Source of the DNA: Pseudohalocynthiibacter aestuariivivens
GTDB taxonomy: Bacteria; Pseudomonadota; Alphaproteobacteria; Rhodobacterales; Rhodobacteraceae
Length of the DNA stretch: 64,000 nucleotides
Assembly: GCF_018457175.1 (NCBI RefSeq)
Contig: NZ_JAGFNU010000014.1
Location: 1-64,000, forward strand
Reading direction: 5' to 3'
Under the pieces are notes generated by a model. It was not told the DNA's origin. It ran no database searches and worked only from the letters and a program-made list of their open reading frames with translations. Below, in pieces: positions 1-64,000 of this stretch; the stretch's first letter is position 1; each line of letters begins with the position of its first letter. The translations under genes were made by a program, and so were the position numbers.

Positions 1-127
1 CTCTGAGGCCGCAAAGAAAACACGAAAGGAAACACCGACATTGACCGCGAAATAAACGCTGATACATAATCAAGGGTGGGTCAAATCTCGGTGAAAATAC
101 CGGGTCAGTTCTCAACGCAAATCAACA
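1..127. mobile_element. Right end of an IS21-family-like insertion sequence (partial)
   Basis: Bases 77-127 hold two imperfect tandem copies of a motif that begins GGGTCA, continues with TCTC and then AAAT; the second copy ends GCAAATCAACA. IS21-family elements carry multiple terminal repeats of this look and end in CA, which places the element border near base 127. One frame is open from the left edge to a TAA at 53-55, which fits the tail of an IstB-type helper gene lying just inside the end, but only 17 codons are visible. The rest of the element would lie left of the window. The family assignment is by recollection of terminal sequences, not by a search. Confidence 0.5.
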
Positions 128-234
128 TTTGGTCCAAGAAAGTGAACGCTTGCAACTATGGCGGTACTAGCGTGGGGCGGTACTCAGGCGCTCATTCGTT
201 GTATTTTTAGGCGCATTAAATCTTTGGAAACAAT

Positions 235-939
235 GTGCTTTTTGACAACCTAAAATTGACTCATCCATCCTTCCATATTGTTTCTGCCCCAAGAAGTGGC
301 AATCATTTGGTGCGAACCATTTTCGAAGCTTACTCTCACAGGCCGACAGAAGGGTGTCTCGGTATCAAATCTGACCCCCCAATCCATTCGAGGAAGCTGA
401 ATTTAGAAAAAAAACTAATAACAATTTCGGATACTCGTCCAATTGCGTTCAAGGCACATAGAGTCCGAGAAGTTTTTCTACGCGAAAAGAATTGGGATGA
501 AGCAAGCGGCCTGATTTTCGTTTTGAGGGATCCAGTTAGCGCGATATCTTCGCAACTGGTTCGATCTGGCATGATGAATAATAATCCACTGAAGAACATG
601 ACTCGCAAACGTCGTCTTTTTCTTCAAGATGCTGTTGAAAACTACATATCATTGATCAATTTGTACAAGCTTTGGAAAGAAAACAATAAGATTCTTGTAA
701 GATTTGAAGACCTGATCTCGGTTGAAAAACAAGACTCTCAAATAGATTTGCTTTTAGATTTTGCTGGTCTCGATAGAAGAGCAATCCAGTCACCTATAGA
801 AGAGTTGTTCTCTCTAGGGCAGGAAAGTCAGCTCGACAAACTAAAGGATAGGCCGAGAAAGCAGTCCAAAGCTAAAGAGCAAGTTTCGAGTATTATTACA
901 TACGCTGATGTAGAGAAGCTTTTGCTTGGGCATATGTAG
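235..939 (+). CDS. Sulfotransferase-family protein
   Basis: A 234-residue protein of the P-loop sulfotransferase type, which moves a sulfuryl group from PAPS to an acceptor. The 5'-phosphosulfate loop is visible as SAPRSGNHLVR (residues 17-27), the 3'-phosphate site as IFVLRDPVSAISS (94-106), and a typical late motif as VRFEDL (about 155-160). No signal peptide or membrane segment is seen, so a cytoplasmic enzyme is expected. The start taken is GTG at 235; the substrate cannot be read from sequence. Base composition is clearly more A+T rich than the chromosomal genes further right, and it sits beside an insertion-sequence end, so horizontal acquisition is likely. Such genes often modify surface glycans, but no glycan cluster is visible here. 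Confidence 0.7.
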   Translation: MLFDNLKLTHPSFHIVSAPRSGNHLVRTIFEAYSHRPTEGCLGIKSDPPIHSRKLNLEKKLITISDTRPIAFKAHRVREVFLREKNWDEASGLIFVLRDPVSAISSQLVRSGMMNNNPLKNMTRKRRLFLQDAVENYISLINLYKLWKENNKILVRFEDLISVEKQDSQIDLLLDFAGLDRRAIQSPIEELFSLGQESQLDKLKDRPRKQSKAKEQVSSIITYADVEKLLLGHM

Positions 940-1157
940 CCTGAATTTAAGCATTTGAACTTACAGCCTAGAACTTGTGAACAGAGATTTCATGATTTTC
1001 TGAAATACTCTCGCCATGCTCACTGGCGGGGGAAAGCGGTGTACCACCACCGCTCACCACGCAGCCTGCGTTAACAATAGCTGCGCCGACGTACTTACCA
1101 GAAACCGTCGCCCGACTCTCGCGAGAGCGGGCAACTCTTATTCTGGAATCAAAGACA
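940..1157. other. Intergenic leader with two palindromes
   Basis: No convincing gene is present in these 218 bases. Two inverted repeats stand out: AGCGGTG/CACCGCT arms at 1035-1054, and the perfect 12-bp palindrome CTCTCGCGAGAG at 1116-1127, flanked by further complementary bases (CCCG/CGGG). They lie upstream of the adenine methyltransferase and could be regulator sites or structured leader RNA. Nothing shows which. Confidence 0.35.
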
Positions 1158-1973
1158 ATGACAATGGAACAAGTGCGGGCTGCCGCGCCTGTCGCCCCGT
1201 GGCTGGGTGGCAAGAAACAGCTTTCGAAAACCCTGATCGAGCGGATCGATGCGATACCACATGCAACCTATGTCGAACCATTCGTCGGCATGGGAGGGGT
1301 GTTCCTGCGCCGAAGCTGGAAACCAAAAGCCGAAGTGATCAATGATTTGAACGGAGAAATCATCAATCTGTTTCGGATTCTGCAGCGCCATTACCCGCAG
1401 TTTATGGATTGCCTGAAGTTTCAGGTGAGTTCGCGCCGGGAATTTGAGCGGCTACGGCAAACCGATCCGGCCACGCTCACCGATCTGGAGCGTGCGGCGC
1501 GATTCATCTATCTGCAGCGACAGAATTTTGGCGGAAAGCGTGATGGTGTTTTTGGCGTCGCGACAGGCCGGGCATCCCGGTTTGACCTTTCCCGGCTTGG
1601 CCCGTTGCTTGAAGCCGCGCATGAGCGCCTGTCCGGTGTAGTTTTTGAGAACCTGGACTGGTCAGAGCTGATCACCCGCTATGACGCGAAAGATACCCTC
1701 TTTTATCTCGACCCGCCCTATTTCGGGGGCGAGAACGACTATGGGAAAGGGATGTTTGACCGGGGAGCCTATACGCAGATGGCAGAACAGCTTTCCTCGA
1801 TCGAGGGTGCATTCCTGATGTCGATCAATGACAAGCCCGAAATCCGGGAAGTCTTCGCTCCGTTCATCATTGATGAGGTGCGCCTGAGTTACACGATCAG
1901 TAAAGGGAAGTCGGGCGGAAAGGTTCAGGAGCTAATTATTTCGAACAGGTCGACGGTGGCGGGATTGCTGTGA
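1158..1973 (+). CDS. D12-class (Dam-type) DNA adenine N6-methyltransferase
   Basis: A 271-residue DNA methyltransferase that transfers a methyl group from S-adenosylmethionine to adenine. The D12 (alpha-class) motif order is clear: motif X as APWLGGKKQL (13-22), the SAM-binding motif I as EPFVGMGGVFL (40-50), then INDLNGEI, and the catalytic DPPY at 185-188. Length is normal for the family. No restriction endonuclease gene is adjacent, so it is a solitary enzyme, the usual form in prophages and islands where it protects DNA or affects regulation. A second in-frame ATG at 1164 is an equally possible start. Base composition is closer to the chromosome than that of the sulfotransferase. The recognition site is unknown; GATC is only a guess from family. 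Confidence 0.85.
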   Translation: MTMEQVRAAAPVAPWLGGKKQLSKTLIERIDAIPHATYVEPFVGMGGVFLRRSWKPKAEVINDLNGEIINLFRILQRHYPQFMDCLKFQVSSRREFERLRQTDPATLTDLERAARFIYLQRQNFGGKRDGVFGVATGRASRFDLSRLGPLLEAAHERLSGVVFENLDWSELITRYDAKDTLFYLDPPYFGGENDYGKGMFDRGAYTQMAEQLSSIEGAFLMSINDKPEIREVFAPFIIDEVRLSYTISKGKSGGKVQELIISNRSTVAGLL

Positions 1974-1980
1974 ATGTTTA

Positions 1981-2017
1981 AAGCCGGAAATGCGTTTTGT
2001 CGCACTTCCGGCTTTTT
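1981..2017 (+). terminator. Rho-independent terminator after the methyltransferase gene
   Basis: Arms AAGCCGGAA-TGCG and CGCA-TTCCGGCTT pair around a TTTTGT loop with one mismatch and are followed by a T run. The stem starts seven bases past the methyltransferase stop and separates it from the convergent higA. Confidence 0.8.
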
Positions 2018-2033
2018 CTTCTAGCTGATTCAG

Positions 2034-2318
2034 TCACGCACACATTTCGAGCGGCGTGATGTCAGAAACATCCACTTCTTTTCGTGCGCCAGCCAGATCA
2101 TAGCTGCGCTGCAAGTTCATCCAGAACTCAGCAGAATTACCAAAGAAGCGAGACAACCGCAGCGCTGTGTCTGCTGTCATCGATGTTTGCTCCTTCACCA
2201 ACCGCTCTATCCGCGTGCGTGGCACATTGAGCGATTTGGCCAGTTTGATTGGCGATATTTCCAGCTCATCCAAAAACTCTTCTTTAAGAATTTCTCCCGG
2301 ATGAACGGGGTTTTTCAT
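2034..2318 (-). CDS. higA: HigA-family antitoxin (helix-turn-helix)
   Basis: A 94-residue antitoxin of the HigA/VapI group, which binds and neutralises the HigB ribonuclease and represses the shared promoter. The protein begins MKNPVHPGEILKEEFL, the family's hallmark opening, followed by a Cro/CI-type helix-turn-helix (about residues 20-65, including the segment SPIKLAKSLNVP) and the typical GNSAEFWMNLQ block. An upstream ATG at 2348 would add ten residues, but the conserved opening supports the start at 2318. It lies downstream of the toxin gene, the reversed order typical of higBA, with about 107 bp between the toxin stop and this start. Confidence 0.85.
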   Translation of the reverse strand: MKNPVHPGEILKEEFLDELEISPIKLAKSLNVPRTRIERLVKEQTSMTADTALRLSRFFGNSAEFWMNLQRSYDLAGARKEVDVSDITPLEMCA

Positions 2319-2425
2319 TTCTATAGCCCCGCTAATGCTTTGACCCATTGCCTTTTTCTCTCCTTTTCCAAATCTGGAGCTTTCCGCTCTCTTGTTGGTG
2401 TTTGTATTGTCCTCTTATCGGGACC

Positions 2426-2707
2426 TTAGTGATAGTCAGTTATCTCGACCTCCGTTGCGTCCGTTCCATCCCATTTAAAACAAATTCTCCATTGCTTATT
2501 TATTCGGATGGAATGTTGTCCTTTGCGGTCACCGCTCAAGGCTTCCAAGTTGTTCGATGGTGGTATGCGCAGATCATTCAGGTCTCGCGCACTGTCCAAT
2601 ATCGCAACTTTTCGTTCGGCGCGGCGGACAAGATCAGAGGGAAAGCCCTTACCGGGTTTACCAGCAATGACTGCCGCGATTAACTTGCCCTTAGTCCCCT
2701 GTATCAT
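2426..2707 (-). CDS. higB: HigB/RelE-family toxin
   Basis: A 93-residue toxin of the RelE/ParE superfamily; HigB proteins cleave mRNA on the ribosome. Family features include the late segments LSGDRKGQHSIRINKQWRI (basic strand with catalytic-type Arg residues) and ICFKWDGTDATEVEITDYH, the standard C-terminus. The frame stays open upstream to 2848, but the added residues look unlike the family and would be encoded across the operator, so the ATG at 2707 is chosen. The start codon lies inside the first operator palindrome, so repressor binding should block transcription start or initiation directly. It is followed by higA. Confidence 0.85.
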   Translation of the reverse strand: MIQGTKGKLIAAVIAGKPGKGFPSDLVRRAERKVAILDSARDLNDLRIPPSNNLEALSGDRKGQHSIRINKQWRICFKWDGTDATEVEITDYH

Positions 2708-2753
2708 GTTGTGATACGTATCGTGACACGATACATGTGTCAAGTCGTGATAC
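2701..2753 (-). promoter_or_regulatory. Tandem palindromic operator of higBA
   Basis: Three 17-bp units stand almost end to end: GTATCATGTTGTGATAC (2701-2717), the near-perfect palindrome GTATCGTGACACGATAC (2718-2734) and a weaker GTGTCAAGTCGTGATAC (2737-2753). All share GTATCA/TGATAC-type half-sites. The array covers the higB start codon and the promoter side of the operon, so it is the expected autoregulatory site for HigA or the HigBA complex. Confidence 0.65.
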
Positions 2754-2757
2754 ATAT

Positions 2758-2994
2758 TTAAGTGTCTGCGTTTAACTTCACAAGCTGCGGATAGATCACC
2801 TTGCAGGTATTGCTGATCAGCCGGTTCGTCGGATCGTGTTTTGGGCAATCCTTCGATAGTATGTGCAATGCGTCTGGGCCCGCGGTGTTGGCTCCGACAA
2901 TTTCACAGAACCGTTTCTTCGAATACTTCCCGTATCGTCCGCAGGTTTTGCAGCGGATTTCTACCGTTTCATAAGGGAAGTCGAAGACGCGCAT
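2758..2994 (-). CDS. Small hypothetical protein with a CxxC motif
   Basis: A predicted 78-residue protein. It carries RCKTCGRYGKYSKKRFCEIVG (two parts: CKTC at 15-18 and a Cys at 30) and a further Cys in KDCPKH near residue 50, so a small zinc-binding fold is plausible. It is basic and has no signal or membrane segment. It lies just upstream of the higBA operator on the same strand, in accessory DNA. Comparable short Cys-containing proteins occur in alphaproteobacterial prophages and islands, but I do not recognise a named family. The ATG at 2994 is the only reasonable start. Confidence 0.5.
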   Translation of the reverse strand: MRVFDFPYETVEIRCKTCGRYGKYSKKRFCEIVGANTAGPDALHILSKDCPKHDPTNRLISNTCKVIYPQLVKLNADT

Positions 2995-3045
2995 GATTCA
3001 CCATGTTTACGATGTCGTGTTTTTGTAACAAAGTGGGTCAGTGCG

Positions 3046-3132
3046 CTTCACCCGCACCATTTTTTTTCAAATGATTGACCGACAATATTGTACCGATAGG
3101 GTAATTAGGCATTTGTTGAGGAAATTGAAATG
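3046..3132 (+). repeat. Copy A of an 87-bp direct repeat: tRNA-Leu 3' end plus pentapeptide gene leader
   Basis: Starts with CTTCACCCGCACCA, the last 14 bases of the tRNA-Leu gene at 61174-61258, and continues through the leader to the ATG of the pentapeptide gene. Aligned by eye with 61245-61331 there are about nine mismatches and no gaps. Similarity carries on into the first about 30 codons of both genes. No tRNA body precedes this copy. Confidence 0.75.
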
Positions 3133-4344
3133 ACCGAACTGACGCCTGCCAACGAAAATCCATGGTACATTCTGGCGACAATATGTGGTGAGTTTGAAAG
3201 ACATGTCCCGAATTCAGAACTACTGGCCCAAAATAGACGTATGTGGAATGGTTGGGCTTGTTCGGGAATGTCTGATGAACACCGCAAATCTATAGCGAAC
3301 AAAATTGGGCTACCGATAGAAGAACTAGCCGAGTTAGAGATTGAAGAGAGGATGCAGTTAGAAGCAGCTTTTCGCGACCGCGTACCCGAAGGAATCGCAA
3401 TTCCATTGCCGAAGGACCAAGTAGCCCTCTCAAAAACCTTGTTTTCTAACACGGTAATTTTTAACAAATACGTATTCGCCGGAAGTGCTAGTATCGCAGA
3501 TTGCATCTTTGAAGGTGGTGCAGATTTTTCATCATGCTATTTTTGCGAATTTTGCAACCTTGGCGGCACTGAATTCAAATCAAACGCATGGTTTGAGGCC
3601 GCCACATTTTGTGGCCCTCCAAGTTTTAACTCAGCGATTTTTCTAGGTGCAAACTTTACATCAGCTGAATTTGGAAAAATGACCGATTTTGGTAAAGCGA
3701 TTTTCAGTCATGGTGCAGACTTTTCCAATTCAGTTTTTAAGAAGACTGCTCGATTTAATCGTACAAAATTCGCCGGGGCAGCCCCCAAATTTTTTGAAAC
3801 TGTATTGCATCAAGATACTCGACTTAGCACCGAAACAGAATATTGGCCGCCCGTAAGTGAAGGCGACCCGCAAGACAGTATCGAGGCCTATACCCGGTTG
3901 CGACAAGTCATGAATGAGCTGCAAAAACCTGAGGAGGAGCATTTCTTTTATCGGCAGGAAATGCGTTGGAGAGTAAAAGGTGCCTCGGGCTGGAAATGGC
4001 TTTTGCTTGTGCTATTTCAAGAATTATCTGAGTTTGGATACAGTATTGCACGACCCATTTACTGCCTGACAACCTTACTGATAGTACCATTTCTGATTTA
4101 CCTAGTAAAATTTAACTGGGACGAAATTGTTTACGAAACTTACCACACGAAGTTTGAATCCATAGCTTTATCGTTTGCAAGCATATTCAAGATATTTGGT
4201 TTTCAAGGTTTGTATTTTGACAGTAAATATATGAACGGATTGCATCCTGCTCTACAATTTTTGTCAGGGATCCAAACCATCCTAGGTTTCGTATTTCTGT
4301 TCTTTCTAGCGTTAGGGCTTCGTAATCGATTTAGGTTGCGGTAG
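3130..4344 (+). CDS. Pentapeptide-repeat protein with two C-terminal membrane segments
   Basis: A 404-residue protein. Residues 1-40 form a conserved opening (LTPANENPWYILATICGE); about 100-220 hold degenerate pentapeptide repeats with Phe every fifth position (ADFSS, ANFTS, ADFSN and similar), which fold as a right-handed square helix. After a charged linker with EEEHFFYRQEMR (268-279) come a hydrophobic segment at about 308-328 and another at about 374-398, ending in basic residues (RNRFRLR), a layout seen in repeat proteins fused to a two-helix channel-like membrane domain. Function is unknown. It is A+T rich and in the island. The start of this gene is duplicated, with a truncated partner, behind tRNA-Leu at 61329. 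Confidence 0.85.
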   Translation: MTELTPANENPWYILATICGEFERHVPNSELLAQNRRMWNGWACSGMSDEHRKSIANKIGLPIEELAELEIEERMQLEAAFRDRVPEGIAIPLPKDQVALSKTLFSNTVIFNKYVFAGSASIADCIFEGGADFSSCYFCEFCNLGGTEFKSNAWFEAATFCGPPSFNSAIFLGANFTSAEFGKMTDFGKAIFSHGADFSNSVFKKTARFNRTKFAGAAPKFFETVLHQDTRLSTETEYWPPVSEGDPQDSIEAYTRLRQVMNELQKPEEEHFFYRQEMRWRVKGASGWKWLLLVLFQELSEFGYSIARPIYCLTTLLIVPFLIYLVKFNWDEIVYETYHTKFESIALSFASIFKIFGFQGLYFDSKYMNGLHPALQFLSGIQTILGFVFLFFLALGLRNRFRLR

Positions 4345-4441
4345 GAGGTATATTTCGGAGATCAACTTTCACAATATGTTGCGAGTTTTTTCCCGGAAAT
4401 GCGCGTAGATAACAATCTGAATAAGAAAACAATCAAATAGT

Positions 4442-5713
4442 CTATTCTTCAGTGTCTTTCTTTGCTGGCCAGAATGAAGACGCGTCCCAAATTTCAAACC
4501 TTAGGTTTTCAAGTTTTGCATCACCTTTGAAGTTGCCAGTTACGGTCATATCGGGGTGATACTTGTATTTGTCTACATGTTCATCAAAAGTGATGTCCTT
4601 TATCCCATTCTTCCAGAATAGAGACGGCCAATCAAATCCGTCCGGAGGATAGTTTTCGGAGACTCCCGTCAATTCTCCTGACAAATACAACTCCTGACCT
4701 AACGGACCACGCGGTTTGTTGTATGGTTCACCCATAATTTTTTCCAAAGTGTCTTGATCAAGATCGAGCACACTAAAAATAGCTTCGCGGAGGTATTTTG
4801 CGGTCAAAACTAAATTGTCTCTAGCCCTTGGTATCAGAGTGCCCATATTCTCCAAGCCATGTTCGTATCTGTCGCTGACATCTTTCGCAGCATTGTACGT
4901 ATCGCGGTCTGATTGAAAGACGAGTTCTCCTTTTGCGGCTGCGTCTAGGTATTGTTGGATCGTCATATTCCCGCCGCCTTCGACCCAGCCCCAGTCGGCT
5001 GCGAGCTCTTCACTAGTTTTTCCATCTTTCTTTAACTTATGACGCAAACAAGCCTTTTGAATTGCTTCGACGCCCATGAACAGGTGAGACAATGCAATCA
5101 ATTCAAATCCGTGTCGCCAGTTCCGCAATGCTTGAGCGTATTGAGCAGTCGCTCTGATTATGCGGTCCTGCTCGTCCGAAGCATGAACAGCAGTAATGGC
5201 CTTTGAAGCAGCCTCGACGTTGATGAACCTGGATGTAAGTGCGGGTTTGTCGGCACGCATAAATCTCTGAAAATATTCCCCTCTATCCGACTCTGGTTCG
5301 ACTTCAAACGATATTTCCGGTTCGAGTATACTAGCGTGAGCGTTTGCCACGCACGCTATTATCGCGATCAAAACCTGCCCATGCATTAGAAATGACTGCG
5401 CGGCCTCCATGCAATTTGGCGCGTCGCCTTGGGCAAACACCATCATGTCTCCCGGATGGGGGACAGTGAAATTCTTTACGTATCGTGTAATGAACATGTA
5501 ACGAACAAGTCGCCCATCCAATTCCGAATGGACTTCTAGCTTGTCGTCACTCCGAAAAATTGAACTCGCTTTAGATCGTGCGGTCACGCGGAAAGTTTTC
5601 ATGTGTATCGACCTGCCCGATTTGTTGAGTTTCCATGAGATTATGGGCTTACGGTCAAATTTTGCAAAGTCTTCTTCCTGCACAAGCCGCCCATAGAGGG
5701 ATAGACGATGCAA
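4442..5713 (-). CDS. Hypothetical protein, 423 residues, possibly HEPN-like
   Basis: I do not recognise this protein with confidence. It has no signal peptide and only one short hydrophobic stretch (LIAIIACVANAHASI, about 115-130). The middle, about 195-320, is helical and contains FELIALSHLFMGVEAIQKACLRH and later AAKDVSDRYEHGLE; this pattern resembles Apea-like HEPN proteins, a fold common among RNA-targeting defence and toxin proteins, but the resemblance is by eye and weak. The C-terminal 100 residues are rich in aromatic and acidic residues. It stands alone on the minus strand between the pentapeptide gene and the integrase. The start at 5713 is uncertain. Confidence 0.65.
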   Translation of the reverse strand: MHRLSLYGRLVQEEDFAKFDRKPIISWKLNKSGRSIHMKTFRVTARSKASSIFRSDDKLEVHSELDGRLVRYMFITRYVKNFTVPHPGDMMVFAQGDAPNCMEAAQSFLMHGQVLIAIIACVANAHASILEPEISFEVEPESDRGEYFQRFMRADKPALTSRFINVEAASKAITAVHASDEQDRIIRATAQYAQALRNWRHGFELIALSHLFMGVEAIQKACLRHKLKKDGKTSEELAADWGWVEGGGNMTIQQYLDAAAKGELVFQSDRDTYNAAKDVSDRYEHGLENMGTLIPRARDNLVLTAKYLREAIFSVLDLDQDTLEKIMGEPYNKPRGPLGQELYLSGELTGVSENYPPDGFDWPSLFWKNGIKDITFDEHVDKYKYHPDMTVTGNFKGDAKLENLRFEIWDASSFWPAKKDTEE

Positions 5714-5890
5714 TGGTCATTTTGGATCGTTGGGGGCGTTCGCCACACTACTGCCAAAGGGCTGCTAAGCGAGCGATACTGGAGCTTAGAATCCTCGTAA
5801 AGTTAATGTTGATAGTAGAGTTTTAAGGGCGAGCCCTTGAAACTACCAATCTCTCGGCGCTGCAGATTTCCTGTAAGGTATTAATTTCAT

Positions 5891-5935
5891 TGGTGCACCC
5901 GACTGGATTCGAACCAGTGGCCTCTGCCTTCGGAG
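5891..5935 (-). other. 3' half of a tRNA-Arg(CCG) gene, probable integration-site remnant
   Basis: On the minus strand the sequence reads from the anticodon loop (CTCCGAAGGCAG), through a complete T-arm (ACTGG-TTCGAAT-CCAGT), to the acceptor strand GGGTGCA and CCA. The D-arm and 5' half are absent, so it is not a functional tRNA. Such 3' fragments beginning at the anticodon loop are left at the far end of elements integrated in tRNA genes. It lies 50 bp beyond the 3' end of the integrase gene. The intact tRNA-Arg is not in the window. Confidence 0.75.
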
Positions 5936-5985
5936 CGCACTGCTTGTTCAGGAACACCAACATCCAGAACAGGATTTCAGATAAA

Positions 5986-7080
5986 TTACACATGGAAGTT
6001 TTGCAATTTGCTTAGTCGTTCGATCCACTCCCAGCCGTCGTATTTGTCCCCAACCTGATCAATGTGGGTATATCGCTGGAGCGATGACCAAGACCTATGG
6101 CCTGACACAGCCGCGACCTGAGGAATAGAAAGTCCCATTTCAAACAGGCGCGAAACTCCTTCATGTCTTAGATCGTGAAACCGAAGGTCATTTATTTCCA
6201 AAAACTTACAAGCTCTTGTGAAAGCAGCGCTGATAGCGTCTGTGCGGTAGGGGAAAATGCGCGCATCGACAGCAGGCATAGCCTCTGCAATTGCGCACGC
6301 AGGATCCGGCAGGTCGCACCGGACATTGTTGCCAATCTTATCACCCGGATGCTTCATGTTAGTCACTAGAACACGTTCATTTTCTGTGTCCAAACCCGCC
6401 CAAGTAACGCGCGTTATTTCCTCCTGTCGCCTAGTGGAGAAGAGGGCGAAGGCAACCACGCGATGCATGGGGATGGACTTCGGGCGATGCAAGTGCTTTT
6501 GCTCGAACAGCGCCATTAATGCATTAAGCTCATCCAGCGTCGGTCGACGATCCCGTTCTTTCGATTTTCCTGTGATGCCCAACCGATTGCAAACCGCAAA
6601 TGCGTCTTTCATTGCCTGCCCGTCAAGCGGTAAACCCCAAGCAGGGCGGGCAATGGTGAATACCGCGCCGAGATGTGACATGTAGTTGCTGACGGTTGCA
6701 GGAGACCGGCTGGTTGAAAGGCTTCGCGCAAAATCAACGATGTCGGGGCTTTTTATGTCCTCGCATCTCATATCTGCAATATCGAACTCCAAAATCGTAT
6801 TCAGGACTTGCGCTTTTGTGCGGCCAATTTCCTTGATGCTTTCCCGAGAGTATTTGCGGATCGCATCTCCAAGAGATTTACCCTTCGACTTTAACGAGCC
6901 GAGATCTTCGCCTGCAGCGTCAATTTCTTTTTTCCGTTTCTTGATCCACGCATTTGCGGCGGATTTGCGATCAAATGTTTTTGCTTCCCGGTGAACCCGT
7001 TTGCCATTTCTTTTGATGTCGATTTGTGCCAGATAGGCCGACGACCCGTCTTTACGCTTTCGTTCAATGATGTGAGGCAT
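5986..7080 (-). CDS. Tyrosine recombinase / phage-type integrase
   Basis: A 364-residue site-specific recombinase. The N-terminal part is an arm/core-binding region with SAM-like helices (about 65-165); the catalytic domain follows, with Arg in FSTRRQEEI (217-218), Lys in TNMKHPG (243), HDLR (302-305), the second His in SGHRSW (328) and the nucleophile Tyr337 in QRYTHID. All five active-site positions are present, so it looks functional. The frame is open to 7185, but MPHIIERKRKDGS at 7080 is the usual opening, and the intervening DNA carries repeated CCAACA sites. It is head to head with dusA, whose 5' end is a known target of one integrase group; a tRNA-Arg fragment lies at its other end. 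Confidence 0.9.
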   Translation of the reverse strand: MPHIIERKRKDGSSAYLAQIDIKRNGKRVHREAKTFDRKSAANAWIKKRKKEIDAAGEDLGSLKSKGKSLGDAIRKYSRESIKEIGRTKAQVLNTILEFDIADMRCEDIKSPDIVDFARSLSTSRSPATVSNYMSHLGAVFTIARPAWGLPLDGQAMKDAFAVCNRLGITGKSKERDRRPTLDELNALMALFEQKHLHRPKSIPMHRVVAFALFSTRRQEEITRVTWAGLDTENERVLVTNMKHPGDKIGNNVRCDLPDPACAIAEAMPAVDARIFPYRTDAISAAFTRACKFLEINDLRFHDLRHEGVSRLFEMGLSIPQVAAVSGHRSWSSLQRYTHIDQVGDKYDGWEWIERLSKLQNFHV

Positions 7081-7081
7081 C

Positions 7082-7121
7082 GGGCCAACATTCCAAATTT
7101 CAGACCAACATTTGTTGGCCC
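7082..7121. promoter_or_regulatory. CCAACA repeats between integrase and dusA (arm sites or operator)
   Basis: GGGCCAACA at 7082-7090 and TGTTGGCCC at 7113-7121 are perfect 9-base inverted arms. Inside, CCAACA recurs at 7105-7110 and forms a CCAACA-TT-TGTTGG palindrome (7105-7118). The two direct CCAACA copies are 20 bp apart, about two helical turns. The array abuts the integrase start, so it could be integrase arm-binding sites or an operator. Confidence 0.5.
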
Positions 7122-7185
7122 TGAATGACAGAACGGGCAAAAATAGGCAATAATCGATACTAAATGGGCAACTAAAAATATCCAA

Positions 7186-8214
7186 ATGAGTGGCGATAAC
7201 GTAAATAAAACAAGCAATTACAAGGCATCCCGTCTATCGATCGCACCCATGATGGATTGGACAGACCGACATTGTCGCTACCTGCACCGGTTAATGAGCC
7301 GGCGTGCCTTGCTTTATACCGAAATGGTGACAGCGCCTGCTTTGGTGCGTGGCGGAGCGCGGCATTTACTGCGTTACAGCCCTGCGGAGCATCCTGTTGC
7401 TGTTCAATTGGGTGGTTCTGACCCGGCAGAGCTTGCCGACGCGACCGCAATTTGTTGCGAGGAAGGCTATGATGAGGTCAACCTCAACGTCGGGTGCCCA
7501 TCTGACCGGGTGCAATCGGGATGTTTTGGCGCGGTTCTGATGGAGCGCCCGGCGCTTGTTGCTGACTGCGTTGCTGCAATGATCAAAGCCTCATCCGTCG
7601 AAGTAACGGTAAAATGCCGGATCGGGGTAGATAATCAGAACCCCGACAAGGTCCTGCCTGACTTTCTGGCACGCGTCAGGGATGCGGGTGCGCGTCGCGT
7701 GCAAATTCACGCACGCAAAGCCTGGCTCCAGGGGCTGAGCCCCAAGGAAAACCGGAACATACCGCCGCTTAACTATGCGCTTGTTTTTAAGATGAAAGAC
7801 GCCTTTCAAGATCTTGATATATCAATAAATGGTGGTATTTCGAGCCTCGCTCAGGCAAAAGAAATGCTGGCGGCTGGATTGGATGGTGTGATGATTGGCC
7901 GGGCGACTTATCATACACCTTCTGACATTCTGCTTGACGTCGACCGCGAAATATTTGGTGAAATCACCCACAAATCTGCCCACCAGGTTGTGCGCGAAAT
8001 GCGCCCCTATATCGACGCGCATATAGCCGAAGGTGGCAAGCTTATGTCGGTCAGTCGCCATATGCTTGGGCTGTTTGCCGGCCGGCCGGGCGCGCGTGGG
8101 TGGCGACGGATGCTTTCTGAAAACGGGCACCGTGCGGGCGCTGACTGGGGTTTGATCGAACAGGCACTGGACTGTGTTGAAGAATTCCCTGAGAGTGCCG
8201 CAACCACAGCCTAG
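7186..8214 (+). CDS. dusA: tRNA-dihydrouridine synthase A
   Basis: A 342-residue FMN enzyme that reduces uridine to dihydrouridine in the D-loop of tRNA (U20/U20a in E. coli DusA). The TIM-barrel opening SIAPMMDWTDRHCR (18-31), the catalytic cysteine in NVGCPSDRVQ (Cys104) and the GGI/IGRATYH phosphate-binding segments are all DusA-like, as is the length. The ATG at 7186 is taken as start; residues 1-15 (MSGDNVNKTS...) differ in character from the conserved body and may derive from the integrated element, because integration at dusA replaces the gene's 5' end. It is followed by a TauE gene nine bases on. Confidence 0.95.
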   Translation: MSGDNVNKTSNYKASRLSIAPMMDWTDRHCRYLHRLMSRRALLYTEMVTAPALVRGGARHLLRYSPAEHPVAVQLGGSDPAELADATAICCEEGYDEVNLNVGCPSDRVQSGCFGAVLMERPALVADCVAAMIKASSVEVTVKCRIGVDNQNPDKVLPDFLARVRDAGARRVQIHARKAWLQGLSPKENRNIPPLNYALVFKMKDAFQDLDISINGGISSLAQAKEMLAAGLDGVMIGRATYHTPSDILLDVDREIFGEITHKSAHQVVREMRPYIDAHIAEGGKLMSVSRHMLGLFAGRPGARGWRRMLSENGHRAGADWGLIEQALDCVEEFPESAATTA

Positions 8215-8222
8215 GAGCCACC

Positions 8223-9041
8223 ATGCCAGAGATGTCGATACTTTTGCAGATGGCGGGTCTATTGCTTGTCATTGGTGCATTCGCAGGCGTTATGGCCGGC
8301 CTTTTAGGGGTCGGCGGCGGCATCATTCTGGTGCCTGCATTTTTCTATACGTTCAGCGCACTTGGGTATCAAAGCTCTCAGCTGATGCAAATCTGTCTGG
8401 CAACCTCTTTGGCAACGATCATTGTGACATCGCTGAGATCGGTGGCCAGCCACAACAAAAAGGGCGCGGTTGACTGGGAGATTCTGCGCCGGTGGGCCCC
8501 GGGCATCGTCGTCGGGGCTGTTTTGGGCGTGATGGTCGCGGCTTCGTTAAGGTCGGTTGTTTTGCAGGGCATATTCGGTGTCCTGGGAATTATCGTCGGA
8601 CTATACCTTGGATTTGGGCGTGAAAACTGGCGGTTAGGCGCGGCTATGCCGGGTGGTTTGACCCGGATTATCCTGTCCCCGATACTAGGGTTTCTTTCAG
8701 TTTTGATGGGAATCGGTGGCGGTTCATTCGGTGTTCCTTTGATGAGCCTTTACGCGCAGCCAATTCACCGCGCCGTTGCAACAGCTGCGGGCTTTGGCGT
8801 GATCATTGCGGTCCCTTCTGTTATTGGGTTTTTGCTAAGTGTTCCGGATGTTCGCCCTCCCTATACCATTGGTTCAGTTAATGCTCCTGCGTTTATACTT
8901 GTTATACTTATGACCATGATAACAGCGCCTTACGGGGTAAAGATCGCGCATAGCATGGATCCAAAACCACTGAAACGCGTGTTTTCATTTTTTCTGATAT
9001 TGGTTGCGCTTAACATGCTGCGAAAGGCTGCCGGACTATGA
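8223..9041 (+). CDS. TauE/SafE-family sulfite/sulfonate-type exporter
   Basis: A 272-residue inner-membrane protein with about eight hydrophobic segments in the two-repeat layout of the TauE/SafE family (DUF81). The glycine-rich signature occurs in both halves: AGLLGVGGGIILVPAFF early and LMGIGGGSFGVPLMSL near residue 160. Members export sulfite, sulfoacetate or similar organic anions, and the substrate here is not evident. It begins nine bases after dusA and its stop overlaps the next start (ATGA), so the three genes may be cotranscribed. A second TauE gene lies at 36364. Confidence 0.87.
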   Translation: MPEMSILLQMAGLLLVIGAFAGVMAGLLGVGGGIILVPAFFYTFSALGYQSSQLMQICLATSLATIIVTSLRSVASHNKKGAVDWEILRRWAPGIVVGAVLGVMVAASLRSVVLQGIFGVLGIIVGLYLGFGRENWRLGAAMPGGLTRIILSPILGFLSVLMGIGGGSFGVPLMSLYAQPIHRAVATAAGFGVIIAVPSVIGFLLSVPDVRPPYTIGSVNAPAFILVILMTMITAPYGVKIAHSMDPKPLKRVFSFFLILVALNMLRKAAGL

Positions 9042-9829
9042 ATGCGCTGCTGGATAAGGGTTGGCAGAAATTTGCGAGCGATCCGGCGGTACTTGAGTGG
9101 CTTAAATCTGCAGTTCCAGTCGCATTGAAGGCACGGCGTGACCTTGCTTTTGTGCGGGACTGGCTGGATTGTGAAGGCACCTGGTTTGTTGGCGTTGATG
9201 CCCTGAACGCCGATGAACGCGGCGCGGTCGAAGGGTCCGGCCCACTAAAGGGAACAGTATTGGAGTTTCTACGCAGCTATCTTGGGGGCGCTTTATTGCC
9301 CTTTGATAAGGGGCAGGTTTCCATTGTTTATCCGGGGTATCCGCGTCCGCGCATGGGCGAAAGTGACGCTGGCTTTTGGTATCGACAAAACCGGGACGCC
9401 GCACATGTTGATGGGTTGAAGCCTGTTGGGAAAGCCCGGCGCCGCATGGTGAAAGAACCCCATGCCTTCGTGCTTGGGCTTCCGATGACCGCTTGCAATG
9501 ATCGCACAGCTCCTCTGGTGATCTGGGAAGGCAGCCACAAGATCATGCAGCGTGTTTTCAGAACTGCGCTGAAGGCGCATCCTGTTGAAACTTGGATGGA
9601 TGTCGATTTGACCAATGTGTATCAGACCGCCCGCCGCGAGGTTTTTGAAACCTGCCCGCGGGTGAAAGTTACCGCCCAACCGGGTGAGGCCTATCTTTTG
9701 CATCGCCACGCATTGCACGGTGTCAGCTCGTGGGAAGAGGGGGCAGAAGCCCCTGACGAGGGCCGGATGATCTGCTATTTCAGACCGGAATTCACAGGCG
9801 GCGTGAAAGAATGGCTGGATGCGCCGTAG
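9038..9829 (+). CDS. Probable Fe(II)/2-oxoglutarate-type oxygenase (phytanoyl-CoA dioxygenase-like)
   Basis: A 263-residue cytoplasmic protein. The second half has the elements of a double-stranded beta-helix oxygenase: a metal pair in AAHVDGL (His123, Asp125), a distal His in LLHRHALHG (224 or 227), and an Arg-containing strand GRMICYFRPEF (242-252) that could hold 2-oxoglutarate; the stretch APLVIWEGSHKIM (158-170) is also seen in phytanoyl-CoA dioxygenase relatives. The assignment is from motif spacing by eye, and the substrate is unknown. It overlaps the TauE stop codon by four bases, suggesting translational coupling, and ends at a double hairpin terminator. Confidence 0.55.
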   Translation: MNALLDKGWQKFASDPAVLEWLKSAVPVALKARRDLAFVRDWLDCEGTWFVGVDALNADERGAVEGSGPLKGTVLEFLRSYLGGALLPFDKGQVSIVYPGYPRPRMGESDAGFWYRQNRDAAHVDGLKPVGKARRRMVKEPHAFVLGLPMTACNDRTAPLVIWEGSHKIMQRVFRTALKAHPVETWMDVDLTNVYQTARREVFETCPRVKVTAQPGEAYLLHRHALHGVSSWEEGAEAPDEGRMICYFRPEFTGGVKEWLDAP

Positions 9830-9830
9830 T

Positions 9831-9873
9831 AAAACTCTTGCAAAGAGTTTTAAAAAAGTTTTGAAAACTTTTT
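9831..9873. terminator. Tandem hairpin terminator between convergent genes
   Basis: AAAACTCTT-GCA-AAGAGTTTT (9831-9851) is followed at once by AAAAAGTTTT-G-AAAACTTTTT (9853-9873). Both are perfect stems flanked by A and T runs on each side, so the pair can stop transcription from both directions: the oxygenase gene from the left and DUF1289 from the right. Confidence 0.75.
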
Positions 9874-9878
9874 GGGTG

Positions 9879-10109
9879 CTACCGGTTCAGCCGTGCCGCA
9901 CGTCCGCCACGTCGTTTGGCGAGTTTTGGGGCGCGGCCAGACAATTCTGACATGATATCGCTGCGTGTTTCGGGGGTCATCCGCGACCAGTCCCGAATTT
10001 CATCCATTGTGCGGTAACAGCCCGTACAAATCCGCGCTTCAGGATGGACGACGCAGATTTTGATGCAGGGCGATTGCACCTCATCTCTTTTCCAAACATC
10101 GTCTTTCAT
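9879..10109 (-). CDS. DUF1289 small Cys-rich protein
   Basis: A 76-residue protein of the DUF1289 family. The four cysteines of the family are present in SPCIKICVVHPEARICTGCYRT (Cys15, 19, 28, 31; residues 13-34), followed by the conserved EIRDWSRM segment; a metal-binding role is likely. The C-terminus is basic (RRGGRAARLNR). It lies 11 bp downstream of ruvX on the same strand, so it probably belongs to a ccmI-ruvX-DUF1289 operon. The function of the family is not established. Confidence 0.87.
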   Translation of the reverse strand: MKDDVWKRDEVQSPCIKICVVHPEARICTGCYRTMDEIRDWSRMTPETRSDIMSELSGRAPKLAKRRGGRAARLNR

Positions 10110-10120
10110 CTTGTGGCGCC

Positions 10121-10588
10121 CTATTTCAAATGGCCGAGTCTGTCCAACACACCCTGCAGGATATACCCTGCCGCGACGTGATCTATGACCTCTGCGCGAC
10201 GTTTTCGTGTCGTATCCGCCTCTAAAAGCGCTTTTTCGGCGGCCACAGTCGACAAACGCTCGTCCCAGAATCCGATTGGCAGATCTGTCAGACGACTTAG
10301 GTTTCGGGCAAAGGCGCGGGTTTTCTGGCAGCGCGGGCCCTCAGAGCCATCCATGTTTCGCGGCAGACCAAGCACGAGCCCGCCAAGCCTGCGCCCATCG
10401 GCAATTTCGAGCAGACGAGCGGCGTCGAGCGTGAATTTCTTACGACGAATGGTTTCAAGCGGGGTAGCAACCGCGCGGTAGCTGTCAGAGACCGCCACAC
10501 CAATTGTTTTTTCACCAAAGTCGATCCCGGCGATCGCCTGCATCGATGGCAATGCGGCGGCGAATTCGGAAATATCGTCGTAGATCAT
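10121..10588 (-). CDS. ruvX: RuvX/YqgF RNase H-fold nuclease
   Basis: A 155-residue YqgF-family protein, implicated in processing of the 16S rRNA precursor and described as a putative Holliday junction resolvase. The RNase H-fold acidic residues are in AGIDFGEKTIGVAVSD (Asp23), FWDERLST (Glu110) and VIDHVAAGYIL (Asp136). Length is normal. Its start overlaps the end of ccmI by four bases, so the two are translationally coupled. Confidence 0.95.
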   Translation of the reverse strand: MIYDDISEFAAALPSMQAIAGIDFGEKTIGVAVSDSYRAVATPLETIRRKKFTLDAARLLEIADGRRLGGLVLGLPRNMDGSEGPRCQKTRAFARNLSRLTDLPIGFWDERLSTVAAEKALLEADTTRKRRAEVIDHVAAGYILQGVLDRLGHLK

Positions 10589-11808
10589 TCAGCTATTCCA
10601 GCGTTTTTGGCGGCGGTACCGATTTCCGCAAGCGCCGCTGGGCTGTCTGCAAAGACCTCCTGTGCATCTACCCATATAGCCTGCGCACGATCCTGTTCAC
10701 CTAAAACACCAAGGGCCGTAATCAGACGTGCCCATTCCGACTGTGTCCCGCCTTCAGAGGCGAGCCGCGCTGAAAGCCCTTCAACCATGTTGCGGATCAT
10801 TGCCGTGCGTTCTTCAACGCTCATGTTTTGCGCTGCTTCAACATCTGCAGCACTTGGACCGATGGGTGCACTTTCCTTTGGCGGCAGGGTGTATTTCACC
10901 CCGGCAAGATAGGCGATATCTTCGATTTGAGCGCGAATAGCCGGAACCCAGGGGGCGTCCGGCGGGCTGCCGTCCAAAAGGCCACGCCAGAACTGAAAAG
11001 CAAGGTCAGGACGCCCGTTTTGAGCAAAAAGCAATCCTGAATAATAGCGCGCCGTTCCGTTTTCCCTGTCAATTTGCAGGCTGCGCATGAGTGCGTTTTC
11101 TGCTTCGGGGGAAACATACCCTCCAGCGGCCAGAACGAGGAAATCAGCATATTTTGCGTAGTCATCCGCGGTCGCGCTGTCGCCCTTCAGTTCCAGAACC
11201 CGGCCTTGCGCGCGGTAGGCGGCTTCGAAATTACCCATGATGGCTTCGTTCGAGGCGAGCAGGCGAAAGCCTTCAAGATCATTGGGGCGGCGTTCAAGCG
11301 CACTGCGCAACTGAACCATCAGTTCAACAAACTGTGGATCGCGCGGGATCGCTGTTGCGGGAACACTCGATTCTACTGTGGCCTGATCCGGTCGGCTGGC
11401 GCGGGCCTCTGCCGCATTTTCCAAGCGTGCCTGAAGTGGTAAATCGGGGTAACCTGCAGCACCCAGTTGATGGTACAATGCATATGAGCCACCCAGCAGA
11501 ACCAGCGACACAAGCAAAGCAGTGAAGCGCGACATTTTTTCAGGGGCTTTGATGGCTGCGTCACGCCCTGCTGCGTCTTTATCAGCGCTCAGAATGCGGC
11601 GCGAGATTTCCAGCTTTGTTCTTTCTGCCTCATCATGGCGTACAACGCCGCGGGCAAGATCGCGTTCAAGCTCTTTTAGCTGATCACGATAGACCCGCAT
11701 ATCATGGGCTGCGGGGGCATCAACACTTTCGCGTCGCCGCAGAAGTGCTGTTAGCATCAATGCCAGCACCAGAATGCTCAGGCTTGCAGATGTGATCCAG
11801 AACCCCAT
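10585..11808 (-). CDS. ccmI: Cytochrome c maturation protein CcmI
   Basis: A 407-residue membrane protein that holds apocytochrome c for haem ligation with CcmF/CcmH. The N-terminus has two hydrophobic segments (WITSASLSILVLALML, about 4-19, and FTALLVSLVLLGGSYALY, about 95-112) separated by a charged loop with YRDQLKELERDLARG, the family signature. The C-terminal periplasmic half is built of TPR-like helices (for example NDLEGFRLLASNEAIMGNF). The start at MGFWITS (11808) is preferred over an upstream ATG at 11889 because it opens the first membrane helix. The other ccm genes lie at 37.5-40.2 kb. Confidence 0.9.
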   Translation of the reverse strand: MGFWITSASLSILVLALMLTALLRRRESVDAPAAHDMRVYRDQLKELERDLARGVVRHDEAERTKLEISRRILSADKDAAGRDAAIKAPEKMSRFTALLVSLVLLGGSYALYHQLGAAGYPDLPLQARLENAAEARASRPDQATVESSVPATAIPRDPQFVELMVQLRSALERRPNDLEGFRLLASNEAIMGNFEAAYRAQGRVLELKGDSATADDYAKYADFLVLAAGGYVSPEAENALMRSLQIDRENGTARYYSGLLFAQNGRPDLAFQFWRGLLDGSPPDAPWVPAIRAQIEDIAYLAGVKYTLPPKESAPIGPSAADVEAAQNMSVEERTAMIRNMVEGLSARLASEGGTQSEWARLITALGVLGEQDRAQAIWVDAQEVFADSPAALAEIGTAAKNAGIAE

Positions 11809-12055
11809 TGGCCCCTCCGAATTTCCTGCAAGACATCTATATGCGAAGCCGAGGGATAAAAAGGGGCGATGGGTCGCAACTCGGTACAATTTAAGAGTTG
11901 GTTGAAGGGACGCGGCATGAGTTCTGCCTCAATTAGGGGCGCTATGTCGCATCTTTTATCATTTATGCCGCTGGGGGTGTCCTTAGCAGCCGAGTTCTGC
12001 CGCACAAGGAAGGATAGGCAGGTATGGGCCTGCTTTCCCCAATCTGGACGTGCCA

Positions 12056-13303
12056 ATGAAACGCTATTCCGCCTTTGCAGTCGCCCGTGAAGCTGTTCGT
12101 TACCATCAAGGGTGGGAGCGCGCCTGGGCCTCTCCGCAGCCTAAAAAACGGTATGATGTTGTTATTGTCGGTGCCGGTGGGCACGGGCTTGCGACAGCAT
12201 TCTACCTTGGTAAGAATTTTGGTATCACAAATGTCGCGATCATCGAAAAAGGCTGGCTGGGTGGCGGAAACACGGGCCGGAATACAACGATCATTCGCTC
12301 GAACTATCTGCAGGACCCCTCTGCCGCGATCTATGAAAAGGCGCGCAGCCTTTACGAGACCATGTCACAGGATCTGAACTACAACGTGATGTTCAGCCCG
12401 CGTGGTGTGATGATGTTGGCGCAAACCCAGTCAGAAATCCGCGGCTATGAACGCACAGCACATGCAAACGCCTATCAGGGCGTGAAGACAGAATTCATTG
12501 GCCCTCAGCGCGTGAAAGAACTGTGTCCGATCATAAACATCGATGGCCCCCGCTATCCGGTGCTTGGCGCACTGTGGCAGGCGCGTGGCGGCACAGCACG
12601 TCACGACGCCGTTGCATGGGGGTATGCACGCGCCTGTTCAGACATGGGTATGGACATCATCCAGAAATGCGAAGTTACGGGTGTTCGTCAGAACGCTGGT
12701 AAGGTGGTTGGCGTTGACACAACCAAAGGCGCGATTGACTGCGATAAACTGGCGATTGTTGTTGCCGGGCATTCCGGTGAGCTGGCGGGTATGGCTGGCT
12801 TCCGTCTGCCAATGGAATCTGTCGCGCTTCAGGCTTTGGTGTCTGAGCCGATCAAGCCTTGCATGGATGTGGTGGTCATGGCCAACACCGTGCACGGCTA
12901 CATGTCCCAGTCTGACAAAGGCGAAATGGTGATTGGCGGCGGCACAGACGGGTTCAACAACTACACCCAACGTGGTTCGTTCCATCATATCGAGGAAACC
13001 GTGCGCGCATTGGTCGAAACCTTCCCGATGATTTCACGCCTCAAAATGCTGCGCCAGTGGGGTGGGATCGTGGATGTAACGGGTGACCGTTCACCGGTCA
13101 TCACCAAGACACCGCTTGGCAACTGCTTCATGAATGGCGGCTGGGGAACCGGGGGCTTTAAGTCCATTCCGGGGTCTGGCTGGGCGATGGCGGAACTGGT
13201 TGCCAAAGGGGAACCCGGACCACTGGCTGCTGCCTTTGGTATGGACCGTTTCAAAGAGGGTCGGTTTATCGACGAAAGCGTTGCTGCGGGGGTGGCGCAC
13301 TGA
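12056..13303 (+). CDS. soxB: Sarcosine oxidase, beta subunit
   Basis: A 415-residue flavoprotein, the catalytic subunit of heterotetrameric sarcosine oxidase, which oxidises N-methylglycine to glycine, passing the methyl group to tetrahydrofolate and releasing peroxide. The FAD-binding GxGxxG is at 39-44 (VGAGGHG). RGGTARHDAV (177-186) includes the His position that carries covalent FMN in studied enzymes (family knowledge). A GTG at 12050 is also in frame, but the ATG at 12056 gives the normal opening MKRYSAF. It is first in the operon soxB-D-A-G. In roseobacters this pathway consumes glycine betaine breakdown products. Confidence 0.97.
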   Translation: MKRYSAFAVAREAVRYHQGWERAWASPQPKKRYDVVIVGAGGHGLATAFYLGKNFGITNVAIIEKGWLGGGNTGRNTTIIRSNYLQDPSAAIYEKARSLYETMSQDLNYNVMFSPRGVMMLAQTQSEIRGYERTAHANAYQGVKTEFIGPQRVKELCPIINIDGPRYPVLGALWQARGGTARHDAVAWGYARACSDMGMDIIQKCEVTGVRQNAGKVVGVDTTKGAIDCDKLAIVVAGHSGELAGMAGFRLPMESVALQALVSEPIKPCMDVVVMANTVHGYMSQSDKGEMVIGGGTDGFNNYTQRGSFHHIEETVRALVETFPMISRLKMLRQWGGIVDVTGDRSPVITKTPLGNCFMNGGWGTGGFKSIPGSGWAMAELVAKGEPGPLAAAFGMDRFKEGRFIDESVAAGVAH

Positions 13304-13305
13304 TG

Positions 13306-13506
13306 CTACAATTGACTGGTATCTCCTCCGAATCCACCTTTGTTGATTTGTTCAGCGCGGTTAAGGCCAGCGTTGGGTTTATGAGCTTCGTGCTTTTGGT
13401 TCGCAATGCGTTGTTGTTGCGCGCGTTTTTCACGGCGAACAATCAGAACACATCCGAAAACCACCAGCCCCAAAGTCAAAATAGTTATAATCCAACCGAT
13501 ACTCAT
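13306..13506 (-). CDS. Possible small single-span membrane protein inside the sox operon (antisense)
   Basis: A 66-residue reading frame facing against the operon in the 238-bp gap between soxB and soxD. It starts MSIGWIITILTLGLVVFG, a clean membrane helix, followed by a strongly basic stretch (VRREKRAQQQR), so an N-out or N-in single-span topology is plausible. The ribosome-binding site is weak. On the other strand a frame starting at 13303 overlaps the soxB stop (TGATG) and reaches 13548, but its product looks less protein-like. Only one, or neither, is likely to be real. Confidence 0.3.
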   Translation of the reverse strand: MSIGWIITILTLGLVVFGCVLIVRREKRAQQQRIANQKHEAHKPNAGLNRAEQINKGGFGGDTSQL

Positions 13507-13541
13507 GCCATCAAGAATGGTCCAATTGGAGCGTTGATGCA

Positions 13542-13874
13542 ATGTTGACTCTAGACTGCCCATATTGCGGCGTGGCCGCCGAAGAAACCGAACTCCACGG
13601 CGGGGGCGAGGCGCATCTGAAACGCTTTGGCCCAGCCTCTTCGGACGAAGATTTTGAAGGCTATTTGTTTATGCGTGAAAACCCCAAGGGGGTGAACTTT
13701 GAACGCTGGCGGCATGTGAATGGTTGCGGCAAGTGGTTTCATGCCGCGCGCTGCACCATGACGCTTGAGGTGTTCGGCACCTACAGCGCGCAAACGACAG
13801 AGCCACCAAAGGCACTGCTCGCGAAAATCAAAAAGAAACGCCCCCAATGGCCCGGATATGGAGCCGAAAAATGA
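13542..13874 (+). CDS. soxD: Sarcosine oxidase, delta subunit
   Basis: A 110-residue zinc protein that packs against the alpha subunit. The zinc ligands known for the family are recognisable: Cys6 and Cys9 in LDCPYCG, then His58 and Cys62 in RWRHVNGCGKWF. Length is within the family range. Its stop codon overlaps the soxA start (ATGA), so the two are translationally coupled. Confidence 0.95.
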   Translation: MLTLDCPYCGVAAEETELHGGGEAHLKRFGPASSDEDFEGYLFMRENPKGVNFERWRHVNGCGKWFHAARCTMTLEVFGTYSAQTTEPPKALLAKIKKKRPQWPGYGAEK

Positions 13875-16800
13875 GCACACGTCTGCCAAACGCTGGCCGC
13901 CTGCTGAACCGCAGCAAGGCCGTGGAATTCACCTTTAACGGCAAGCGCCTTAAGGGATTTGAGGGCGACACGCTGGGCGCTGCCCTGCTTGCCAATGATC
14001 AGATGATGGTTGGCCGGTCGTTTAAGTATCACCGCCCACGCGGGATTATCGCGAGCGGTGCAGAAGAGCCGAATGCGCTTGTGAACATGGGGCAGGATGG
14101 ACGTTTCGAGCCAAACCAGCGCGTCACCACGACAGAGCTGTTTGATGGTTTGACGGCGACCAGCCAGAACCACTGGCCTAGTCTTGAGTTCGATGTGGGT
14201 GTTGCAAATAACTACGTCGCACGCTTTCTGCCAGCCGGGTTCTACTACAAAACCTTCATGGCGCCACGTGCCGCGTGGAAGCATGTGTTTGAGCCGATCA
14301 TCCGCCAGTCAGCGGGTCTTGGTAAAGCACCAAAGGACCGCGACGCCGACCGGTACGAACATTTCTACGCCTATGTGGACGTAATGGTCATTGGTGGCGG
14401 TATCGCCGGTCTTCAGGCTGCGAAAGCAGCGGGTGACTCTGGCGCCAAGGTTCTGCTTGTTGAGCAAACCAGACACTGGGGTGGTCGTGCGCCGGTTGAC
14501 GGGGCAAAGATTGACGGCAAGCCGGCGGATGAGTGGATCACAGAAACGCTTGCTGCACTCGCAGCGATGGACAATGTTTCTGTCCGCACGCGCACCATGG
14601 GTTCAGGTGTTTATGACCACGGCTACGTGCTGGCGTATGAACAGGTCGCAGACCATACTCCGGGCGACGGGCGTCCGCGTCACCGCCTGTGGCGGGTGCG
14701 CGCAAAGCAGATTGTTACGGCAACTGGTGCGATTGAGCGGCCATTGTCGTTTGCTGGAAACGACATTCCCGGCGTAATGCTGGCAGGTGCTGTACGCGAC
14801 TATGCGATTAACTGGGGCGTGTCGGTTGGCGACCGCTCGGTTGTTGTCACCAACAATGACGATGCATATAGAACAGCGATTACGCTGAAAGAAGCGGGGC
14901 TTGATATTCCTGTCATCATCGATGCCCGAGCCGAGGCTAACGGCGACTTGCCAAATCAGGCACGCGCACTTGGCATACGGATCGAGACTGGCAAAGCAAT
15001 TGCCAAGGTCAAAGGCGGCAAACGCGTGACCGGTGTTGCGATTTGTCAGCAAGCAGGCGAAGGCGCGGTTCTGGAAGAAATCGCATGTGATTCGGTTGCC
15101 ATGTCCGGCGGCTGGTCCCCTGTGGTGCACCTCTGGTCACACTGCGGTGGCAAGCTGATCTGGGATACCGAACAGGCCCATTTCCGCCCCGACGCGGACC
15201 GCTCGCCAACAGGTGCTGATGGCGCTGCCTTTGTCGTTCCCGCAGGGATCGCCAATGGCGCTATGGGAACGGCCGATGTTCTGGTGGATGCAGATAAGGC
15301 AGGTAAAGCAGCGGCCAAAGCTGCCGGCTTCACTGCGAAACGCACAGCAGCACCGAAAGCCGTGCAGGTTGACGAAGCTGCTCTTTCACCGGTCTGGATC
15401 ATGCCACAGGGCGCTGGCCCCAAGGCACGGATGAAAATGTGGCTCGACTATCAGAACGACGTTAAGGTTTCCGACGTTCAGCTTGCCGCGCGCGAGGGGT
15501 ACGAATCTGTTGAGCACACCAAGCGTTACACAACGCTTGGTATGGCGACGGATCAAGGTAAACTAAGCAATATCAACGGTCTGGCAATTCTGGCCGACAG
15601 CCTGAATGCTGATATTCCGCAAGTTGGAACCACGACCTTCCGCCCGCCTTACACGCCGATCTCGATGGGAGCGATTGCGGGTGAGGCGCGGGGCGAGATT
15701 TTCCAACCCCTGCGCAAAACCCCGATACACGGCTGGCACGAAAAAAACGGTGTTTATTGGGAACCTGTCGGTCACTGGCGGCGTCCTTACTGCTTTCAGC
15801 GGTCTGGTGAGAGCGTTGAGCAGGCTGTGCACCGTGAAGTGAAAAACACACGTGAAAACCTAGGTCTGCTTGATGCATCGACACTTGGCAAGCTGGTGGT
15901 CACGGGGCCGGACGCAGGCCGCTTCCTCGACATGATGTACACCAATATGATGTCGAACCTGAAAGTCGGCAAATGCCGCTATGGCTTGATGTGTTCAGAG
16001 AACGGTTTTCTGTCCGACGATGGTGTTGTCGCGCGCATCGACGAGGATACATGGCTTTGCCACACGACCTCTGGCGGGGCAGACCGCATTCACGCCTGGA
16101 TGGAAGAATGGCTTCAGACCGAATGGTGGGACTGGAAAGTCTATGTCGCCAACCTGACCGAACAATTCGCGCAGATCGCAGTTGTTGGCCCCAACGCACG
16201 CAAGGTTCTTGAAAAACTGGGGGGTATGGACGTTAGCAAAGAGGCGCTGGCCTTCATGGAATGGAACGAAGGTAAGATCGGCGGGTTTGATGCGCGGGTT
16301 TACCGGATTTCGTTCTCAGGCGAATTGTCCTATGAAATTTCGGTGCCTGCCTCGCAGGGGCGGGCATTCTGGGATGCGCTGCATGAAGTCGGGGCCGAGT
16401 TTGGTGCGATGGCCTATGGCACGGAAGCGCTGCACATCATGCGGGCCGAGAAAGGCTTTATCATGATCGGTGACGAAACCGATGGCACGATCATTCCGCA
16501 GGATCTGGGTTTGAACTGGGCGCTTTCCAAGAAGAAAGAAGACTACCTTGGCAAACGTGCGCAACAGCGTAGTCACATGACCGACCCGAACCGCTGGAAA
16601 CTGGTCGGGCTTGAAACGCTTGACGGGTCTGTGCTGCCAGATGGCGCCTACGCGATCGCGCCGGGCAACAACGATAACGCTCAGCGCAACATGGTTGGGC
16701 GGGTGACCTCGACCTATCATTCCCCAACGCTCAACCGTGGCATCGCCATGGGGTTGGTTCTGCATGGACCGGACCGGATGGGGGAAGTCATCGAATTCGG

Positions 16801-16882
16801 CAAAACCGATCAGACCATGGTGAAGGCGAAGATCGTTGATCCGGTTTTCTACGACAAAGACGGGGAGAAGCAAAATGTCTGA
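13871..16882 (+). CDS. soxA: Sarcosine oxidase, alpha subunit
   Basis: A 1003-residue subunit that binds NAD and the folate acceptor. Order of domains: an N-terminal [2Fe-2S]-like fold without cluster cysteines (about 20-100), a nucleotide-binding region with VIGGGIAGLQAA (173-184), an amine oxidase-like section, and from about residue 620 a GcvT/aminomethyltransferase domain (LGLLDASTLGKLVVTGPDAG onward) that converts the methyl group to 5,10-methylene-THF. The ATG at 13871 is preferred over 13847 because it overlaps the soxD stop in the usual ATGA. Its own stop overlaps soxG by eight bases. Confidence 0.97.
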   Translation: MSTRLPNAGRLLNRSKAVEFTFNGKRLKGFEGDTLGAALLANDQMMVGRSFKYHRPRGIIASGAEEPNALVNMGQDGRFEPNQRVTTTELFDGLTATSQNHWPSLEFDVGVANNYVARFLPAGFYYKTFMAPRAAWKHVFEPIIRQSAGLGKAPKDRDADRYEHFYAYVDVMVIGGGIAGLQAAKAAGDSGAKVLLVEQTRHWGGRAPVDGAKIDGKPADEWITETLAALAAMDNVSVRTRTMGSGVYDHGYVLAYEQVADHTPGDGRPRHRLWRVRAKQIVTATGAIERPLSFAGNDIPGVMLAGAVRDYAINWGVSVGDRSVVVTNNDDAYRTAITLKEAGLDIPVIIDARAEANGDLPNQARALGIRIETGKAIAKVKGGKRVTGVAICQQAGEGAVLEEIACDSVAMSGGWSPVVHLWSHCGGKLIWDTEQAHFRPDADRSPTGADGAAFVVPAGIANGAMGTADVLVDADKAGKAAAKAAGFTAKRTAAPKAVQVDEAALSPVWIMPQGAGPKARMKMWLDYQNDVKVSDVQLAAREGYESVEHTKRYTTLGMATDQGKLSNINGLAILADSLNADIPQVGTTTFRPPYTPISMGAIAGEARGEIFQPLRKTPIHGWHEKNGVYWEPVGHWRRPYCFQRSGESVEQAVHREVKNTRENLGLLDASTLGKLVVTGPDAGRFLDMMYTNMMSNLKVGKCRYGLMCSENGFLSDDGVVARIDEDTWLCHTTSGGADRIHAWMEEWLQTEWWDWKVYVANLTEQFAQIAVVGPNARKVLEKLGGMDVSKEALAFMEWNEGKIGGFDARVYRISFSGELSYEISVPASQGRAFWDALHEVGAEFGAMAYGTEALHIMRAEKGFIMIGDETDGTIIPQDLGLNWALSKKKEDYLGKRAQQRSHMTDPNRWKLVGLETLDGSVLPDGAYAIAPGNNDNAQRNMVGRVTSTYHSPTLNRGIAMGLVLHGPDRMGEVIEFGKTDQTMVKAKIVDPVFYDKDGEKQNV

Positions 16883-17441
16883 AGCAGTCAGCGCATTGAA
16901 TAACGCAAGCTACGCGGGCTTTGTCGAGGTCACGGAAATGGGCCTTCAGGGCATGATCACGCTACGCGGTGATCTGTCTTCTGCCGCGATCAAAAAAGCT
17001 GTCAAAACTGCCGTAGGGGTGGGCGTTCCTGAACAGCGTAAGATGGCTATGGCCGACGGCAAGGGCGCTGGCTGGATGTCGCCGGACGAGCTTTTGCTAC
17101 TCGTGCCGTACGCTCAGGTTGAAAAGACCGTTACTGGCCTGCAAAAAACGCTCGCCAAGGCACATTTCATGGCGGTCAATGTTTCGGACGCTCGGGTCAT
17201 GTTTCGCCTGAAGGGTGCTGGTGCACGCGAAGTGCTGGCCAAGGTTGCCCCGGTTGATTTGTCATCTGATGCATTTGGAGAAGGTGACCTGCGCCGCAGC
17301 CGGATTGCACAGGTTGCGGCAGCCTTCTGGATGTCCGGCGAGGATGAATTTACACTGGTCGCCTTTCGGTCAGTCGCCGATTATGTCTTTGGCGTTCTCA
17401 AAATCGGGGCGCAGCCGGGGTCCGAGGTGGGTTACCTCTGA
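16875..17441 (+). CDS. soxG: Sarcosine oxidase, gamma subunit
   Basis: A 188-residue subunit related to the folate-binding fold of GcvT/YgfZ. It starts MSEAVSALN, eight bases inside the end of soxA, and contains the family-typical GWMSPDELLLLVPY and the late SRIAQVAAAFW and EDEFTLVAFRSVADYVF. It has no catalytic residues of its own that I can point to. It closes the operon; a TGCCCC/GGGGCA hairpin lies at 17474-17494. Confidence 0.93.
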   Translation: MSEAVSALNNASYAGFVEVTEMGLQGMITLRGDLSSAAIKKAVKTAVGVGVPEQRKMAMADGKGAGWMSPDELLLLVPYAQVEKTVTGLQKTLAKAHFMAVNVSDARVMFRLKGAGAREVLAKVAPVDLSSDAFGEGDLRRSRIAQVAAAFWMSGEDEFTLVAFRSVADYVFGVLKIGAQPGSEVGYL

Positions 17442-17546
17442 ACGGTGCGCAGGTTTGTTGGAAATCTCTGGCTTGCCCCTTGACCTTTGGGGCAGCTAAC
17501 CGCCATTTAGACGATGAGTTTCACACGCGAACAAAGGGGTCCAACA

Positions 17547-18155
17547 ATGGCTTTCGAACTTCCTTCACTTCCTTATGCCCATGATGCGCTGGCTGACGCC
17601 GGTATGTCGAAAGAAACACTCGAATATCACCATGACCTGCACCACAAGGCTTATGTCGATAACGGCAACAAGCTGATCGATGGCACAGAGTGGGCGGACA
17701 AATCTCTCGAAGAGATCATCGTTGGTACCTATGACGCGTTGTCTGTTGCGCAGAACGGTATTTTCAACAACATCAGCCAGCTTTGGAACCACAACCAGTT
17801 CTGGGAAATGATGGGTCCGGGCAAATCAGCAATGCCGGGTGAGCTGCAATCACGTATCACGGACGCCTTTGGGTCCGTTGATGATTTCAAATCGCAGTTT
17901 AGCGCTGCAGGTGCAGGCCAGTTTGGTTCTGGCTGGGCCTGGCTCGTCGCTGACAAAGACGGCAGCCTGAAAGTGACCAAAACGGAAAACGGCGTGAACC
18001 CGCTGTGCTTTGGCCAGACAGCGCTGCTTGGCTGTGACGTTTGGGAACATTCCTACTACATCGATTTCCGCAACAAGCGCCCGGCTTATCTGACCAACTT
18101 CCTTGATAATCTGGTCAATTGGGAAAACGTGGCTGAGCGTCTTTCTAACGCCTGA
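17547..18155 (+). CDS. sodB: Superoxide dismutase, Fe/Mn type
   Basis: A 202-residue superoxide dismutase converting superoxide to peroxide and oxygen. Metal ligands are His28 (LEYHHD), His82 (LWNHNQF), Asp164 and His168 (GCDVWEHSYY). Overall sequence looks like the FeSOD branch, but Fe or Mn use cannot be fixed by eye. The start at 17547 has AAAGGGG nine bases upstream; an ATG at 17514 in frame would add an atypical extension. No signal peptide, so it is cytoplasmic. It follows the peroxide-forming sarcosine oxidase operon but has its own leader and a strong terminator. Confidence 0.96.
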   Translation: MAFELPSLPYAHDALADAGMSKETLEYHHDLHHKAYVDNGNKLIDGTEWADKSLEEIIVGTYDALSVAQNGIFNNISQLWNHNQFWEMMGPGKSAMPGELQSRITDAFGSVDDFKSQFSAAGAGQFGSGWAWLVADKDGSLKVTKTENGVNPLCFGQTALLGCDVWEHSYYIDFRNKRPAYLTNFLDNLVNWENVAERLSNA

Positions 18156-18206
18156 ATTTTGAAGAATTGAGATCCGGCCTGTGGCCCGGATCAAGACATA
18201 TCTCAG

Positions 18207-18231
18207 CCCCGCAGCCAAGACTGCGGGGTTT
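18207..18231 (+). terminator. Rho-independent terminator after sodB
   Basis: CCCCGCAG and CTGCGGGG pair around CCAAGA and are followed by TTTCGTGTTT. A second inverted repeat, GATCCGG/CCGGATC (18171-18192), lies between it and the sodB stop and may strengthen termination or protect the mRNA 3' end. Confidence 0.8.
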
Positions 18232-18295
18232 CGTGTTTAGTGTGGGTATCGAGTGCCGTGACAGACAAGCTGTTCTTGCAGAGGTGCAGAGCGTT

Positions 18296-18850
18296 TTAAG
18301 AAGGAATTGTGGTTTTTAGCTCGGAGACAAGTGTTTCAACGCTGTTCACACTGCGCAGGTAGGTTGTAAGCGAAGGGTCCGCAAACCCCTCGACAATTAC
18401 ATGATCAAGCAAGGCAATGAGCGGATCCCAATAGCCGTCCAAGTTCAGCAGAAAGATCGGTTTTTGGTGCAGTCCAAGCTGACGCCATGTTAGAACTTCG
18501 AAAAATTCGTCCAATGAACCGGCGCCGCCTGGCAGTACGATTATTGCGTTTGAATTCATGTACATGATCTTTTTACGTTCATGCATGTTCTCGGTCACAA
18601 TGAATTGTGACAGATCGCGTTTCCCGACCTCAAGCTGCATCAGGTGGACAGGGATTACGCCGAAAGTCTCGGCACCGCCCTTTTGCGTGGCATTTGCAAC
18701 GGCGCCCATGAGCCCGACATCACCGGCACCATAGACGAGACGCCAGTTTTCCCTTGCAATTGATTCGCCAAGTTCGATTGCCGCGGTTTCGAATGCCGGG
18801 TTTTCACCTTTTCGGGAACCACAATAGACACAGACAGAAAACGGAAGCAT
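18296..18850 (-). CDS. LOG-family nucleoside 5'-monophosphate phosphoribohydrolase
   Basis: A 184-residue protein of the LOG (Lonely Guy) family, often mislabelled lysine decarboxylase. Members remove ribose 5-phosphate from cytokinin nucleotides or purine monophosphates. The family signature PGGAGSLDEFFEV is at 107-119 and is preceded by the conserved ERKKIMYMNSNAIIVL. The N-terminal Rossmann strand FSVCVYCGSR and VYGAGDVGLMG (39-49) also fit. It is a single-gene unit transcribed towards the sod terminators. Confidence 0.92.
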   Translation of the reverse strand: MLPFSVCVYCGSRKGENPAFETAAIELGESIARENWRLVYGAGDVGLMGAVANATQKGGAETFGVIPVHLMQLEVGKRDLSQFIVTENMHERKKIMYMNSNAIIVLPGGAGSLDEFFEVLTWRQLGLHQKPIFLLNLDGYWDPLIALLDHVIVEGFADPSLTTYLRSVNSVETLVSELKTTIPS

Positions 18851-18955
18851 AGCACAGACCTATGAAAGGGGTTGTTTTGACCCGTGATACCTGCGTTGTT
18901 ATGGTCGTACAAGCGCTGCTCTTTGGGGGGGCGGCGTTATCTTGGAGATTGGGGA

Positions 18956-20482
18956 ATGGCAGACGGAAAACTTTCCGGTGTAAGTAAAGGAATGCTAGTT
19001 GGTGGCACCGTTGCCGCCGCTACGGCATTCCTGGGGCATTTTGGGTATAAGGCGTTGGAAGCTGCGCGCGAACCCGTTGTGATAGCAGAAGGAAACAGAG
19101 AAACAGAACAAGTCGCGCTGGTGGCGCCCGAGGCTTCAGAGCCTTCGGAAAACAACGGTGCAACGGGTGCAGGTGAAGCAACTGACGATACGGCAGCGGT
19201 TGAAGAGGCTGAAATGACAGAAGAAGTTGTCAGCGAAATGCCGGTCGACGACACAGCGACCGAGGCTGATGTAACGCCCGAGCCGCCGACGTTTGATGTT
19301 GTGCGCGTTGATCCGGACGGTGCTGCGTTGATTGCCGGGCAATCCCCCGCTGGATCGTCTGTCGAAATTCTTGTTGATAGTAGCGTCGCGGCAGAAGCGG
19401 TTGCCGATGGGCAGGGAAAATTTGTCGCTTTGTTTGATATTGAACCAAGCGATCTTCCACAGGTTTTGACGTTGCGGGCAACTGATGCGAACGGTCAGAC
19501 GATAGTGTCCGACGAGAATGTTATCTTAGCACCAAGACCTGCCCCTGTTGTTGTCGCAGAAGCCCCGGCAGAAGAGGCAGTGACACAGGAAGAAACACTG
19601 CCTGAAGATGAAGCTGCAGCGGAGGCAGATGCAACAGGTGTTGATGTGGCAATGGCTGACTCGACGCAGACAGAAAATGAAGTCGATGAGACAGCGTCCG
19701 CAAGCGAAGGCGCGACGATAGCAACTGAGGAAAACGCGCCAGATCCGGCGCTAGAGGTTGAAGAGATCTCAGAGCCGGTTGCTGAAGTTGCAGAAGCGGC
19801 AACCGAAACAACAACAGTAGAAACTGAATCTGCCGATCCAGAACCAGTAGCTCCAGCCGTTTTGCTGGCTGATGCAACCGGTGTGCGCGTCTTACAACCT
19901 GCAATTCCAAAACCCGACGTTTTGCAAGATGTTATAATTGACGCCATTTCTTACGGCGCTGCAGGAGAAGTCTCTGTTAGCGGCAGGGGTGAGGAAAACA
20001 GCTTTATCAGGATTTATCTGAACAACGCGCCGGTTGGAGCGACAGAAATACAAGATAACGGTAACTGGTCGGTCGAACTGTCTGGAATCGAACCTGGCGT
20101 CTATGCAATGCGCATTGATCAGCTGAACGAAGCAGGGGCGGTGACATCACGGGTGGAAACTCCTTTCAAACGCGAAGCTGCAGAGGTCTTAGCTGCTGCG
20201 CGCGACGAAGCCGCAGCGGCTGCAGAAGCTGAAACAGTCGCTGAAACAGTAGCTGAGACGGAGACGGAATCTGCGTCAGAAACAGTGACTGCGACAGCGG
20301 CACCGGCAAGCCGTGTTCAAGTAAGTGTAGTAACCGTGCAGCCCGGCTTCACACTTTGGGGGATTGCCAAGGAAAACTACGGCGACGGGTTGCTTTATGT
20401 TCGGGTTTACGAGGCGAACAAAGATCGTATTCGTGACCCTGATCTGATCTATCCCGGCCAGATTTTCACTGTACCGAATTGA
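18956..20482 (+). CDS. LysM-domain protein with a long acidic Ala/Glu/Thr region
   Basis: A 508-residue protein. Residues about 10-30 are hydrophobic ([20 protein letters not shown]) and may anchor it in the inner membrane. About 45-110 and 180-310 are low-complexity, rich in Ala, Glu, Thr and Val and strongly acidic. Two short Ig-like blocks (around [20 protein letters not shown] and [20 protein letters not shown]) flank the acidic part. The C-terminal 50 residues form one LysM domain ([18 protein letters not shown]...), which binds peptidoglycan. It probably spans the periplasm. The start at 18956 is preferred over 18884. No operon partner is evident. Confidence 0.85.
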
Positions 20483-20606
20483 GATTGCGACCAAAACAAT
20501 TCCGCATGTAAGCTGCAGCGACACTGCTTGTTAATATGTGTTAATCCACTGGCAATCCCGGACGAGGGTGACTACTTTCTGCGTTCAGGCAGGCGGAGAC
20601 CGCAGA

Positions 20607-22445
20607 ATGCGCAGATTAACCCATACGGATGCAAACCTAAGCGATACTGCCCGTGTCAGTGGGTTGCGCACGATTAAAAAGGTTGTGCCCTACCTGTGGC
20701 CAGCCGATCAGAGCTGGGTAAAGTTTCGGGTCTTCGCAGCAATGTTTATGTTGCTGCTGGCGAAGGTTGTCGCGGTGGGAACCCCATTTCTTTACAAAGC
20801 GGCAGTTGATGTGTTGGCCGGAGATGGTACGGACGCCCCCTGGATGCTGGGTGTCGGTGCCGTCGGTCTGACGGTGGCTTACGGGGGTGCCCGTCTGGTT
20901 ACTGTGGGTTTCCAACAGCTTCGCGATGTAATTTTCGCAAAGGTCGGACAACGCGCGCTCCGCTCGCTTGCGCTAGAGACATTCCGCCATATGCACCGTC
21001 TTTCGTTGCGGTATCATATCGGGCGTAAAACCGGTGGCCTGTCCCGCATTATCGAACGTGGTGTGAAGGGCGTTGATTTTCTGCTGCGCTTCCTTTTGTT
21101 CAGCATCGGCCCGCTTGTGCTGGAACTTTTGATGATTTCAGCAATTTTGTTTTTTGTGTTTGATGTCTGGTACCTGGCAGTCGTTGTTGTTACGATTTCG
21201 CTTTATATCTGGTTCACATTTTCAGTCACTGAATGGCGCGTCAAAATTCGAAAAGAAATGAATGATCAGGACACTGATGCCAATCAAAAAGCGATCGACA
21301 GCCTGCTGAACTTTGAAACGGTGAAATACTTTGGCTCTGAAGAGAGAGAGGCCACGCGCTATGACGCCTCAATGAAAGGCTATGAGGCTGCGGCGCTCAA
21401 AACATCTTATTCGCTTGGGTTTTTGAACTTTGGCCAGTCCTTGCTGATCACCTCCGGATTGGTGGGGGTGATGGTCATGGCGGCGATTGGTGTTCAGTCA
21501 GGTGATTTGACGGTTGGCGACTTTGTTATGGTCAACGCCTATATGGTTCAGATCACCATGCCGCTCAATTTTCTGGGTACCGTGTACCGCGAAATTCGTC
21601 AGGCGCTGGTTGATATGGGGGAAATGTTTGACCTTTTGGAACAACCCGCAGAGATCGAAGACAAACCCAATGCCAAAGCCCTTTCGGTTACGAATGGGGA
21701 AGTCAGCTTTGACAATGTGGTCTTTGGGTACGAGCCGTCACGCCCAATTCTGAAAGGCGTCAGCCTAAAGGTCAAAGCCGGGCAAACACTGGCAATCGTG
21801 GGTCCTTCAGGATCAGGGAAGTCAACCATCGGGCGTTTGTTGTTTCGGTTCTATGATGTGATTGACGGCGCGCTACGCATAGACGGTCAGGATGTGCGCG
21901 ATGTCAAAAGCCAGAGCGTTCATGCCCAAATCGGCGTCGTTCCGCAGGATACCGTTCTGTTCAACGATACAATTTACTACAACATTGCCTACGGCCAGCC
22001 AGATGCGAGCCGGGAAGAAGTCGAAGACGCGGCCAGGGCAGCCAAAATCCATGATTTCGTCAAAAGCCTTCCCGATGGGTATCAAACCACTGTGGGAGAA
22101 CGTGGCCTAAAACTTTCCGGTGGCGAAAAGCAACGTGTTGGTATCGCCCGTACGCTGCTGAAAAACCCGCCGATCCTGTTGCTGGATGAAGCGACAAGCG
22201 CCCTTGATAGCGAGACAGAACGCAATATTCAGGATTCCCTGCATGAAATGGCTGAGGGGCGCACGGTGATCACGATTGCCCACCGCCTGTCCACCATCGC
22301 AGACGCAGACCAGATTGTGGTTCTGGAAAATGGGGTAATTGTCGAACAGGGCCGCCATGAAGAGCTATTGGAACGTGGTGGGCGTTATTCGCAGATGTGG
22401 CACCGCCAACAGCAGGGCGAAGACGACGTTATCGCTGTTGCCTGA
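20607..22445 (+). CDS. Atm1-like ABC exporter, fused permease and ATPase
   Basis: A 612-residue half-transporter. Residues about 20-330 hold six membrane segments (exporter type I fold); from about 360 the nucleotide-binding domain shows Walker A GPSGSGKST, the Q-loop segment QIGVVPQDTVLFNDT, signature LSGGEKQR and Walker B ILLLDEATSALD. The sequence of the membrane part (GLSRIIERGVKGVDFLLRF, FETVKYFGSEEREATRYD) is that of the Atm1/HMT1 group, which export glutathione-linked sulfur or metal conjugates. The start at 20607 is preferred because the upstream extension from 20538 is atypical. It acts as a homodimer. Confidence 0.92.
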   Translation: MRRLTHTDANLSDTARVSGLRTIKKVVPYLWPADQSWVKFRVFAAMFMLLLAKVVAVGTPFLYKAAVDVLAGDGTDAPWMLGVGAVGLTVAYGGARLVTVGFQQLRDVIFAKVGQRALRSLALETFRHMHRLSLRYHIGRKTGGLSRIIERGVKGVDFLLRFLLFSIGPLVLELLMISAILFFVFDVWYLAVVVVTISLYIWFTFSVTEWRVKIRKEMNDQDTDANQKAIDSLLNFETVKYFGSEEREATRYDASMKGYEAAALKTSYSLGFLNFGQSLLITSGLVGVMVMAAIGVQSGDLTVGDFVMVNAYMVQITMPLNFLGTVYREIRQALVDMGEMFDLLEQPAEIEDKPNAKALSVTNGEVSFDNVVFGYEPSRPILKGVSLKVKAGQTLAIVGPSGSGKSTIGRLLFRFYDVIDGALRIDGQDVRDVKSQSVHAQIGVVPQDTVLFNDTIYYNIAYGQPDASREEVEDAARAAKIHDFVKSLPDGYQTTVGERGLKLSGGEKQRVGIARTLLKNPPILLLDEATSALDSETERNIQDSLHEMAEGRTVITIAHRLSTIADADQIVVLENGVIVEQGRHEELLERGGRYSQMWHRQQQGEDDVIAVA

Positions 22446-22476
22446 TCGCCCGGAGGGCGTGGCGATACGAAATGAA

Positions 22477-25400
22477 TTATTCCGCAGCTTTAATGGGAAG
22501 GGTCGCTTTGTCGGCGTTATCCTGATTTTGGGAGCTCTCAGCGGCTTCAGGCTCTGCGTTCGTGTTCGCTTTTGCTTTAGCCGTGGGTTTCCTGCGGGGT
22601 TTAGGGCTCGCCTTTGCTTTTGACGTTTTAACATCTTTCACCTCAGCTACTGTTTCAGCCTTTTTGTCAGTCTGAACAGCGGCTTCTACGTCGACCATAA
22701 CGTCTGTTTCCCAAAGGATTTCCGGATGTTTGATTTTGCGAGCAGCCCGATTGAGCGCGATGTCACGCGCAGCGCGGCTCGATTGGCCCATGGAAAGCGC
22801 TTTTAAACCTGCGAAAGACTTGTAGGCTCCGATTGATATCCATACCCTCAGTGCGAGCATTGATGGCGTAAAAATCAGTGTCAGCACAGTTGCAATGCCA
22901 AGCCCAAACACAACAGCTGTTGCAAGCTGTTTCCACCAGAGCGCCGTTGGGCTGTTGATCGAATAGCCACCATTCAAAAAATCGAGCGACAGACCGAACA
23001 TCATTGGCGCAAGTCCTGCCATTGTTGTGATCGTTGTCAGCAGAACAGGGCGAATACGCGCCTGTGCCGTTCGGGTAATCGCCTCAATCCGCGGCATGTA
23101 CTTGCTATATTCCTGATAGGTATCGATCAGCACGATGTTGTTGTTCACGACAATCCCGGCCAGCGCAACGATGCCGGTGCCCGTCATAATGATTGAAAAG
23201 GCCTGATCCATCACCAGCATTCCGAGCAGAACACCAGCCGTGGACAGAACGACCGCCAATAGAACGAGTGTGGCATTGTAAAAACTGTTAAATTGCGCCA
23301 GCAAAATAATGAACATCAGTGCCAGCGCACCTGCGAAAGCTTTCATAAGGAACGCGCCGGATTCGGCTTCTTCTTCCTGATCGCCCGTCCATTCCCAGCT
23401 CACGCCTTGTGGCAGGGGGCGTTCCGTTTCTAACCAGCTTGTCAGCAACGCGATGCGTTCGTTCGCAGTTATCGGTGCGCCTTCTTCGTTAAATAACCCA
23501 TCGTCTACGGCTGCTTTAACATCAAAGTAACGGCTTTGCTCTGCCCGGTCGATCTGGCCAAGTTTTTGAACCGGCTCACGGGTGATGAAATTTGAAAGCG
23601 GGACGAGCCCGTCAGAGGTACGCAGTTTTAGAGTATCAAGTGTTGATAGCACCCGGTCCGCTTCGGGCAGGCGCACCCTGATTTCGATTTCTTCGTCCGA
23701 ACTGTCGACGCGCATCGTGTCAAGCAGCAGACCGCGCGTGACGAGTTGAACCATTCCGCCGACAGTCGCAACATCGGCGCCGTAGCGTCCAGCCTTTTCG
23801 ACATCCACGTTAATTTGCCAGTCGATGCCAGGCAGGGGGCGGGTGTCTTCGACGTCAGCCAATCCGATTGTGTTTTCAAAGCGGTCTGCAACAAGGCCTG
23901 CAGCAGTTTGCAGATTTTCCCAATTGTCGCTTTTCAGGCGCAGATGAACAGGTTTGCCAGAGGCCGGACCGCGGCTGAGGTTCAGGATTTCCGTCCGTAT
24001 TCCGGGTATTTCAGCAAGCGATGCCTCCAGTCGCTCTAGCACCAGATCTCCGTCAAGGTTGGCGTCGTTTGCGCGGTTCTCCCATGGGATAAGTTCGATC
24101 TGGACCTGGCCGATTGAATCAAGCGGCGCTCCTGAGCCACGGTCATTGTTTGTCAGCCCACCAGCGCCAGCAAAGGCAAAGGCGGTTTCCACGCCAACGG
24201 TTTGCAGGACAACTTCTTCAACCTTCGCGACCGCTGCATCTTTTTCCACCAGAGAAAGGTTGCCGCGCTGGCGCACAAAGATGATGGCCTGCTCCGGTTC
24301 ACTGTCGACGAAAAATTCAACGCCGTTGTTGTTTTCACCAAAGGTGATGAAGGTCGCGGCAACAAAGGTACCGACCGCAGCAATAGATATCAGCGGCATC
24401 ACGGGGTTGCCGGCGATAAAATGAATGAACCAGCCAAAGAAGGAGCGCCGATAGCCCGCGTCGACTTTCTTTGCGCGCCGTTCGATTTTAGCTGCGCCAA
24501 CCGTGATCGAGGAAAGAACTGTTCCTAAAAAGAACAGCAAAGCGCCCGGTAACAAGTTGATCACCGGTGGTAGTAGGGACGGGCCGCTAATCAGATTCAC
24601 CGGGTTTAGAGTCAGCATTGCACCCAGAAAAATGAGGTAAAGAGAGGGTGGAACGAGCAAGGCCCGCGCAAGCCATGGCAACCCTTTTAACGCGTTTGAA
24701 CCCCTGCCAAAGGTGCGGGACGCGCGGCCAAACACACCGCCCATCACCGGCAGATAAATCAGCGCCACCACAAGAGATGCCGAAAGCACAAAGATTAGTG
24801 TTATCGGCAGCATCCCCATGAATTGCCCCGGCACACCGGGCCAGAACAACATTGGCAGAAAGGCGCAGAGGGTCGTTGCCGTAGATGAAATGATTGGCCA
24901 GAACATCCGTTTGGCCGCCTCGACATAGGCGTGCATCGGGCCAACGCCGTCGGAAATACGCCGGTCGGCATATTCAACCACAACAATTGCGCCGTCGACC
25001 AGCATCCCAACAGCAAGGATAAGGCCGAACATCACGATGTTTGAAACCGAAACCTCCATGATCGCGAGCAAAACAAAACACAGCAGAAACGATGTCGGGA
25101 TCGCAAAACCAACCAGCAGCGCGGACCTGATTCCAAGCGTTGCCAGAATCACAATCATGACAAGTGCAATTGCGGTCAGAACAGACCCTTCAAGCTGGCG
25201 CACCATGCTGTTCACGGTGCGTGACTGGTCATTTGACGCGCCAACATCAATCGCGACCTGCAATTCTGGCGGCCAACTGGCGCGTTCGGCTTCCACCTCG
25301 GCCCGGACCAAGGCTGCGGTATCGATGATGTTAAAGCCTTTGCGCTTCACCACCTGTAAAGCGACGGTTGTCTCTCCGTTAAAACGCGCGGTTCCCTGAC

Positions 25401-26199
25401 GGTCTTCAAAGGTCAGTCGAATGTCAGCCAGATCGCCAAGCGTAACAACCCGGTCGCCATTTGTTTTGACTGGCAAGTCGTAAACATCCCGCGCCTCGTC
25501 GAATGAAGACGGAATTTTAACCGAAAACGCACCGGTCGGGGATTCAACTTCGCCCGCGGCGATCAAAAGGTTGTTGCGTGTCACAACGCCAATCAACTCA
25601 TCCGCCGTGACGTTATAGGCTTCCAGCCGCAGCGGATCGATCACCACTTCAAGCATTTCGTCCCGATGACCGGCCAAACCCGCTTCAAGCACAGGTTCCA
25701 AACCTTCCAGCCGGTCCTGCAGATTGGTCGCCACGCGCAGCAAGGTGCGCTCCGGCACGTCACCGGTCAAGTTCACGATGATGATCGGGAATTCGGAAAA
25801 GTTGATTTCGGTAATGGTATAGGTTTCCGCGCCATCCGGAAAATCTGCCTCCACAGTACCCATCTTATCGCGGACATCCGCGATGATCTGACTCTTGTCC
25901 CAGCCAAATTCGAATTCAAGCGCGATCCCTGCATAATTCTCTGCAGCGGTTCCTGTCATGGATTTCAGACCATCAAGGTCAGAAAGCTCTGTTTCCATGG
26001 GTTTCAGCAGCAATTTTTCTGCGTCTTCAGCTGAAATCCCCGGAAAGGGAACCGCAATGAAAAGAGCAGGAATTTCGATGTCAGGCTCGCCTTCTTTCGG
26101 CAAGTTGGCATAGGCCAGCCCACCAGCCAGAATCGACAGGACGATAAACGCAAGAACCATTCGGGCGTGTTCAGCAGCCCAATCGACCAAACCTGTCAT
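22477..26199 (-). CDS. RND efflux pump, inner-membrane permease subunit
   Basis: A 1240-residue proton-driven exporter of the AcrB/MexB-like superfamily, with 12 membrane segments in two repeats and large periplasmic porter loops. Visible family blocks include the first helix after MTGLVDWAAEH, LPKEGEPDIEIP, the TM4 region ALVMIVILATLGIRS..., VDGAIVVVEYADR and the late VNNNIVLIDTYQEY. A longer-than-usual cytoplasmic loop or extra segment (about 520-590) is present. The C-terminus carries about 120 extra residues rich in Lys, Ala and Pro (KASPKPRRKPTAKAKA), unlike normal family members. Its start overlaps the stop of the adaptor gene by four bases. No TolC-type gene is adjacent. Confidence 0.93.
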   Translation of the reverse strand: MTGLVDWAAEHARMVLAFIVLSILAGGLAYANLPKEGEPDIEIPALFIAVPFPGISAEDAEKLLLKPMETELSDLDGLKSMTGTAAENYAGIALEFEFGWDKSQIIADVRDKMGTVEADFPDGAETYTITEINFSEFPIIIVNLTGDVPERTLLRVATNLQDRLEGLEPVLEAGLAGHRDEMLEVVIDPLRLEAYNVTADELIGVVTRNNLLIAAGEVESPTGAFSVKIPSSFDEARDVYDLPVKTNGDRVVTLGDLADIRLTFEDRQGTARFNGETTVALQVVKRKGFNIIDTAALVRAEVEAERASWPPELQVAIDVGASNDQSRTVNSMVRQLEGSVLTAIALVMIVILATLGIRSALLVGFAIPTSFLLCFVLLAIMEVSVSNIVMFGLILAVGMLVDGAIVVVEYADRRISDGVGPMHAYVEAAKRMFWPIISSTATTLCAFLPMLFWPGVPGQFMGMLPITLIFVLSASLVVALIYLPVMGGVFGRASRTFGRGSNALKGLPWLARALLVPPSLYLIFLGAMLTLNPVNLISGPSLLPPVINLLPGALLFFLGTVLSSITVGAAKIERRAKKVDAGYRRSFFGWFIHFIAGNPVMPLISIAAVGTFVAATFITFGENNNGVEFFVDSEPEQAIIFVRQRGNLSLVEKDAAVAKVEEVVLQTVGVETAFAFAGAGGLTNNDRGSGAPLDSIGQVQIELIPWENRANDANLDGDLVLERLEASLAEIPGIRTEILNLSRGPASGKPVHLRLKSDNWENLQTAAGLVADRFENTIGLADVEDTRPLPGIDWQINVDVEKAGRYGADVATVGGMVQLVTRGLLLDTMRVDSSDEEIEIRVRLPEADRVLSTLDTLKLRTSDGLVPLSNFITREPVQKLGQIDRAEQSRYFDVKAAVDDGLFNEEGAPITANERIALLTSWLETERPLPQGVSWEWTGDQEEEAESGAFLMKAFAGALALMFIILLAQFNSFYNATLVLLAVVLSTAGVLLGMLVMDQAFSIIMTGTGIVALAGIVVNNNIVLIDTYQEYSKYMPRIEAITRTAQARIRPVLLTTITTMAGLAPMMFGLSLDFLNGGYSINSPTALWWKQLATAVVFGLGIATVLTLIFTPSMLALRVWISIGAYKSFAGLKALSMGQSSRAARDIALNRAARKIKHPEILWETDVMVDVEAAVQTDKKAETVAEVKDVKTSKAKASPKPRRKPTAKAKANTNAEPEAAESSQNQDNADKATLPIKAAE

Positions 26200-27299
26200 T
26201 GCGCAACCTCGCTGTAGGTTACTGCAATTCTGGTGCCACTTGTTACATACTCTTGCCCGGCGGTGATAACGCTTGCCGTGTCGGGAAGGCCGGCTACCCA
26301 CACGCCTTCGATGGTGTCACGTAAAATTGTGACAGGGGCAAAGACTGCAACATCGCCTTCGCCAACCAGCCGCACACCAAGCCGACCATCATTATTTAGC
26401 GTCAGGGCGGATTGAGGTAGCAAATGCGCCGATGTGCCCTCTGCAGAAATAATGATTTCGGCTGTTTGGCCGTCGCGGATGTTCAATGAAACGTTGTTAA
26501 CCTCAATTTCGACCCTGAAGGTGCGGGTCAACGGATCAGCAGAGCGTGAAAGAAACGTGACCTGACCCACGACTTCATCCCCGGTCGCAAGCCTTGACCC
26601 GGCCATCGCACCAAGGGACACGCGGCTGACCTCTGTTTCCGGAACAAAGCCAACCAATTTGATCGGATTTAGCTGCAATAAAGTTGCGCAAAGCGCACCG
26701 GGTTGCAGCAGCGCGCCAAGTTCCGCCGTGTCTGTTTCAAGGAGCCCGGCGAAGGGGGCACGCAAACGCAGCCTTTCAATTTCTTTTTTGGCGGCCTCCA
26801 CACCGGCTTCTGCAGCTTGAAGCGCGGCACGCGCGGCAGCCGCCCTTGTTTCAGAGGCAAACCCGTCTTCGGCAAGCTTGGCAGCAGCGGTGAAATTTAT
26901 TTGTGCCTCGGCGCGGCGGGCCTCTGCTTCTGCAAGCGTGGCTACCCGCGTTCCGGGGTCAAGTTCACAAAGAACCTGTCCTGCCTCGACATGGGCGCCT
27001 TTTCGGAGCGGCTCAGAAAGAACAAGCGCCGACGTTTCGGCCCGGACTTCGACTTGCCTTGCCGCCTCGGTCTGGCCTCGTAAAAGTACTGCCTGATCAA
27101 CAGTTTGAGCCATCGTTCTTAATGCGACAACCGAGACCAACCGTTTCGGTTCTGATGGCACTTCTTCGGCTTCGCCGGCGGGGGCTTCCGACACCGACGG
27201 ATCACCGGAAGCAAAGCTAAGCAGCGATTCGCGCTCCATAATCAGCGCATAAAGAAATCCCGACACTAAAATTGCGGTGAGAACTGAAAAGAACCGCAT
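26196..27299 (-). CDS. RND efflux periplasmic adaptor (membrane fusion) subunit
   Basis: A 367-residue adaptor joining the RND permease to an outer-membrane channel. There is one N-terminal membrane anchor (FFSVLTAILVSGFLYALIM), then a biotinyl-lipoyl half motif (GAHVEAGQVLCELDP), a short alpha-helical hairpin (about 120-175) and the matching second lipoyl half (LRAPFAGLLETDTAELG), followed by beta-barrel and membrane-proximal domains. It is first in the two-gene operon, and the permease start overlaps its stop. The substrates of the pump are unknown. It faces a divergent yfgM-like gene across 240 bp that hold the promoters. Confidence 0.92.
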   Translation of the reverse strand: MRFFSVLTAILVSGFLYALIMERESLLSFASGDPSVSEAPAGEAEEVPSEPKRLVSVVALRTMAQTVDQAVLLRGQTEAARQVEVRAETSALVLSEPLRKGAHVEAGQVLCELDPGTRVATLAEAEARRAEAQINFTAAAKLAEDGFASETRAAAARAALQAAEAGVEAAKKEIERLRLRAPFAGLLETDTAELGALLQPGALCATLLQLNPIKLVGFVPETEVSRVSLGAMAGSRLATGDEVVGQVTFLSRSADPLTRTFRVEIEVNNVSLNIRDGQTAEIIISAEGTSAHLLPQSALTLNNDGRLGVRLVGEGDVAVFAPVTILRDTIEGVWVAGLPDTASVITAGQEYVTSGTRIAVTYSEVAQ

Positions 27300-27539
27300 C
27301 TTAACCTCGTTTGGCTGCCGTCACGGCACAATGTGATTTTGCATGTAGGCGCGCATTTTCCTGGTACAATGCGTTCCAACTTAAATTCTGAACTATCCGG
27401 TTTAGAATAGTCCTTTCTGCAGCAGGGTTCAAGGTTCGCTCTTTCCTGCAGAAGCTTTGATGTCAGAGCCCTTGGCAAAGCGATGTCTTCCGGGGTATGA
27501 GGGCCGAATACGGGGTGAAGACCCGATGCGGAGGCGAAC

Positions 27540-28193
27540 GTGAGCAATACCGAGAGCTTTATTGAAGAAGTAACCGAAGAGGTTCAGCGCGACAGATTGT
27601 TTCTGCTTATGCGGCGCTATGGTTGGATCGCGGCTTTGCTTGTTGTTCTTGTGGTTGGCGGTGCTGCCTACAATGAATGGCAAAAGGCGCGCAAAATTGC
27701 AGCCGCCGAGGCCGTGGGCAATGGTGTGCTTGCAGCGCTGGAAGCAGACGATCCAAGCGAAAGAGTTTCTGCGTTGTCAGGAATTTCAGCCGACGCAGAA
27801 TCAGCTGCGGTTCTGGCGCTGCTAACGGCTGCTGAATCGCAAATCGCTGAGGATCTTCCAACCGCGCGCACAGCACTGGAATCTATTGTATCGGACGCGA
27901 TATTACCGGAAGTCTACCGCGATCTTGCAACATTCAAGCTGGTACTTCTTGAGGGCACAGAATCCCCAGTGGAAAACCGGCGTGCAGCGCTTGAGAGCAT
28001 TGCGACGCCTGGTGCGCCTTATCGTCTTTTGGCGGAAGAACAGCTCGCGATGATTGATGTGGAGACCGGTGAGATAGACGCGGCAATTGCCCGTCTGCAA
28101 TCGCTTATGGTTGACACCGAAGCAACAGCGGGCTTGCGTCGCCGTGCGTCTCAGTTGATTGTGGCGCTAGGAGGGTCATTGGCAGCAAGCTAG
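27540..28193 (+). CDS. YfgM-like TPR membrane protein
   Basis: A 217-residue protein with an N-terminal cytoplasmic tail, one membrane helix (IAALLVVLVVGGAAYNEW, about 31-48) and a periplasmic helical domain like the TPR_21/YfgM family, ancillary to the SecYEG translocon in E. coli. The start is GTG with GGAGG eight bases upstream. The order yfgM-bamB-der seen here is the same as in E. coli, which supports the call. The TPR repeats are weak, and the sequence is Ala/Glu rich. Confidence 0.8.
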   Translation: MSNTESFIEEVTEEVQRDRLFLLMRRYGWIAALLVVLVVGGAAYNEWQKARKIAAAEAVGNGVLAALEADDPSERVSALSGISADAESAAVLALLTAAESQIAEDLPTARTALESIVSDAILPEVYRDLATFKLVLLEGTESPVENRRAALESIATPGAPYRLLAEEQLAMIDVETGEIDAAIARLQSLMVDTEATAGLRRRASQLIVALGGSLAAS

Positions 28194-28262
28194 CTGTTGG
28201 TGGTAAAGAGTAATAGAAGTCCGGGGTGGTTTATACCTCGGAGCACTAAGGGGACGTGAGCA

Positions 28263-29624
28263 GTGAAGCTGATCCAGAGCGCCGGAATTTTGGCCCTTAT
28301 CCTTACGATGATCGCCTGTTCCAGGGAGCCGGTGTTAAAAGGTGAGCGGCTTGATCTGCGGACGCCTTTAACACGTTCCGATGAAGCGGCCACCGGCGAG
28401 ACCGAGGACGGGGTCACTCCAGCAGTGAACGCGCTGGGAACCGATGGAAACATTGCGCTTCCGATCACGCTGCCGGCCGCTGTAAATCATTCAGAATGGA
28501 CCCACCGGAATGGCACTGCAACGCACAGGATTATCCATCCTGCGCTTGGAAAGGAGCTTTCCCGCGTCTGGTCTTCAAACATTGGTGCGGGTGATAGTCG
28601 CAGATTCAGAATCACGGCTGATCCGGTTGCGTCTGCCGGTCGTCTTTTCACCATGGATTCGCAATCGGGCGTAAGGGCACATACAACCGATGGCGCCTTG
28701 CTGTGGAGCAGGGATTTGACTCCAGGATCCGACCGGACAAGTGACGCATCAGGTGGCGGGCTTGCGGTTTCAGGCGATATCGTTTTCGCAACAACGGGCT
28801 TTGGAACGCTGAACGCGCTTGATGCAGCCAGCGGGCAGATGCGCTGGACGCAGCGCCTGAATGCACCGGCAACGGGTGCACCTACCGTTCTGGGCGATCT
28901 TGTCTATGTTGTTTCCAGAGATGGCCGCGCCTGGGCGGTTAACATCGCCGATGGGCGTGTGCGCTGGGAATTGCCGGGCGTGCCAACTCAATCTGTTATG
29001 GTTGGAGGTGCAGGCCCCGCTGTGAATGACAAAGTCGCAGTATTTCCTTTTGGGTCTGGTGACTTGGTTGCCGGTTTCCCGCAGGCCGGTGTGCGGCTTT
29101 GGGGCGCGCGCGTCGCGGGGCAGCGCCGTGGGCGTGTTTACGCGACTGTCAACGATGTAAGCGGTGACCCGGTCATTGACGGCGATGTTGTTTACACGGG
29201 TAACTCATCTGGCAGTGTGATTGCGCTGAACGCTCGCAGCGGCGAGCGGATATGGACCGCAACAGAAGGAACCTACAGCCCGGTGTGGCCTTCAGGCGGG
29301 TCGGTCTTTCTTGTCTCTGATCAGGCAGAGCTTATTCGCCTCGACGCAGAAACAGGTGCCCGAATCTGGGCTGTTGAACTGCCGTATTACACAACAAGGC
29401 GCGAACGCCGCCGCAAAGGTGTTTATGCACATTACGGGCCAATTCTTGCCGGAAACCGTTTGATCGTCGCCTCAGGCGATGGACAAATCCGGTCCTATAA
29501 TCCGGTCGACGGAAGCCTGTTATCCTCGGTTGGGTTGCCAGGGGGCGCTACGACGAACCCCATCGTTGTGAACGGTACGCTTTATGTTGTTTCCTCTTCA
29601 GGAACACTCCACGCTTTCCGCTGA
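28263..29624 (+). CDS. bamB: BamB-type outer-membrane assembly lipoprotein (PQQ-like propeller)
   Basis: A 453-residue lipoprotein subunit of the beta-barrel assembly machinery. The signal peptide ends in TMIACS with Cys19 as the lipidation site; the lipobox is somewhat off consensus (Met at -3). The rest is an eight-bladed PQQ-like beta-propeller with repeated motifs such as GALLWSRDL, GQMRWTQRL, GRVRWELPG, GERIWTATEG and GARIWAVEL. The start is GTG at 28263 with GGGGACGTGA upstream. It lies between the yfgM-like gene and der on the same strand. Confidence 0.9.
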   Translation: MKLIQSAGILALILTMIACSREPVLKGERLDLRTPLTRSDEAATGETEDGVTPAVNALGTDGNIALPITLPAAVNHSEWTHRNGTATHRIIHPALGKELSRVWSSNIGAGDSRRFRITADPVASAGRLFTMDSQSGVRAHTTDGALLWSRDLTPGSDRTSDASGGGLAVSGDIVFATTGFGTLNALDAASGQMRWTQRLNAPATGAPTVLGDLVYVVSRDGRAWAVNIADGRVRWELPGVPTQSVMVGGAGPAVNDKVAVFPFGSGDLVAGFPQAGVRLWGARVAGQRRGRVYATVNDVSGDPVIDGDVVYTGNSSGSVIALNARSGERIWTATEGTYSPVWPSGGSVFLVSDQAELIRLDAETGARIWAVELPYYTTRRERRRKGVYAHYGPILAGNRLIVASGDGQIRSYNPVDGSLLSSVGLPGGATTNPIVVNGTLYVVSSSGTLHAFR

Positions 29625-29672
29625 CGAAAGAATGGTGTATCGGGGCGACTTGGACCGCCTCGGAGAGCCGAA

Positions 29673-31139
29673 ATGAGTTTTACACTTGCCATTGTAGGGC
29701 GCCCCAATGTGGGCAAATCTACGCTTTTCAACCGACTTGTCGGCAAGCGCCTTGCGTTGGTTGATGACCAGCCGGGTGTCACACGTGATTTGCGAGAAGG
29801 CGATGCACGCCTCGGCGATTTGCGGTTTACTGTTATCGACACGGCCGGGTTGGAAGAGGCGACAGACGAATCCCTTCAGGGTCGGATGCGCAGGCTCACC
29901 GAGCGCGCTGTTGAAATGGCGGACGTATGCCTGTTCATGATCGACGCGCGGGCAGGGGTGTTGGCAGCTGATCAGGTTTTTGCTGAAATTTTACGCAAAA
30001 AGAATGCGCATGTCATCGTTGCTGCGAACAAGGCCGAAGGCAAGGCTGGCGAGGCCGGTGTGCTAGAAGCTTATGCGCTTGGTCTGGGCGAACCCCTTGC
30101 CATATCGTCCGAGCACGGTGAAGGTTTCGAGGATCTCTATACCACCCTGCTACCGCTTTCAGATGAGTTCGCGGAACGTGAAAAAGACCTCACTCCTGAA
30201 ACCGACGTAGATGTTTCTGAGGACGATGACGAAGCAGAGGGTAAGTCGCGTGATTTTTCAAAGGGAAAACCTTTGCAAATTGCTGTTGTCGGGCGTCCAA
30301 ACGCGGGCAAATCGACGCTGATAAATCAATTACTGGGCGAAGAACGCCTTCTGACCGGACCCGAAGCCGGGATCACACGCGATGCGATTTCATTACGTTT
30401 TAAATGGGGTGATACGCCAGTCAGGATGTTTGACACGGCGGGAATGCGCAAAAAAGCAAAAATTCAGGACAAACTTGAAAAACTGTCAGTATCGGATGGT
30501 CTTCGCGCGGTAAAATTTGCCGAAGTTGTCGTGGTGCTGCTGGATGCAGAGATTCCCTTTGAACAGCAGGACTTACGGATCGCAGATCTCGCGGAACGCG
30601 AGGGGCGTGCTGTTGTTGTGGCCGTGAACAAATGGGATATCGAAGAAAACAAGCAGGAAAAACTACGTGATCTGAAAGAAGCTTTCACACGTTTGTTGCC
30701 GCAGCTTCGGGGCGCGCCGCTTATCACGGTATCAGCCAAGACTGGCCGGGGATTGGAGCGATTGCGCGAGGCAGTGCTGGAAGCGCATGAAACCTGGAAC
30801 CGCCGTGTTACCACAGCTCAGCTAAATCGCTGGCTGTCGGGAATGCTGGAGGCTCACCCGCCGCCCGCACCTGGCGGAAAGCGGATCAAGCTTCGTTACA
30901 TGACACAAGCAAAAACACGTCCGCCAGGATTTGTCGTGATGTGTAGCCACCCCGAGAAGATGCCGGAAAGCTATTCACGCTATCTTGTCAATGGGTTGCG
31001 TGAAAGCTTTAATATGCCTGGCACGCCGATCAGGCTTTACGTACGCAGCCAGTCTGAAGCTAATCCGTATAAAAACAAGAAAAAGACAAAGCCGTCTCGT
31101 CTTAGAAAGCACCTCAATAAAAAGCCGCACGGTGAATGA
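29673..31139 (+). CDS. der: Ribosome-assembly GTPase Der (EngA)
   Basis: A 488-residue double GTPase needed for maturation of the large ribosomal subunit. G1 boxes are GRPNVGKST (9-17) and GRPNAGKST (about 209-217); DTAG occurs in both domains, as do the NKxD-type boxes (AANKAEG and VNKWD). The C-terminal KH-like domain ends in [15 protein letters not shown]. An acidic linker (about 165-195) separates the domains. It closes the yfgM-bamB-der group and is followed by a strong terminator. Confidence 0.97.
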
Positions 31140-31160
31140 TCAATCCGCCTATGCGAATGA

Positions 31161-31184
31161 GAAGCGCCTTTAGGCGCTTCTTTT
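31161..31184 (+). terminator. Rho-independent terminator after der
   Basis: Perfect GAAGCGCC/GGCGCTTC stem with a TTTA loop, followed by TTTTCATTT. It lies between the convergent der and TspO-like genes. Confidence 0.88.
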
Positions 31185-31187
31185 CAT

Positions 31188-31913
31188 TTAGCGGGCTAAG
31201 CTACGTTGTCCTAACAACGCTTTCACGCCAAGTACTATCATAACCACACACCCGAGCAATGCGGCAATGGTTATGCCGGTGTCGCGAGACCAGTTTGTGA
31301 CCGCGATCGCAACAAGAGCCCAAACCACCCCCGCCGCGTATTCCGGCGCGCGAGCCAGACTTGTTTGTATCGCTGCCGCAAAAATAACACCTGCCGACAG
31401 GCAGATCCACGCCCAGCCAGTCATGTCAGTCAAGAAACCATACCCGGCTCCAAGAAGCGCGATTGATACAAAGCTCGCGGCAGAAAGCCAGCCCGCATAA
31501 AGCGCAACTGGCCCTTCAAGCCACCAACGATCCTTCGTTGGGGTGCGAAACAGCGCAATCAGCGCAGTGATAAGCATTATCCAGATAAGGATTGTCGCCC
31601 AAAGCGGCGAAACACGCGCAACGGACAACCAGCTAGCACCTATTGCAAGGCTCAGGATCAGTGGCGTGCGCGTGTTATCCCACTCTGCATCAGTTCTTCG
31701 CCCGATAATACCATAGGTCGCCATCGCCAGAAGCCACGTGTAGATAAAACCCCAGATGGAGAACGCATATCCTGCAGGCTGTATTGGCGGATTGATTTGC
31801 GGAATCGGATAGCGGTTCGGATCAAATCCACCAAACCCGGGTATCAGAAAAAGTGGCGCAGCTATAAAAGCAAGCGCGGCAAAGAGCGTGAGAGAGGCTT
31901 TCAACGTTGTCAT
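31188..31913 (-). CDS. TspO/MBR-like tryptophan-rich membrane protein
   Basis: A 241-residue inner-membrane protein with about seven hydrophobic segments. The segment PAGYAFSIWGFIYTWLLA (47-64) matches the TspO/MBR hallmark, and tryptophans recur through the membrane segments. Classical TspO has about 160 residues and five helices, so this belongs to the longer related group. TspO binds tetrapyrroles in Rhodobacter; whether this relative does is unknown. It is a single gene facing the der terminator and sits 37 bp downstream of the serS stop on the opposite side of its own promoter region. Confidence 0.7.
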   Translation of the reverse strand: MTTLKASLTLFAALAFIAAPLFLIPGFGGFDPNRYPIPQINPPIQPAGYAFSIWGFIYTWLLAMATYGIIGRRTDAEWDNTRTPLILSLAIGASWLSVARVSPLWATILIWIMLITALIALFRTPTKDRWWLEGPVALYAGWLSAASFVSIALLGAGYGFLTDMTGWAWICLSAGVIFAAAIQTSLARAPEYAAGVVWALVAIAVTNWSRDTGITIAALLGCVVMIVLGVKALLGQRSLAR

Positions 31914-31950
31914 ACGTTGGATACGCTAGAAAGCTGCTCTTGGATCACTT

Positions 31951-33243
31951 TCAGACCAATATTCCCTCTGCCGAAATTTTTGTTTTTCCACCGAGATACC
32001 TGTTTAGCGCGTCTGGCAGCGAAACAGAGCCATCTTCCTGTTGGAAGTTTTCCAAAACCGCAATCAGGCAACGCCCGACCGCTAGGCCAGAGCCGTTGAG
32101 CGTATGAACAAACTCAGGTTTTCCACCATCCGCCGGTTTGAACCGCGCATTCATACGCCGTGCCTGATAGGCATCAGCGACCGAACAGGAACTGATCTCG
32201 CGGTACATGTTCTGTCCCGGAAGCCATGCCTCGATATCATGGGTTTTGCGCATACCGGCACCAAGATCGCCGGTGCAAAGAACAACAGTCCGGTAAGGGA
32301 TGCCCAGTTTTTCAAGAATACCCTCGGCGCACCGAGTCATGCGCGCGTGTTCTTCCTGTGATTTATCCGGATGGGTGATAGACACCATTTCGACTTTTTC
32401 AAACTGATGCTGACGCAACATGCCTGCGGTATCACGCCCGGCGCTGCCCGCTTCTGAGCGGAAGCACTGTGTATGGGCAACATAGCGGCGGGGCAGGTAG
32501 CTTTCGTCCACAACCAGACTATTCACGATGTTTGTCAGTGTCACCTCTGCCGTTGGAATCAGCCACCAGCCATTGGTGGTCTGGTAACTGTCTTCGCCGA
32601 ATTTTGGCAGTTGGCCTGTGCCGTACATCATTTCTTCGCGCACAAGGATCGGGGTCCAGGTTTCTGTCAACCCGTTTTCATCGATATGTGTGTCGAGCAT
32701 GAATTGCGCCAGAGCACGGTGCAGACGGGCAATTGCCCCAGACATCACAACGAAACGCGATCCTGACAATTTGGCCGCAGTCTCAAAGTCGAGCCCGTCC
32801 TGTGCCGCCGAAATTTCGTAATGCTCTTTCGGTTTGAAAGAAAACTCACGCGGCGTACCCCAGCGCCTGATTTCGACGTTGTCGTCTTCATCAGCCCCGT
32901 CGGGGATATCATCCATTGGAATGTTCGGCAGCGCCATAAGCAGGTCTGTCAGGCGTTTGTCTTCGGTCTTTGCCATATCCGTCAGATTGGCAATTTCAGC
33001 CTTCTTTTCAGAAACCAGAGCACGCAGGCGCTCAAATTCTGCATCGTCACCACGTGCCTTCGCAGCACCCACCTCTTTTGCAGCAGCGTTGCTTTCTGCC
33101 TTGGCTTCTTCGGCAGCCTGAATTTTGGCGCGGCGCGCTTCATCAATCGCCAGAACCTCGGCTGAGACACCGGACAAACCACGACGCGCCATAGCTGCGT
33201 CAAAGGCTGCGGGATTTTCGCGGATCGCGCGGATGTCGTGCAT
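31951..33243 (-). CDS. serS: Seryl-tRNA synthetase
   Basis: A 430-residue class II aminoacyl-tRNA synthetase charging tRNA-Ser. The N-terminal arm is a coiled coil (about 25-105, Ala/Glu/Lys rich, with [19 protein letters not shown]) that grips the long variable arm of tRNA-Ser. Motif 2 ([20 protein letters not shown]) and motif 3 ([16 protein letters not shown]) are clear. The ATG at 33243 ([11 protein letters not shown]) is the family opening; a further in-frame ATG at 33273 is rejected. It is divergent from yajC. Confidence 0.97.
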
Positions 33244-33428
33244 TTGTCCGTTCCTTGGATTGATCATTGTCATTCAACCCCCATATGCACCAAGCATACG
33301 GGGTTTTGAACCGCGAAAATGCATTTCGAAATGCATGTTCGTCGCCTTGCCAAGCAATTGGGCCACATATAGGGTGCCCGCTATTCAAATTGCGGGCCAA
33401 AGCCCGGTCACAGAACGAAAGAGAACCT

Positions 33429-33707
33429 ATGGAAGCCATTGGCCAGTTTATTCCGCTCATTTTGATCTTTGCGATCATGTATTTCCTGTTGATCCGCCCA
33501 CAGCAGAAAAAGGCAAAAGCCCATCAGGAAATGGTGATGGCATTGCGTCGGGGCGATCAGGTGATCACGCAGGGCGGTTTGATCGGAAAAGTGTCTAAGG
33601 TCAAAGAAGACAACGAGATCGAAGTGGAAATTGCTGACGGCGTGAAAGTGCGTGTTGTGCAGGCCACGATCGCGCAGGTTATCAGCAAAACCGAACCTGC
33701 GTCTTAA
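33429..33707 (+). CDS. yajC: Preprotein translocase accessory subunit YajC
   Basis: A 92-residue single-span protein of the SecDF-YajC complex. One N-terminal helix (FIPLILIFAIMYFLLI) is followed by the signature RPQQKKAKAHQEM and a small cytoplasmic domain (RRGDQVITQGGLIGKV). The start at 33429 is preferred over the long frame from 33267. It is the first gene of yajC-secD-secF. Confidence 0.96.
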   Translation: MEAIGQFIPLILIFAIMYFLLIRPQQKKAKAHQEMVMALRRGDQVITQGGLIGKVSKVKEDNEIEVEIADGVKVRVVQATIAQVISKTEPAS

Positions 33708-33728
33708 TCCTTTATTCGGGCAGAAAAC

Positions 33729-35390
33729 ATGCTTCAAATCCCTCTTTGGAAGCGGGTCACGATCTGGGCGTTTTGTGCGCTTGGGCTGCTGATGGCGATG
33801 CCAAACGCATTTTACACAAAGGTCGAAACCCACAATGATGCCCTTCAGGCCATTGAGCTGTCGGGGGAAACGCCGGAATTACTGGCAGATCAGGCAAGTT
33901 GGCCTGATTGGTTGCCTTCGTCGCTTATCAATCTGGGGCTCGATCTGCGGGGGGGTGCACATTTGCTGGCCGAAGTGCATGTTTCCGATGTTTACGAAGC
34001 GCGTCTTCAAGGAATGTGGTCTGAAGTGCGCGATGCGTTGCGCCCGGAACGTACAACCGTTGGCACAATCCGCCTTCAGGACAGCGCCGCCGACGAACTT
34101 CGTGTGCGTATCTCGCAGCCAGAGGGTATGGCGCGCGCGCTGGAGATCGTTCGCGGTCTTGCGCGCCCTGTCACAACATTGGCGGGTGTCGGTGCCAGTG
34201 ATATTGAGGTGCGCGCTGAAAACGATGTGATCGTCGTGAACCTTTCAGATGCCGAAAAGGTTGCGACAGATGAACGTACAGTTCAGCAATCGCTTGAGAT
34301 TATCCGCCGTCGTGTGGATGAGGTTGGCACCCGCGAGCCAACAATTCAGCGTCAGGGGACAGAACGAATTCTGATTCAGGTTCCCGGCGTTGGCTCGGCA
34401 GCTGAACTGAAGGATATTATCGGCACACCGGCAAAGCTGGAATTCAAACCGGTTGTTGGGCGTACGCAGGATAGCAACGCCAACCCCGGTGTTGGAAATG
34501 AGCTACTGCCTTCGATTGACGAAGAAGGCGTGTTTTACATTCTTGAACGCGCTGCTGTCGTGTCAGGTGAAGAACTCGTCGATGCACAGCCCAGTTTTGA
34601 CCAGAATGGGCGCCCTGCTGTCAATTTCCGCTTTAATCCGACGGGTGCACGAAAATTCGGAACTTATACTGCTGAAAATATTGGTTCTCCCTTTGCTATC
34701 GTGCTTGATGAAGAGGTTATTTCAGCACCTGTTATTCAGTCCCATATTCCGGGCGGATCAGGCATAATCACCGGGCGTTTTTCGGTTGAAGAGACGACCA
34801 ACCTTGCCGTGCTGCTGCGCGCAGGTGCATTGCCAGCGAAAATGACCTTTCTTGAAGAGCGCACCATTGGCCCGGAACTTGGACAAGACAGCATTGATGC
34901 GGGCAAGCTGGCCTGTATCGTGGCGTTTGCTGCCGTGTTGATCTTTATGGCGCTAAGTTATGGACTTTTCGGTCTTTTCGCCAACATCGCACTGATCATC
35001 AACGTTGGTTTGATTTTTGGATTGCTAAGCATGATTGGTGCGACGCTGACCTTGCCAGGTATCGCAGGTATTGTTCTGACAATCGGCATGGCAGTAGATG
35101 CCAATGTGCTGATTTTTGAGCGGATCCGTGAGGAGCTTAAAACCGCAAAAGGACCAGCCCGTGCGATCGAGCTTGGGTATGAAAAGGCGCTCAGCGCCAT
35201 TCTGGATGCCAACATCACCACGTTTATCACGGCCGTCATCCTGTTTGTCATGGGCTCAGGCCCTGTACGGGGTTTTTCCATTACGCTGGGGCTGGGAATT
35301 ATCACATCTGTCTTTACGGCGATTTTTGTAACCCGTGTGATGATCATCATGTGGTTTGAACGCCGCAAACCCAACACAATCGAGGTCTGA
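33729..35390 (+). CDS. secD: Protein translocase subunit SecD
   Basis: A 553-residue RND-type membrane subunit that uses the proton gradient to pull proteins out of the translocon. It has one N-terminal helix, a periplasmic P1 domain opened by LGLDLRGGAHLLAEV (about 61-75), and five further helices from about 395 on, with the conserved AVDANVLIFERIREEL. It starts 21 bases after yajC and ends three bases before secF. Confidence 0.97.
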   Translation: MLQIPLWKRVTIWAFCALGLLMAMPNAFYTKVETHNDALQAIELSGETPELLADQASWPDWLPSSLINLGLDLRGGAHLLAEVHVSDVYEARLQGMWSEVRDALRPERTTVGTIRLQDSAADELRVRISQPEGMARALEIVRGLARPVTTLAGVGASDIEVRAENDVIVVNLSDAEKVATDERTVQQSLEIIRRRVDEVGTREPTIQRQGTERILIQVPGVGSAAELKDIIGTPAKLEFKPVVGRTQDSNANPGVGNELLPSIDEEGVFYILERAAVVSGEELVDAQPSFDQNGRPAVNFRFNPTGARKFGTYTAENIGSPFAIVLDEEVISAPVIQSHIPGGSGIITGRFSVEETTNLAVLLRAGALPAKMTFLEERTIGPELGQDSIDAGKLACIVAFAAVLIFMALSYGLFGLFANIALIINVGLIFGLLSMIGATLTLPGIAGIVLTIGMAVDANVLIFERIREELKTAKGPARAIELGYEKALSAILDANITTFITAVILFVMGSGPVRGFSITLGLGIITSVFTAIFVTRVMIIMWFERRKPNTIEV

Positions 35391-35393
35391 GAG

Positions 35394-36362
35394 ATGCGTC
35401 TTAAACTGGTACCGTCCGAGACGAACTGGGATTTCTTCAAGCGCTGGAAGCTGTGGCTTGGTGTTTCGGGAGTGATGATGGTTGTGGCCTTTGTTTCCTT
35501 CATGTTGCAGGGCCTGAACTACGGCATCGATTTTCGCGGTGGCACAACCATTCGAACGGAAAGCGCACAGGCTTTGGATGTCGCCGCCTATCGTTCGGCG
35601 CTCGAGCCGCTGAACCTTGGTGATGTTTCAATTACCGAAGTTTTTGACCCGACGTTTGGGCCAAAGCAGAATGTTTCGATGATCCGTATTCAGGCGCAGG
35701 ACGATCAGGAAAGCGTGACCGTAGACCTGTTAGAGAGCGTGAGTGGAGCTTTGTTGCAGATTGATCCGGATATGAAGTTTCCATCTGTCGAATCCGTTGG
35801 GCCAAAGGTGTCAGGCGAGTTGATCCAGACCGCCGCCCTTGCCGTCGCTTTGGCGATCGGGGCGGTGCTGATCTATATCTGGCTGCGGTTTGAATGGCAG
35901 TTCGCGCTTGGGGCAGTCGCGGCCTTGATCCACGACGTTATCCTGACGATTGGAGTCTTTTCTGAGGTTCAGATAAAATTTGACCTTGCGATCATCGCGG
36001 CGCTTTTGACAATTGTTGGGTATTCGCTGAACGATACTGTTGTTGTGTTTGACCGGGTTCGTGAAAACTTGCGCAAATACAAGAAGAAGGACCTGAAAGA
36101 GGTTCTGAACCTTTCAATCAACGAAACGCTGTCGCGAACCATGATGACATCTGTCACGACCTTGCTTGCGCTGGTATCGCTCTACATTCTGGGCGGAGAT
36201 GTTATCCGCGGATTTGTTTTCGCGATGATCTGGGGCGTGATCGTTGGTACGTATTCCTCAATCTTCGTTGCATCCGCCTTCTTGCTGTATCTCGGTGTGA
36301 AACGTGACTGGACCAAGCAAGATGCTAACGCAGGTACCCAGTTTTCCGGCATAGACGCCTGA
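35394..36362 (+). CDS. secF: Protein translocase subunit SecF
   Basis: A 322-residue partner of SecD with six membrane helices. GIDFRGGTTIRTES (about 43-56) and the TM5/6 block SLNDTVVVFDRVRENL are family hallmarks. It starts MRLKLVPSETNWDFFKRW, with the aromatic amphipathic segment before the first helix. The next gene begins two bases after its stop. Confidence 0.97.
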   Translation: MRLKLVPSETNWDFFKRWKLWLGVSGVMMVVAFVSFMLQGLNYGIDFRGGTTIRTESAQALDVAAYRSALEPLNLGDVSITEVFDPTFGPKQNVSMIRIQAQDDQESVTVDLLESVSGALLQIDPDMKFPSVESVGPKVSGELIQTAALAVALAIGAVLIYIWLRFEWQFALGAVAALIHDVILTIGVFSEVQIKFDLAIIAALLTIVGYSLNDTVVVFDRVRENLRKYKKKDLKEVLNLSINETLSRTMMTSVTTLLALVSLYILGGDVIRGFVFAMIWGVIVGTYSSIFVASAFLLYLGVKRDWTKQDANAGTQFSGIDA

Positions 36363-36363
36363 T

Positions 36364-37113
36364 ATGGAGGCGCTGAGCGCCGTTTTTACCATTGACGGTA
36401 TTTGGCTGCTGGTGATTGGCGCTTCTATCGCAGGTTTGGTGCGGGGCTTTTCAGGCTTTGGAACCGCAATGGTTTACCTGCCGTTAGCAGGGCAGGTCAT
36501 ACCGCCCTTTGAGGCGCTGACCACGATGATCATTATGGATATGTTCGGCCCAATACCCATTGTGCCGCGCGCATTGCGTGATGGTCATCCGCGCGATGTC
36601 CTGCGGCTGGGAATGGGTATGGTTGTTACGCTGCCCCTTGGTGTTTTGCTGTTATCCGTGATCGCTGCAGAAGTCTTTCGATATGGCGTTTCATTTGTGT
36701 CGCTTGCACTGCTAGGTCTTCTTGTTGCAGGTGTGAGGTATAATAAACCTTTAAAAAACCACATGATGTTTGCCGCAGGCGGACTTGCCGGATTTCTTGG
36801 TGGCAGTGTTGGCCTGGCCGGGCCCCCGGTGATCATGCTTTACATGGCGAGCCCACATCCAGCCGAAGTCATTCGCGCAAATACGCTGCTGTTCCTCATC
36901 CTTGCAGATATCTCTATGATTGTCGTATTCCAGATCGGTGGTCATCTTGTGGTTTCGGCAATCTTTACGGGTATCATTTTGGTCGTTCCGTACCTGTTGG
37001 CCAATCTCGCTGGGGCTGCTATTTTCAAACCGGGCCGGGAACGGGTTTACCGTACTGTTGCCTATCTGATTATCGCGGTTTCCGCCCTGTCTGGGCTACC
37101 GTTGTTTGACTAA
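36364..37113 (+). CDS. TauE/SafE-family membrane transporter (second copy in window)
   Basis: A 249-residue protein of the TauE/SafE family with about eight hydrophobic segments. The two family repeats show as GLVRGFSGFGTAMVYLPL (near residue 24) and AGFLGGSVGLAGPPVIMLYM (near 140). It is from a different subgroup than the gene at 8223 and is tightly packed between secF and the Mth938-like gene, so it is likely cotranscribed with the secretion genes. Substrate unknown. Confidence 0.87.
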   Translation: MEALSAVFTIDGIWLLVIGASIAGLVRGFSGFGTAMVYLPLAGQVIPPFEALTTMIIMDMFGPIPIVPRALRDGHPRDVLRLGMGMVVTLPLGVLLLSVIAAEVFRYGVSFVSLALLGLLVAGVRYNKPLKNHMMFAAGGLAGFLGGSVGLAGPPVIMLYMASPHPAEVIRANTLLFLILADISMIVVFQIGGHLVVSAIFTGIILVVPYLLANLAGAAIFKPGRERVYRTVAYLIIAVSALSGLPLFD

Positions 37114-37123
37114 GGATGCTGCT

Positions 37124-37477
37124 GTGCAACTGAACGAAATGAACTTTGCCGACGCTTTACCAATAGAAGGATACGGTCCGGGCTTTTTTAGGGTCGGCGG
37201 GAAGGTCTACAATAACGCCATTCTGGTGATGCCTACCGGGGTAGTGGAATGGCAGGGCTACGACGATTCGGAATCACTGTTGGCGAAAGCCGACGAGATT
37301 GACGTGCTGTTCATCGGCACAGGCGCTGAAATAGCCCATATACCCGCACACCTTAGGACGGCGCTTGAAGCTGCAGAGATTGGCGTCGAAACCATGGCCA
37401 GCCCGTCTGCCTGCAGAACCTATAATGTTTTGTTGTCAGAAGGCCGTAGAGTCGCAGCCGCGTTACTATGTGTGTGA
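37124..37477 (+). CDS. Mth938-like (DUF498) protein
   Basis: A 117-residue soluble protein of the Mth938/DUF498 family, whose mitochondrial relative NDUFAF3 helps assemble respiratory complex I. Conserved segments are GPGFFRVGGKVYNNAILVMP and LFIGTGAEIAHIP, followed by ASPSACRTYNVLLSEGRRVAAALL. The start chosen is GTG at 37124 with AAGGA seven bases upstream; a TTG at 37106 in the same frame is less likely. In many Rhodobacterales this gene sits between secF and ccmA, as here. Confidence 0.88.
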   Translation: MQLNEMNFADALPIEGYGPGFFRVGGKVYNNAILVMPTGVVEWQGYDDSESLLAKADEIDVLFIGTGAEIAHIPAHLRTALEAAEIGVETMASPSACRTYNVLLSEGRRVAAALLCV

Positions 37478-37519
37478 TCGCGCTTTTCGCTGTCGCTTCT
37501 TTAGGCTAAGCCCTTACCC

Positions 37520-38134
37520 ATGAGTTTTTCCATTTCCAACCTTGCTTGTGCCCGTGGCGGTATTCCGGTGCTGGAAGGGGTGTCTTTTACGCTGGAAGCA
37601 GGGCAAACGCTGCTGTTGCGCGGGCCAAATGGTATTGGAAAAACAACGCTGTTGCGCACAATTGCCGGGCTACAGCCTGCTGCTCACGGATCAATTACAC
37701 CTGGCGCAGATCAGATCGCATATGCCGCGCACGCAGATGGGTTGAAGGCGACCCTGACTGTCAAAGAAAACCTGCGGTTTTGGGCAGATGTTTTTGGCTG
37801 TGATGATATCGAACCCGCGCTTGTCGCGTTCAACTTGACAGAGCTCAGAACGCGACTTGCGCACAACCTGTCTGCTGGCCAGAAACGCCGCCTTGGGCTC
37901 GCGCGGCTTTTGGTGACCGGGCGGCCCATTTGGGCACTTGATGAGCCAACGGTTTCGCTTGATCAGGAAAGTGTTGGCTTGTTCGCCACAGCTGTTGCCG
38001 CGCATTGCCGGGCAGGGGGCATAACGCTGATTGCGACACATATCGACCTTGGCATTGAAGCCGAGGCTCTGGACCTGACGCAGTTTCGGGCCGATCGGCA
38101 GTCAGAAGATCATTTTGATGAGGCGTTTTTATGA
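37520..38134 (+). CDS. ccmA: Haem exporter ATPase CcmA
   Basis: A 204-residue ABC ATPase that, with CcmB, drives release of haem-loaded CcmE in cytochrome c maturation. Walker [10 protein letters not shown] (about 37-45), signature LSAGQKRR, and Walker [13 protein letters not shown] are present. Length matches the family. It overlaps ccmB by four bases. Confidence 0.95.
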
Positions 38135-38787
38135 TCGCGCTTTTGATACGAGATCTGAGACAGGCAACACGCGCAGGCGGCGGCTTTGGTCTGGCGCTGG
38201 CTTTCTTCCTGATCGTCACGGTTCTTGTTCCATTTGGCGTAGGTCCTGAGAGTGCGGTCCTGGCGCGCATCGCTCCGGGCGTTTTATGGGTTGGCGCACT
38301 TTTGGCCTGCCTGCTTTCGCTTGACCGCATCTTTGCGCTGGATTTCGAGGATGGCTCGCTCGATTTGCTGGCGACTGCGCCAATCCCCATGGAGGCGGTT
38401 GTGGTTATCAAGGCATTGGCGCATTGGCTGGTCACTGGGGTGCCGCTGACACTTGCAGCACCTGCGCTTGGGGTCTTGCTGAACCTACCTCAGGGTGGGT
38501 ATGGCTGGCTTGTCCTGACGCTGGCTCTCGGGACACCGGCACTTTCGATGATTGGCACCTTTGGCGCCGCTTTGACGGTTGGGTTGAAACGCGGTGGGCT
38601 GTTGCTTTCGCTGCTTGTTCTTCCACTTTATGTGCCCACATTGATCTTTGGTGCGGAGGCGCTGACCCGTGGCTTAGCCAGTCTAGATAACGCGACACCG
38701 CTTCTGATGCTGGCAGGAATTACCTTTGGAGTCATTGCAATCCTACCCTTCGCCGCGGCTGCGGCAATCCGCATCAATTTACGATAG
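38131..38787 (+). CDS. ccmB: Haem exporter permease CcmB
   Basis: A 218-residue membrane protein with six hydrophobic segments. It begins [18 protein letters not shown], the usual opening, and has the conserved [23 protein letters not shown] segment (two parts around residue 68-90). It works with CcmA and CcmC. Confidence 0.95.
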
Positions 38788-38842
38788 GCCGAATGCGGTT
38801 ATGATCACCCGCAACAACCAAAAAGAACCATAGGTAAACGCG

Positions 38843-39571
38843 ATGTCGCTTTGGGAATATGCAAATCCGAAAAAGTTCATGCAGACCTCGCAGGTCTTGC
38901 TGCCATATTTTGCTGTGCTGGCTGCGGTTTGTCTGGTTATCGGTCTTGTCTGGGGATTTTTCTTTACCACTGACGACTATCGGCAGGGTGCCACAGTCAA
39001 AATCATATATCTGCATGTTCCCGCTGCGATGATGGCAATAAATGCCTGGGTGATGATGCTGATCACTTCGCTGGTCTGGCTTGTGCGGCGTCACCATGTG
39101 TCTGCTCTGGCGGCAAAGGCGGCAGCGCCGATTGGGCTTGTGATGACTTTGATTGCCTTGATAACAGGTGCGGTCTGGGGACAGCCCATGTGGGGGACAT
39201 GGTGGGTTTGGGACCCGAGACTTACGTCTTTCCTGATCCTGTTTTTGTTTTACCTTGGCTATATCGCGTTGTGGGAAGCGGTGGAAAACCCTGATACCGC
39301 TGCGGACCTTACCTCGATTCTATGTCTTGTTGGGTCCGTTTTTGCGCTGCTTAGCCGTTATGCAGTGAATTTCTGGAATCAGGGGCTGCACCAAGGCGCT
39401 TCACTTTCGCTTGATGAAGAAACCAACGTTCATAACGAATATTACCTGCCGTTGCTTTTCTGTATTGCGGGGTTTGTTCTGTTGTTTGTCGCGCTTGTTC
39501 TGCTGCGCACACGGACAGAGATACGCTCACGCCGCATACAGGCAATCATGGCACGAGAGAGGCTTGGATGA
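38843..39571 (+). CDS. ccmC: Haem-handling protein CcmC
   Basis: A 242-residue six-helix membrane protein that loads haem onto CcmE. The tryptophan-rich WWD motif is in MWGTWWVWDPRLTS (about 115-128), with flanking His residues in YLHVPAAMM and NFWNQGLHQGASLS as haem ligands. Its stop codon overlaps the start of ccmD. Confidence 0.96.
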   Translation: MSLWEYANPKKFMQTSQVLLPYFAVLAAVCLVIGLVWGFFFTTDDYRQGATVKIIYLHVPAAMMAINAWVMMLITSLVWLVRRHHVSALAAKAAAPIGLVMTLIALITGAVWGQPMWGTWWVWDPRLTSFLILFLFYLGYIALWEAVENPDTAADLTSILCLVGSVFALLSRYAVNFWNQGLHQGASLSLDEETNVHNEYYLPLLFCIAGFVLLFVALVLLRTRTEIRSRRIQAIMARERLG

Positions 39572-39726
39572 TGCCCGATCTTGGAAAATATGCTTTAGAA
39601 GTTTCTGCAGCCTACGGCGCTAGTATTTTGCTTCTGCTGTCACTAGTTCTAATGAGTTGGACAAAAGGGCGTAAAGTACGCCACCAACTTAGAGAATTGG
39701 AAAAGAGGCGCGCAAAACGTGACTAA
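39571..39726 (+). CDS. ccmD: Small haem exporter subunit CcmD
   Basis: A 51-residue single-span protein stabilising the CcmABC-CcmE complex. It opens MPDLGKYALEVSAAYGAS, then a membrane helix (ILLLLSLVLMSW) and a basic cytoplasmic tail (RHQLRELEKRRAKRD), exactly the CcmD pattern. An ATG at 39568, overlapping the ccmC stop, is an alternative start adding one Met. Its end overlaps the ccmG start by eight bases. Confidence 0.92.
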   Translation: MPDLGKYALEVSAAYGASILLLLSLVLMSWTKGRKVRHQLRELEKRRAKRD

Positions 39727-40246
39727 ACTGAATCCCCTGATGGTTGCTCCACCGTTGGTTTTCGCTGCGTTCGCGCTGATGTTTTATTTTGGCCTTGGTA
39801 AGGATGATAGCCACCCCTCTGCCAGACAGGGAGGGCCTGCTCCTGCTTTGTTTTTAAGCCCTGTTGGACCTGAACCCACCTTTGGTGATGCAGAGTTGCG
39901 CGAACCGGGAGTAAAACTGGTAAATGTTTGGGCCAGCTGGTGCACACCTTGCCGCGCTGAGCATCCAATCCTCGTGATGCTGGCCGAAGAAGGCTTGCCG
40001 ATTTACGGGATCAACCGTGATACGGATGTGGACAAGGCGCTTGATTTTCTGGAGGAGCTTGGCAATCCGTATACTGCGCTTGGCATGGATCAGGGTGCTC
40101 GCACCGCGATTGAATGGGGTGCGACAGGGGTGCCGGAGACCTTTATCATCGACAGCGAAGGTATCGTTGTCTTGCGGTTTGCCGGGCCAATCACGCAACG
40201 GGTTCTGGAAAGTACGGTTCGACCAGCGATAGAAGCCGCCAAATAG
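39719..40246 (+). CDS. ccmG: Thiol:disulfide interchange protein CcmG/DsbE
   Basis: A 175-residue membrane-anchored thioredoxin that keeps apocytochrome c and CcmH reduced in the periplasm. One N-terminal helix (about 8-25) is followed by the thioredoxin fold with active site WASWCTPCRAEHP (about 74-86) and the cis-Pro segment GATGVPETFIID. Start GTG at 39719 lies inside the end of ccmD. Confidence 0.95.
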   Translation: MTKLNPLMVAPPLVFAAFALMFYFGLGKDDSHPSARQGGPAPALFLSPVGPEPTFGDAELREPGVKLVNVWASWCTPCRAEHPILVMLAEEGLPIYGINRDTDVDKALDFLEELGNPYTALGMDQGARTAIEWGATGVPETFIIDSEGIVVLRFAGPITQRVLESTVRPAIEAAK

Positions 40247-40268
40247 ATAGGTTTGAGGTCAAAGGGAC

Positions 40269-40700
40269 GTGATGTTCTGGTTCGCACTTTTCATTGGCGC
40301 AATCCTCTTCCTGATTGCAGCGATACATCTCATCTGGGCCTTTCGGATCTGGTGGCCCGGCGGGGACGAAGAAAGCCTCGCGCGCAGCGTTGCAGGATTT
40401 CGAAACATCAGAAAGATGCCCAGTGCATTGCAATGTGGCGCCGTATCGTTTGCGATGGTGGGTGCTGCCGCTGCAGTCATTTATCTAGGGGCAGGGTCAC
40501 CGTTTGGTGGGTCAGTCTGGCTGCAAACGCTTTGTGCGCTTATTGCAGCAGTGTTTCTGACAAGGGGTGTTTTAGGGTTCACGCAGTTTTGGGCGGGCCT
40601 TACACCGGAATTTCCATTTCGCACTTTAGACAGAAAATACTATTCGCCACTGTGCATTCTGCTTGGCGTCGGTATTGTTATGATTTTGATCTTGGGGTGA
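40269..40700 (+). CDS. DUF3995 membrane protein
   Basis: A 143-residue protein with four hydrophobic segments and a short, Trp-rich cytoplasmic or periplasmic loop (IWWPGGDEESLARSVAG). This fits the DUF3995 family, whose role is unknown. It follows ccmG by 22 bp on the same strand. The late motif LDRKYYSPLCILLG is also family-like. Confidence 0.8.
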   Translation: MMFWFALFIGAILFLIAAIHLIWAFRIWWPGGDEESLARSVAGFRNIRKMPSALQCGAVSFAMVGAAAAVIYLGAGSPFGGSVWLQTLCALIAAVFLTRGVLGFTQFWAGLTPEFPFRTLDRKYYSPLCILLGVGIVMILILG

Positions 40701-40706
40701 CAGAAC

Positions 40707-40805
40707 TTACAGAGCCAGTGCAAGAAGCACAGCAGCTTCCAGCAGGACAATCGGGATCCCGAACTTAATAATGAGGCGATTTTGTGGCACTCTTAGATCT
40801 ATCAT
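40707..40805 (-). CDS. 32-residue membrane peptide
   Basis: A very short reading frame encoding MIDLRVPQNRLIIKFG, then a hydrophobic helix (IPIVLLEAAVLLALAL) that runs to the stop. The ribosome-binding site AGAAAGG stands six bases before the ATG, better than many large genes here. It lies between convergent DUF3995 and the acnA terminator. No family is recognised. The basic N-terminus and terminal helix fit a membrane-inserted regulatory peptide or a subunit of a larger complex, which is inference. Confidence 0.5.
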   Translation of the reverse strand: MIDLRVPQNRLIIKFGIPIVLLEAAVLLALAL

Positions 40806-40840
40806 GCCTTTCTATCTAAAGTATAACTCTTAACAAAAAT

Positions 40841-40866
40841 ATAGGGGGCGCTCGAAAACGCCCCCC
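40841..40866 (-). terminator. Rho-independent terminator after acnA
   Basis: On the minus strand a GGGGGCG/CGCCCCC stem with a TTTTCGAG loop is followed by TATATTTTTG. It starts about 30 bases after the acnA stop. Confidence 0.85.
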
Positions 40867-40896
40867 AAAACTGGAAACAATGTGTTTCGTTGAGGA

Positions 40897-43584
40897 TCAG
40901 CTTTTGGCCAAATTCCGCAGCACATAGTGCAAAACACCACCATTTTCTATGTATTCGATCTCTACTTCCGTATCGATACGGCATTTCAGCTGTATCTCTT
41001 TCGACGATCCGTCGGCATATTTGATTGTTGCAGGAACATTTGAAAGCGGTTTGAGATCGCCGTCTAAACCTGTGATTGTCACAGTTTCGTCACCTTTCAG
41101 GCCGAGAGAGGTACGATTGTCTCCACCAGTGAATTCAAACGGGATAACCCCCATTCCGACAAGATTCGAACGGTGAATGCGTTCAAAACTTTCTGCGACC
41201 ACCGCTTTCACACCCAACAGGGCTGTGCCCTTGGCTGCCCAGTCACGGGAAGACCCTGCACCATATTGTTCGCCAGCGAAAATCACCAGCGGAGTGCCTG
41301 CCTCCTGATAGGCCATTGCAGCATCAAAAATCGCTGCTTGTTTCCCATCCGGGCCCTTGGTGTAGCCGCCCTCAACACCATCCAGCATTTCGTTTTTGAT
41401 ACGGATATTGGCAAATGTACCGCGCATCATAACTTCGTGGTTTCCGCGTCGCGATCCGTAAGAGTTGAACTCGCGCACGGGCACTTGCCGGTCAACAAGA
41501 TACTTCCCGGCCGGTGTCGTGTCCTTAAACGATCCAGCGGGGCTGATGTGGTCGGTTGTGACCATGTCGCCAAGGATTGCCAGGACTTTTGCATCTGTCA
41601 CGTTTGAGATAGTGCCAGCTTCTTTTGACATGCCCTGAAAGTAAGGCGGGTTTTGCACATAGGTTGATGTGGTGGGCCAGTCATAGGTCAGGCTGTCAGT
41701 CGTTTCGACAGATTGCCATTTTTCATCGCCTTTAAAGACGTCGGCATATTTCGACTGGAACGCTTCACGTGTGACGGTTTTTTCAACCAGTTCCGCAATT
41801 TCTTGTGTCGTTGGCCAGATGTCTTTCAGGTAGACGTCGTTGCCGTCTTTGTCCTGTGCGATCGGGTCTGACGCAAGATTGATGTCCATCGTGCCAGCAA
41901 GCGCATAAGCAACCACAAGCGGCGGAGAGGCAAGATAGTTTGCACGGACATCCGGGCTGATGCGGCCTTCAAAGTTCCGGTTGCCAGAAAGCACAGAGGT
42001 TGCCACCAGATCACCTTCGGCAATCGCTTCGGACAGTTCTTTCTGGATCGGGCCAGAGTTGCCGATACAAGTTGTGCAGCCATAGCCAACAAGGTTGAAA
42101 CCAATGGCGTCCAGATCTTTTTGCAGGTCCGCCGCTTCAAGATAGGCGCTCACGACCTGTGAACCGGGTGCCAGAGAGGTTTTAACCCAAGGTTTACGGC
42201 CCAGGCCAAGTGCCGCTGCTTTGCGTGCCACAAGGCCTGCTCCGATCATCACGTAAGGGTTGGAGGTGTTGGTACAAGAGGTGATCGAGGCAATCACAAC
42301 CTTGCCGGATTCCATCGTGTAATCTTCACCGGCAACAGCAACCTCCTTGCCCATGGGGCGCTTAAAGGTCTCTTCCATTTCTTTTTGGAACGCAGTCTTT
42401 GCCTGATCAAGCGCGACATAGTCTTGTGGGCGTTTAGGACCCGAAATCGCAGGTACGATTGTCCCCATATTAAGATGCAGCGTATCCGTGTAAATCGGAG
42501 CGTAGTCATCGCCGCGCCAGAAACCGTTTTCTTTTGCATAGGCTTCGACAAGCGCTATCCGGCCCTCGTCGCGGCCAGACGTGCGCAGGTAGCGCAGCGT
42601 TTCGTTATCGACCGGGAAGAAGCCACAAGTCGCGCCATACTCGGGCGCCATGTTGGCAATGGTCGCGCGATCTGCCAGCGGCAGGCGATCAAGCCCTTCA
42701 CCGTAAAACTCGACGAATTTTCCGACAACGCCTTTGGCGCGCAGCATTTCGACAACTTTGAGAACCAGATCAGTGCCTGTTGTGCCTTCGCTCATGTCAC
42801 CGGTCAGTTCAAATCCGACTACTTCGGGGATCAGCATGGAAATGGGCTGGCCAAGCATTGCAGCCTCAGCCTCAATGCCACCAACACCCCAGCCTAGAAC
42901 GGCGAGGCCGTTTACCATTGTGGTGTGGCTGTCGGTACCAACGAGCGTGTCAGGGTAGGCAACGTTTTCGCCGTTTTGGTCCACATCGGTCCAGACCGTC
43001 TGCGACAGGTATTCGAGGTTCACCTGATGGCAGATACCGGTTCCGGGGGGAACAACACGAAAGTTGTTAAACGCGGACTGGCCCCATTTCAGGAATGTGT
43101 AGCGTTCGATGTTACGTTCATATTCGCGGTCAACGTTCATCTGAAACGCGCGGGGGTTGCCGAACTCATCAATCATGACCGAGTGGTCGATCACAAGATC
43201 AACCGGGTTCAGCGGGTTGATCTTTTCAGGATCACCACCAAGGCCCATGATTCCGTCGCGCATGGCTGCAAGGTCAACAACGGCAGGAACGCCAGTGAAA
43301 TCCTGCATCAGAACACGCGCGGGGCGATAGGCGATTTCGCGCGGGTTTTTGCCACCCTGGACTGCCCACTCGCTAAACGCCTTGATGTCATCAACGGAAA
43401 CGGTTTTGCCGTCTTCAAAGCGAAGCATATTTTCAAGCACCACTTTAAGCGCGGCGGGTAATTTGGAAAAATCGCCAAGTCCGGCCGCCTCGGCGGCAGG
43501 GATGGAATAATAGGAAATGCTCTCAGAGCCGACTTTCAATGTTTTGCGGGTTTTAGAACTATCGCGTCCAACGGTGATGGGCAT
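40897..43584 (-). CDS. acnA: Aconitate hydratase A
   Basis: An 895-residue [4Fe-4S] enzyme of the TCA cycle, interconverting citrate and isocitrate. Cluster cysteines are in ASITSCTNTSNP and YGCTTCIGNSGP, both in the second half of the main domain; the swivel domain with QYGAGSSRDWAAKG is C-terminal, the AcnA/IRP1 arrangement. The start MPITVGRDSSKTRK at 43584 has the right opening; the frame runs on to 43650 without family similarity. Two inverted repeats lie upstream (43615-43690), between it and the divergent DUF1223 gene. Confidence 0.97.
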   Translation of the reverse strand: MPITVGRDSSKTRKTLKVGSESISYYSIPAAEAAGLGDFSKLPAALKVVLENMLRFEDGKTVSVDDIKAFSEWAVQGGKNPREIAYRPARVLMQDFTGVPAVVDLAAMRDGIMGLGGDPEKINPLNPVDLVIDHSVMIDEFGNPRAFQMNVDREYERNIERYTFLKWGQSAFNNFRVVPPGTGICHQVNLEYLSQTVWTDVDQNGENVAYPDTLVGTDSHTTMVNGLAVLGWGVGGIEAEAAMLGQPISMLIPEVVGFELTGDMSEGTTGTDLVLKVVEMLRAKGVVGKFVEFYGEGLDRLPLADRATIANMAPEYGATCGFFPVDNETLRYLRTSGRDEGRIALVEAYAKENGFWRGDDYAPIYTDTLHLNMGTIVPAISGPKRPQDYVALDQAKTAFQKEMEETFKRPMGKEVAVAGEDYTMESGKVVIASITSCTNTSNPYVMIGAGLVARKAAALGLGRKPWVKTSLAPGSQVVSAYLEAADLQKDLDAIGFNLVGYGCTTCIGNSGPIQKELSEAIAEGDLVATSVLSGNRNFEGRISPDVRANYLASPPLVVAYALAGTMDINLASDPIAQDKDGNDVYLKDIWPTTQEIAELVEKTVTREAFQSKYADVFKGDEKWQSVETTDSLTYDWPTTSTYVQNPPYFQGMSKEAGTISNVTDAKVLAILGDMVTTDHISPAGSFKDTTPAGKYLVDRQVPVREFNSYGSRRGNHEVMMRGTFANIRIKNEMLDGVEGGYTKGPDGKQAAIFDAAMAYQEAGTPLVIFAGEQYGAGSSRDWAAKGTALLGVKAVVAESFERIHRSNLVGMGVIPFEFTGGDNRTSLGLKGDETVTITGLDGDLKPLSNVPATIKYADGSSKEIQLKCRIDTEVEIEYIENGGVLHYVLRNLAKS

Positions 43585-43614
43585 CGTGGCCTCCCTCAAA
43601 TGATTTCGGGGTAT

Positions 43615-43639
43615 TGTTAAGGCTGGTATTGCCTTAACA
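43615..43639. promoter_or_regulatory. Perfect inverted repeat upstream of acnA
   Basis: TGTTAAGGC and GCCTTAACA, nine perfect bases each, flank a 7-base spacer. It lies 31 bases before the acnA start and could be a hairpin in its leader RNA or a regulator site. Confidence 0.5.
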
Positions 43640-43670
43640 TTGGCGTTCATTCAAGAGGAGATGTGCACTT

Positions 43671-43690
43671 TTGTATACTATTGTACACAA
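43671..43690. promoter_or_regulatory. 20-bp palindromic operator candidate (acnA / DUF1223 intergenic)
   Basis: TTGTATAC and GTACACAA, with one mismatch between the arms and a 4-base spacer. TTGTATAC-type half-sites are typical of GntR-family regulators (family knowledge). It could control acnA, the divergent DUF1223 gene or both. Confidence 0.45.
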
Positions 43691-43803
43691 TTATCACAAT
43701 CCTCACGCGTTTGTAACAAGAATTAGAGTATTCTCGCAAAACCTTGATTGGTGTTCGGCGCAACTGTGATTTAGCAAGGGGTAAGTACGAAGGAAGAGTA
43801 AGC

Positions 43804-44505
43804 ATGAGAAAACAGCTGTTCAGCGCAATTATTGGGTTATGGGTCGCGGTTGCAGGCGGTACGCAAGCGCAATCCGATCCGGTTGTGCTTGAGCTTTACA
43901 CCTCACAAGGGTGTTCTTCATGCCCACCGGCCGACGCGTTGCTTACATCACTTGCAGACCGGGAGGATGTGATCGCGCTTGCGCTTCATGTTGATTACTG
44001 GGACTACATCGGTTGGGTCGATAGTTTCGGAGATCCTGCTTATACCGCGCGACAAAAAGCCTATGCACGCGCTGCAAACAAACGGATGGTTTACACGCCG
44101 CAGATGATTGTCGGCGGAAAGGACCATATTGTTGGTCACGAGCCTGAAGAAGTGGCTGCAACGCTGCAGCGACACGCTTCACAAACAAACAATCCGGGCG
44201 TTTCTCTGGAACGACGGGGGCAATCATTGAATGTTACTTTGGAGCCTTCCGGCCAGGTGCTTGGACCGCTTGTTGTGCAACTGGTTCGCTATACGCCATC
44301 TTCAACAGTTAACATTCGACGCGGAGAGAATGCTGGACGGTCAATCACCTATTCGAATATTGTAACGTCGTGGGAAAATATCCGAAACTGGGATGGCCGC
44401 CGGGCACTTTCTTTTCCTGTTCCGGCACTTGGCTCTGACCCGGTCGTCGTGATCGTGCAAAAGGCTAATCATGGGGCGATCGTTGCATCCGCGCGTTTAC
44501 GCTGA
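43804..44505 (+). CDS. DUF1223 secreted thioredoxin-like protein
   Basis: A 233-residue protein with a signal peptide (MRKQLFSAIIGLWVAVAGGTQA, cleavage near residue 22). The mature protein begins with a thioredoxin-like fold: LYTSQGCSSCPPADALL carries a CxxC pair, and the conserved VDYWDYIGWVDSFGDP and MVYTPQMIVGG follow. Members of DUF1223 are of unknown function, periplasmic or cell-surface redox proteins. The start at 43804 has GAAGGAAGAG upstream and replaces an upstream frame from 43744. Confidence 0.87.
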   Translation: MRKQLFSAIIGLWVAVAGGTQAQSDPVVLELYTSQGCSSCPPADALLTSLADREDVIALALHVDYWDYIGWVDSFGDPAYTARQKAYARAANKRMVYTPQMIVGGKDHIVGHEPEEVAATLQRHASQTNNPGVSLERRGQSLNVTLEPSGQVLGPLVVQLVRYTPSSTVNIRRGENAGRSITYSNIVTSWENIRNWDGRRALSFPVPALGSDPVVVIVQKANHGAIVASARLR

Positions 44506-44588
44506 AGCTCTGCATTTATAAAACTTAGCCTTTAAACAGGGGCAGACCGAGTTTCGTTCTACCGTTTCTTGTTAAATAAGTATGCAGG

Positions 44589-45230
44589 TCAGGACGGTAA
44601 TTTTGCGATACCTGTGCCAATCATGCTGTCGCGACTCACCAGTTCAGCAAGTTCTTCCTCGGTCATGTTCTCTGTTCCGTCCGGGCGCACAGGTATTACA
44701 ATATAGCGCATATCTGCAGTTGAATCATGAACCCGAACCGTTGTTTCGGCGGGTAGTTCCAAACCAAACTCAGCCAGAACTTTGCGCGGCTCTTTCACAA
44801 CGCGTGACCGGTAGGCCCTTGTTTTATACCAATCGGGTGGCAAGCCAAGCAGGTTGCGCGGATAGCAGGAACACAAAGTGCAAACTACGACATTGTGGAT
44901 ATCTTCAGTGTTTTCCAGCGCAATAAGGCGCAACGTGCCGATGTCGAAACCCATTTCACGGCTGGCTCTGGACGCGTTTTCCAGCAACCGTGCCTTAAAG
45001 GCTGGATCTACCCAGGCACGTGCAACGACAGCGGCGCCGTTCGCAGGAGACCGGGCATCCATCGTGTCTATCTGAGAGGCAATTTCAGTGGCCGTTGTAA
45101 CACCCTTTTCGATCAAAAGTTCGCGCATCGCGATCTCCATACACTGCCAATAGGTCAGTGGTTCGTCATTGTCTTTGCGGTACGGGTGCCCCGAAGGGCT
45201 CAGGTGGTCATGGTGATCATGGGGCATCAT
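44589..45230 (-). CDS. Nitrile hydratase-type alpha subunit (cobalt motif)
   Basis: A 213-residue metal-bearing subunit of the nitrile hydratase/thiocyanate hydrolase family. The metal claw is CTLCSC (Cys117, Cys120, Ser121, Cys122); Thr after the first Cys marks the cobalt type, whereas iron enzymes have Ser there. The Cys residues at the second and third positions are normally oxidised to sulfinic and sulfenic acid. His-rich N-terminus MMPHDHHDHL. It is the third gene of an overlapping set, with 14 bases shared with the upstream gene. In nitrile hydratases this chain pairs with one beta chain; here the beta chain is in two pieces, as in thiocyanate hydrolase. No activator gene is beside it. 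Confidence 0.87.
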   Translation of the reverse strand: MMPHDHHDHLSPSGHPYRKDNDEPLTYWQCMEIAMRELLIEKGVTTATEIASQIDTMDARSPANGAAVVARAWVDPAFKARLLENASRASREMGFDIGTLRLIALENTEDIHNVVVCTLCSCYPRNLLGLPPDWYKTRAYRSRVVKEPRKVLAEFGLELPAETTVRVHDSTADMRYIVIPVRPDGTENMTEEELAELVSRDSMIGTGIAKLPS

Positions 45231-45498
45231 GTGTTTCCGGATATTCTAGCCAATGGGCAAAGATTTCTGCGTCCAGCGTATCGTTCGGGTATTCTGTGTC
45301 ACTTCCCCAGACTTCAGCCATTGAGAAACGTACCCGGACCAACGGGATTTTTTCGGCAGGCAAGCCATAGGCAAGCTGTTCAGGGTTGCCAAATGCGCCA
45401 AGCTTGCGCTCGACAAAGCCAGTTTTTCCCCGCAGATATGCGGGCGCTCGCACATGCCCAGGGGGCATCATGTGTTTTACACGAACACGCTCAGCCAT
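45217..45498 (-). CDS. C-terminal half of a split nitrile hydratase beta chain (SH3-like)
   Basis: A 93-residue protein equivalent to the SH3-like C-terminal domain of nitrile hydratase beta. It starts MAERVRVKHMMPPGHVRAP, continues with the TRTPAY-like AYLRGKTGFVERKLG, and has the typical VRFSMAEVWGSDTEY near the end. The frame is open upstream to 45555, but the ATG at 45498 is the natural start and overlaps the previous stop by eight bases. It has the size of the corresponding thiocyanate hydrolase subunit. Confidence 0.82.
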   Translation of the reverse strand: MAERVRVKHMMPPGHVRAPAYLRGKTGFVERKLGAFGNPEQLAYGLPAEKIPLVRVRFSMAEVWGSDTEYPNDTLDAEIFAHWLEYPETHDAP

Positions 45499-45829
45499 GC
45501 GCGGCCTCGCCGTAGGTTTCACCACGCGTTGCGATCTCTTCCATGCGCTCGCCAAGTTCGGTTGGGGTGTAAACCCCGGCCTCTACAAGGTTTTGATTGA
45601 GCGAAGCAACCCACCGTTCGTAGTAGCTCATCGTTTCAAATGCGTCTTCGCCCATATCCTCGAGAGCACGGCGCAGGCCATCTACGGTAAAATGTCCCTT
45701 GGCAGAGCAAAGCACCATAAGTGCGTCGATACGCTTTTCCCAAAGCGCAAAGTCGTGATCTTCCTTCGGAACCGGCCCAGCGGCCTGTCCCCCCATATCG
45801 TGCCAGCGGCGTCCATCATTCTGTTTCAT
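45491..45829 (-). CDS. N-terminal half of a split nitrile hydratase beta chain
   Basis: A 112-residue helical protein like residues 1-110 of nitrile hydratase beta: HDMGGQAAGPVPKEDHDFALWEKRIDAL (two parts, 10-37) matches the opening helix with the acidic residues, and FETMSYYERWVASLNQNLVEAG (about 63-84) matches the SSYYEIWL-type helix that contacts the alpha chain. It is the first gene of the operon, so the order is beta-N, beta-C, alpha. The stop and next start overlap, consistent with an original fused gene or tight coupling. Confidence 0.82.
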   Translation of the reverse strand: MKQNDGRRWHDMGGQAAGPVPKEDHDFALWEKRIDALMVLCSAKGHFTVDGLRRALEDMGEDAFETMSYYERWVASLNQNLVEAGVYTPTELGERMEEIATRGETYGEAAHG

Positions 45830-45877
45830 GCAGTAAGGCTAAGCATAGGTTCCGGAACTGTCCAGATCACATTTTGT

Positions 45878-46951
45878 TCAGATTTCGTTTCTCTCGGCAT
45901 CTTCTTCGATCGCAATCGTAATCTCCCCGCTGGTGGCAAGTTTCTGGATCTCCGCAATGACAACACTCATTGCCGTTTCCGCAATAGGTTCTTGAACCGC
46001 ACGCATATCTTCAATCATTGTCCGAAGTTGGTCAGCCATACGTTTCGGCATGTTATCAAGCACATAGTCAACAACCAATCCATCGTCATTTGCCTGGGCA
46101 GCCGTCAATGCAGTTGCCAGATCTTTCTGTTCTAGCCCGCGTATAATTTTTGGGATATCGCGCGCATCAATGCGTGACGGAATGTCAGCAAAGGTGAAAA
46201 TGGCTTTTCGCACTCTGCTTGCAAACTCTGCGTCTGTTTCTTCCAGCCCGACCAAGACATCGTCACGCGTGGTCGAAAAGGAGGAGTTTAATATTGCACT
46301 CACGCGCTCCACAGGTTCTTCAGAGAAGATAGAGACCGGACGCGCATCAATTTGGGTGACGACAGATTTTCCAATTCGTTCTAACGCATCTTTAGTGACA
46401 CCACCTGTCATGGAGATCGCATAGACAATGCGTCGCGCTTTTGGACCTGGAATGAGGCCCAGTAGTTCTGCTGATTTTGCAACGTTTAACTTTGAAAGAA
46501 TAACAGCACAGACCTCAACGCTTTCTTCAAAAAGGATGGATAAAAGGTCTGAGTTTTTAGTTTCCGCTATACGTTCCCACGGATCGTTTTGGCTATGTGA
46601 TCCAACTCCACGCCGTAGTCGCCCGGCGGCGACGGGGCTGATTGACCCATCCAATAAGGAAAGAGCACCTTCCAGCCCGCCACTAAACGCCATCCCAACC
46701 GATTCCAGTTCTGTCAAGAATTCTTGGAGTACGTCGTGTAGCGTTTTCCTGTCTACCAGACGCAAAGCGCCAATATGTTCTGTCAGGTCGGCCTGAAGCT
46801 GTTCCGGCAGTTTTGCTAAGGAAAGTGTCGCCCCCTCACCAAGCAGGAGCCGAACAACGATTGCTGCCTTTTGTTTGCGGGTAAGATTGCTCGCCGTCGT
46901 TGGAAAGCTGGGGGCAGGGCCGCCCGAAAGTTCAGGTTGGGGGGGGCTCAT
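45878..46951 (-). CDS. fliG: FliG-type flagellar motor switch protein
   Basis: A 357-residue protein of the FliG family, the torque-bearing rotor component. The N-terminal helices (LTRKQKAAIVVRLLLGEG) start the FliG-N domain; the middle and C-terminal domains follow, with the C-terminal charged helix around TFADIPSRIDARDIPKIIRGLEQKDLATALTAA (in two parts, about 245-280), corresponding to the FDDI/torque region. The usual EHPQ motif of the middle domain is not obvious. The start at 46951 has GGAGAG upstream; an ATG at 46969 is alternative. No other flagellar gene is nearby, which is unusual for roseobacters, where fliG is normally in the flagellar cluster. Confidence 0.82.
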   Translation of the reverse strand: MSPPQPELSGGPAPSFPTTASNLTRKQKAAIVVRLLLGEGATLSLAKLPEQLQADLTEHIGALRLVDRKTLHDVLQEFLTELESVGMAFSGGLEGALSLLDGSISPVAAGRLRRGVGSHSQNDPWERIAETKNSDLLSILFEESVEVCAVILSKLNVAKSAELLGLIPGPKARRIVYAISMTGGVTKDALERIGKSVVTQIDARPVSIFSEEPVERVSAILNSSFSTTRDDVLVGLEETDAEFASRVRKAIFTFADIPSRIDARDIPKIIRGLEQKDLATALTAAQANDDGLVVDYVLDNMPKRMADQLRTMIEDMRAVQEPIAETAMSVVIAEIQKLATSGEITIAIEEDAERNEI

Positions 46952-47026
46952 GGGGTCTCTCCGGTTCACGTCGCGGTATATTGGCAGCGAAGCGTTAAGA
47001 GACCCCTTAAAACGTTTCTAAGTGAC

Positions 47027-48334
47027 CTAGTCCTTGCCGAAGACTCGCGCAAATATCGTATCGACATGTTTGGTATGATAGCCAAGGTCGAATTTGTCTT
47101 CGATTTCTTCTGCACTTAGCGCTTTTAGAACATCCGCATCACCCAGTAGCTCTGTCTTGAAATCTTTACCTTCTTCCCAGACTTTCATCGCGTTTTTTTG
47201 CACGAGCTTGTAGCTGTCTTCGCGGCTGACACCGGCTTGCGTCAGGGCCAGCAGAACACGCTGAGACATAACCAGGCCACGGAATTTATTCATATTGGCG
47301 AGCATGTTGTCGGGATAGATCACCAGCTTGTCTATGACCATGGTCAGGCGCGCGAGTGCGAAGTCGAGCGTAATGGTGGTGTCAGGTCCGATATTGCGTT
47401 CAACGGATGAGTGCGAAATATCGCGTTCGTGCCAGAGCGCAACATTCTCCATCGCGGGAACAACCGCCATGCGGACAAGGCGCGCAAGACCGGTAAGGTT
47501 TTCGGTCAACACAGGGTTGCGTTTGTGCGGCATCGCGGATGATCCCTTTTGCCCTTTTGAGAAAAACTCCTCGGCCTCAAGCACTTCGGTGCGCTGCATA
47601 TGGCGGATTTCGATGGAGACATTCTCGATTGAACTCGCAACCACCCCAAGGGCTGCAAAGAACGCCGCGTGACGGTCGCGCGGAATGACCTGAGTTGAAA
47701 TTGGTTCTGGTTCCAATCCCAGTTTCGCGCAGACGTGTTCTTCTACCGCAGGATCAATATTTGCGAATGTGCCAACAGCACCCGAAATTGCACCAGTCGC
47801 AATCTCTTTCCTCGCCTTCTTCAACCGGTTCAGGTTGCGGTCCATCTCTGCATAGAACCGCGCGAAGGTCAGGCCCATTGTTGTTGGTTCGGCATGAATT
47901 CCGTGGGACCGGCCGATGCGCACCGTATCCTTGTGCTCATAGGCGCGGCGCTTCAGGGCGGCGAGCAATTTGACCATATCTTCGATCAGAATATCGGTCG
48001 CCTTGACAAGCTGCACGTTGAAACAGGTATCCAGCACATCGGAACTGGTCATCCCCTGATGAACAAAACGCGCGTCATCGCTTCCGACATGTTCCGCGAG
48101 ATGCGTAAGAAAGGCGATAACGTCGTGTTTTGTCACGGCCTCAATCTCGTCGATCCGCGCTACATCAAATTCCACGTCCTTGGCTTTCCAGACGGCGTCA
48201 GCATTCGCGCGCGGGATCACACCCAGATCGGCCTGTGCGTCGCAGGCATGTGCCTCGATCTCATACCAGATGCGGAATTTGGTTTCTGGCGACCAGATGG
48301 CAACCATTTCAGGGCGGGAATAACGGGGGATCAT
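47027..48334 (-). CDS. purB: Adenylosuccinate lyase
   Basis: A 435-residue enzyme of the fumarase/aspartase superfamily, acting twice in purine synthesis. The superfamily signature GSSAMPHKRNP (about 264-274) is present, together with TSSDVLDTC (95-103) and GRSHGIHAEPTT. It is transcribed towards fliG with a 75-bp gap. It starts MIPRYSRPEMVAIW. Confidence 0.97.
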   Translation of the reverse strand: MIPRYSRPEMVAIWSPETKFRIWYEIEAHACDAQADLGVIPRANADAVWKAKDVEFDVARIDEIEAVTKHDVIAFLTHLAEHVGSDDARFVHQGMTSSDVLDTCFNVQLVKATDILIEDMVKLLAALKRRAYEHKDTVRIGRSHGIHAEPTTMGLTFARFYAEMDRNLNRLKKARKEIATGAISGAVGTFANIDPAVEEHVCAKLGLEPEPISTQVIPRDRHAAFFAALGVVASSIENVSIEIRHMQRTEVLEAEEFFSKGQKGSSAMPHKRNPVLTENLTGLARLVRMAVVPAMENVALWHERDISHSSVERNIGPDTTITLDFALARLTMVIDKLVIYPDNMLANMNKFRGLVMSQRVLLALTQAGVSREDSYKLVQKNAMKVWEEGKDFKTELLGDADVLKALSAEEIEDKFDLGYHTKHVDTIFARVFGKD

Positions 48335-48415
48335 GTTAAAGGCCTTTTGAATTGAGACAGGGCGCGGGTTCTCTTAGACTGACGCGGTGTCTACAGCAAG
48401 CACCCCGGAGGTCCC

Positions 48416-48748
48416 ATGCGGCGCGCTGTCCTTATTTTCTCGATTATTTGGCCTGCGGTTGCCCTTGCCGAAAACTGGGAACCACTTGAAGCAGAAGGTA
48501 TCAAAAAGGCGCTGATCGACAAAGGCATAACTTATGAGGCCGCAACACAGTATTTTTATGCCTCTGGTCGAACCCTATATAATGCAGGCGCAGATAGTTG
48601 GGGATACTGGCGTGTTGAAGAAGACCGCTATTGCTCTCAGTGGCCACCCAGTGACCTTTGGGCATGCTATGATATGGAAATATCTGGTCAGAGTATTCGG
48701 TTTCTGGGGGAACATGGGTATATCACTATCGGAGTCCTGGCGGAGTGA
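48416..48748 (+). CDS. Small secreted protein of unknown function
   Basis: A 110-residue protein with a signal peptide (MRRAVLIFSIIWPAVALA, cleavage near 18). The mature part has YEAATQYFYASGRTLYNAG and DRYCSQWPPSDLWACYD, with two cysteines that could pair in the periplasm. I recognise this as a recurring Rhodobacteraceae protein pattern but cannot give a family name. It overlaps the next gene by four bases if the GTG start at 48745 is used. Confidence 0.7.
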   Translation: MRRAVLIFSIIWPAVALAENWEPLEAEGIKKALIDKGITYEAATQYFYASGRTLYNAGADSWGYWRVEEDRYCSQWPPSDLWACYDMEISGQSIRFLGEHGYITIGVLAE

Positions 48749-49182
48749 GAAGGGGGCCAAAGCAGCTTATGGATTTTTGCGGCTCCTGGTGGTTAGGTCG
48801 TGAGATAATCGACCTAAAAACCGGGCTGCGGGGATATATGGATGGAATGGCAACATTTGAACCCGACAGTTCGTCGCTTCGGTACATCGAAGTCGGGCGT
48901 TTGGTCTATGCAGGGCAACCTCAATTGCGGGCGTCGCGTCGGTATTGGTGGCAACCACGCCCCGGTGGCATTGATATCTGTTTTGACAATGGGCAATTCT
49001 TTCATCGCCTTGATATAACGCAACGCACCACAAAGGCAGAACACGTATGTGCTGAGGATACTTATAACGTATTGTATGACTTTTCGGAGTGGCCAGTCTG
49101 GTCAGCCACATGGCATGTTGCCGGACCGCGAAAACTCTACACTATGACATCCAGCTATTACGCCGCAGGTGATATCGGTTAA
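48745..49182 (+). CDS. DUF6314-like protein
   Basis: A 145-residue protein without signal peptide. The sequence FCGSWWLGREI, FDNGQFFHRLDI and YDFSEWPVWSATWHVAGPRK resembles the DUF6314 pattern (a beta-barrel fold), assigned by recollection. The start is either GTG at 48745, overlapping the upstream stop, or ATG at 48769, which starts nearer the conserved region (MDFCGSW). It converges on the hydrolase-OsmC gene 10 bp away. Confidence 0.7.
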   Translation: MRRGPKQLMDFCGSWWLGREIIDLKTGLRGYMDGMATFEPDSSSLRYIEVGRLVYAGQPQLRASRRYWWQPRPGGIDICFDNGQFFHRLDITQRTTKAEHVCAEDTYNVLYDFSEWPVWSATWHVAGPRKLYTMTSSYYAAGDIG

Positions 49183-49192
49183 GGCGTTTTGC

Positions 49193-50410
49193 CTACGCCG
49201 TGGCTAAAGAGGTTTCGATCTCTGAACTGCTTTCAAGCGTTTTGTGCACCGGGCATTTATCAGCAATTTCCAGCAATCTTTGTCGCTGATCATCTGTCAG
49301 GTTGCCAGTCAGGTGAATTTTTCGTTGAAAGGTGTCGATCTTAGTGTTGGCGCCATTGCCCGCATCCTGGGCATGAACCTTGTCGTGCGTTACATCCACA
49401 CTGACGTGTTCCAGCGGCCATTCTTTTCTACGCGCGTACATGCGGATTATCATCGATGTGCAGGCCCCAAGACCCGCAGCCAGATAGCCGTAGGGCGACA
49501 TGCCTTTGTTGGTGCCACCATAGGCTAGTGGTTCATCCGCAACAGTATGATGAAGCGGGCCAGCGTTCACATCCTGCAAGAAACCTTCGGGATCAGCCTC
49601 TGCTACGCGAACCACACCCTCAGGGGCACCTATTGGGGGTGCAGGCGGGCGCAGGTCCATGTAGCGGCCTGCCCAAGCTGCGATCACCTCGGCCGCATAT
49701 TCCGCATCTGCCGAATTGGTTATCAGATGATCCGCATTGTCGAGCGTGACAAAGCTTTTCGGATGACGCGCTGCGGTGAAAATTTGCGTTGCGTTTTCGA
49801 CGCCAACAATTGTGTCGCGCGGGGCGTGCATAACAAGCAAAGCGCGTTTCAGCCCGGCGATGGCGGGTGCCAGGTTTTCGGCGGCGACATCTTCAACAAA
49901 CGCGCGCCCGATGCGAAAGGGGCGTCCGCCAAGGTTAACTTCGGCGGTGCCTTCGGCTTGTATTTTCGGCAAGGCATCAGCGAAATTATGCGTGACGTGA
50001 CCGGGGTCAAACGGTGCACCCAAGGTTACAACAGCTTTTACACTTGGCAGCGAATCTGCAGCACGTAAAACCGCAGCTCCGCCAAGAGAATGACCAATCA
50101 ACATCCCCGGAGCCATGTCCCGCTCTTTCAGATAGTTGGACGCTGCAACAAGATCAGAAACGTTCGAACTGAACGAGGTATTTTCAAATTCACCTTCCGA
50201 ATGCCCAAGACCGGTGAAATCAAAGCGCAAGACAGCAATGCCCATTCCCGCGAGCCGCCCTGCAATCCTGCGTGCTGCGGGAATATCTTTTGAGCACGTA
50301 AAACAATGTGCAAATAAAGCGGTTCCCAGATGTGGTCCGTCTGGTAGATCCAGCCTGGCGGCAAGTTTAATGCCTGAATGTCCCGTAAAAGTCACGCGCT
50401 CGGTCGCCAT
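49193..50410 (-). CDS. Alpha/beta hydrolase fused to an OsmC peroxiredoxin domain
   Basis: A 405-residue two-domain protein. Residues 1-255 form an alpha/beta hydrolase with oxyanion segment AHCFTCSKD, nucleophile GHSLGG (Ser108), acid Asp199 in HAPRDTIVG and His228 in NADHLI. Residues about 260-405 form an OsmC/YhfA domain with redox cysteines Cys317 (GLGACTSM) and Cys386 (ADKCPVHKTL). Such fusions are widespread in proteobacteria and are thought to process organic hydroperoxides or acyl substrates, but no substrate is proven. It is a single gene. Confidence 0.92.
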   Translation of the reverse strand: MATERVTFTGHSGIKLAARLDLPDGPHLGTALFAHCFTCSKDIPAARRIAGRLAGMGIAVLRFDFTGLGHSEGEFENTSFSSNVSDLVAASNYLKERDMAPGMLIGHSLGGAAVLRAADSLPSVKAVVTLGAPFDPGHVTHNFADALPKIQAEGTAEVNLGGRPFRIGRAFVEDVAAENLAPAIAGLKRALLVMHAPRDTIVGVENATQIFTAARHPKSFVTLDNADHLITNSADAEYAAEVIAAWAGRYMDLRPPAPPIGAPEGVVRVAEADPEGFLQDVNAGPLHHTVADEPLAYGGTNKGMSPYGYLAAGLGACTSMIIRMYARRKEWPLEHVSVDVTHDKVHAQDAGNGANTKIDTFQRKIHLTGNLTDDQRQRLLEIADKCPVHKTLESSSEIETSLATA

Positions 50411-50582
50411 TGGGATTCCTTTCTATCTGCCCGCACAAATTGGGCTGCAACCGCATTTAACACAAGGTATGTCACGGTTGCGTAACATGAAGGTGAGGGT
50501 GTGTGACTGAATTGCGGTTGTCGCCTTTATTGACTATGTCAATGTCATACGCGATTGGCTTTCGTATGATCAGAGGTTTTGA

Positions 50583-51482
50583 ATGTTAAGATTTTTGGGT
50601 GTCGCGCTGTGTTTGTCACCAGTTCTGCCTTTGGTACTGGGTCTGACTGGTGGTCTTCATCCAATTGGCGATTCTTTTGCGGTTTTCCGTTGGCATTTCG
50701 CCGTTTTGACCGGCCTTGGTGCTTTGATATTATTCACCATGAGCTGGAAATGGCTAAAGGGTGTTGCCGCTGTCTGGTTTGGTGTGGCGATCTTTTTTGG
50801 CACAGGTGTCCTTTGGGCCGGGCTCGAACATCGAGTATCGGAAGAGGCAAAATACAGTCTCTACCAGAAAAACCTGTCCTTTCGTTTGGCTGACAAGCAA
50901 GCTGTTGTCTCCGATATCTTACAGCATAACCCGGATTTCGTGACGCTTCAGGAGGTCAATGAAGCGAATACCGAAGTGCTGTCAGCATTGGCTGGGCAAT
51001 ATCAAAGCCAACTCACGTGCGGGTTTTTATGGGTGGGGGCCGTTAGCGTTGCGTCGCGCTGGCCGATGGTTGAAGGGAGCGAGCGTTGTATTGAGCGTTT
51101 GGGCGCGGTTGCGATACAGGTGATAACCGCTGATGGGCCTCTCTGGCTTGTTTCGGTACACCTGCACTGGCCGTATCCTCATACCCAGGCCCGACAGATT
51201 GAACGGCTTCGGCCATTTCTGAATGGGCTTGACGGGAGGGTCGTTGTTGGTGGAGATTTCAACATGGTACCGTGGTCCTACGCCATGCATTCTCTGCTGG
51301 ATTTAACGGAAACGGAGCGGGCAGGTGCTGTAAGTTACACCTATTCGCTCTTTAATGGTTTTCTTGAATTGCCGATCGATCACGTTTTGGTCCCGGCGAC
51401 TGAAGGACAGGAAACACGCACACAGCTTCGACCACTTCTTGGGTCGGATCATATGGGCATTTTGGCGCGGTTTAAACTTTAA
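50583..51482 (+). CDS. Endonuclease/exonuclease/phosphatase-fold membrane protein
   Basis: A 299-residue protein. About three hydrophobic segments occur in residues 1-80 (FLGVALCLSPVLPLVLGL, FAVLTGLGALILFTM, VAAVWFGVAIFFG), followed by an EEP catalytic domain on the outer face: LQEVNEAN with Glu, VSVHLHWPYP, GGDFNMVPW with the Asp-Asn pair, and the terminal GSDHMGI. Members cleave phosphodiesters in nucleic acids or lipids. The local context does not decide between these roles. Confidence 0.85.
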   Translation: MLRFLGVALCLSPVLPLVLGLTGGLHPIGDSFAVFRWHFAVLTGLGALILFTMSWKWLKGVAAVWFGVAIFFGTGVLWAGLEHRVSEEAKYSLYQKNLSFRLADKQAVVSDILQHNPDFVTLQEVNEANTEVLSALAGQYQSQLTCGFLWVGAVSVASRWPMVEGSERCIERLGAVAIQVITADGPLWLVSVHLHWPYPHTQARQIERLRPFLNGLDGRVVVGGDFNMVPWSYAMHSLLDLTETERAGAVSYTYSLFNGFLELPIDHVLVPATEGQETRTQLRPLLGSDHMGILARFKL

Positions 51483-51581
51483 CTACGTTGTTTTAGCTTA
51501 TGATTTAAAACGATATATTGTTAACTACGTGAGCATTTTCGCTGAACAGGTTTAGCAGGATCAAAGGTTGCTCTGATCTGC

Positions 51582-52910
51582 TTAAAAATACCCCATCAAG
51601 CGCGAGTCAAAGGGATAAGTCGTCAGGTTTTCAAAACCGTCCTCTGTAATCAAGACCTGATCTTCGAGCTTGATTGAAAAATCACCGTCTTCCGGGCTAA
51701 CCAATGCTTCAGAGCAAAGCACCATCCCGGCCTCCAGTTCATATTCAAAGGCTCCTTCAACGAATTGGTCTGGATAAGCAATCAGGGGCCATTCGTCGCA
51801 CAACCCGACTCCATGCATTAAACAGCCGTATTTTTGTTTTTGAAACTGTTCGTCAAGCTTGTGACAGTTGTGCGTAAGATCACGCATCTGGACACCTGGT
51901 TTCAGCATTTCCATGTTTGTCATGATGTGTTCATGGGCGTGTTGCATGGCGTAAACCATGTCCGGGCGGGGGTCCGCGTCACCGACCCACCAACTGCGCG
52001 AAATATCAACACAGATTCCGTAGGAGCCGATCAGGTCAGTGTCAAATGAAAGAATTTCGTTGTTCTGAAGGATACGTGGGCCACATTCCTGAAACCACGG
52101 GTTGGTGCGTGGACCCGTGGACAGAAGCCGGGTTTCGATCCATTCGCCGCCCCGCTTGATGTTTTCAGCATGAAGGACAGCCCAGATTTCATCTTCGCTC
52201 ATTCCGGGTTCACAAGCGCGTTCCATCTCTGCCACAGCATTTTCACAGGCGATCGAGGCGCAGCGCATTGCCAGAATCTCGTCCGGGCCTTTGACTGAGC
52301 GGGCCTTTTCGGTCAGTTCCTCGCCTTCCATGACTTCAAACCCCTGTGCAACAAGGGCGCGGTTTCCGTGAATTGTCGGTTTGTCGACACCAAGCCGCAT
52401 GTTTCCGCAGGAATGTTTTTCGATCAGAATACGCACTTCGTTTGAAAAGGCATCAGCCGCCACATCCACCTTGTCGCCCCGGTCAAAGTAAAACAGGTCC
52501 GCGCCAGAGCGCTGCTCGCGCACCAATGGGTTGAATTTGCTGAGGAAAGGGGAATTCTTGTAGTCCCAGATCACCATATACCCATCCGCGCAAACCAGCA
52601 CCGCACGAAAGGAATTATGTGTATTCCAAAGCTGCATATTAGTGCTGTCGGTTGCGTAGCGGATGTTCATCGGATCAAACATCAAAACGCCGCCGTAGTC
52701 TCGGGCATTGATGTGGCTTACCAATCGTTGGAGCCTGTAAGCACGCATCTTTTCAAGGTTGGGCAGAACAAGTTCCGCTGCTTCCCATTCGCGAAAGGCA
52801 AGTTGCGTCGGCCCAATTTCGACCCGGTCATTGTCATTTGGAGAACCGTCAGGCAGTTTGTCGCCGCGTGTTGGGTCGATCTTTCTTCTTTCGCGATAAT
52901 GCGTGTTCAT
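51582..52910 (-). CDS. dddP: DMSP lyase DddP (M24 metallopeptidase fold)
   Basis: A 442-residue enzyme that cleaves dimethylsulfoniopropionate to dimethyl sulfide and acrylate. It has the M24 'pita-bread' fold but uses it for a lyase. The opening MNTHYRERRKIDPTRG is typical of characterised DddP. The six metal ligands known from R. lacuscaerulensis DddP (Asp295, Asp297, Asp307, His371, Glu406, Glu421) map with a constant offset of five to Asp290, Asp292, Asp302, His366, Glu401 and Glu416 here. The frame runs to 53102, but the ATG at 52910 is the family start. It is divergent from the DUF3445 gene, with about 110 bp between starts. Confidence 0.95.
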   Translation of the reverse strand: MNTHYRERRKIDPTRGDKLPDGSPNDNDRVEIGPTQLAFREWEAAELVLPNLEKMRAYRLQRLVSHINARDYGGVLMFDPMNIRYATDSTNMQLWNTHNSFRAVLVCADGYMVIWDYKNSPFLSKFNPLVREQRSGADLFYFDRGDKVDVAADAFSNEVRILIEKHSCGNMRLGVDKPTIHGNRALVAQGFEVMEGEELTEKARSVKGPDEILAMRCASIACENAVAEMERACEPGMSEDEIWAVLHAENIKRGGEWIETRLLSTGPRTNPWFQECGPRILQNNEILSFDTDLIGSYGICVDISRSWWVGDADPRPDMVYAMQHAHEHIMTNMEMLKPGVQMRDLTHNCHKLDEQFQKQKYGCLMHGVGLCDEWPLIAYPDQFVEGAFEYELEAGMVLCSEALVSPEDGDFSIKLEDQVLITEDGFENLTTYPFDSRLMGYF

Positions 52911-53019
52911 AGCTTTGGCTCCGTCGGTGCTGGCAAAACGATGAAATGCTTTCCCCGCATTGTCCTGCCTGAAACCGACCAAAACAGGGGTCGGTTTTGG
53001 TATAATAGGGCAGTTTTTG

Positions 53020-53826
53020 ATGGAAGAAGACGAATTGGTTTTACAGGAAAGACTTCCATTTGCGCCTTGGCTTGATGCGCGAGCGCGCAAATTGCCGGGC
53101 ATTATGCCGCTCGAGCGCCCTGTTTGGCTGACGATCGACGAGGCTTACAAGGGGCAACTGAAGCTAAAAGAAAAACTGTTGAAACACCGTTTTGATGAAG
53201 TTCATGCTGTATCAACCTCGGCGATGCCTGCAGCGCGAGAATTGCTGGATGTTGTCGTTTCTGAATTGTCAAAAATATCCGGTTTTGAAGTCGGGGATAG
53301 GTTTGTTATCCGACCGGATGGCGCCCGCGTCGATTGTTTAAAAGAACAACCGCTTGTGACATTGAGCAAACTTGTTCAGGAAGATTTTGTTATCCTTGAA
53401 AAACAGGACGACGAACATGTCATAACAGGCGCACTTTTGTGTTTTCCAGCCAGTTGGACCTTGTCACAGAAATTCCTGAAGCCTCTGGTCGCGGTTCATC
53501 AACCTGTCGAGTCGTATGACACAAACATCGCCAAACGTGTGCAGCGTCTTTTTGACGGCATAAAGGTTGGTCGCCCGATCTGGCGTGCAAATGCATTACA
53601 CTATCATGATCCGGCCCTTTTTCAGCCGCGACTTGAAGAAGCTCCGAGGCAAAGGCCGAAAGGGCGTGCAAAGTATCTGCGTTCGGAACGGCAGACATTG
53701 GTGCGTCTACCCAAAACAAATACAGTTGTTTTCGCGATCCACACCTGCCTTGTTCGGTATGAGAACCTTACGCAGGAACAGAAAAACGGCTTACTCTGCT
53801 TTCAGATTGACGAGGTGGGCATATGA
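53020..53826 (+). CDS. DUF3445 haem-dependent oxidative N-demethylase-like protein
   Basis: A 268-residue protein of the DUF3445 family. Members with known activity are haem enzymes that demethylate dimethylamine or similar amines. Characteristic parts seen here are LPFAPWLDARARKLPGIMPL near the start, FRFDEVHAV-like stretch, ALLCFPASWTLSQKF and the late RSERQTLVRLPKTNTVVFAIHT. The start at 53020 is preferred over the in-frame ATG at 52960. Its stop overlaps the methyltransferase start by four bases. Substrate here is unknown. Confidence 0.8.
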   Translation: MEEDELVLQERLPFAPWLDARARKLPGIMPLERPVWLTIDEAYKGQLKLKEKLLKHRFDEVHAVSTSAMPAARELLDVVVSELSKISGFEVGDRFVIRPDGARVDCLKEQPLVTLSKLVQEDFVILEKQDDEHVITGALLCFPASWTLSQKFLKPLVAVHQPVESYDTNIAKRVQRLFDGIKVGRPIWRANALHYHDPALFQPRLEEAPRQRPKGRAKYLRSERQTLVRLPKTNTVVFAIHTCLVRYENLTQEQKNGLLCFQIDEVGI

Positions 53827-55025
53827 GCAAAGTACAAGAGCAGTATGAGGTCTTTCCGTACCCTGAACGTGACCCAAAAGATGAAAAAAAGCGGCTCGTT
53901 ACCGGTTCACCTTCGCATCCGCTGGAAATTGATCATTTCGTATTTGGGGGCAAGCGTGATTGGTCAAAACCGCTGCGTGCGCTGGTTGCGGGGGGTGGCA
54001 CAGGGGATGCGCTGATCCAGTTGGCGCAGGTGCTGAGTTCTGTAAACCGCCCTTATGAAATCACCTATATTGATCTCTCGTCTGCGTCACGCCAGATTGC
54101 TGAAAAACGTGCAGGCATCAGAGGTTTGAAAAACATCAATTTCGTGACCGGTAGCCTACTCGACGTGGCTGAGTTTGGCTTGTTTGACTATATTGATTGC
54201 TGTGGTGTTTTGCATCACTTGCCCGAACCCCAGCTTGGGTTTGATGCCCTGGCAGCCGCGCTCGCGCCAAGGGGCGGGTTGGGTTTTATGGTTTATGCAC
54301 CTTACGGGCGAAACGGGGTTTATCCGCTGCAGGAAGCCTTTAGTCAGCTGCTTGATGGTTTGTCTCCTGAAAACCAATTGGCGCAGGCAAAAAAAATATT
54401 CCGTGCACTGCCAGACGGACATCCGTTTAAGCGTAATCCACATCTTGATGATTACAATCAAAGTGATGCGGGGTTCTTTGATTTGTTGCTTCATAGTCAG
54501 GACCGCCCCTATACCGTGAGGGATATAACTGAAGCGCTGAACCATGCCGGGTTGGGTTTGGTATCATTCACCCAGCCAGCGCTTTACGATCCGTCGCCAT
54601 TGTTGCCGGATGGTTGCTTGGCGCCAGAAGATAGAACCGACGCGATGGAGATTGCGGAAAAACTGCGTGGGACAATAAAAACCCATGTCGGTTATGCGAC
54701 CCGGATCGCCCAAGCGCCTGATGCGCTCGCAAAACACAGTGATCCCAACCAGATTCCACATATGAAAGGGGTGAATCCGCAGGCGCTGGCACGTGAAGTG
54801 GCGTCTAAGGGGCAGCTTCGTGTGGTTTTGGGTGCCGATAAAACCATTCTGAAAATTCCAAAGAACGCCGCACCATTGCTGGCACAGGTAGACGGTCGGA
54901 AATCCTTGGGTTTGATCGCAAAAACAGTGGAGCTGGATCAATTCAGTTTCAACGCGCAGTGGGGACCTGCGGCCAAGGCATTGGCAGGATATGGGCTTTT
55001 GCTTTATTCCCGGTTGCTTGTTTGA
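53823..55025 (+). CDS. SAM-dependent methyltransferase (class I)
   Basis: A 400-residue protein. The Rossmann SAM site is at 52-63 (RALVAGGGTGDA), with YIDLSS (acidic residue for the ribose) and a motif V-like DCCGVLHHLPEP (about 123-134). The C-terminal 120 residues are a separate helical domain. The opening YEVFPYPERDPKDE occurs in methyltransferases that act on unknown small molecules or proteins. It is coupled to the DUF3445 gene by a 4-base overlap, so a joint pathway is likely, but the product is unknown. Confidence 0.85.
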   Translation: MSKVQEQYEVFPYPERDPKDEKKRLVTGSPSHPLEIDHFVFGGKRDWSKPLRALVAGGGTGDALIQLAQVLSSVNRPYEITYIDLSSASRQIAEKRAGIRGLKNINFVTGSLLDVAEFGLFDYIDCCGVLHHLPEPQLGFDALAAALAPRGGLGFMVYAPYGRNGVYPLQEAFSQLLDGLSPENQLAQAKKIFRALPDGHPFKRNPHLDDYNQSDAGFFDLLLHSQDRPYTVRDITEALNHAGLGLVSFTQPALYDPSPLLPDGCLAPEDRTDAMEIAEKLRGTIKTHVGYATRIAQAPDALAKHSDPNQIPHMKGVNPQALAREVASKGQLRVVLGADKTILKIPKNAAPLLAQVDGRKSLGLIAKTVELDQFSFNAQWGPAAKALAGYGLLLYSRLLV

Positions 55026-55077
55026 CTTTAGACAGTCTTTCTATCCGGCTTGCTGATTTCGAGGACGTGTCAGGGTT

Positions 55078-56151
55078 CTAAACTGACCCGAAGGGCAGCC
55101 GGCTTAACAGTGTATTGCCCTCTGGGTTGTCTTCCACCGTTCCATCATCGAACAAGGGCTTGCGAGGATCGCCCCGAAAAACAATTTTTAGCAAAGCTTC
55201 CTGTGTCATGACCTGTGCAGGCCTCTTAAAGGTCACTGCAGATCTCGGGGCCAAGCTTTCCGGTCGTTGAGACCGGTCTTTTTTGATTGGTTTTGGTTTT
55301 GGTTTTTGGGTGTGTAAATAGGTAAGTTCTACAATGCCGTTCGGATGATCGTCATCAGGGGCGATATGGTTCACACGCACCTGATTCTTTTTATCACGTC
55401 CGAAACACTCACCGTCTGGCATTATTTCGCCTGTGTTTCGGTGGTACGCCATGAATTCGCTCAGATGTTCAAAAGCTTTCTCAAATGGCAGGAAGGTTTC
55501 ATTATAAACCAGCGGTTTGCCGATAAATTGTGAAATATGATCGACACGAAATCCTGCAAGCAATGTGTCGTCCAGCTTTTCACCACTTGAAAACGGTTTT
55601 GGATGGACATAAAGCGCCAGCGGAAAATCAATATCACGCATCGACAGAAATTGTTGTGGGCAGAACATCTGTTTTGATTGGTGCCACAGAACCGCGTCAG
55701 GCTTATTGAAAGAAATGAGCGACGTAACGGCGTTTTGGCAGAGGTTCAGCTTTGTTTGAAAAGTTTCCGAAGTATTATTTTCGGAAGGCGAAGGGGTTTC
55801 ACTGATCTGCGGTGCGCAATCCTGCCCGTCCCAGACCGTTACGGATATGTGCTTAGTATGGCCACTTATGATTGCTGTCATCTCAGCATGGCTCAGGGAT
55901 GTCACTGGGGAGTTCAGAACATCGCTGAATTTTTCGGCAGTAAGCGGCTGGTCTTCATCACGAATCCGGATTGAAAACTCACCGTTAGAGTATACGGCGT
56001 AGACACCCGTTTCAATTTCGGTCGTTTCAAATTGAAGCTTTGTCTCGGAAAGATGCGCGTTTAACAAAGCATTGAGTTGTTTAAAATTCACGGGCTCCAA
56101 GCTGTGATACAAAAGAGCCGCTTCTATTTTATCTGGGCAATTCAAGGTCAT
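55078..56151 (-). CDS. Hypothetical protein, 357 residues
   Basis: I do not recognise it firmly. There is no signal peptide or membrane segment. Residues 1-110 look like a small alpha/beta domain, 150-255 another, with ALW-type strands (DAVLWHQSKQMFCPQQFL); a Lys/Pro-rich linker (QKPKPKPIKKDRSQRPE, about 283-300) leads to a basic C-terminus. The general plan recalls DUF4261 proteins, but this is weak. It stands alone, convergent with the methyltransferase gene and 150 bp from the end of glnA. Confidence 0.65.
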   Translation of the reverse strand: MTLNCPDKIEAALLYHSLEPVNFKQLNALLNAHLSETKLQFETTEIETGVYAVYSNGEFSIRIRDEDQPLTAEKFSDVLNSPVTSLSHAEMTAIISGHTKHISVTVWDGQDCAPQISETPSPSENNTSETFQTKLNLCQNAVTSLISFNKPDAVLWHQSKQMFCPQQFLSMRDIDFPLALYVHPKPFSSGEKLDDTLLAGFRVDHISQFIGKPLVYNETFLPFEKAFEHLSEFMAYHRNTGEIMPDGECFGRDKKNQVRVNHIAPDDDHPNGIVELTYLHTQKPKPKPIKKDRSQRPESLAPRSAVTFKRPAQVMTQEALLKIVFRGDPRKPLFDDGTVEDNPEGNTLLSRLPFGSV

Positions 56152-56242
56152 GGGCAGTCTGCCTTAAGATGTTTCAACCTCAACCTAGGGGCGAAATAGG
56201 CCGGAAATCAGGCAGATTGCAGGAATTCCAAAGGCAAAAGAA

Positions 56243-56268
56243 AAAGGGCGCCCAACTGAGCGCCCTTT
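56243..56268 (-). terminator. Rho-independent terminator after glnA
   Basis: A perfect AAAGGGCGC/GCGCCCTTT stem with an 8-base loop. On the minus strand it is followed by TTCTTTTG, 35 bases past the glnA stop. Confidence 0.88.
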
Positions 56269-56304
56269 CTAATCTGTCTTGAGATGGGGCAAGGCCCACC
56301 AAAG

Positions 56305-57711
56305 TTAGCAGCTGTAATACATCTTGAATTCAACGGGATGCGGTGTGTGCTCGTAAGCGTAAACCTCTTCCCATTTCAGTGCGATGTAGCCATCGATCTG
56401 GTCCTTGGTGAACACGTCACCGGCCAAAAGAAAGTCATGGTCTGCCTCGAGGCTGTCCAGTGCTTCGCGCAGGGAGGCACAAACAGTTGGGATTTCAGCC
56501 AGCTCTTCAGGTGGCAGATCATATAGGTCTTTGTCTGATGCCGGGCCCGGATCAATCTTGTTTTTGATACCGTCAAGGCCAGCCATCAGCAACGCGGCAA
56601 AGCAAAGGTATGGGTTAGCTGCCGGATCAGGGAAGCGTGCTTCTACACGTTTTGCTTTCGGGCTTTCTGTCCATGGAATACGTACGCAACCAGACCGGTT
56701 ACGTGCAGAGTAGGCCCGCAGAACAGGGGCTTCAAAGCCGGGGATCAGGCGTTTGTAGCTGTTTGTCGACGGGTTGGTGAACGCGTTCAGTGTTTTCGCG
56801 TGTTTCAGGATACCGCCAATGAACCAAAGTGCTTCACTTGAAAGATCAGCATATTTATCGCCAGAGAACAGCGGCTTGCCGTCTTTCCAGATTGACATGT
56901 TCACGTGCATCCCGGTGCCGTTGTCGCCAGAGATCGGCTTTGGCATGAAAGTCGCCGATTTACCGTAGGCATGTGCAACGTTGTGGATGATGTATTTGTA
57001 CTTCTGAAGCTCGTCTGCCTGATGGGTCAGTGTGCCAAAGATCAGCCCAAGCTCGTGCTGACAAGACGCAACCTCGTGGTGGTGCTTGTCAACTTTCATC
57101 CCGATGCGTTTCATGGTGGACAGCATTTCAGACCGGATGTCTTGTGCGTCGTCAATCGGATTAACCGGGAAATAGCCACCTTTGATACCGGGGCGATGGC
57201 CCATATTGCCCATTTCGTACTGGGTGTCTGTGTTCCATGACGCGTCCTGGGCGTCGATCTCGTAAGATACCTTGTTCATCTCAACGCTATAGCGCACGTC
57301 ATCGAACAGGAAGAACTCAGCTTCCGGGCCCATGTAGGCGACATCACCGATACCTGTTGATTTCAGATAAGCTTCGGCTTTTTGCGCTGTTCCGCGCGGG
57401 TCACGCTCGTAAGGCTCGCCCGTGTCTGGCTCGACAACGGAACAATGCACAGCGAGTGTTTTTTCCGCATAGAAAGGGTCGATATATGCAGACGATGGAT
57501 CAAGCATCAGTTTCATGTCAGACGCTTCGATTGACTTCCAGCCAGCGATGGAAGAGCCGTCAAACATGAAGCCTTCTTCCAGAAAATCCTCATCAACCAG
57601 ATCCGCGATAACGGTTACATGTTGAAGCTTGCCGCGCGGGTCTGTGAACCGCACGTCGACATATTCAACATCTTCATCTTTTATCAGCTTAAGAACGTCA
57701 GCGTTGTTCAT
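56305..57711 (-). CDS. glnA: Glutamine synthetase, type I
   Basis: A 468-residue dodecameric enzyme fixing ammonium onto glutamate with ATP. The GS signature [19 protein letters not shown] (in two parts, about 48-66), [10 protein letters not shown] and [13 protein letters not shown] are present, and [11 protein letters not shown] near residue 397 holds the tyrosine that GlnE adenylylates in the type I-beta group. It lies 51 bp downstream of glnB on the same strand, the glnBA operon common in alphaproteobacteria. Confidence 0.98.
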
Positions 57712-57762
57712 AAGGGTTTCCTTTTCTTTCGTGTGTTCGTTGAAGCGGAAATATCCGCAGAG

Positions 57763-58143
<381 letters not shown>

Positions 58144-58228
58144 TCAATGAGGCGCGACAATTGGCTAAGATGGCGCAGGTGCAGGCATTTGAATGATTTT
58201 AAGGCAAATGCATAAAAAATAAACAAAT

Positions 58229-58245
58229 TGCACAATTGTTGTGCG
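58229..58245. promoter_or_regulatory. Inverted repeat in the glnB-nnr intergenic region (NtrC-like)
   Basis: TGCACAATTGTTGTGCG contains perfect arms GCACAA/TTGTGC. The spacing resembles NtrC sites (TGCAC-N-GTGCA). It lies about 130 bp upstream of glnB and 25 bp before nnr. In Rhodobacter NtrC activates glnBA with the housekeeping sigma factor, so no sigma-54 box is expected. The last base differs from the NtrC consensus. Confidence 0.35.
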
Positions 58246-58269
58246 GTTTATGAAAAGGGCCAAAGAGCC

Positions 58270-59910
58270 ATGACAGAATTGCTGACCGCCGCGCAAATGC
58301 GAGAGATCGAACAGGCCGCAATCGCCTCGGGCGAAGTGACAGGGCTAGAGCTGATGGAACACGCCGGGCGCGGCGTGGTCGAGGCGATATTCGAGGAATG
58401 GCCAGAGCTTGCGAAAACCTCACACAAAGCGGTGGTATTGTGCGGCCCCGGCAACAACGGTGGCGACGGGTTTGTCGTCGCGCGCCTGTTGAAGGAATGG
58501 GGCTGGGAGGTGGAGGTTTTCCTTTACGGAGATCCCGAAAAACTGCCGCCGGATGCGAAGGTGAATTGTGCGCGGTGGTTGGAGATGGGGGAGGTCGGTA
58601 CATTTGAAGAAGCGCCAAAATACACGCATGAAGCGGATATTTTTGTGGACGGTTTGTTTGGCACTGGCTTGCAACGCCCGCTTGAAGGAGCGGTTTTCGA
58701 CTGGGCAGCAGATCGCACGGCTGACCCGTACGTTGCGGCTAGAACTGTTGCCATAGATATCCCTTCAGGGCTTTGTAGCGATAGCGGTCGTGAGCTGAAC
58801 TTGAGTACGGAAACCGTTCTTGCCGGGCTAACAGTATCGTTTCACACGCCGAAGTTGGGTCACTACCTAGCTTGGGGGTCATTCAAATCTGGTAAGACAG
58901 TTGTGGCTGATATTGGATTGCGCCACATCGTTACAAGCGAAACCGCCGTATTGAACGAGATGCGAGATGGCGGCATCCTGGGTAAGGCGACGTTGGCACA
59001 CAAATATTCGGAAGGCCACGCGCTGATCCTCTCAGGTGGTTCCGGTAAAACCGGAGCGGCACGTATGGCGGCGAGGGGAGCTTTGCGTATTGGGGCAGGA
59101 TTGGTGACGGTCGGTAGCCCGCCAGAAGCTCTGCAGGAAAACGCCAGTCATCTGACCGCGATTATGCTGAAACTTATCGCGGATGCTGAAGGTTTGGCGG
59201 AGGTTCTGGAAGACAAGCGTCTGAACGCGCTTTGCCTTGGGCCCGGTTTGGGGACGGGCGAGGCGCAGGCGGCGCTTGTTGCGACAGCGTTGAAACCAAA
59301 TCCCCCGGGTCGTGAACGATCCGGGATGCGACCGACCCGCCCCCAAGGGCGGGCGCATTCTGCACCCACCCCCGGGCCGGACGCATCATTGCCCTTGCGT
59401 TCGATCGTTCTGGATGCTGATGCGCTGACGCTTATCGCGGGCGATGCTACTCTTTTCTCTGCACTGCATGACCAATGTGTCCTCACCCCACATGCCGGTG
59501 AATTCGCGCGTCTGTTCCCGGATATTGCTGAGAAACTGAACGCTCCGGCGACCAAAGGTCCGGCCTATTCCAAGGTCGATGCGACGCGCGAGGCCGCAAA
59601 ACGGGCAGGGTGCGTGGTGCTGTTCAAAGGGCCGGACACGGTGATTGCAGACCCGTCGGGGCGTTGTTCCATTAATTCAGCCCACTACGAACGCGCGGCC
59701 CCATGGCTCGCCACAGCCGGGTCAGGGGATGTGCTGGCCGGGTTCATCACCGGGTTGCTCGCCCGCGGATTTGCTCCAATGGAAGCCGCAGAAACCGCCG
59801 CCTGGCTGCATGTGGAATGTGCGCGCAGTTTTGGCCCCGGTCTGATTGCGGAGGATTTGCCCGAAGAACTGCCAAAGGTGTTTCGCGCGCTTGAGATCGA
59901 CAAAACCTAG
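58270..59910 (+). CDS. nnr: Bifunctional NAD(P)H-hydrate epimerase/dehydratase
   Basis: A 546-residue repair enzyme. The N-terminal YjeF_N domain (about 1-205) epimerises damaged NAD(P)H hydrate; it contains VLCGPGNNGGDGFVVARLL (57-75). The C-terminal YjeF_C/ribokinase-like domain (about 220-546) is the ADP-dependent dehydratase, with LSGGSGKTGAARMAARGALR, VLTPHAGEFARLFP and TAGSGDVLAGFITGLLARG. About 33 residues rich in Pro, Arg and Gly (from about 344) interrupt this domain where relatives read straight into VLDADAL; they are encoded by a palindromic repeat. The start at 58270 is preferred over 58228. Confidence 0.92.
   Translation: MTELLTAAQMREIEQAAIASGEVTGLELMEHAGRGVVEAIFEEWPELAKTSHKAVVLCGPGNNGGDGFVVARLLKEWGWEVEVFLYGDPEKLPPDAKVNCARWLEMGEVGTFEEAPKYTHEADIFVDGLFGTGLQRPLEGAVFDWAADRTADPYVAARTVAIDIPSGLCSDSGRELNLSTETVLAGLTVSFHTPKLGHYLAWGSFKSGKTVVADIGLRHIVTSETAVLNEMRDGGILGKATLAHKYSEGHALILSGGSGKTGAARMAARGALRIGAGLVTVGSPPEALQENASHLTAIMLKLIADAEGLAEVLEDKRLNALCLGPGLGTGEAQAALVATALKPNPPGRERSGMRPTRPQGRAHSAPTPGPDASLPLRSIVLDADALTLIAGDATLFSALHDQCVLTPHAGEFARLFPDIAEKLNAPATKGPAYSKVDATREAAKRAGCVVLFKGPDTVIADPSGRCSINSAHYERAAPWLATAGSGDVLAGFITGLLARGFAPMEAAETAAWLHVECARSFGPGLIAEDLPEELPKVFRALEIDKT
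59304..59358. repeat. Palindromic repeat inserted in frame within nnr
   Basis: Two hairpins: CCCGGGTCGT/ACGATCCGGG (59304-59325) and CCCGCCC-CCAA-GGGCGGG (59336-59353), the second enclosed by ATGCG/CGCAT (59326-59330 and 59354-59358). The segment reads through in the nnr frame. It has the look of an intergenic palindromic repeat that has entered a gene. No second copy is visible in the window. Confidence 0.65.
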
Positions 59911-60938
59911 ATCGAGAGCACTGCACTTTCCCAAGCTTTCAGGGAAGGTCGCGCAGAAGGCCCGTAAGCGACGAACTCAGGGAACAGCGCGTAAAATTCT
60001 TCCTGCGAGTCTTGGGAAAATGCGCCAAGATTGTTTGGCGCAGGGTGGTAGCTTTCGCTTGGTAACCCGTCTGAAAATACGATCTGATGCCGTTCAAACA
60101 AAATGTGGATGTACGATATGCCGTTCTCGGGCGTGATGCGCCTAATTGTTTGGTCATTGATCTGGTGCTTCGCCGGCACCAGAAGTTCACTTTCGCCGTA
60201 GAAATATTCGGCCCGCCAATCATCCAGCAACACGCGGTGTTGTGGTGAAACAACCATGTCACGCGATGGGCGGTTTGGGCCAAGGCTGCCCTTTCGGATC
60301 ATAACCGGTCGCAGTTGCGGCGCGATATGCAGATCCAACGCAGACAGTTGCAAGCAACCTCTCCAGAGAACCTGCTGCGGGCCGTCGTCACGCGTAAGCA
60401 GCCAGTCGCCGGTGGCAACTGTTTCGACAGGAACTGGACCATCAGGTGCGTCAAGCATTGTGCCGGGTGTAAAGCATGGTACCGCCAGATTAGTCTCATT
60501 GACCGCACCACCCGCGTTTCCTTCGCTGGCGTCGTCAATCAGCAAGGAGACATTGCCGGGGGGAACACCATTGGGTCCAAACCATGCGACACCTTCGATG
60601 GTTGCATAGGATGGATAGCTGTCGCGCACATTGAACCCCAGCCCTTCATAAGTGACGCCGTCGTAGGTTGCGGTAAACTTGTACTCGGCCTCAACGCGCG
60701 TGTTTGCGGCATAGGTCACGCCATTCAGCGTTGTTTCGGACTGAAGCCTTTGTGAGCCATCATTGTCCGCAAAGAAACCTTCGTTATCGTCGATCACGAT
60801 AGGCTGATAAGTATTGTCGTTTATTGTCAGGGTTTTTCCAACCAGATGCGAGCCATCACCCTGCGTGATACCGTCAAGCTGCCCTGACGAGAGCGTTATA
60901 TTATCGTCGGGCAGAACCCATACGGTGTATTGCGGCAT
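59907..60938 (-). CDS. Hint-domain protein
   Basis: A 343-residue protein. Residues 1-150 are a beta-rich region of unknown kind, with repeated NDNxYQP and Gly/Asp segments; from VPCFTPGTMLDAPDG (153-167) a Hint_2 domain begins, the fold of inteins and hedgehog autoprocessing. The catalytic Cys155 and the SPQHRVLL block (231-238) are present. The start at 60938 (MPQYTVW) is taken over 60959. No signal peptide is seen. Its stop overlaps the nnr stop by four bases on the opposite strand. Whether it self-cleaves is unknown. Confidence 0.82.
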   Translation of the reverse strand: MPQYTVWVLPDDNITLSSGQLDGITQGDGSHLVGKTLTINDNTYQPIVIDDNEGFFADNDGSQRLQSETTLNGVTYAANTRVEAEYKFTATYDGVTYEGLGFNVRDSYPSYATIEGVAWFGPNGVPPGNVSLLIDDASEGNAGGAVNETNLAVPCFTPGTMLDAPDGPVPVETVATGDWLLTRDDGPQQVLWRGCLQLSALDLHIAPQLRPVMIRKGSLGPNRPSRDMVVSPQHRVLLDDWRAEYFYGESELLVPAKHQINDQTIRRITPENGISYIHILFERHQIVFSDGLPSESYHPAPNNLGAFSQDSQEEFYALFPEFVAYGPSARPSLKAWESAVLSI

Positions 60939-61173
60939 CGTGTTTCCCGATTGAAACAAAATAGAACATTCCCGACAAGCTTATGAACTTCAAGCTGCCA
61001 AGGGTCCAATCTGAAATTTATTACCATAATCCCGATTAAGAAAGACCTTCGGATGAATGGGAGAATTTAGCAGAGTGAGGTGTTGTAAAAAGAGTTGCGG
61101 AGGGGTCTTCCCTCTGGTCTGTGGCTTTGTTAGAAGGCGGGCAGAATCTTGGGCAGACTTTGCTGTTCCATGT

Positions 61174-61258
61174 GCGGGTGTGGCGGAATTGGTAGACGCA
61201 CCAGATTTAGGTTCTGGCGCCGTGAGGCGTGGGGGTTCAAGTCCCTTCACCCGCACCA
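61174..61258 (+). tRNA. tRNA-Leu, anticodon UAG
   Basis: A complete class II tRNA. GCGGGTG pairs with CACCCGC in the acceptor stem; the D-arm has TTGGTAGACGC; the anticodon arm is CCAGA-TTTAGGT-TCTGG giving UAG; a variable arm (CGCCGTGAGGCGT) and the T-arm GGGGGTTCAAGTCCC follow, then encoded CCA. The last 14 bases recur at 3046-3059, where they start a long direct repeat. Confidence 0.95.
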
Positions 61259-61331
61259 TTTTCTTTCAAATGATTGACCGATGATATCTTACCGATAGGA
61301 TAGTTTGGCATTTGTTGAGGAAATCGAAATG
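61245..61331 (+). repeat. Copy B of the 87-bp direct repeat at tRNA-Leu
   Basis: Runs from inside the tRNA T-arm to the start codon of the truncated pentapeptide gene. It matches 3046-3132 with about nine mismatches and no gap. This copy is attached to the intact tRNA, so it marks the original site or the integration point. Confidence 0.75.
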
Positions 61332-61577
61332 ACCGGACTGACGCCTGCAAACGAAAATCCTTGGCATGTTCTGGCGACAATAAAAGGTGCGTTCGAAAGA
61401 GGCACCCCGAATTCGGATGTTGTGGCAATACGAGAAAATTCTGCGACAAATTCCGCACTTTCCCATGCCGCCAAATCGCTTGCGCCGGCGATAATAAGTT
61501 TGTTCAACAATCTGCACTTCACGAATGGCACCTATACGCGCCATTCCTTGACCGAACAGCACTTCAACCTGCCGTAA
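61329..61577 (+). pseudogene. Truncated homologue of the pentapeptide-repeat gene
   Basis: An 82-codon frame. Residues 1-38 match the opening of the protein at 3130 (MTGLTPANENPWHVLATIKG, then FERGTPNS), after which similarity stops and the sequence reads as unrelated coding or noise to the stop. No pentapeptide repeats or membrane segment follow before the formate dehydrogenase gene. It is best seen as a gene broken after its first about 40 codons, or as a short fusion with unknown DNA. Confidence 0.7.
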
Positions 61578-61671
61578 TTTAGCAATAATTTCTTTAGGCT
61601 TGCGGCGTTTTTTTCCGTCTTTGATCCTCTATTTCCTGACTATAGAGGCGGACCATTTCAGTGGGGGAGGA

Positions 61672-64000
61672 TCAGTCGCTCGCAGCTGAAATTTTCGCCG
61701 CCGAGAATTTGAACTCCGGGATTTTTCCATAGGGATCAAGTTGCGGATTTGTCAAAAAATTCGCAGGCGCTTCGACAAAGCAAAATGGCATAAACAACAT
61801 GCCCGGCGTAACATCGCGGTCTGCTCTAAGCGTCAACGTGACTTCACCACGCCGGGTCGCAACTTTGACCTTCTGACCACGGGTCAACCCTTTGCGACCA
61901 ATATCCTTTGGGTGCATCGATACCACCGGTTCATCTTCTTGTGCATTCAACTGCGTAGCCCGTCGTGTCATTGCGCCCGTGTGCCAATGCTCGAGCATCC
62001 GGCCAGTTGTCAGCACCATCGGGAACTCTTCATCCGGTAGCTCATCCGGTGGCAAGAGGTCCGTCGGCACGAGCTTGGCACGACCATCTTTGGTCGGGAA
62101 ACCAGAATAGAAGATGATCTCCTCGCCCGGGCCGTCCTTGTCCTTGGCCGGATAGCAGACAAAGCCCTCGCGCAACAGGCGATCCCAACTGATGTTGTCC
62201 AAAGACGCCATATGACTGGCCATCTCCGCATAGACTTCACTGATATCAGAATAATCCCAATCAAGCCCGGATCTCTGGGCCATCTCCACGATCAGTTTCC
62301 AATCCTGGCGGGCTTCACCCGGCGCTTTGCGCACGGGCATGGCCAGCTGCACCTGACGATTGGAATTTGTGTAGGTGCCAGGTTTTTCCGGCTGCGCCGT
62401 GGCTGGCAGGATAACATCCGCAAACCACGCTGTTTCCGTGAAGAAAATATCCTGCACGATCAGATGATCAAGGCTCGCCAAAGCCGCCCTTGCATGCGTC
62501 TGATCGGGGTCAGACATTGCTGGGTTTTCGCCCTGCACATACATTGCACGGATATTGCCTTTGGCGACTTCATCCATGATCTCGACCACCGTCAGACCCT
62601 TCGCCGGGTCTAGGGAACGGCCCCAGGCGTCTTCATATTTGGCGCGGATGTCGGGATCCTCAACCGATTTGTAGTTTGGATATACAATCGGGATCAGGCC
62701 AGAGTCTGATGCGCCCTGCACGTTGTTTTGGCCACGCAGCGGATGTAACCCGGTGCCTGGCCGGCCTACCTGACCGGTGATAAGGGAAAGTGCAATCAAG
62801 CAGCGCGCATTATCGGTTCCATGGACATGCTGGCTGACGCCCATGCCCCAGAAGATGATCGATCGCTCAGACGTTGCATAGGTTCTGGCAAGCTCACGCA
62901 GGTAATCCGGCTCGACGCCGCAAATTTCCGCCATATTCTCCGGGCTGAATTCTTTGACTTTTTCAGACAGTGCTTCGAAGCCATCGACATTTGCCTGGAT
63001 GTACTGCTTATCGAAAAGGCCTTCTTCAATGATCGTGTGGATCATCGCATTCAGCATAGGCACATCCCGCCCCGGTTCGAATACCACAGGGTGAGAGGCG
63101 TGCCGCATCAGTTCCTGTTTACGCGGATCAAAGACAAGAAGTTTCGTGCCCCGCTTTGCAGCCTGTTTGAAATAGGTAGCTGCTACAGGGTGATTCTGCT
63201 CCGGACGGCACCCGATCGTCATGATGCAGTCACTCTCATCCGCCGTCGTAAATGGGGCAGAGACCGCTCCAGAGCCGACGCCTTCCATCAATGCGGCCAC
63301 CGATGAGGCGTGACACAGGCGTGTGCAGTGATCGACATTGTTCGTGCCAAAGCCCTGCCGGATGTATTTTTGAAAGAGATAAGCTTCTTCATTGGTGCCT
63401 TTGGCTGAGCCAAACCCTGCAATGGCCTTTCCACCAATGCTGTCACGTACTTTTGTCATGCCTCCCGCCGCAAGCGCCATGGCTTCCTCCCACGAAGCTT
63501 CGCGGAAATAGTCCGGAATATCAGCAAAGGTCAGCTTGGCTTTCGCGTTCTTGGGCGCATCCGCACGGCGGATCAGTGGTTTGGTCAGTCGTTCGGGCGA
63601 CATGACGTAGTCCATGCCAAATCGACCCTTCACACAAAGTTTGCCGCGGTTGGCAGGCCCCTGACGCCCTTCTACGCGTATAATATCATTGTTTTTCAGG
63701 CTGATCTCTGTCTGACATCCAACGCCACAGAACGGGCAAACGGAGGGTTTGACCGTATCTGGATAGACTTCCCGTTTCGTCGCCGTTTCATCCAGCAACG
63801 TTCTTTCCATCAGGGCCCCGGTCGGACAGGCCTGTACACATTCGCCGCAGGCCACACAGGAGGAGAGACCCATTGGGTCGTTGACGTCAAAGGCAGGAAC
63901 AGCCCCCATGCCGCGATCACTCATGCCAATCACGTCATTGACCTGAACCTCGCGGCAGGCACGTTCGCAGAGCCCACAGGAAATGCAGGCATCCAGATTG
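61672..64000 (-). CDS. Formate dehydrogenase, alpha subunit (5' end outside window)
   Basis: The catalytic molybdenum subunit of an NAD-type formate dehydrogenase, oxidising formate to CO2. At least 776 residues are visible; the frame stays open to the right edge. In order: CISCGLCERAC (at the edge) and CVACGECVQACP, which bind [4Fe-4S] clusters; CPFCGVGCQTE, the next cluster site; DHCTRLCHASSV with the Cys that ligates molybdenum where other enzymes have selenocysteine; pterin-binding blocks GMGVSQHVHGTDNARC and GRPGTGLHPLRGQNNVQGA; and the C-terminal molybdopterin domain. No accessory gene of the fds type is seen downstream. Confidence 0.93.
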   Translation of the reverse strand, partial: NLDACISCGLCERACREVQVNDVIGMSDRGMGAVPAFDVNDPMGLSSCVACGECVQACPTGALMERTLLDETATKREVYPDTVKPSVCPFCGVGCQTEISLKNNDIIRVEGRQGPANRGKLCVKGRFGMDYVMSPERLTKPLIRRADAPKNAKAKLTFADIPDYFREASWEEAMALAAGGMTKVRDSIGGKAIAGFGSAKGTNEEAYLFQKYIRQGFGTNNVDHCTRLCHASSVAALMEGVGSGAVSAPFTTADESDCIMTIGCRPEQNHPVAATYFKQAAKRGTKLLVFDPRKQELMRHASHPVVFEPGRDVPMLNAMIHTIIEEGLFDKQYIQANVDGFEALSEKVKEFSPENMAEICGVEPDYLRELARTYATSERSIIFWGMGVSQHVHGTDNARCLIALSLITGQVGRPGTGLHPLRGQNNVQGASDSGLIPIVYPNYKSVEDPDIRAKYEDAWGRSLDPAKGLTVVEIMDEVAKGNIRAMYVQGENPAMSDPDQTHARAALASLDHLIVQDIFFTETAWFADVILPATAQPEKPGTYTNSNRQVQLAMPVRKAPGEARQDWKLIVEMAQRSGLDWDYSDISEVYAEMASHMASLDNISWDRLLREGFVCYPAKDKDGPGEEIIFYSGFPTKDGRAKLVPTDLLPPDELPDEEFPMVLTTGRMLEHWHTGAMTRRATQLNAQEDEPVVSMHPKDIGRKGLTRGQKVKVATRRGEVTLTLRADRDVTPGMLFMPFCFVEAPANFLTNPQLDPYGKIPEFKFSAAKISAASD

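Follow-up and report, generated by a model that had tools for sequence, protein, structure and literature searches.

The window analysed here is a stretch of 64,000 nucleotides at the start of contig C6 of Pseudohalocynthiibacter aestuariivivens, in which the 3′ end of tRNA-Leu(UAG) occurs twice, each time followed by a leader and the beginning of a pentapeptide-repeat gene (Table 1). One copy lies at the intact tRNA gene and the other in a genomic island that runs from the left end of the contig, which begins inside the island, to dusA at 7186. At the island edge, a tyrosine integrase frame (7185–5986, minus strand) abuts the dusA 5′ end at 7186; the open frame begins at 7185, and the start at 7080 was our choice. 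The integrase shares 56% identity with its counterpart in Burkholderia phage AH2, a phage that the available text of PMC4482086 names among the matches to dusA-associated integrases, and 62% with an integrase from viral contig L193, where the gene likewise borders the start of dusA (Pfam Dus); these relationships place it in the dusA-associated family. A second copy of the dusA 5′ part was not found in the genome at E ≤ 1, except for matches of 21–32 bases. The island further holds a higA/higB-type toxin-antitoxin pair (2034–2848; TIGR02607 and PF05015), a D12-class adenine methylase and a sulfotransferase-like gene (1158–1973 and 235–939, respectively; Pfam), and an ORF at 2758–2994 for which no relatives were confirmed in viral contigs. 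Elsewhere in the window, a gene for the DMSP lyase DddP (51582–53102; NF043017) fits a marine roseobacter-type host.

Table 1 Features of the island copy and of the tRNA-Leu(UAG) site in the window
Feature	Coordinates	Strand	Basis
Displaced last 14 bases of tRNA-Leu(UAG) (CTTCACCCGCACCA), left edge of the putatively moved unit	3046..3059	+	14/14 identical to 61245–61258
Leader common to the tRNA-Leu flank, 70 nt, A+T-rich	3060..3129	+	61/70 identical to 61259–61328
Intact pentapeptide-repeat gene, 404 codons	3130..4344	+	ORF; Pfam Pentapeptide_3, 2.1e-15
Orphan gene, 423 codons, same orientation as and downstream of the tRNA-Arg tail	4442..5713	-	Found in 1/394 family genomes
tRNA-Arg(CCG) 3′ part, anticodon loop to CCA	5891..5939	-	49 bases at 98%, 45/45 exact
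Tyrosine integrase, dusA-associated family, island edge	5986..7080	-	Pfam Phage_integrase
dusA, right-hand neighbour of the island	7186..8214	+	ORF; Pfam Dus, 6.8e-75
tRNA-Leu(UAG), intact, putative home site	61174..61258	+	ARAGORN (anticodon tag = UAG)
Leader at the putative home site	61259..61328	+	Gapless comparison with the island copy
Truncated 5′ remnant of the pentapeptide gene	61329..61427	+	70% identity over residues 1–33, then no similarity

A repeat shared by the island and the tRNA-Leu(UAG) flank

Gapless comparison of 3046–3132 with 61245–61331 gave 78/87 identical positions, and the nine mismatches agree with the count made by eye when the sequence-only reading described an 87-bp direct repeat in the same orientation and without a gap. 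The similarity extends to 3218/61417 (147/173 identical overall) and, as that reading had also proposed, runs into the start of both pentapeptide genes, with 72/89 positions identical in the coding part and 75/84 in the tail and leader. It stops abruptly at both ends. Its left limit cuts the tRNA 14 bases before the 3′ end, and further left 10/26 positions match, a level reached by about 11% of shuffles; on the right, after about 30 codons, similarity past 3218/61417 falls to background (25/82). A BLAST search of the whole 3.9 Mb assembly returned these two places and no third copy, at 85% over 173 bases with an E value of 1.2e-50, which excludes chance. The GC content of 3046–3129 was 0.369.

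Divergence between the copies was 10% over 87 bases and 15% over 173. Both this divergence and the core genes between the copies rule out an excisable 58-kb segment, as the earlier reading had argued from glnA, secD and acnA; these were matched by NCBIfam at 56305–57711, 33729–35390 and 40897–43650, respectively, and serS and der likewise lie in the segment. An old tandem event, which that reading had offered as one origin of the repeat, found no support, since there is no third copy and the two contexts differ in kind.

Local alignments for a longer, hidden tRNA-Leu match to the left of 3046 or at the right end of the unit did not rise above shuffles. No better tRNA-Leu fragment was found in the island stretch 1–7185, nor was a tRNA-Leu remnant that would mark a right end beside the island gene. 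A 10-base match between the end of the pentapeptide gene and the anticodon region was discarded as no better than chance.

The copy at 3130 is complete and that at 61329 is cut off, as had been read from the open frames: the former has 404 open codons and the latter about 33 recognisable ones (61% identity over residues 1–38), its frame staying open through unrelated sequence to 61577. The encoded protein carries a conserved N-terminal NPWY motif, seen in the columns of alignment A1, and two hydrophobic C-terminal stretches, read by eye from the sequence. PADLOC has no model for it, and a role in defence is a guess that we base on the cargo of the islets at tRNA-Leu described below. The C-terminal part (252–403) weakly matched one PHROG of unknown function (8.2e-6), and no relatives were present among 17 pattern-matched viral-contig stretches compared in a family alignment. 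Nineteen plasmid records matched the protein, 18 of them partial and actinobacterial and the remaining one, from Niveispirillum cyanobacteriorum, with 98% coverage at 26%. Because the gene had no DNA match in plasmids or phages and the protein none in phages, we rejected carriage by a phage or plasmid.

Upstream of tRNA-Leu(UAG) lies an nnr-type gene, here and in genome G139 by Pfam and on contig L040 of a Paracoccaceae metagenome-assembled genome (MAG) by tblastn. Between nnr and the tRNA, on the opposite strand, the window has a Hint-domain gene (59907–60959); the MAG has one at the equivalent place (L040, 2759–3793), also on the opposite strand and 34% identical to the window gene, and no such match was obtained at that place in G139. 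Downstream, tig, the usual next gene, starts about 11 kb from the tRNA at C6:72349. The intervening DNA (C6:61428–72349, beyond the window from 64000) contains molybdopterin oxidoreductase and NADH-dehydrogenase-like genes, by eye a formate dehydrogenase, together with an MFS transporter, a histidine kinase, a sigma-54 response regulator and a short TetR-type ORF; Pfam detected no integrase domain in its six long ORFs. At C6:72135, 214 nt before tig and in the orientation of the tRNA, there is a partial copy of the tail (CACCCGCACCAT) with a TCAAA-type flank. Its local alignment score of 31 was equalled by 0/200 shuffles; when other sites were scanned in a comparable way, a chance-looking match on L124 also scored 31, so that the copy is a hint of a worn right end.

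The island also contains the end of a second tRNA, tRNA-Arg(CCG), whose real gene is on contig C23. About 180 nt past this tail begins the 423-codon gene, which occurs in 1/394 genomes of the family, that is, in this genome only; it had no Pfam, PADLOC, PHROG or NCBIfam match at E ≤ 0.01 and no match in plasmids. The pentapeptide copy and the small islets at tRNA-Leu have this layout too, a tRNA tail followed by a leader and a single gene.

Relatives of the pentapeptide-repeat gene

A protein search placed the gene family in 27/394 family genomes, including this one. The best match of the 394, G139 (45%), has an intact gene as the sole occupant of the stretch from tRNA-Leu(UAG) to tig, nnr lying upstream, and a scan of named genomes gave a single match, the Paracoccaceae MAG, with the same order of tRNA-Leu(UAG), gene and tig. 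Cargo thus sits directly at the tRNA 3′ end in three cases, as the remnant behind the leader from 61259 and as the relatives in G139 and L040, and in all three, gene and tRNA share an orientation and lie a short distance apart. The intact gene that had been proposed to exist at this tRNA elsewhere is therefore present in other genera. Because each of these relatives is the only gene from the tRNA to tig, the link to the tRNA is not incidental. A leader that was widely dispersed or found beside many tRNAs would have told against the link; queried against the 393 other family genomes, the leader returned matches of only 19–34 bases in 6 of them. It is not common to G139 nor, by eye, to L040, and neither has an 11-base copy of the tail between gene and tig.

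A tRNA scan took in 23 loci at which other genomes carry the gene, out to about 1.5 kb from each end of the match (less at contig ends); three further loci lay outside it. One locus, that of G139, has a tRNA, which is tRNA-Leu(UAG); in the other 22/23 the relative does not adjoin a tRNA, which we counted against movement from the tRNA site. The G040 relative is found about 110 nt ahead of tig, in a stretch of 14.8 kb that contains no tRNA.

Trees were built from 16 proteins (15 in the second), with the MAG gene added and 12/27 matched genomes omitted as partial or distant. The second tree placed the three linked genes inside one group of eight (support 100/98) and not in one clade. A single clade was thus not recovered, although the AU test did not reject it (p = 0.065 with 16 rows, p = 0.119 with 15 rows). 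The pattern is consistent either with several arrivals at one site or with a long-standing resident that was lost in some lineages.

The tRNA-Leu(UAG)–tig interval in the family

tRNA-Leu(UAG) was found in 363/394 genomes, and 80 sites were surveyed. The start of tig lay within 60 nt of the tRNA at 17 sites, at 60–460 nt at 12 and at 460–6,000 nt at a further 12, these last having inserts of varying content and up to 6 kb; 35 sites lacked tig in the first 6 kb, and the sequence of 4 was too short. The base state seems to be nnr, then tRNA-Leu, then tig. G394, a genus-mate of G139, lacks the pentapeptide gene and has a different insert, of 5.3 kb. Given the varied distances to tig and the differing inserts of these two genomes, the interval is a variable spot.

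We then searched for duplicated tRNA ends with a 33-base tail pattern allowing up to 3 mismatches, which matched in 362/394 genomes. More than one match occurred in 21/394 genomes, 16 of which had at least two on one strand (counted from the table). We opened 14/21, and eight proved to be pairs of tRNA ends (G307, G336, G349, G339, G093, G247, G174 and G091), seven of them on one contig and that of G091 across two; in G247 both tail copies are 3′ parts. As for the remaining six, an integrase adjoins the tRNA in G303, whose second tail copy was not located, the second copy in G085 is tRNA-Leu(UAA), G202 and G255 each have two intact tRNA-Leu(UAG) genes, and the copy opened in G380 is an intact tRNA followed by tig. 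In G296 (L202, 840–1134) an inverted copy of the 3′ part, a further displaced tRNA end, precedes an intact tRNA-Leu(UAG) by about 170 bases.

The att-type repeats reach from roughly the anticodon loop as far as CCA, and their exact runs measure 63 bases in G307, 36 in G336, 34 in G349 and 61 in G093; a fifth, in G339, is interrupted near CCA. Three of the enclosed islets are small. That of G307 (L201) is 1,347 bp with one gene, whose HNH matches fall just below the Pfam cut-off; that of G336 (L194) is 1,425 bp with one DUF5677 gene; and that of G349 (L195), directly followed by tig, is 3,252 bp with genes for a cytosine methylase and Vsr, an HNH gene and one further ORF that had no match. None of the ORFs scanned in these three islets was an integrase. 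Phage_integrase genes adjoin tRNA-Leu in G303, G093, G091 and G063 and lie beside the first tail copy in G247, and integrase remnants were seen by eye in G339 and on the second contig of G091. Judged by these sequence features, the tRNA-Leu(UAG) 3′ end is an attachment site for predicted tyrosine integrases in the family. Two IMG/VR contigs, L214 and L215, end in an integrase 72–73% identical to that of G303, and two further relatives are distant.

Relatives of the pentapeptide gene are present in G303, G307, G339 and G063, elsewhere in the genome, and in G139 at the tRNA without an att pair. We counted it against the main reading that 2/5 of the opened element-type genomes holding a relative have the att structure without the gene at the tRNA; no genome has both the gene and a clear att pair. 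The motif TTT(C/T)AAA, which directly follows CCA at the site in the window, occurs at 0/17 sites with tig within 60 nt, 0/12 with tig at 60–460 nt and 8/54 others, and at 6/10 hand-picked element sites, some of which overlap the 8/54. This association with element sites is suggestive, and we did not use it as evidence.

Discussion

The two copies, the linkage to the same tRNA in other genera and the att-type duplications at tRNA-Leu are the observed basis for our interpretation. We think it probable, at about 0.6, that a one-gene unit entered and left the tRNA-Leu site by way of an integrase acting in trans, with the home copy decaying and an intact copy becoming caught in the dusA island. 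The unit would consist of one accessory gene with its home at the tRNA-Leu(UAG) 3′ end, between the tRNA and tig, and the repeat would be its left end. An integrase supplied in trans most likely moved it into and out of the tRNA site; mobilisation in trans is suggested by the integrase-less small islets at the same tRNA, and the means of movement would be site-specific recombination. The home copy would since have been reduced to the leader and about 33 codons, with about 11 kb of other DNA now parting the tRNA from tig, and the intact copy, with the last 14 tRNA bases, would have been caught up in the island, the 14 bases being a putative worn attachment site. Movement from the tRNA site to the island is the likelier direction. 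Movement of a tRNA-linked gene between the two places had been suggested from the window by itself, and the intact relatives at that tRNA in G139 and L040 support it.

An alternative to this reading is that ordinary recombination, illegitimate or homologous, copied a piece of the tRNA-Leu flank, from this or a related genome, into the island, with the break falling 14 bases inside the tRNA by chance and no attachment site involved. Islands often take up chromosomal pieces. The tail is only 14 bases long, as against 34–63 exact bases in the four att repeats measured, and a match at the right end is absent. The break, however, falls inside the attachment region of a tRNA that serves as an integration site in the family, and the same island holds a second tRNA tail, exact over 45 bases and reaching from anticodon loop to CCA. 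We counted this second end, from tRNA-Arg(CCG) and of the same architecture, in favour of a moved one-gene unit, and we regard ordinary recombination as possible but rather doubtful.

Less probable still is that the gene is an old resident between nnr, tRNA-Leu and tig, inherited vertically and mostly lost, and that the island copy was acquired horizontally from a species that keeps the gene at the tRNA. The same position in two other genera, the relative shortly before tig in G040 and a divergence between copies that fits a different donor (10% over 87 bases, 15% over 173) are all compatible with such a history. It would nevertheless need losses in nearly all genera, as the gene is known at the tRNA only in G139, in the MAG and, as a remnant, here; moreover, the genus-mate G394 has another insert and the leader is not common to the linked cases. 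We therefore consider old residence unlikely.

That the tail and leader form an expression unit, with the gene read from the tRNA promoter and the tail kept for processing, is very improbable: gene and tRNA are co-oriented and close together in the three linked cases, and tail and leader are better conserved than the coding start (75/84 vs 72/89 identical), but 14 bases are too few for the tail to fold like the end of a tRNA, and the absence of the leader from G139 means that there is no common signal.

If a one-gene unit did move, the gene at 3130 is one caught between two homes with the tip of a tRNA still attached, and the tRNA-Leu(UAG) site is a place where single accessory genes and a restriction set would be gained and lost with no integrase of their own. 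As a tentative extension, which we hold to be somewhat doubtful, the tRNA-Leu(UAG) 3′ end may be a dock for minimal integrase-less units, each of one accessory or defence gene with a leader and tRNA ends, that are moved in trans, and larger islands such as the one at dusA may act as collectors, having gathered one unit from tRNA-Leu and one from tRNA-Arg. Were mobilisation in trans borne out, one-gene islets would count as very small integrating units through which defence genes could spread cheaply, and the tRNA-Leu(UAG)–tig interval makes it directly testable in laboratory strains of the family.

Integration at tRNA 3′ ends, the dusA-associated family and cis-mobilizable elements (CIMEs) are already known. 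In the available portions of the literature we found no paper on Rhodobacteraceae genomic islands at tRNA-Leu or trigger factor, and one-gene islets were not recognised there. The dusA-associated islands described in the accessible text of PMC4482086 carry semiconserved 21-bp repeats at both ends. The island in the window resembles them in having a related integrase beside the dusA 5′ end and differs in that its left end and 21-bp repeat are not seen, the contig beginning inside the island.

The Islander database, going by the available part of its description, collects genomic islands at tRNA 3′ ends that have tyrosine integrases (PMC4383910). The pentapeptide unit shares with them the site at a tRNA 3′ end, and duplicated tRNA ends mark elements at the same tRNA in relatives. 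Unlike them, it has no integrase, no proven pair of ends and a tail of 14 bases; for lack of an integrase we do not class it as an autonomous island.

CIMEs, as defined in the accessible sections of PMC5704250, keep their attachment sites, have lost the genes for integration and transfer, and are decayed integrative and conjugative (ICEs) or mobilizable elements (IMEs). Because its right end is uncertain, being at best the partial copy 214 nt before tig, we do not class the pentapeptide unit as a proven CIME on that definition. The islets of G307, G336 and G349 hold one to three genes and, in contrast to CIMEs as there described, their scanned ORFs include nothing that points to a conjugative element; what they share with CIMEs is attL- and attR-like ends around DNA with no integration gene among those ORFs.
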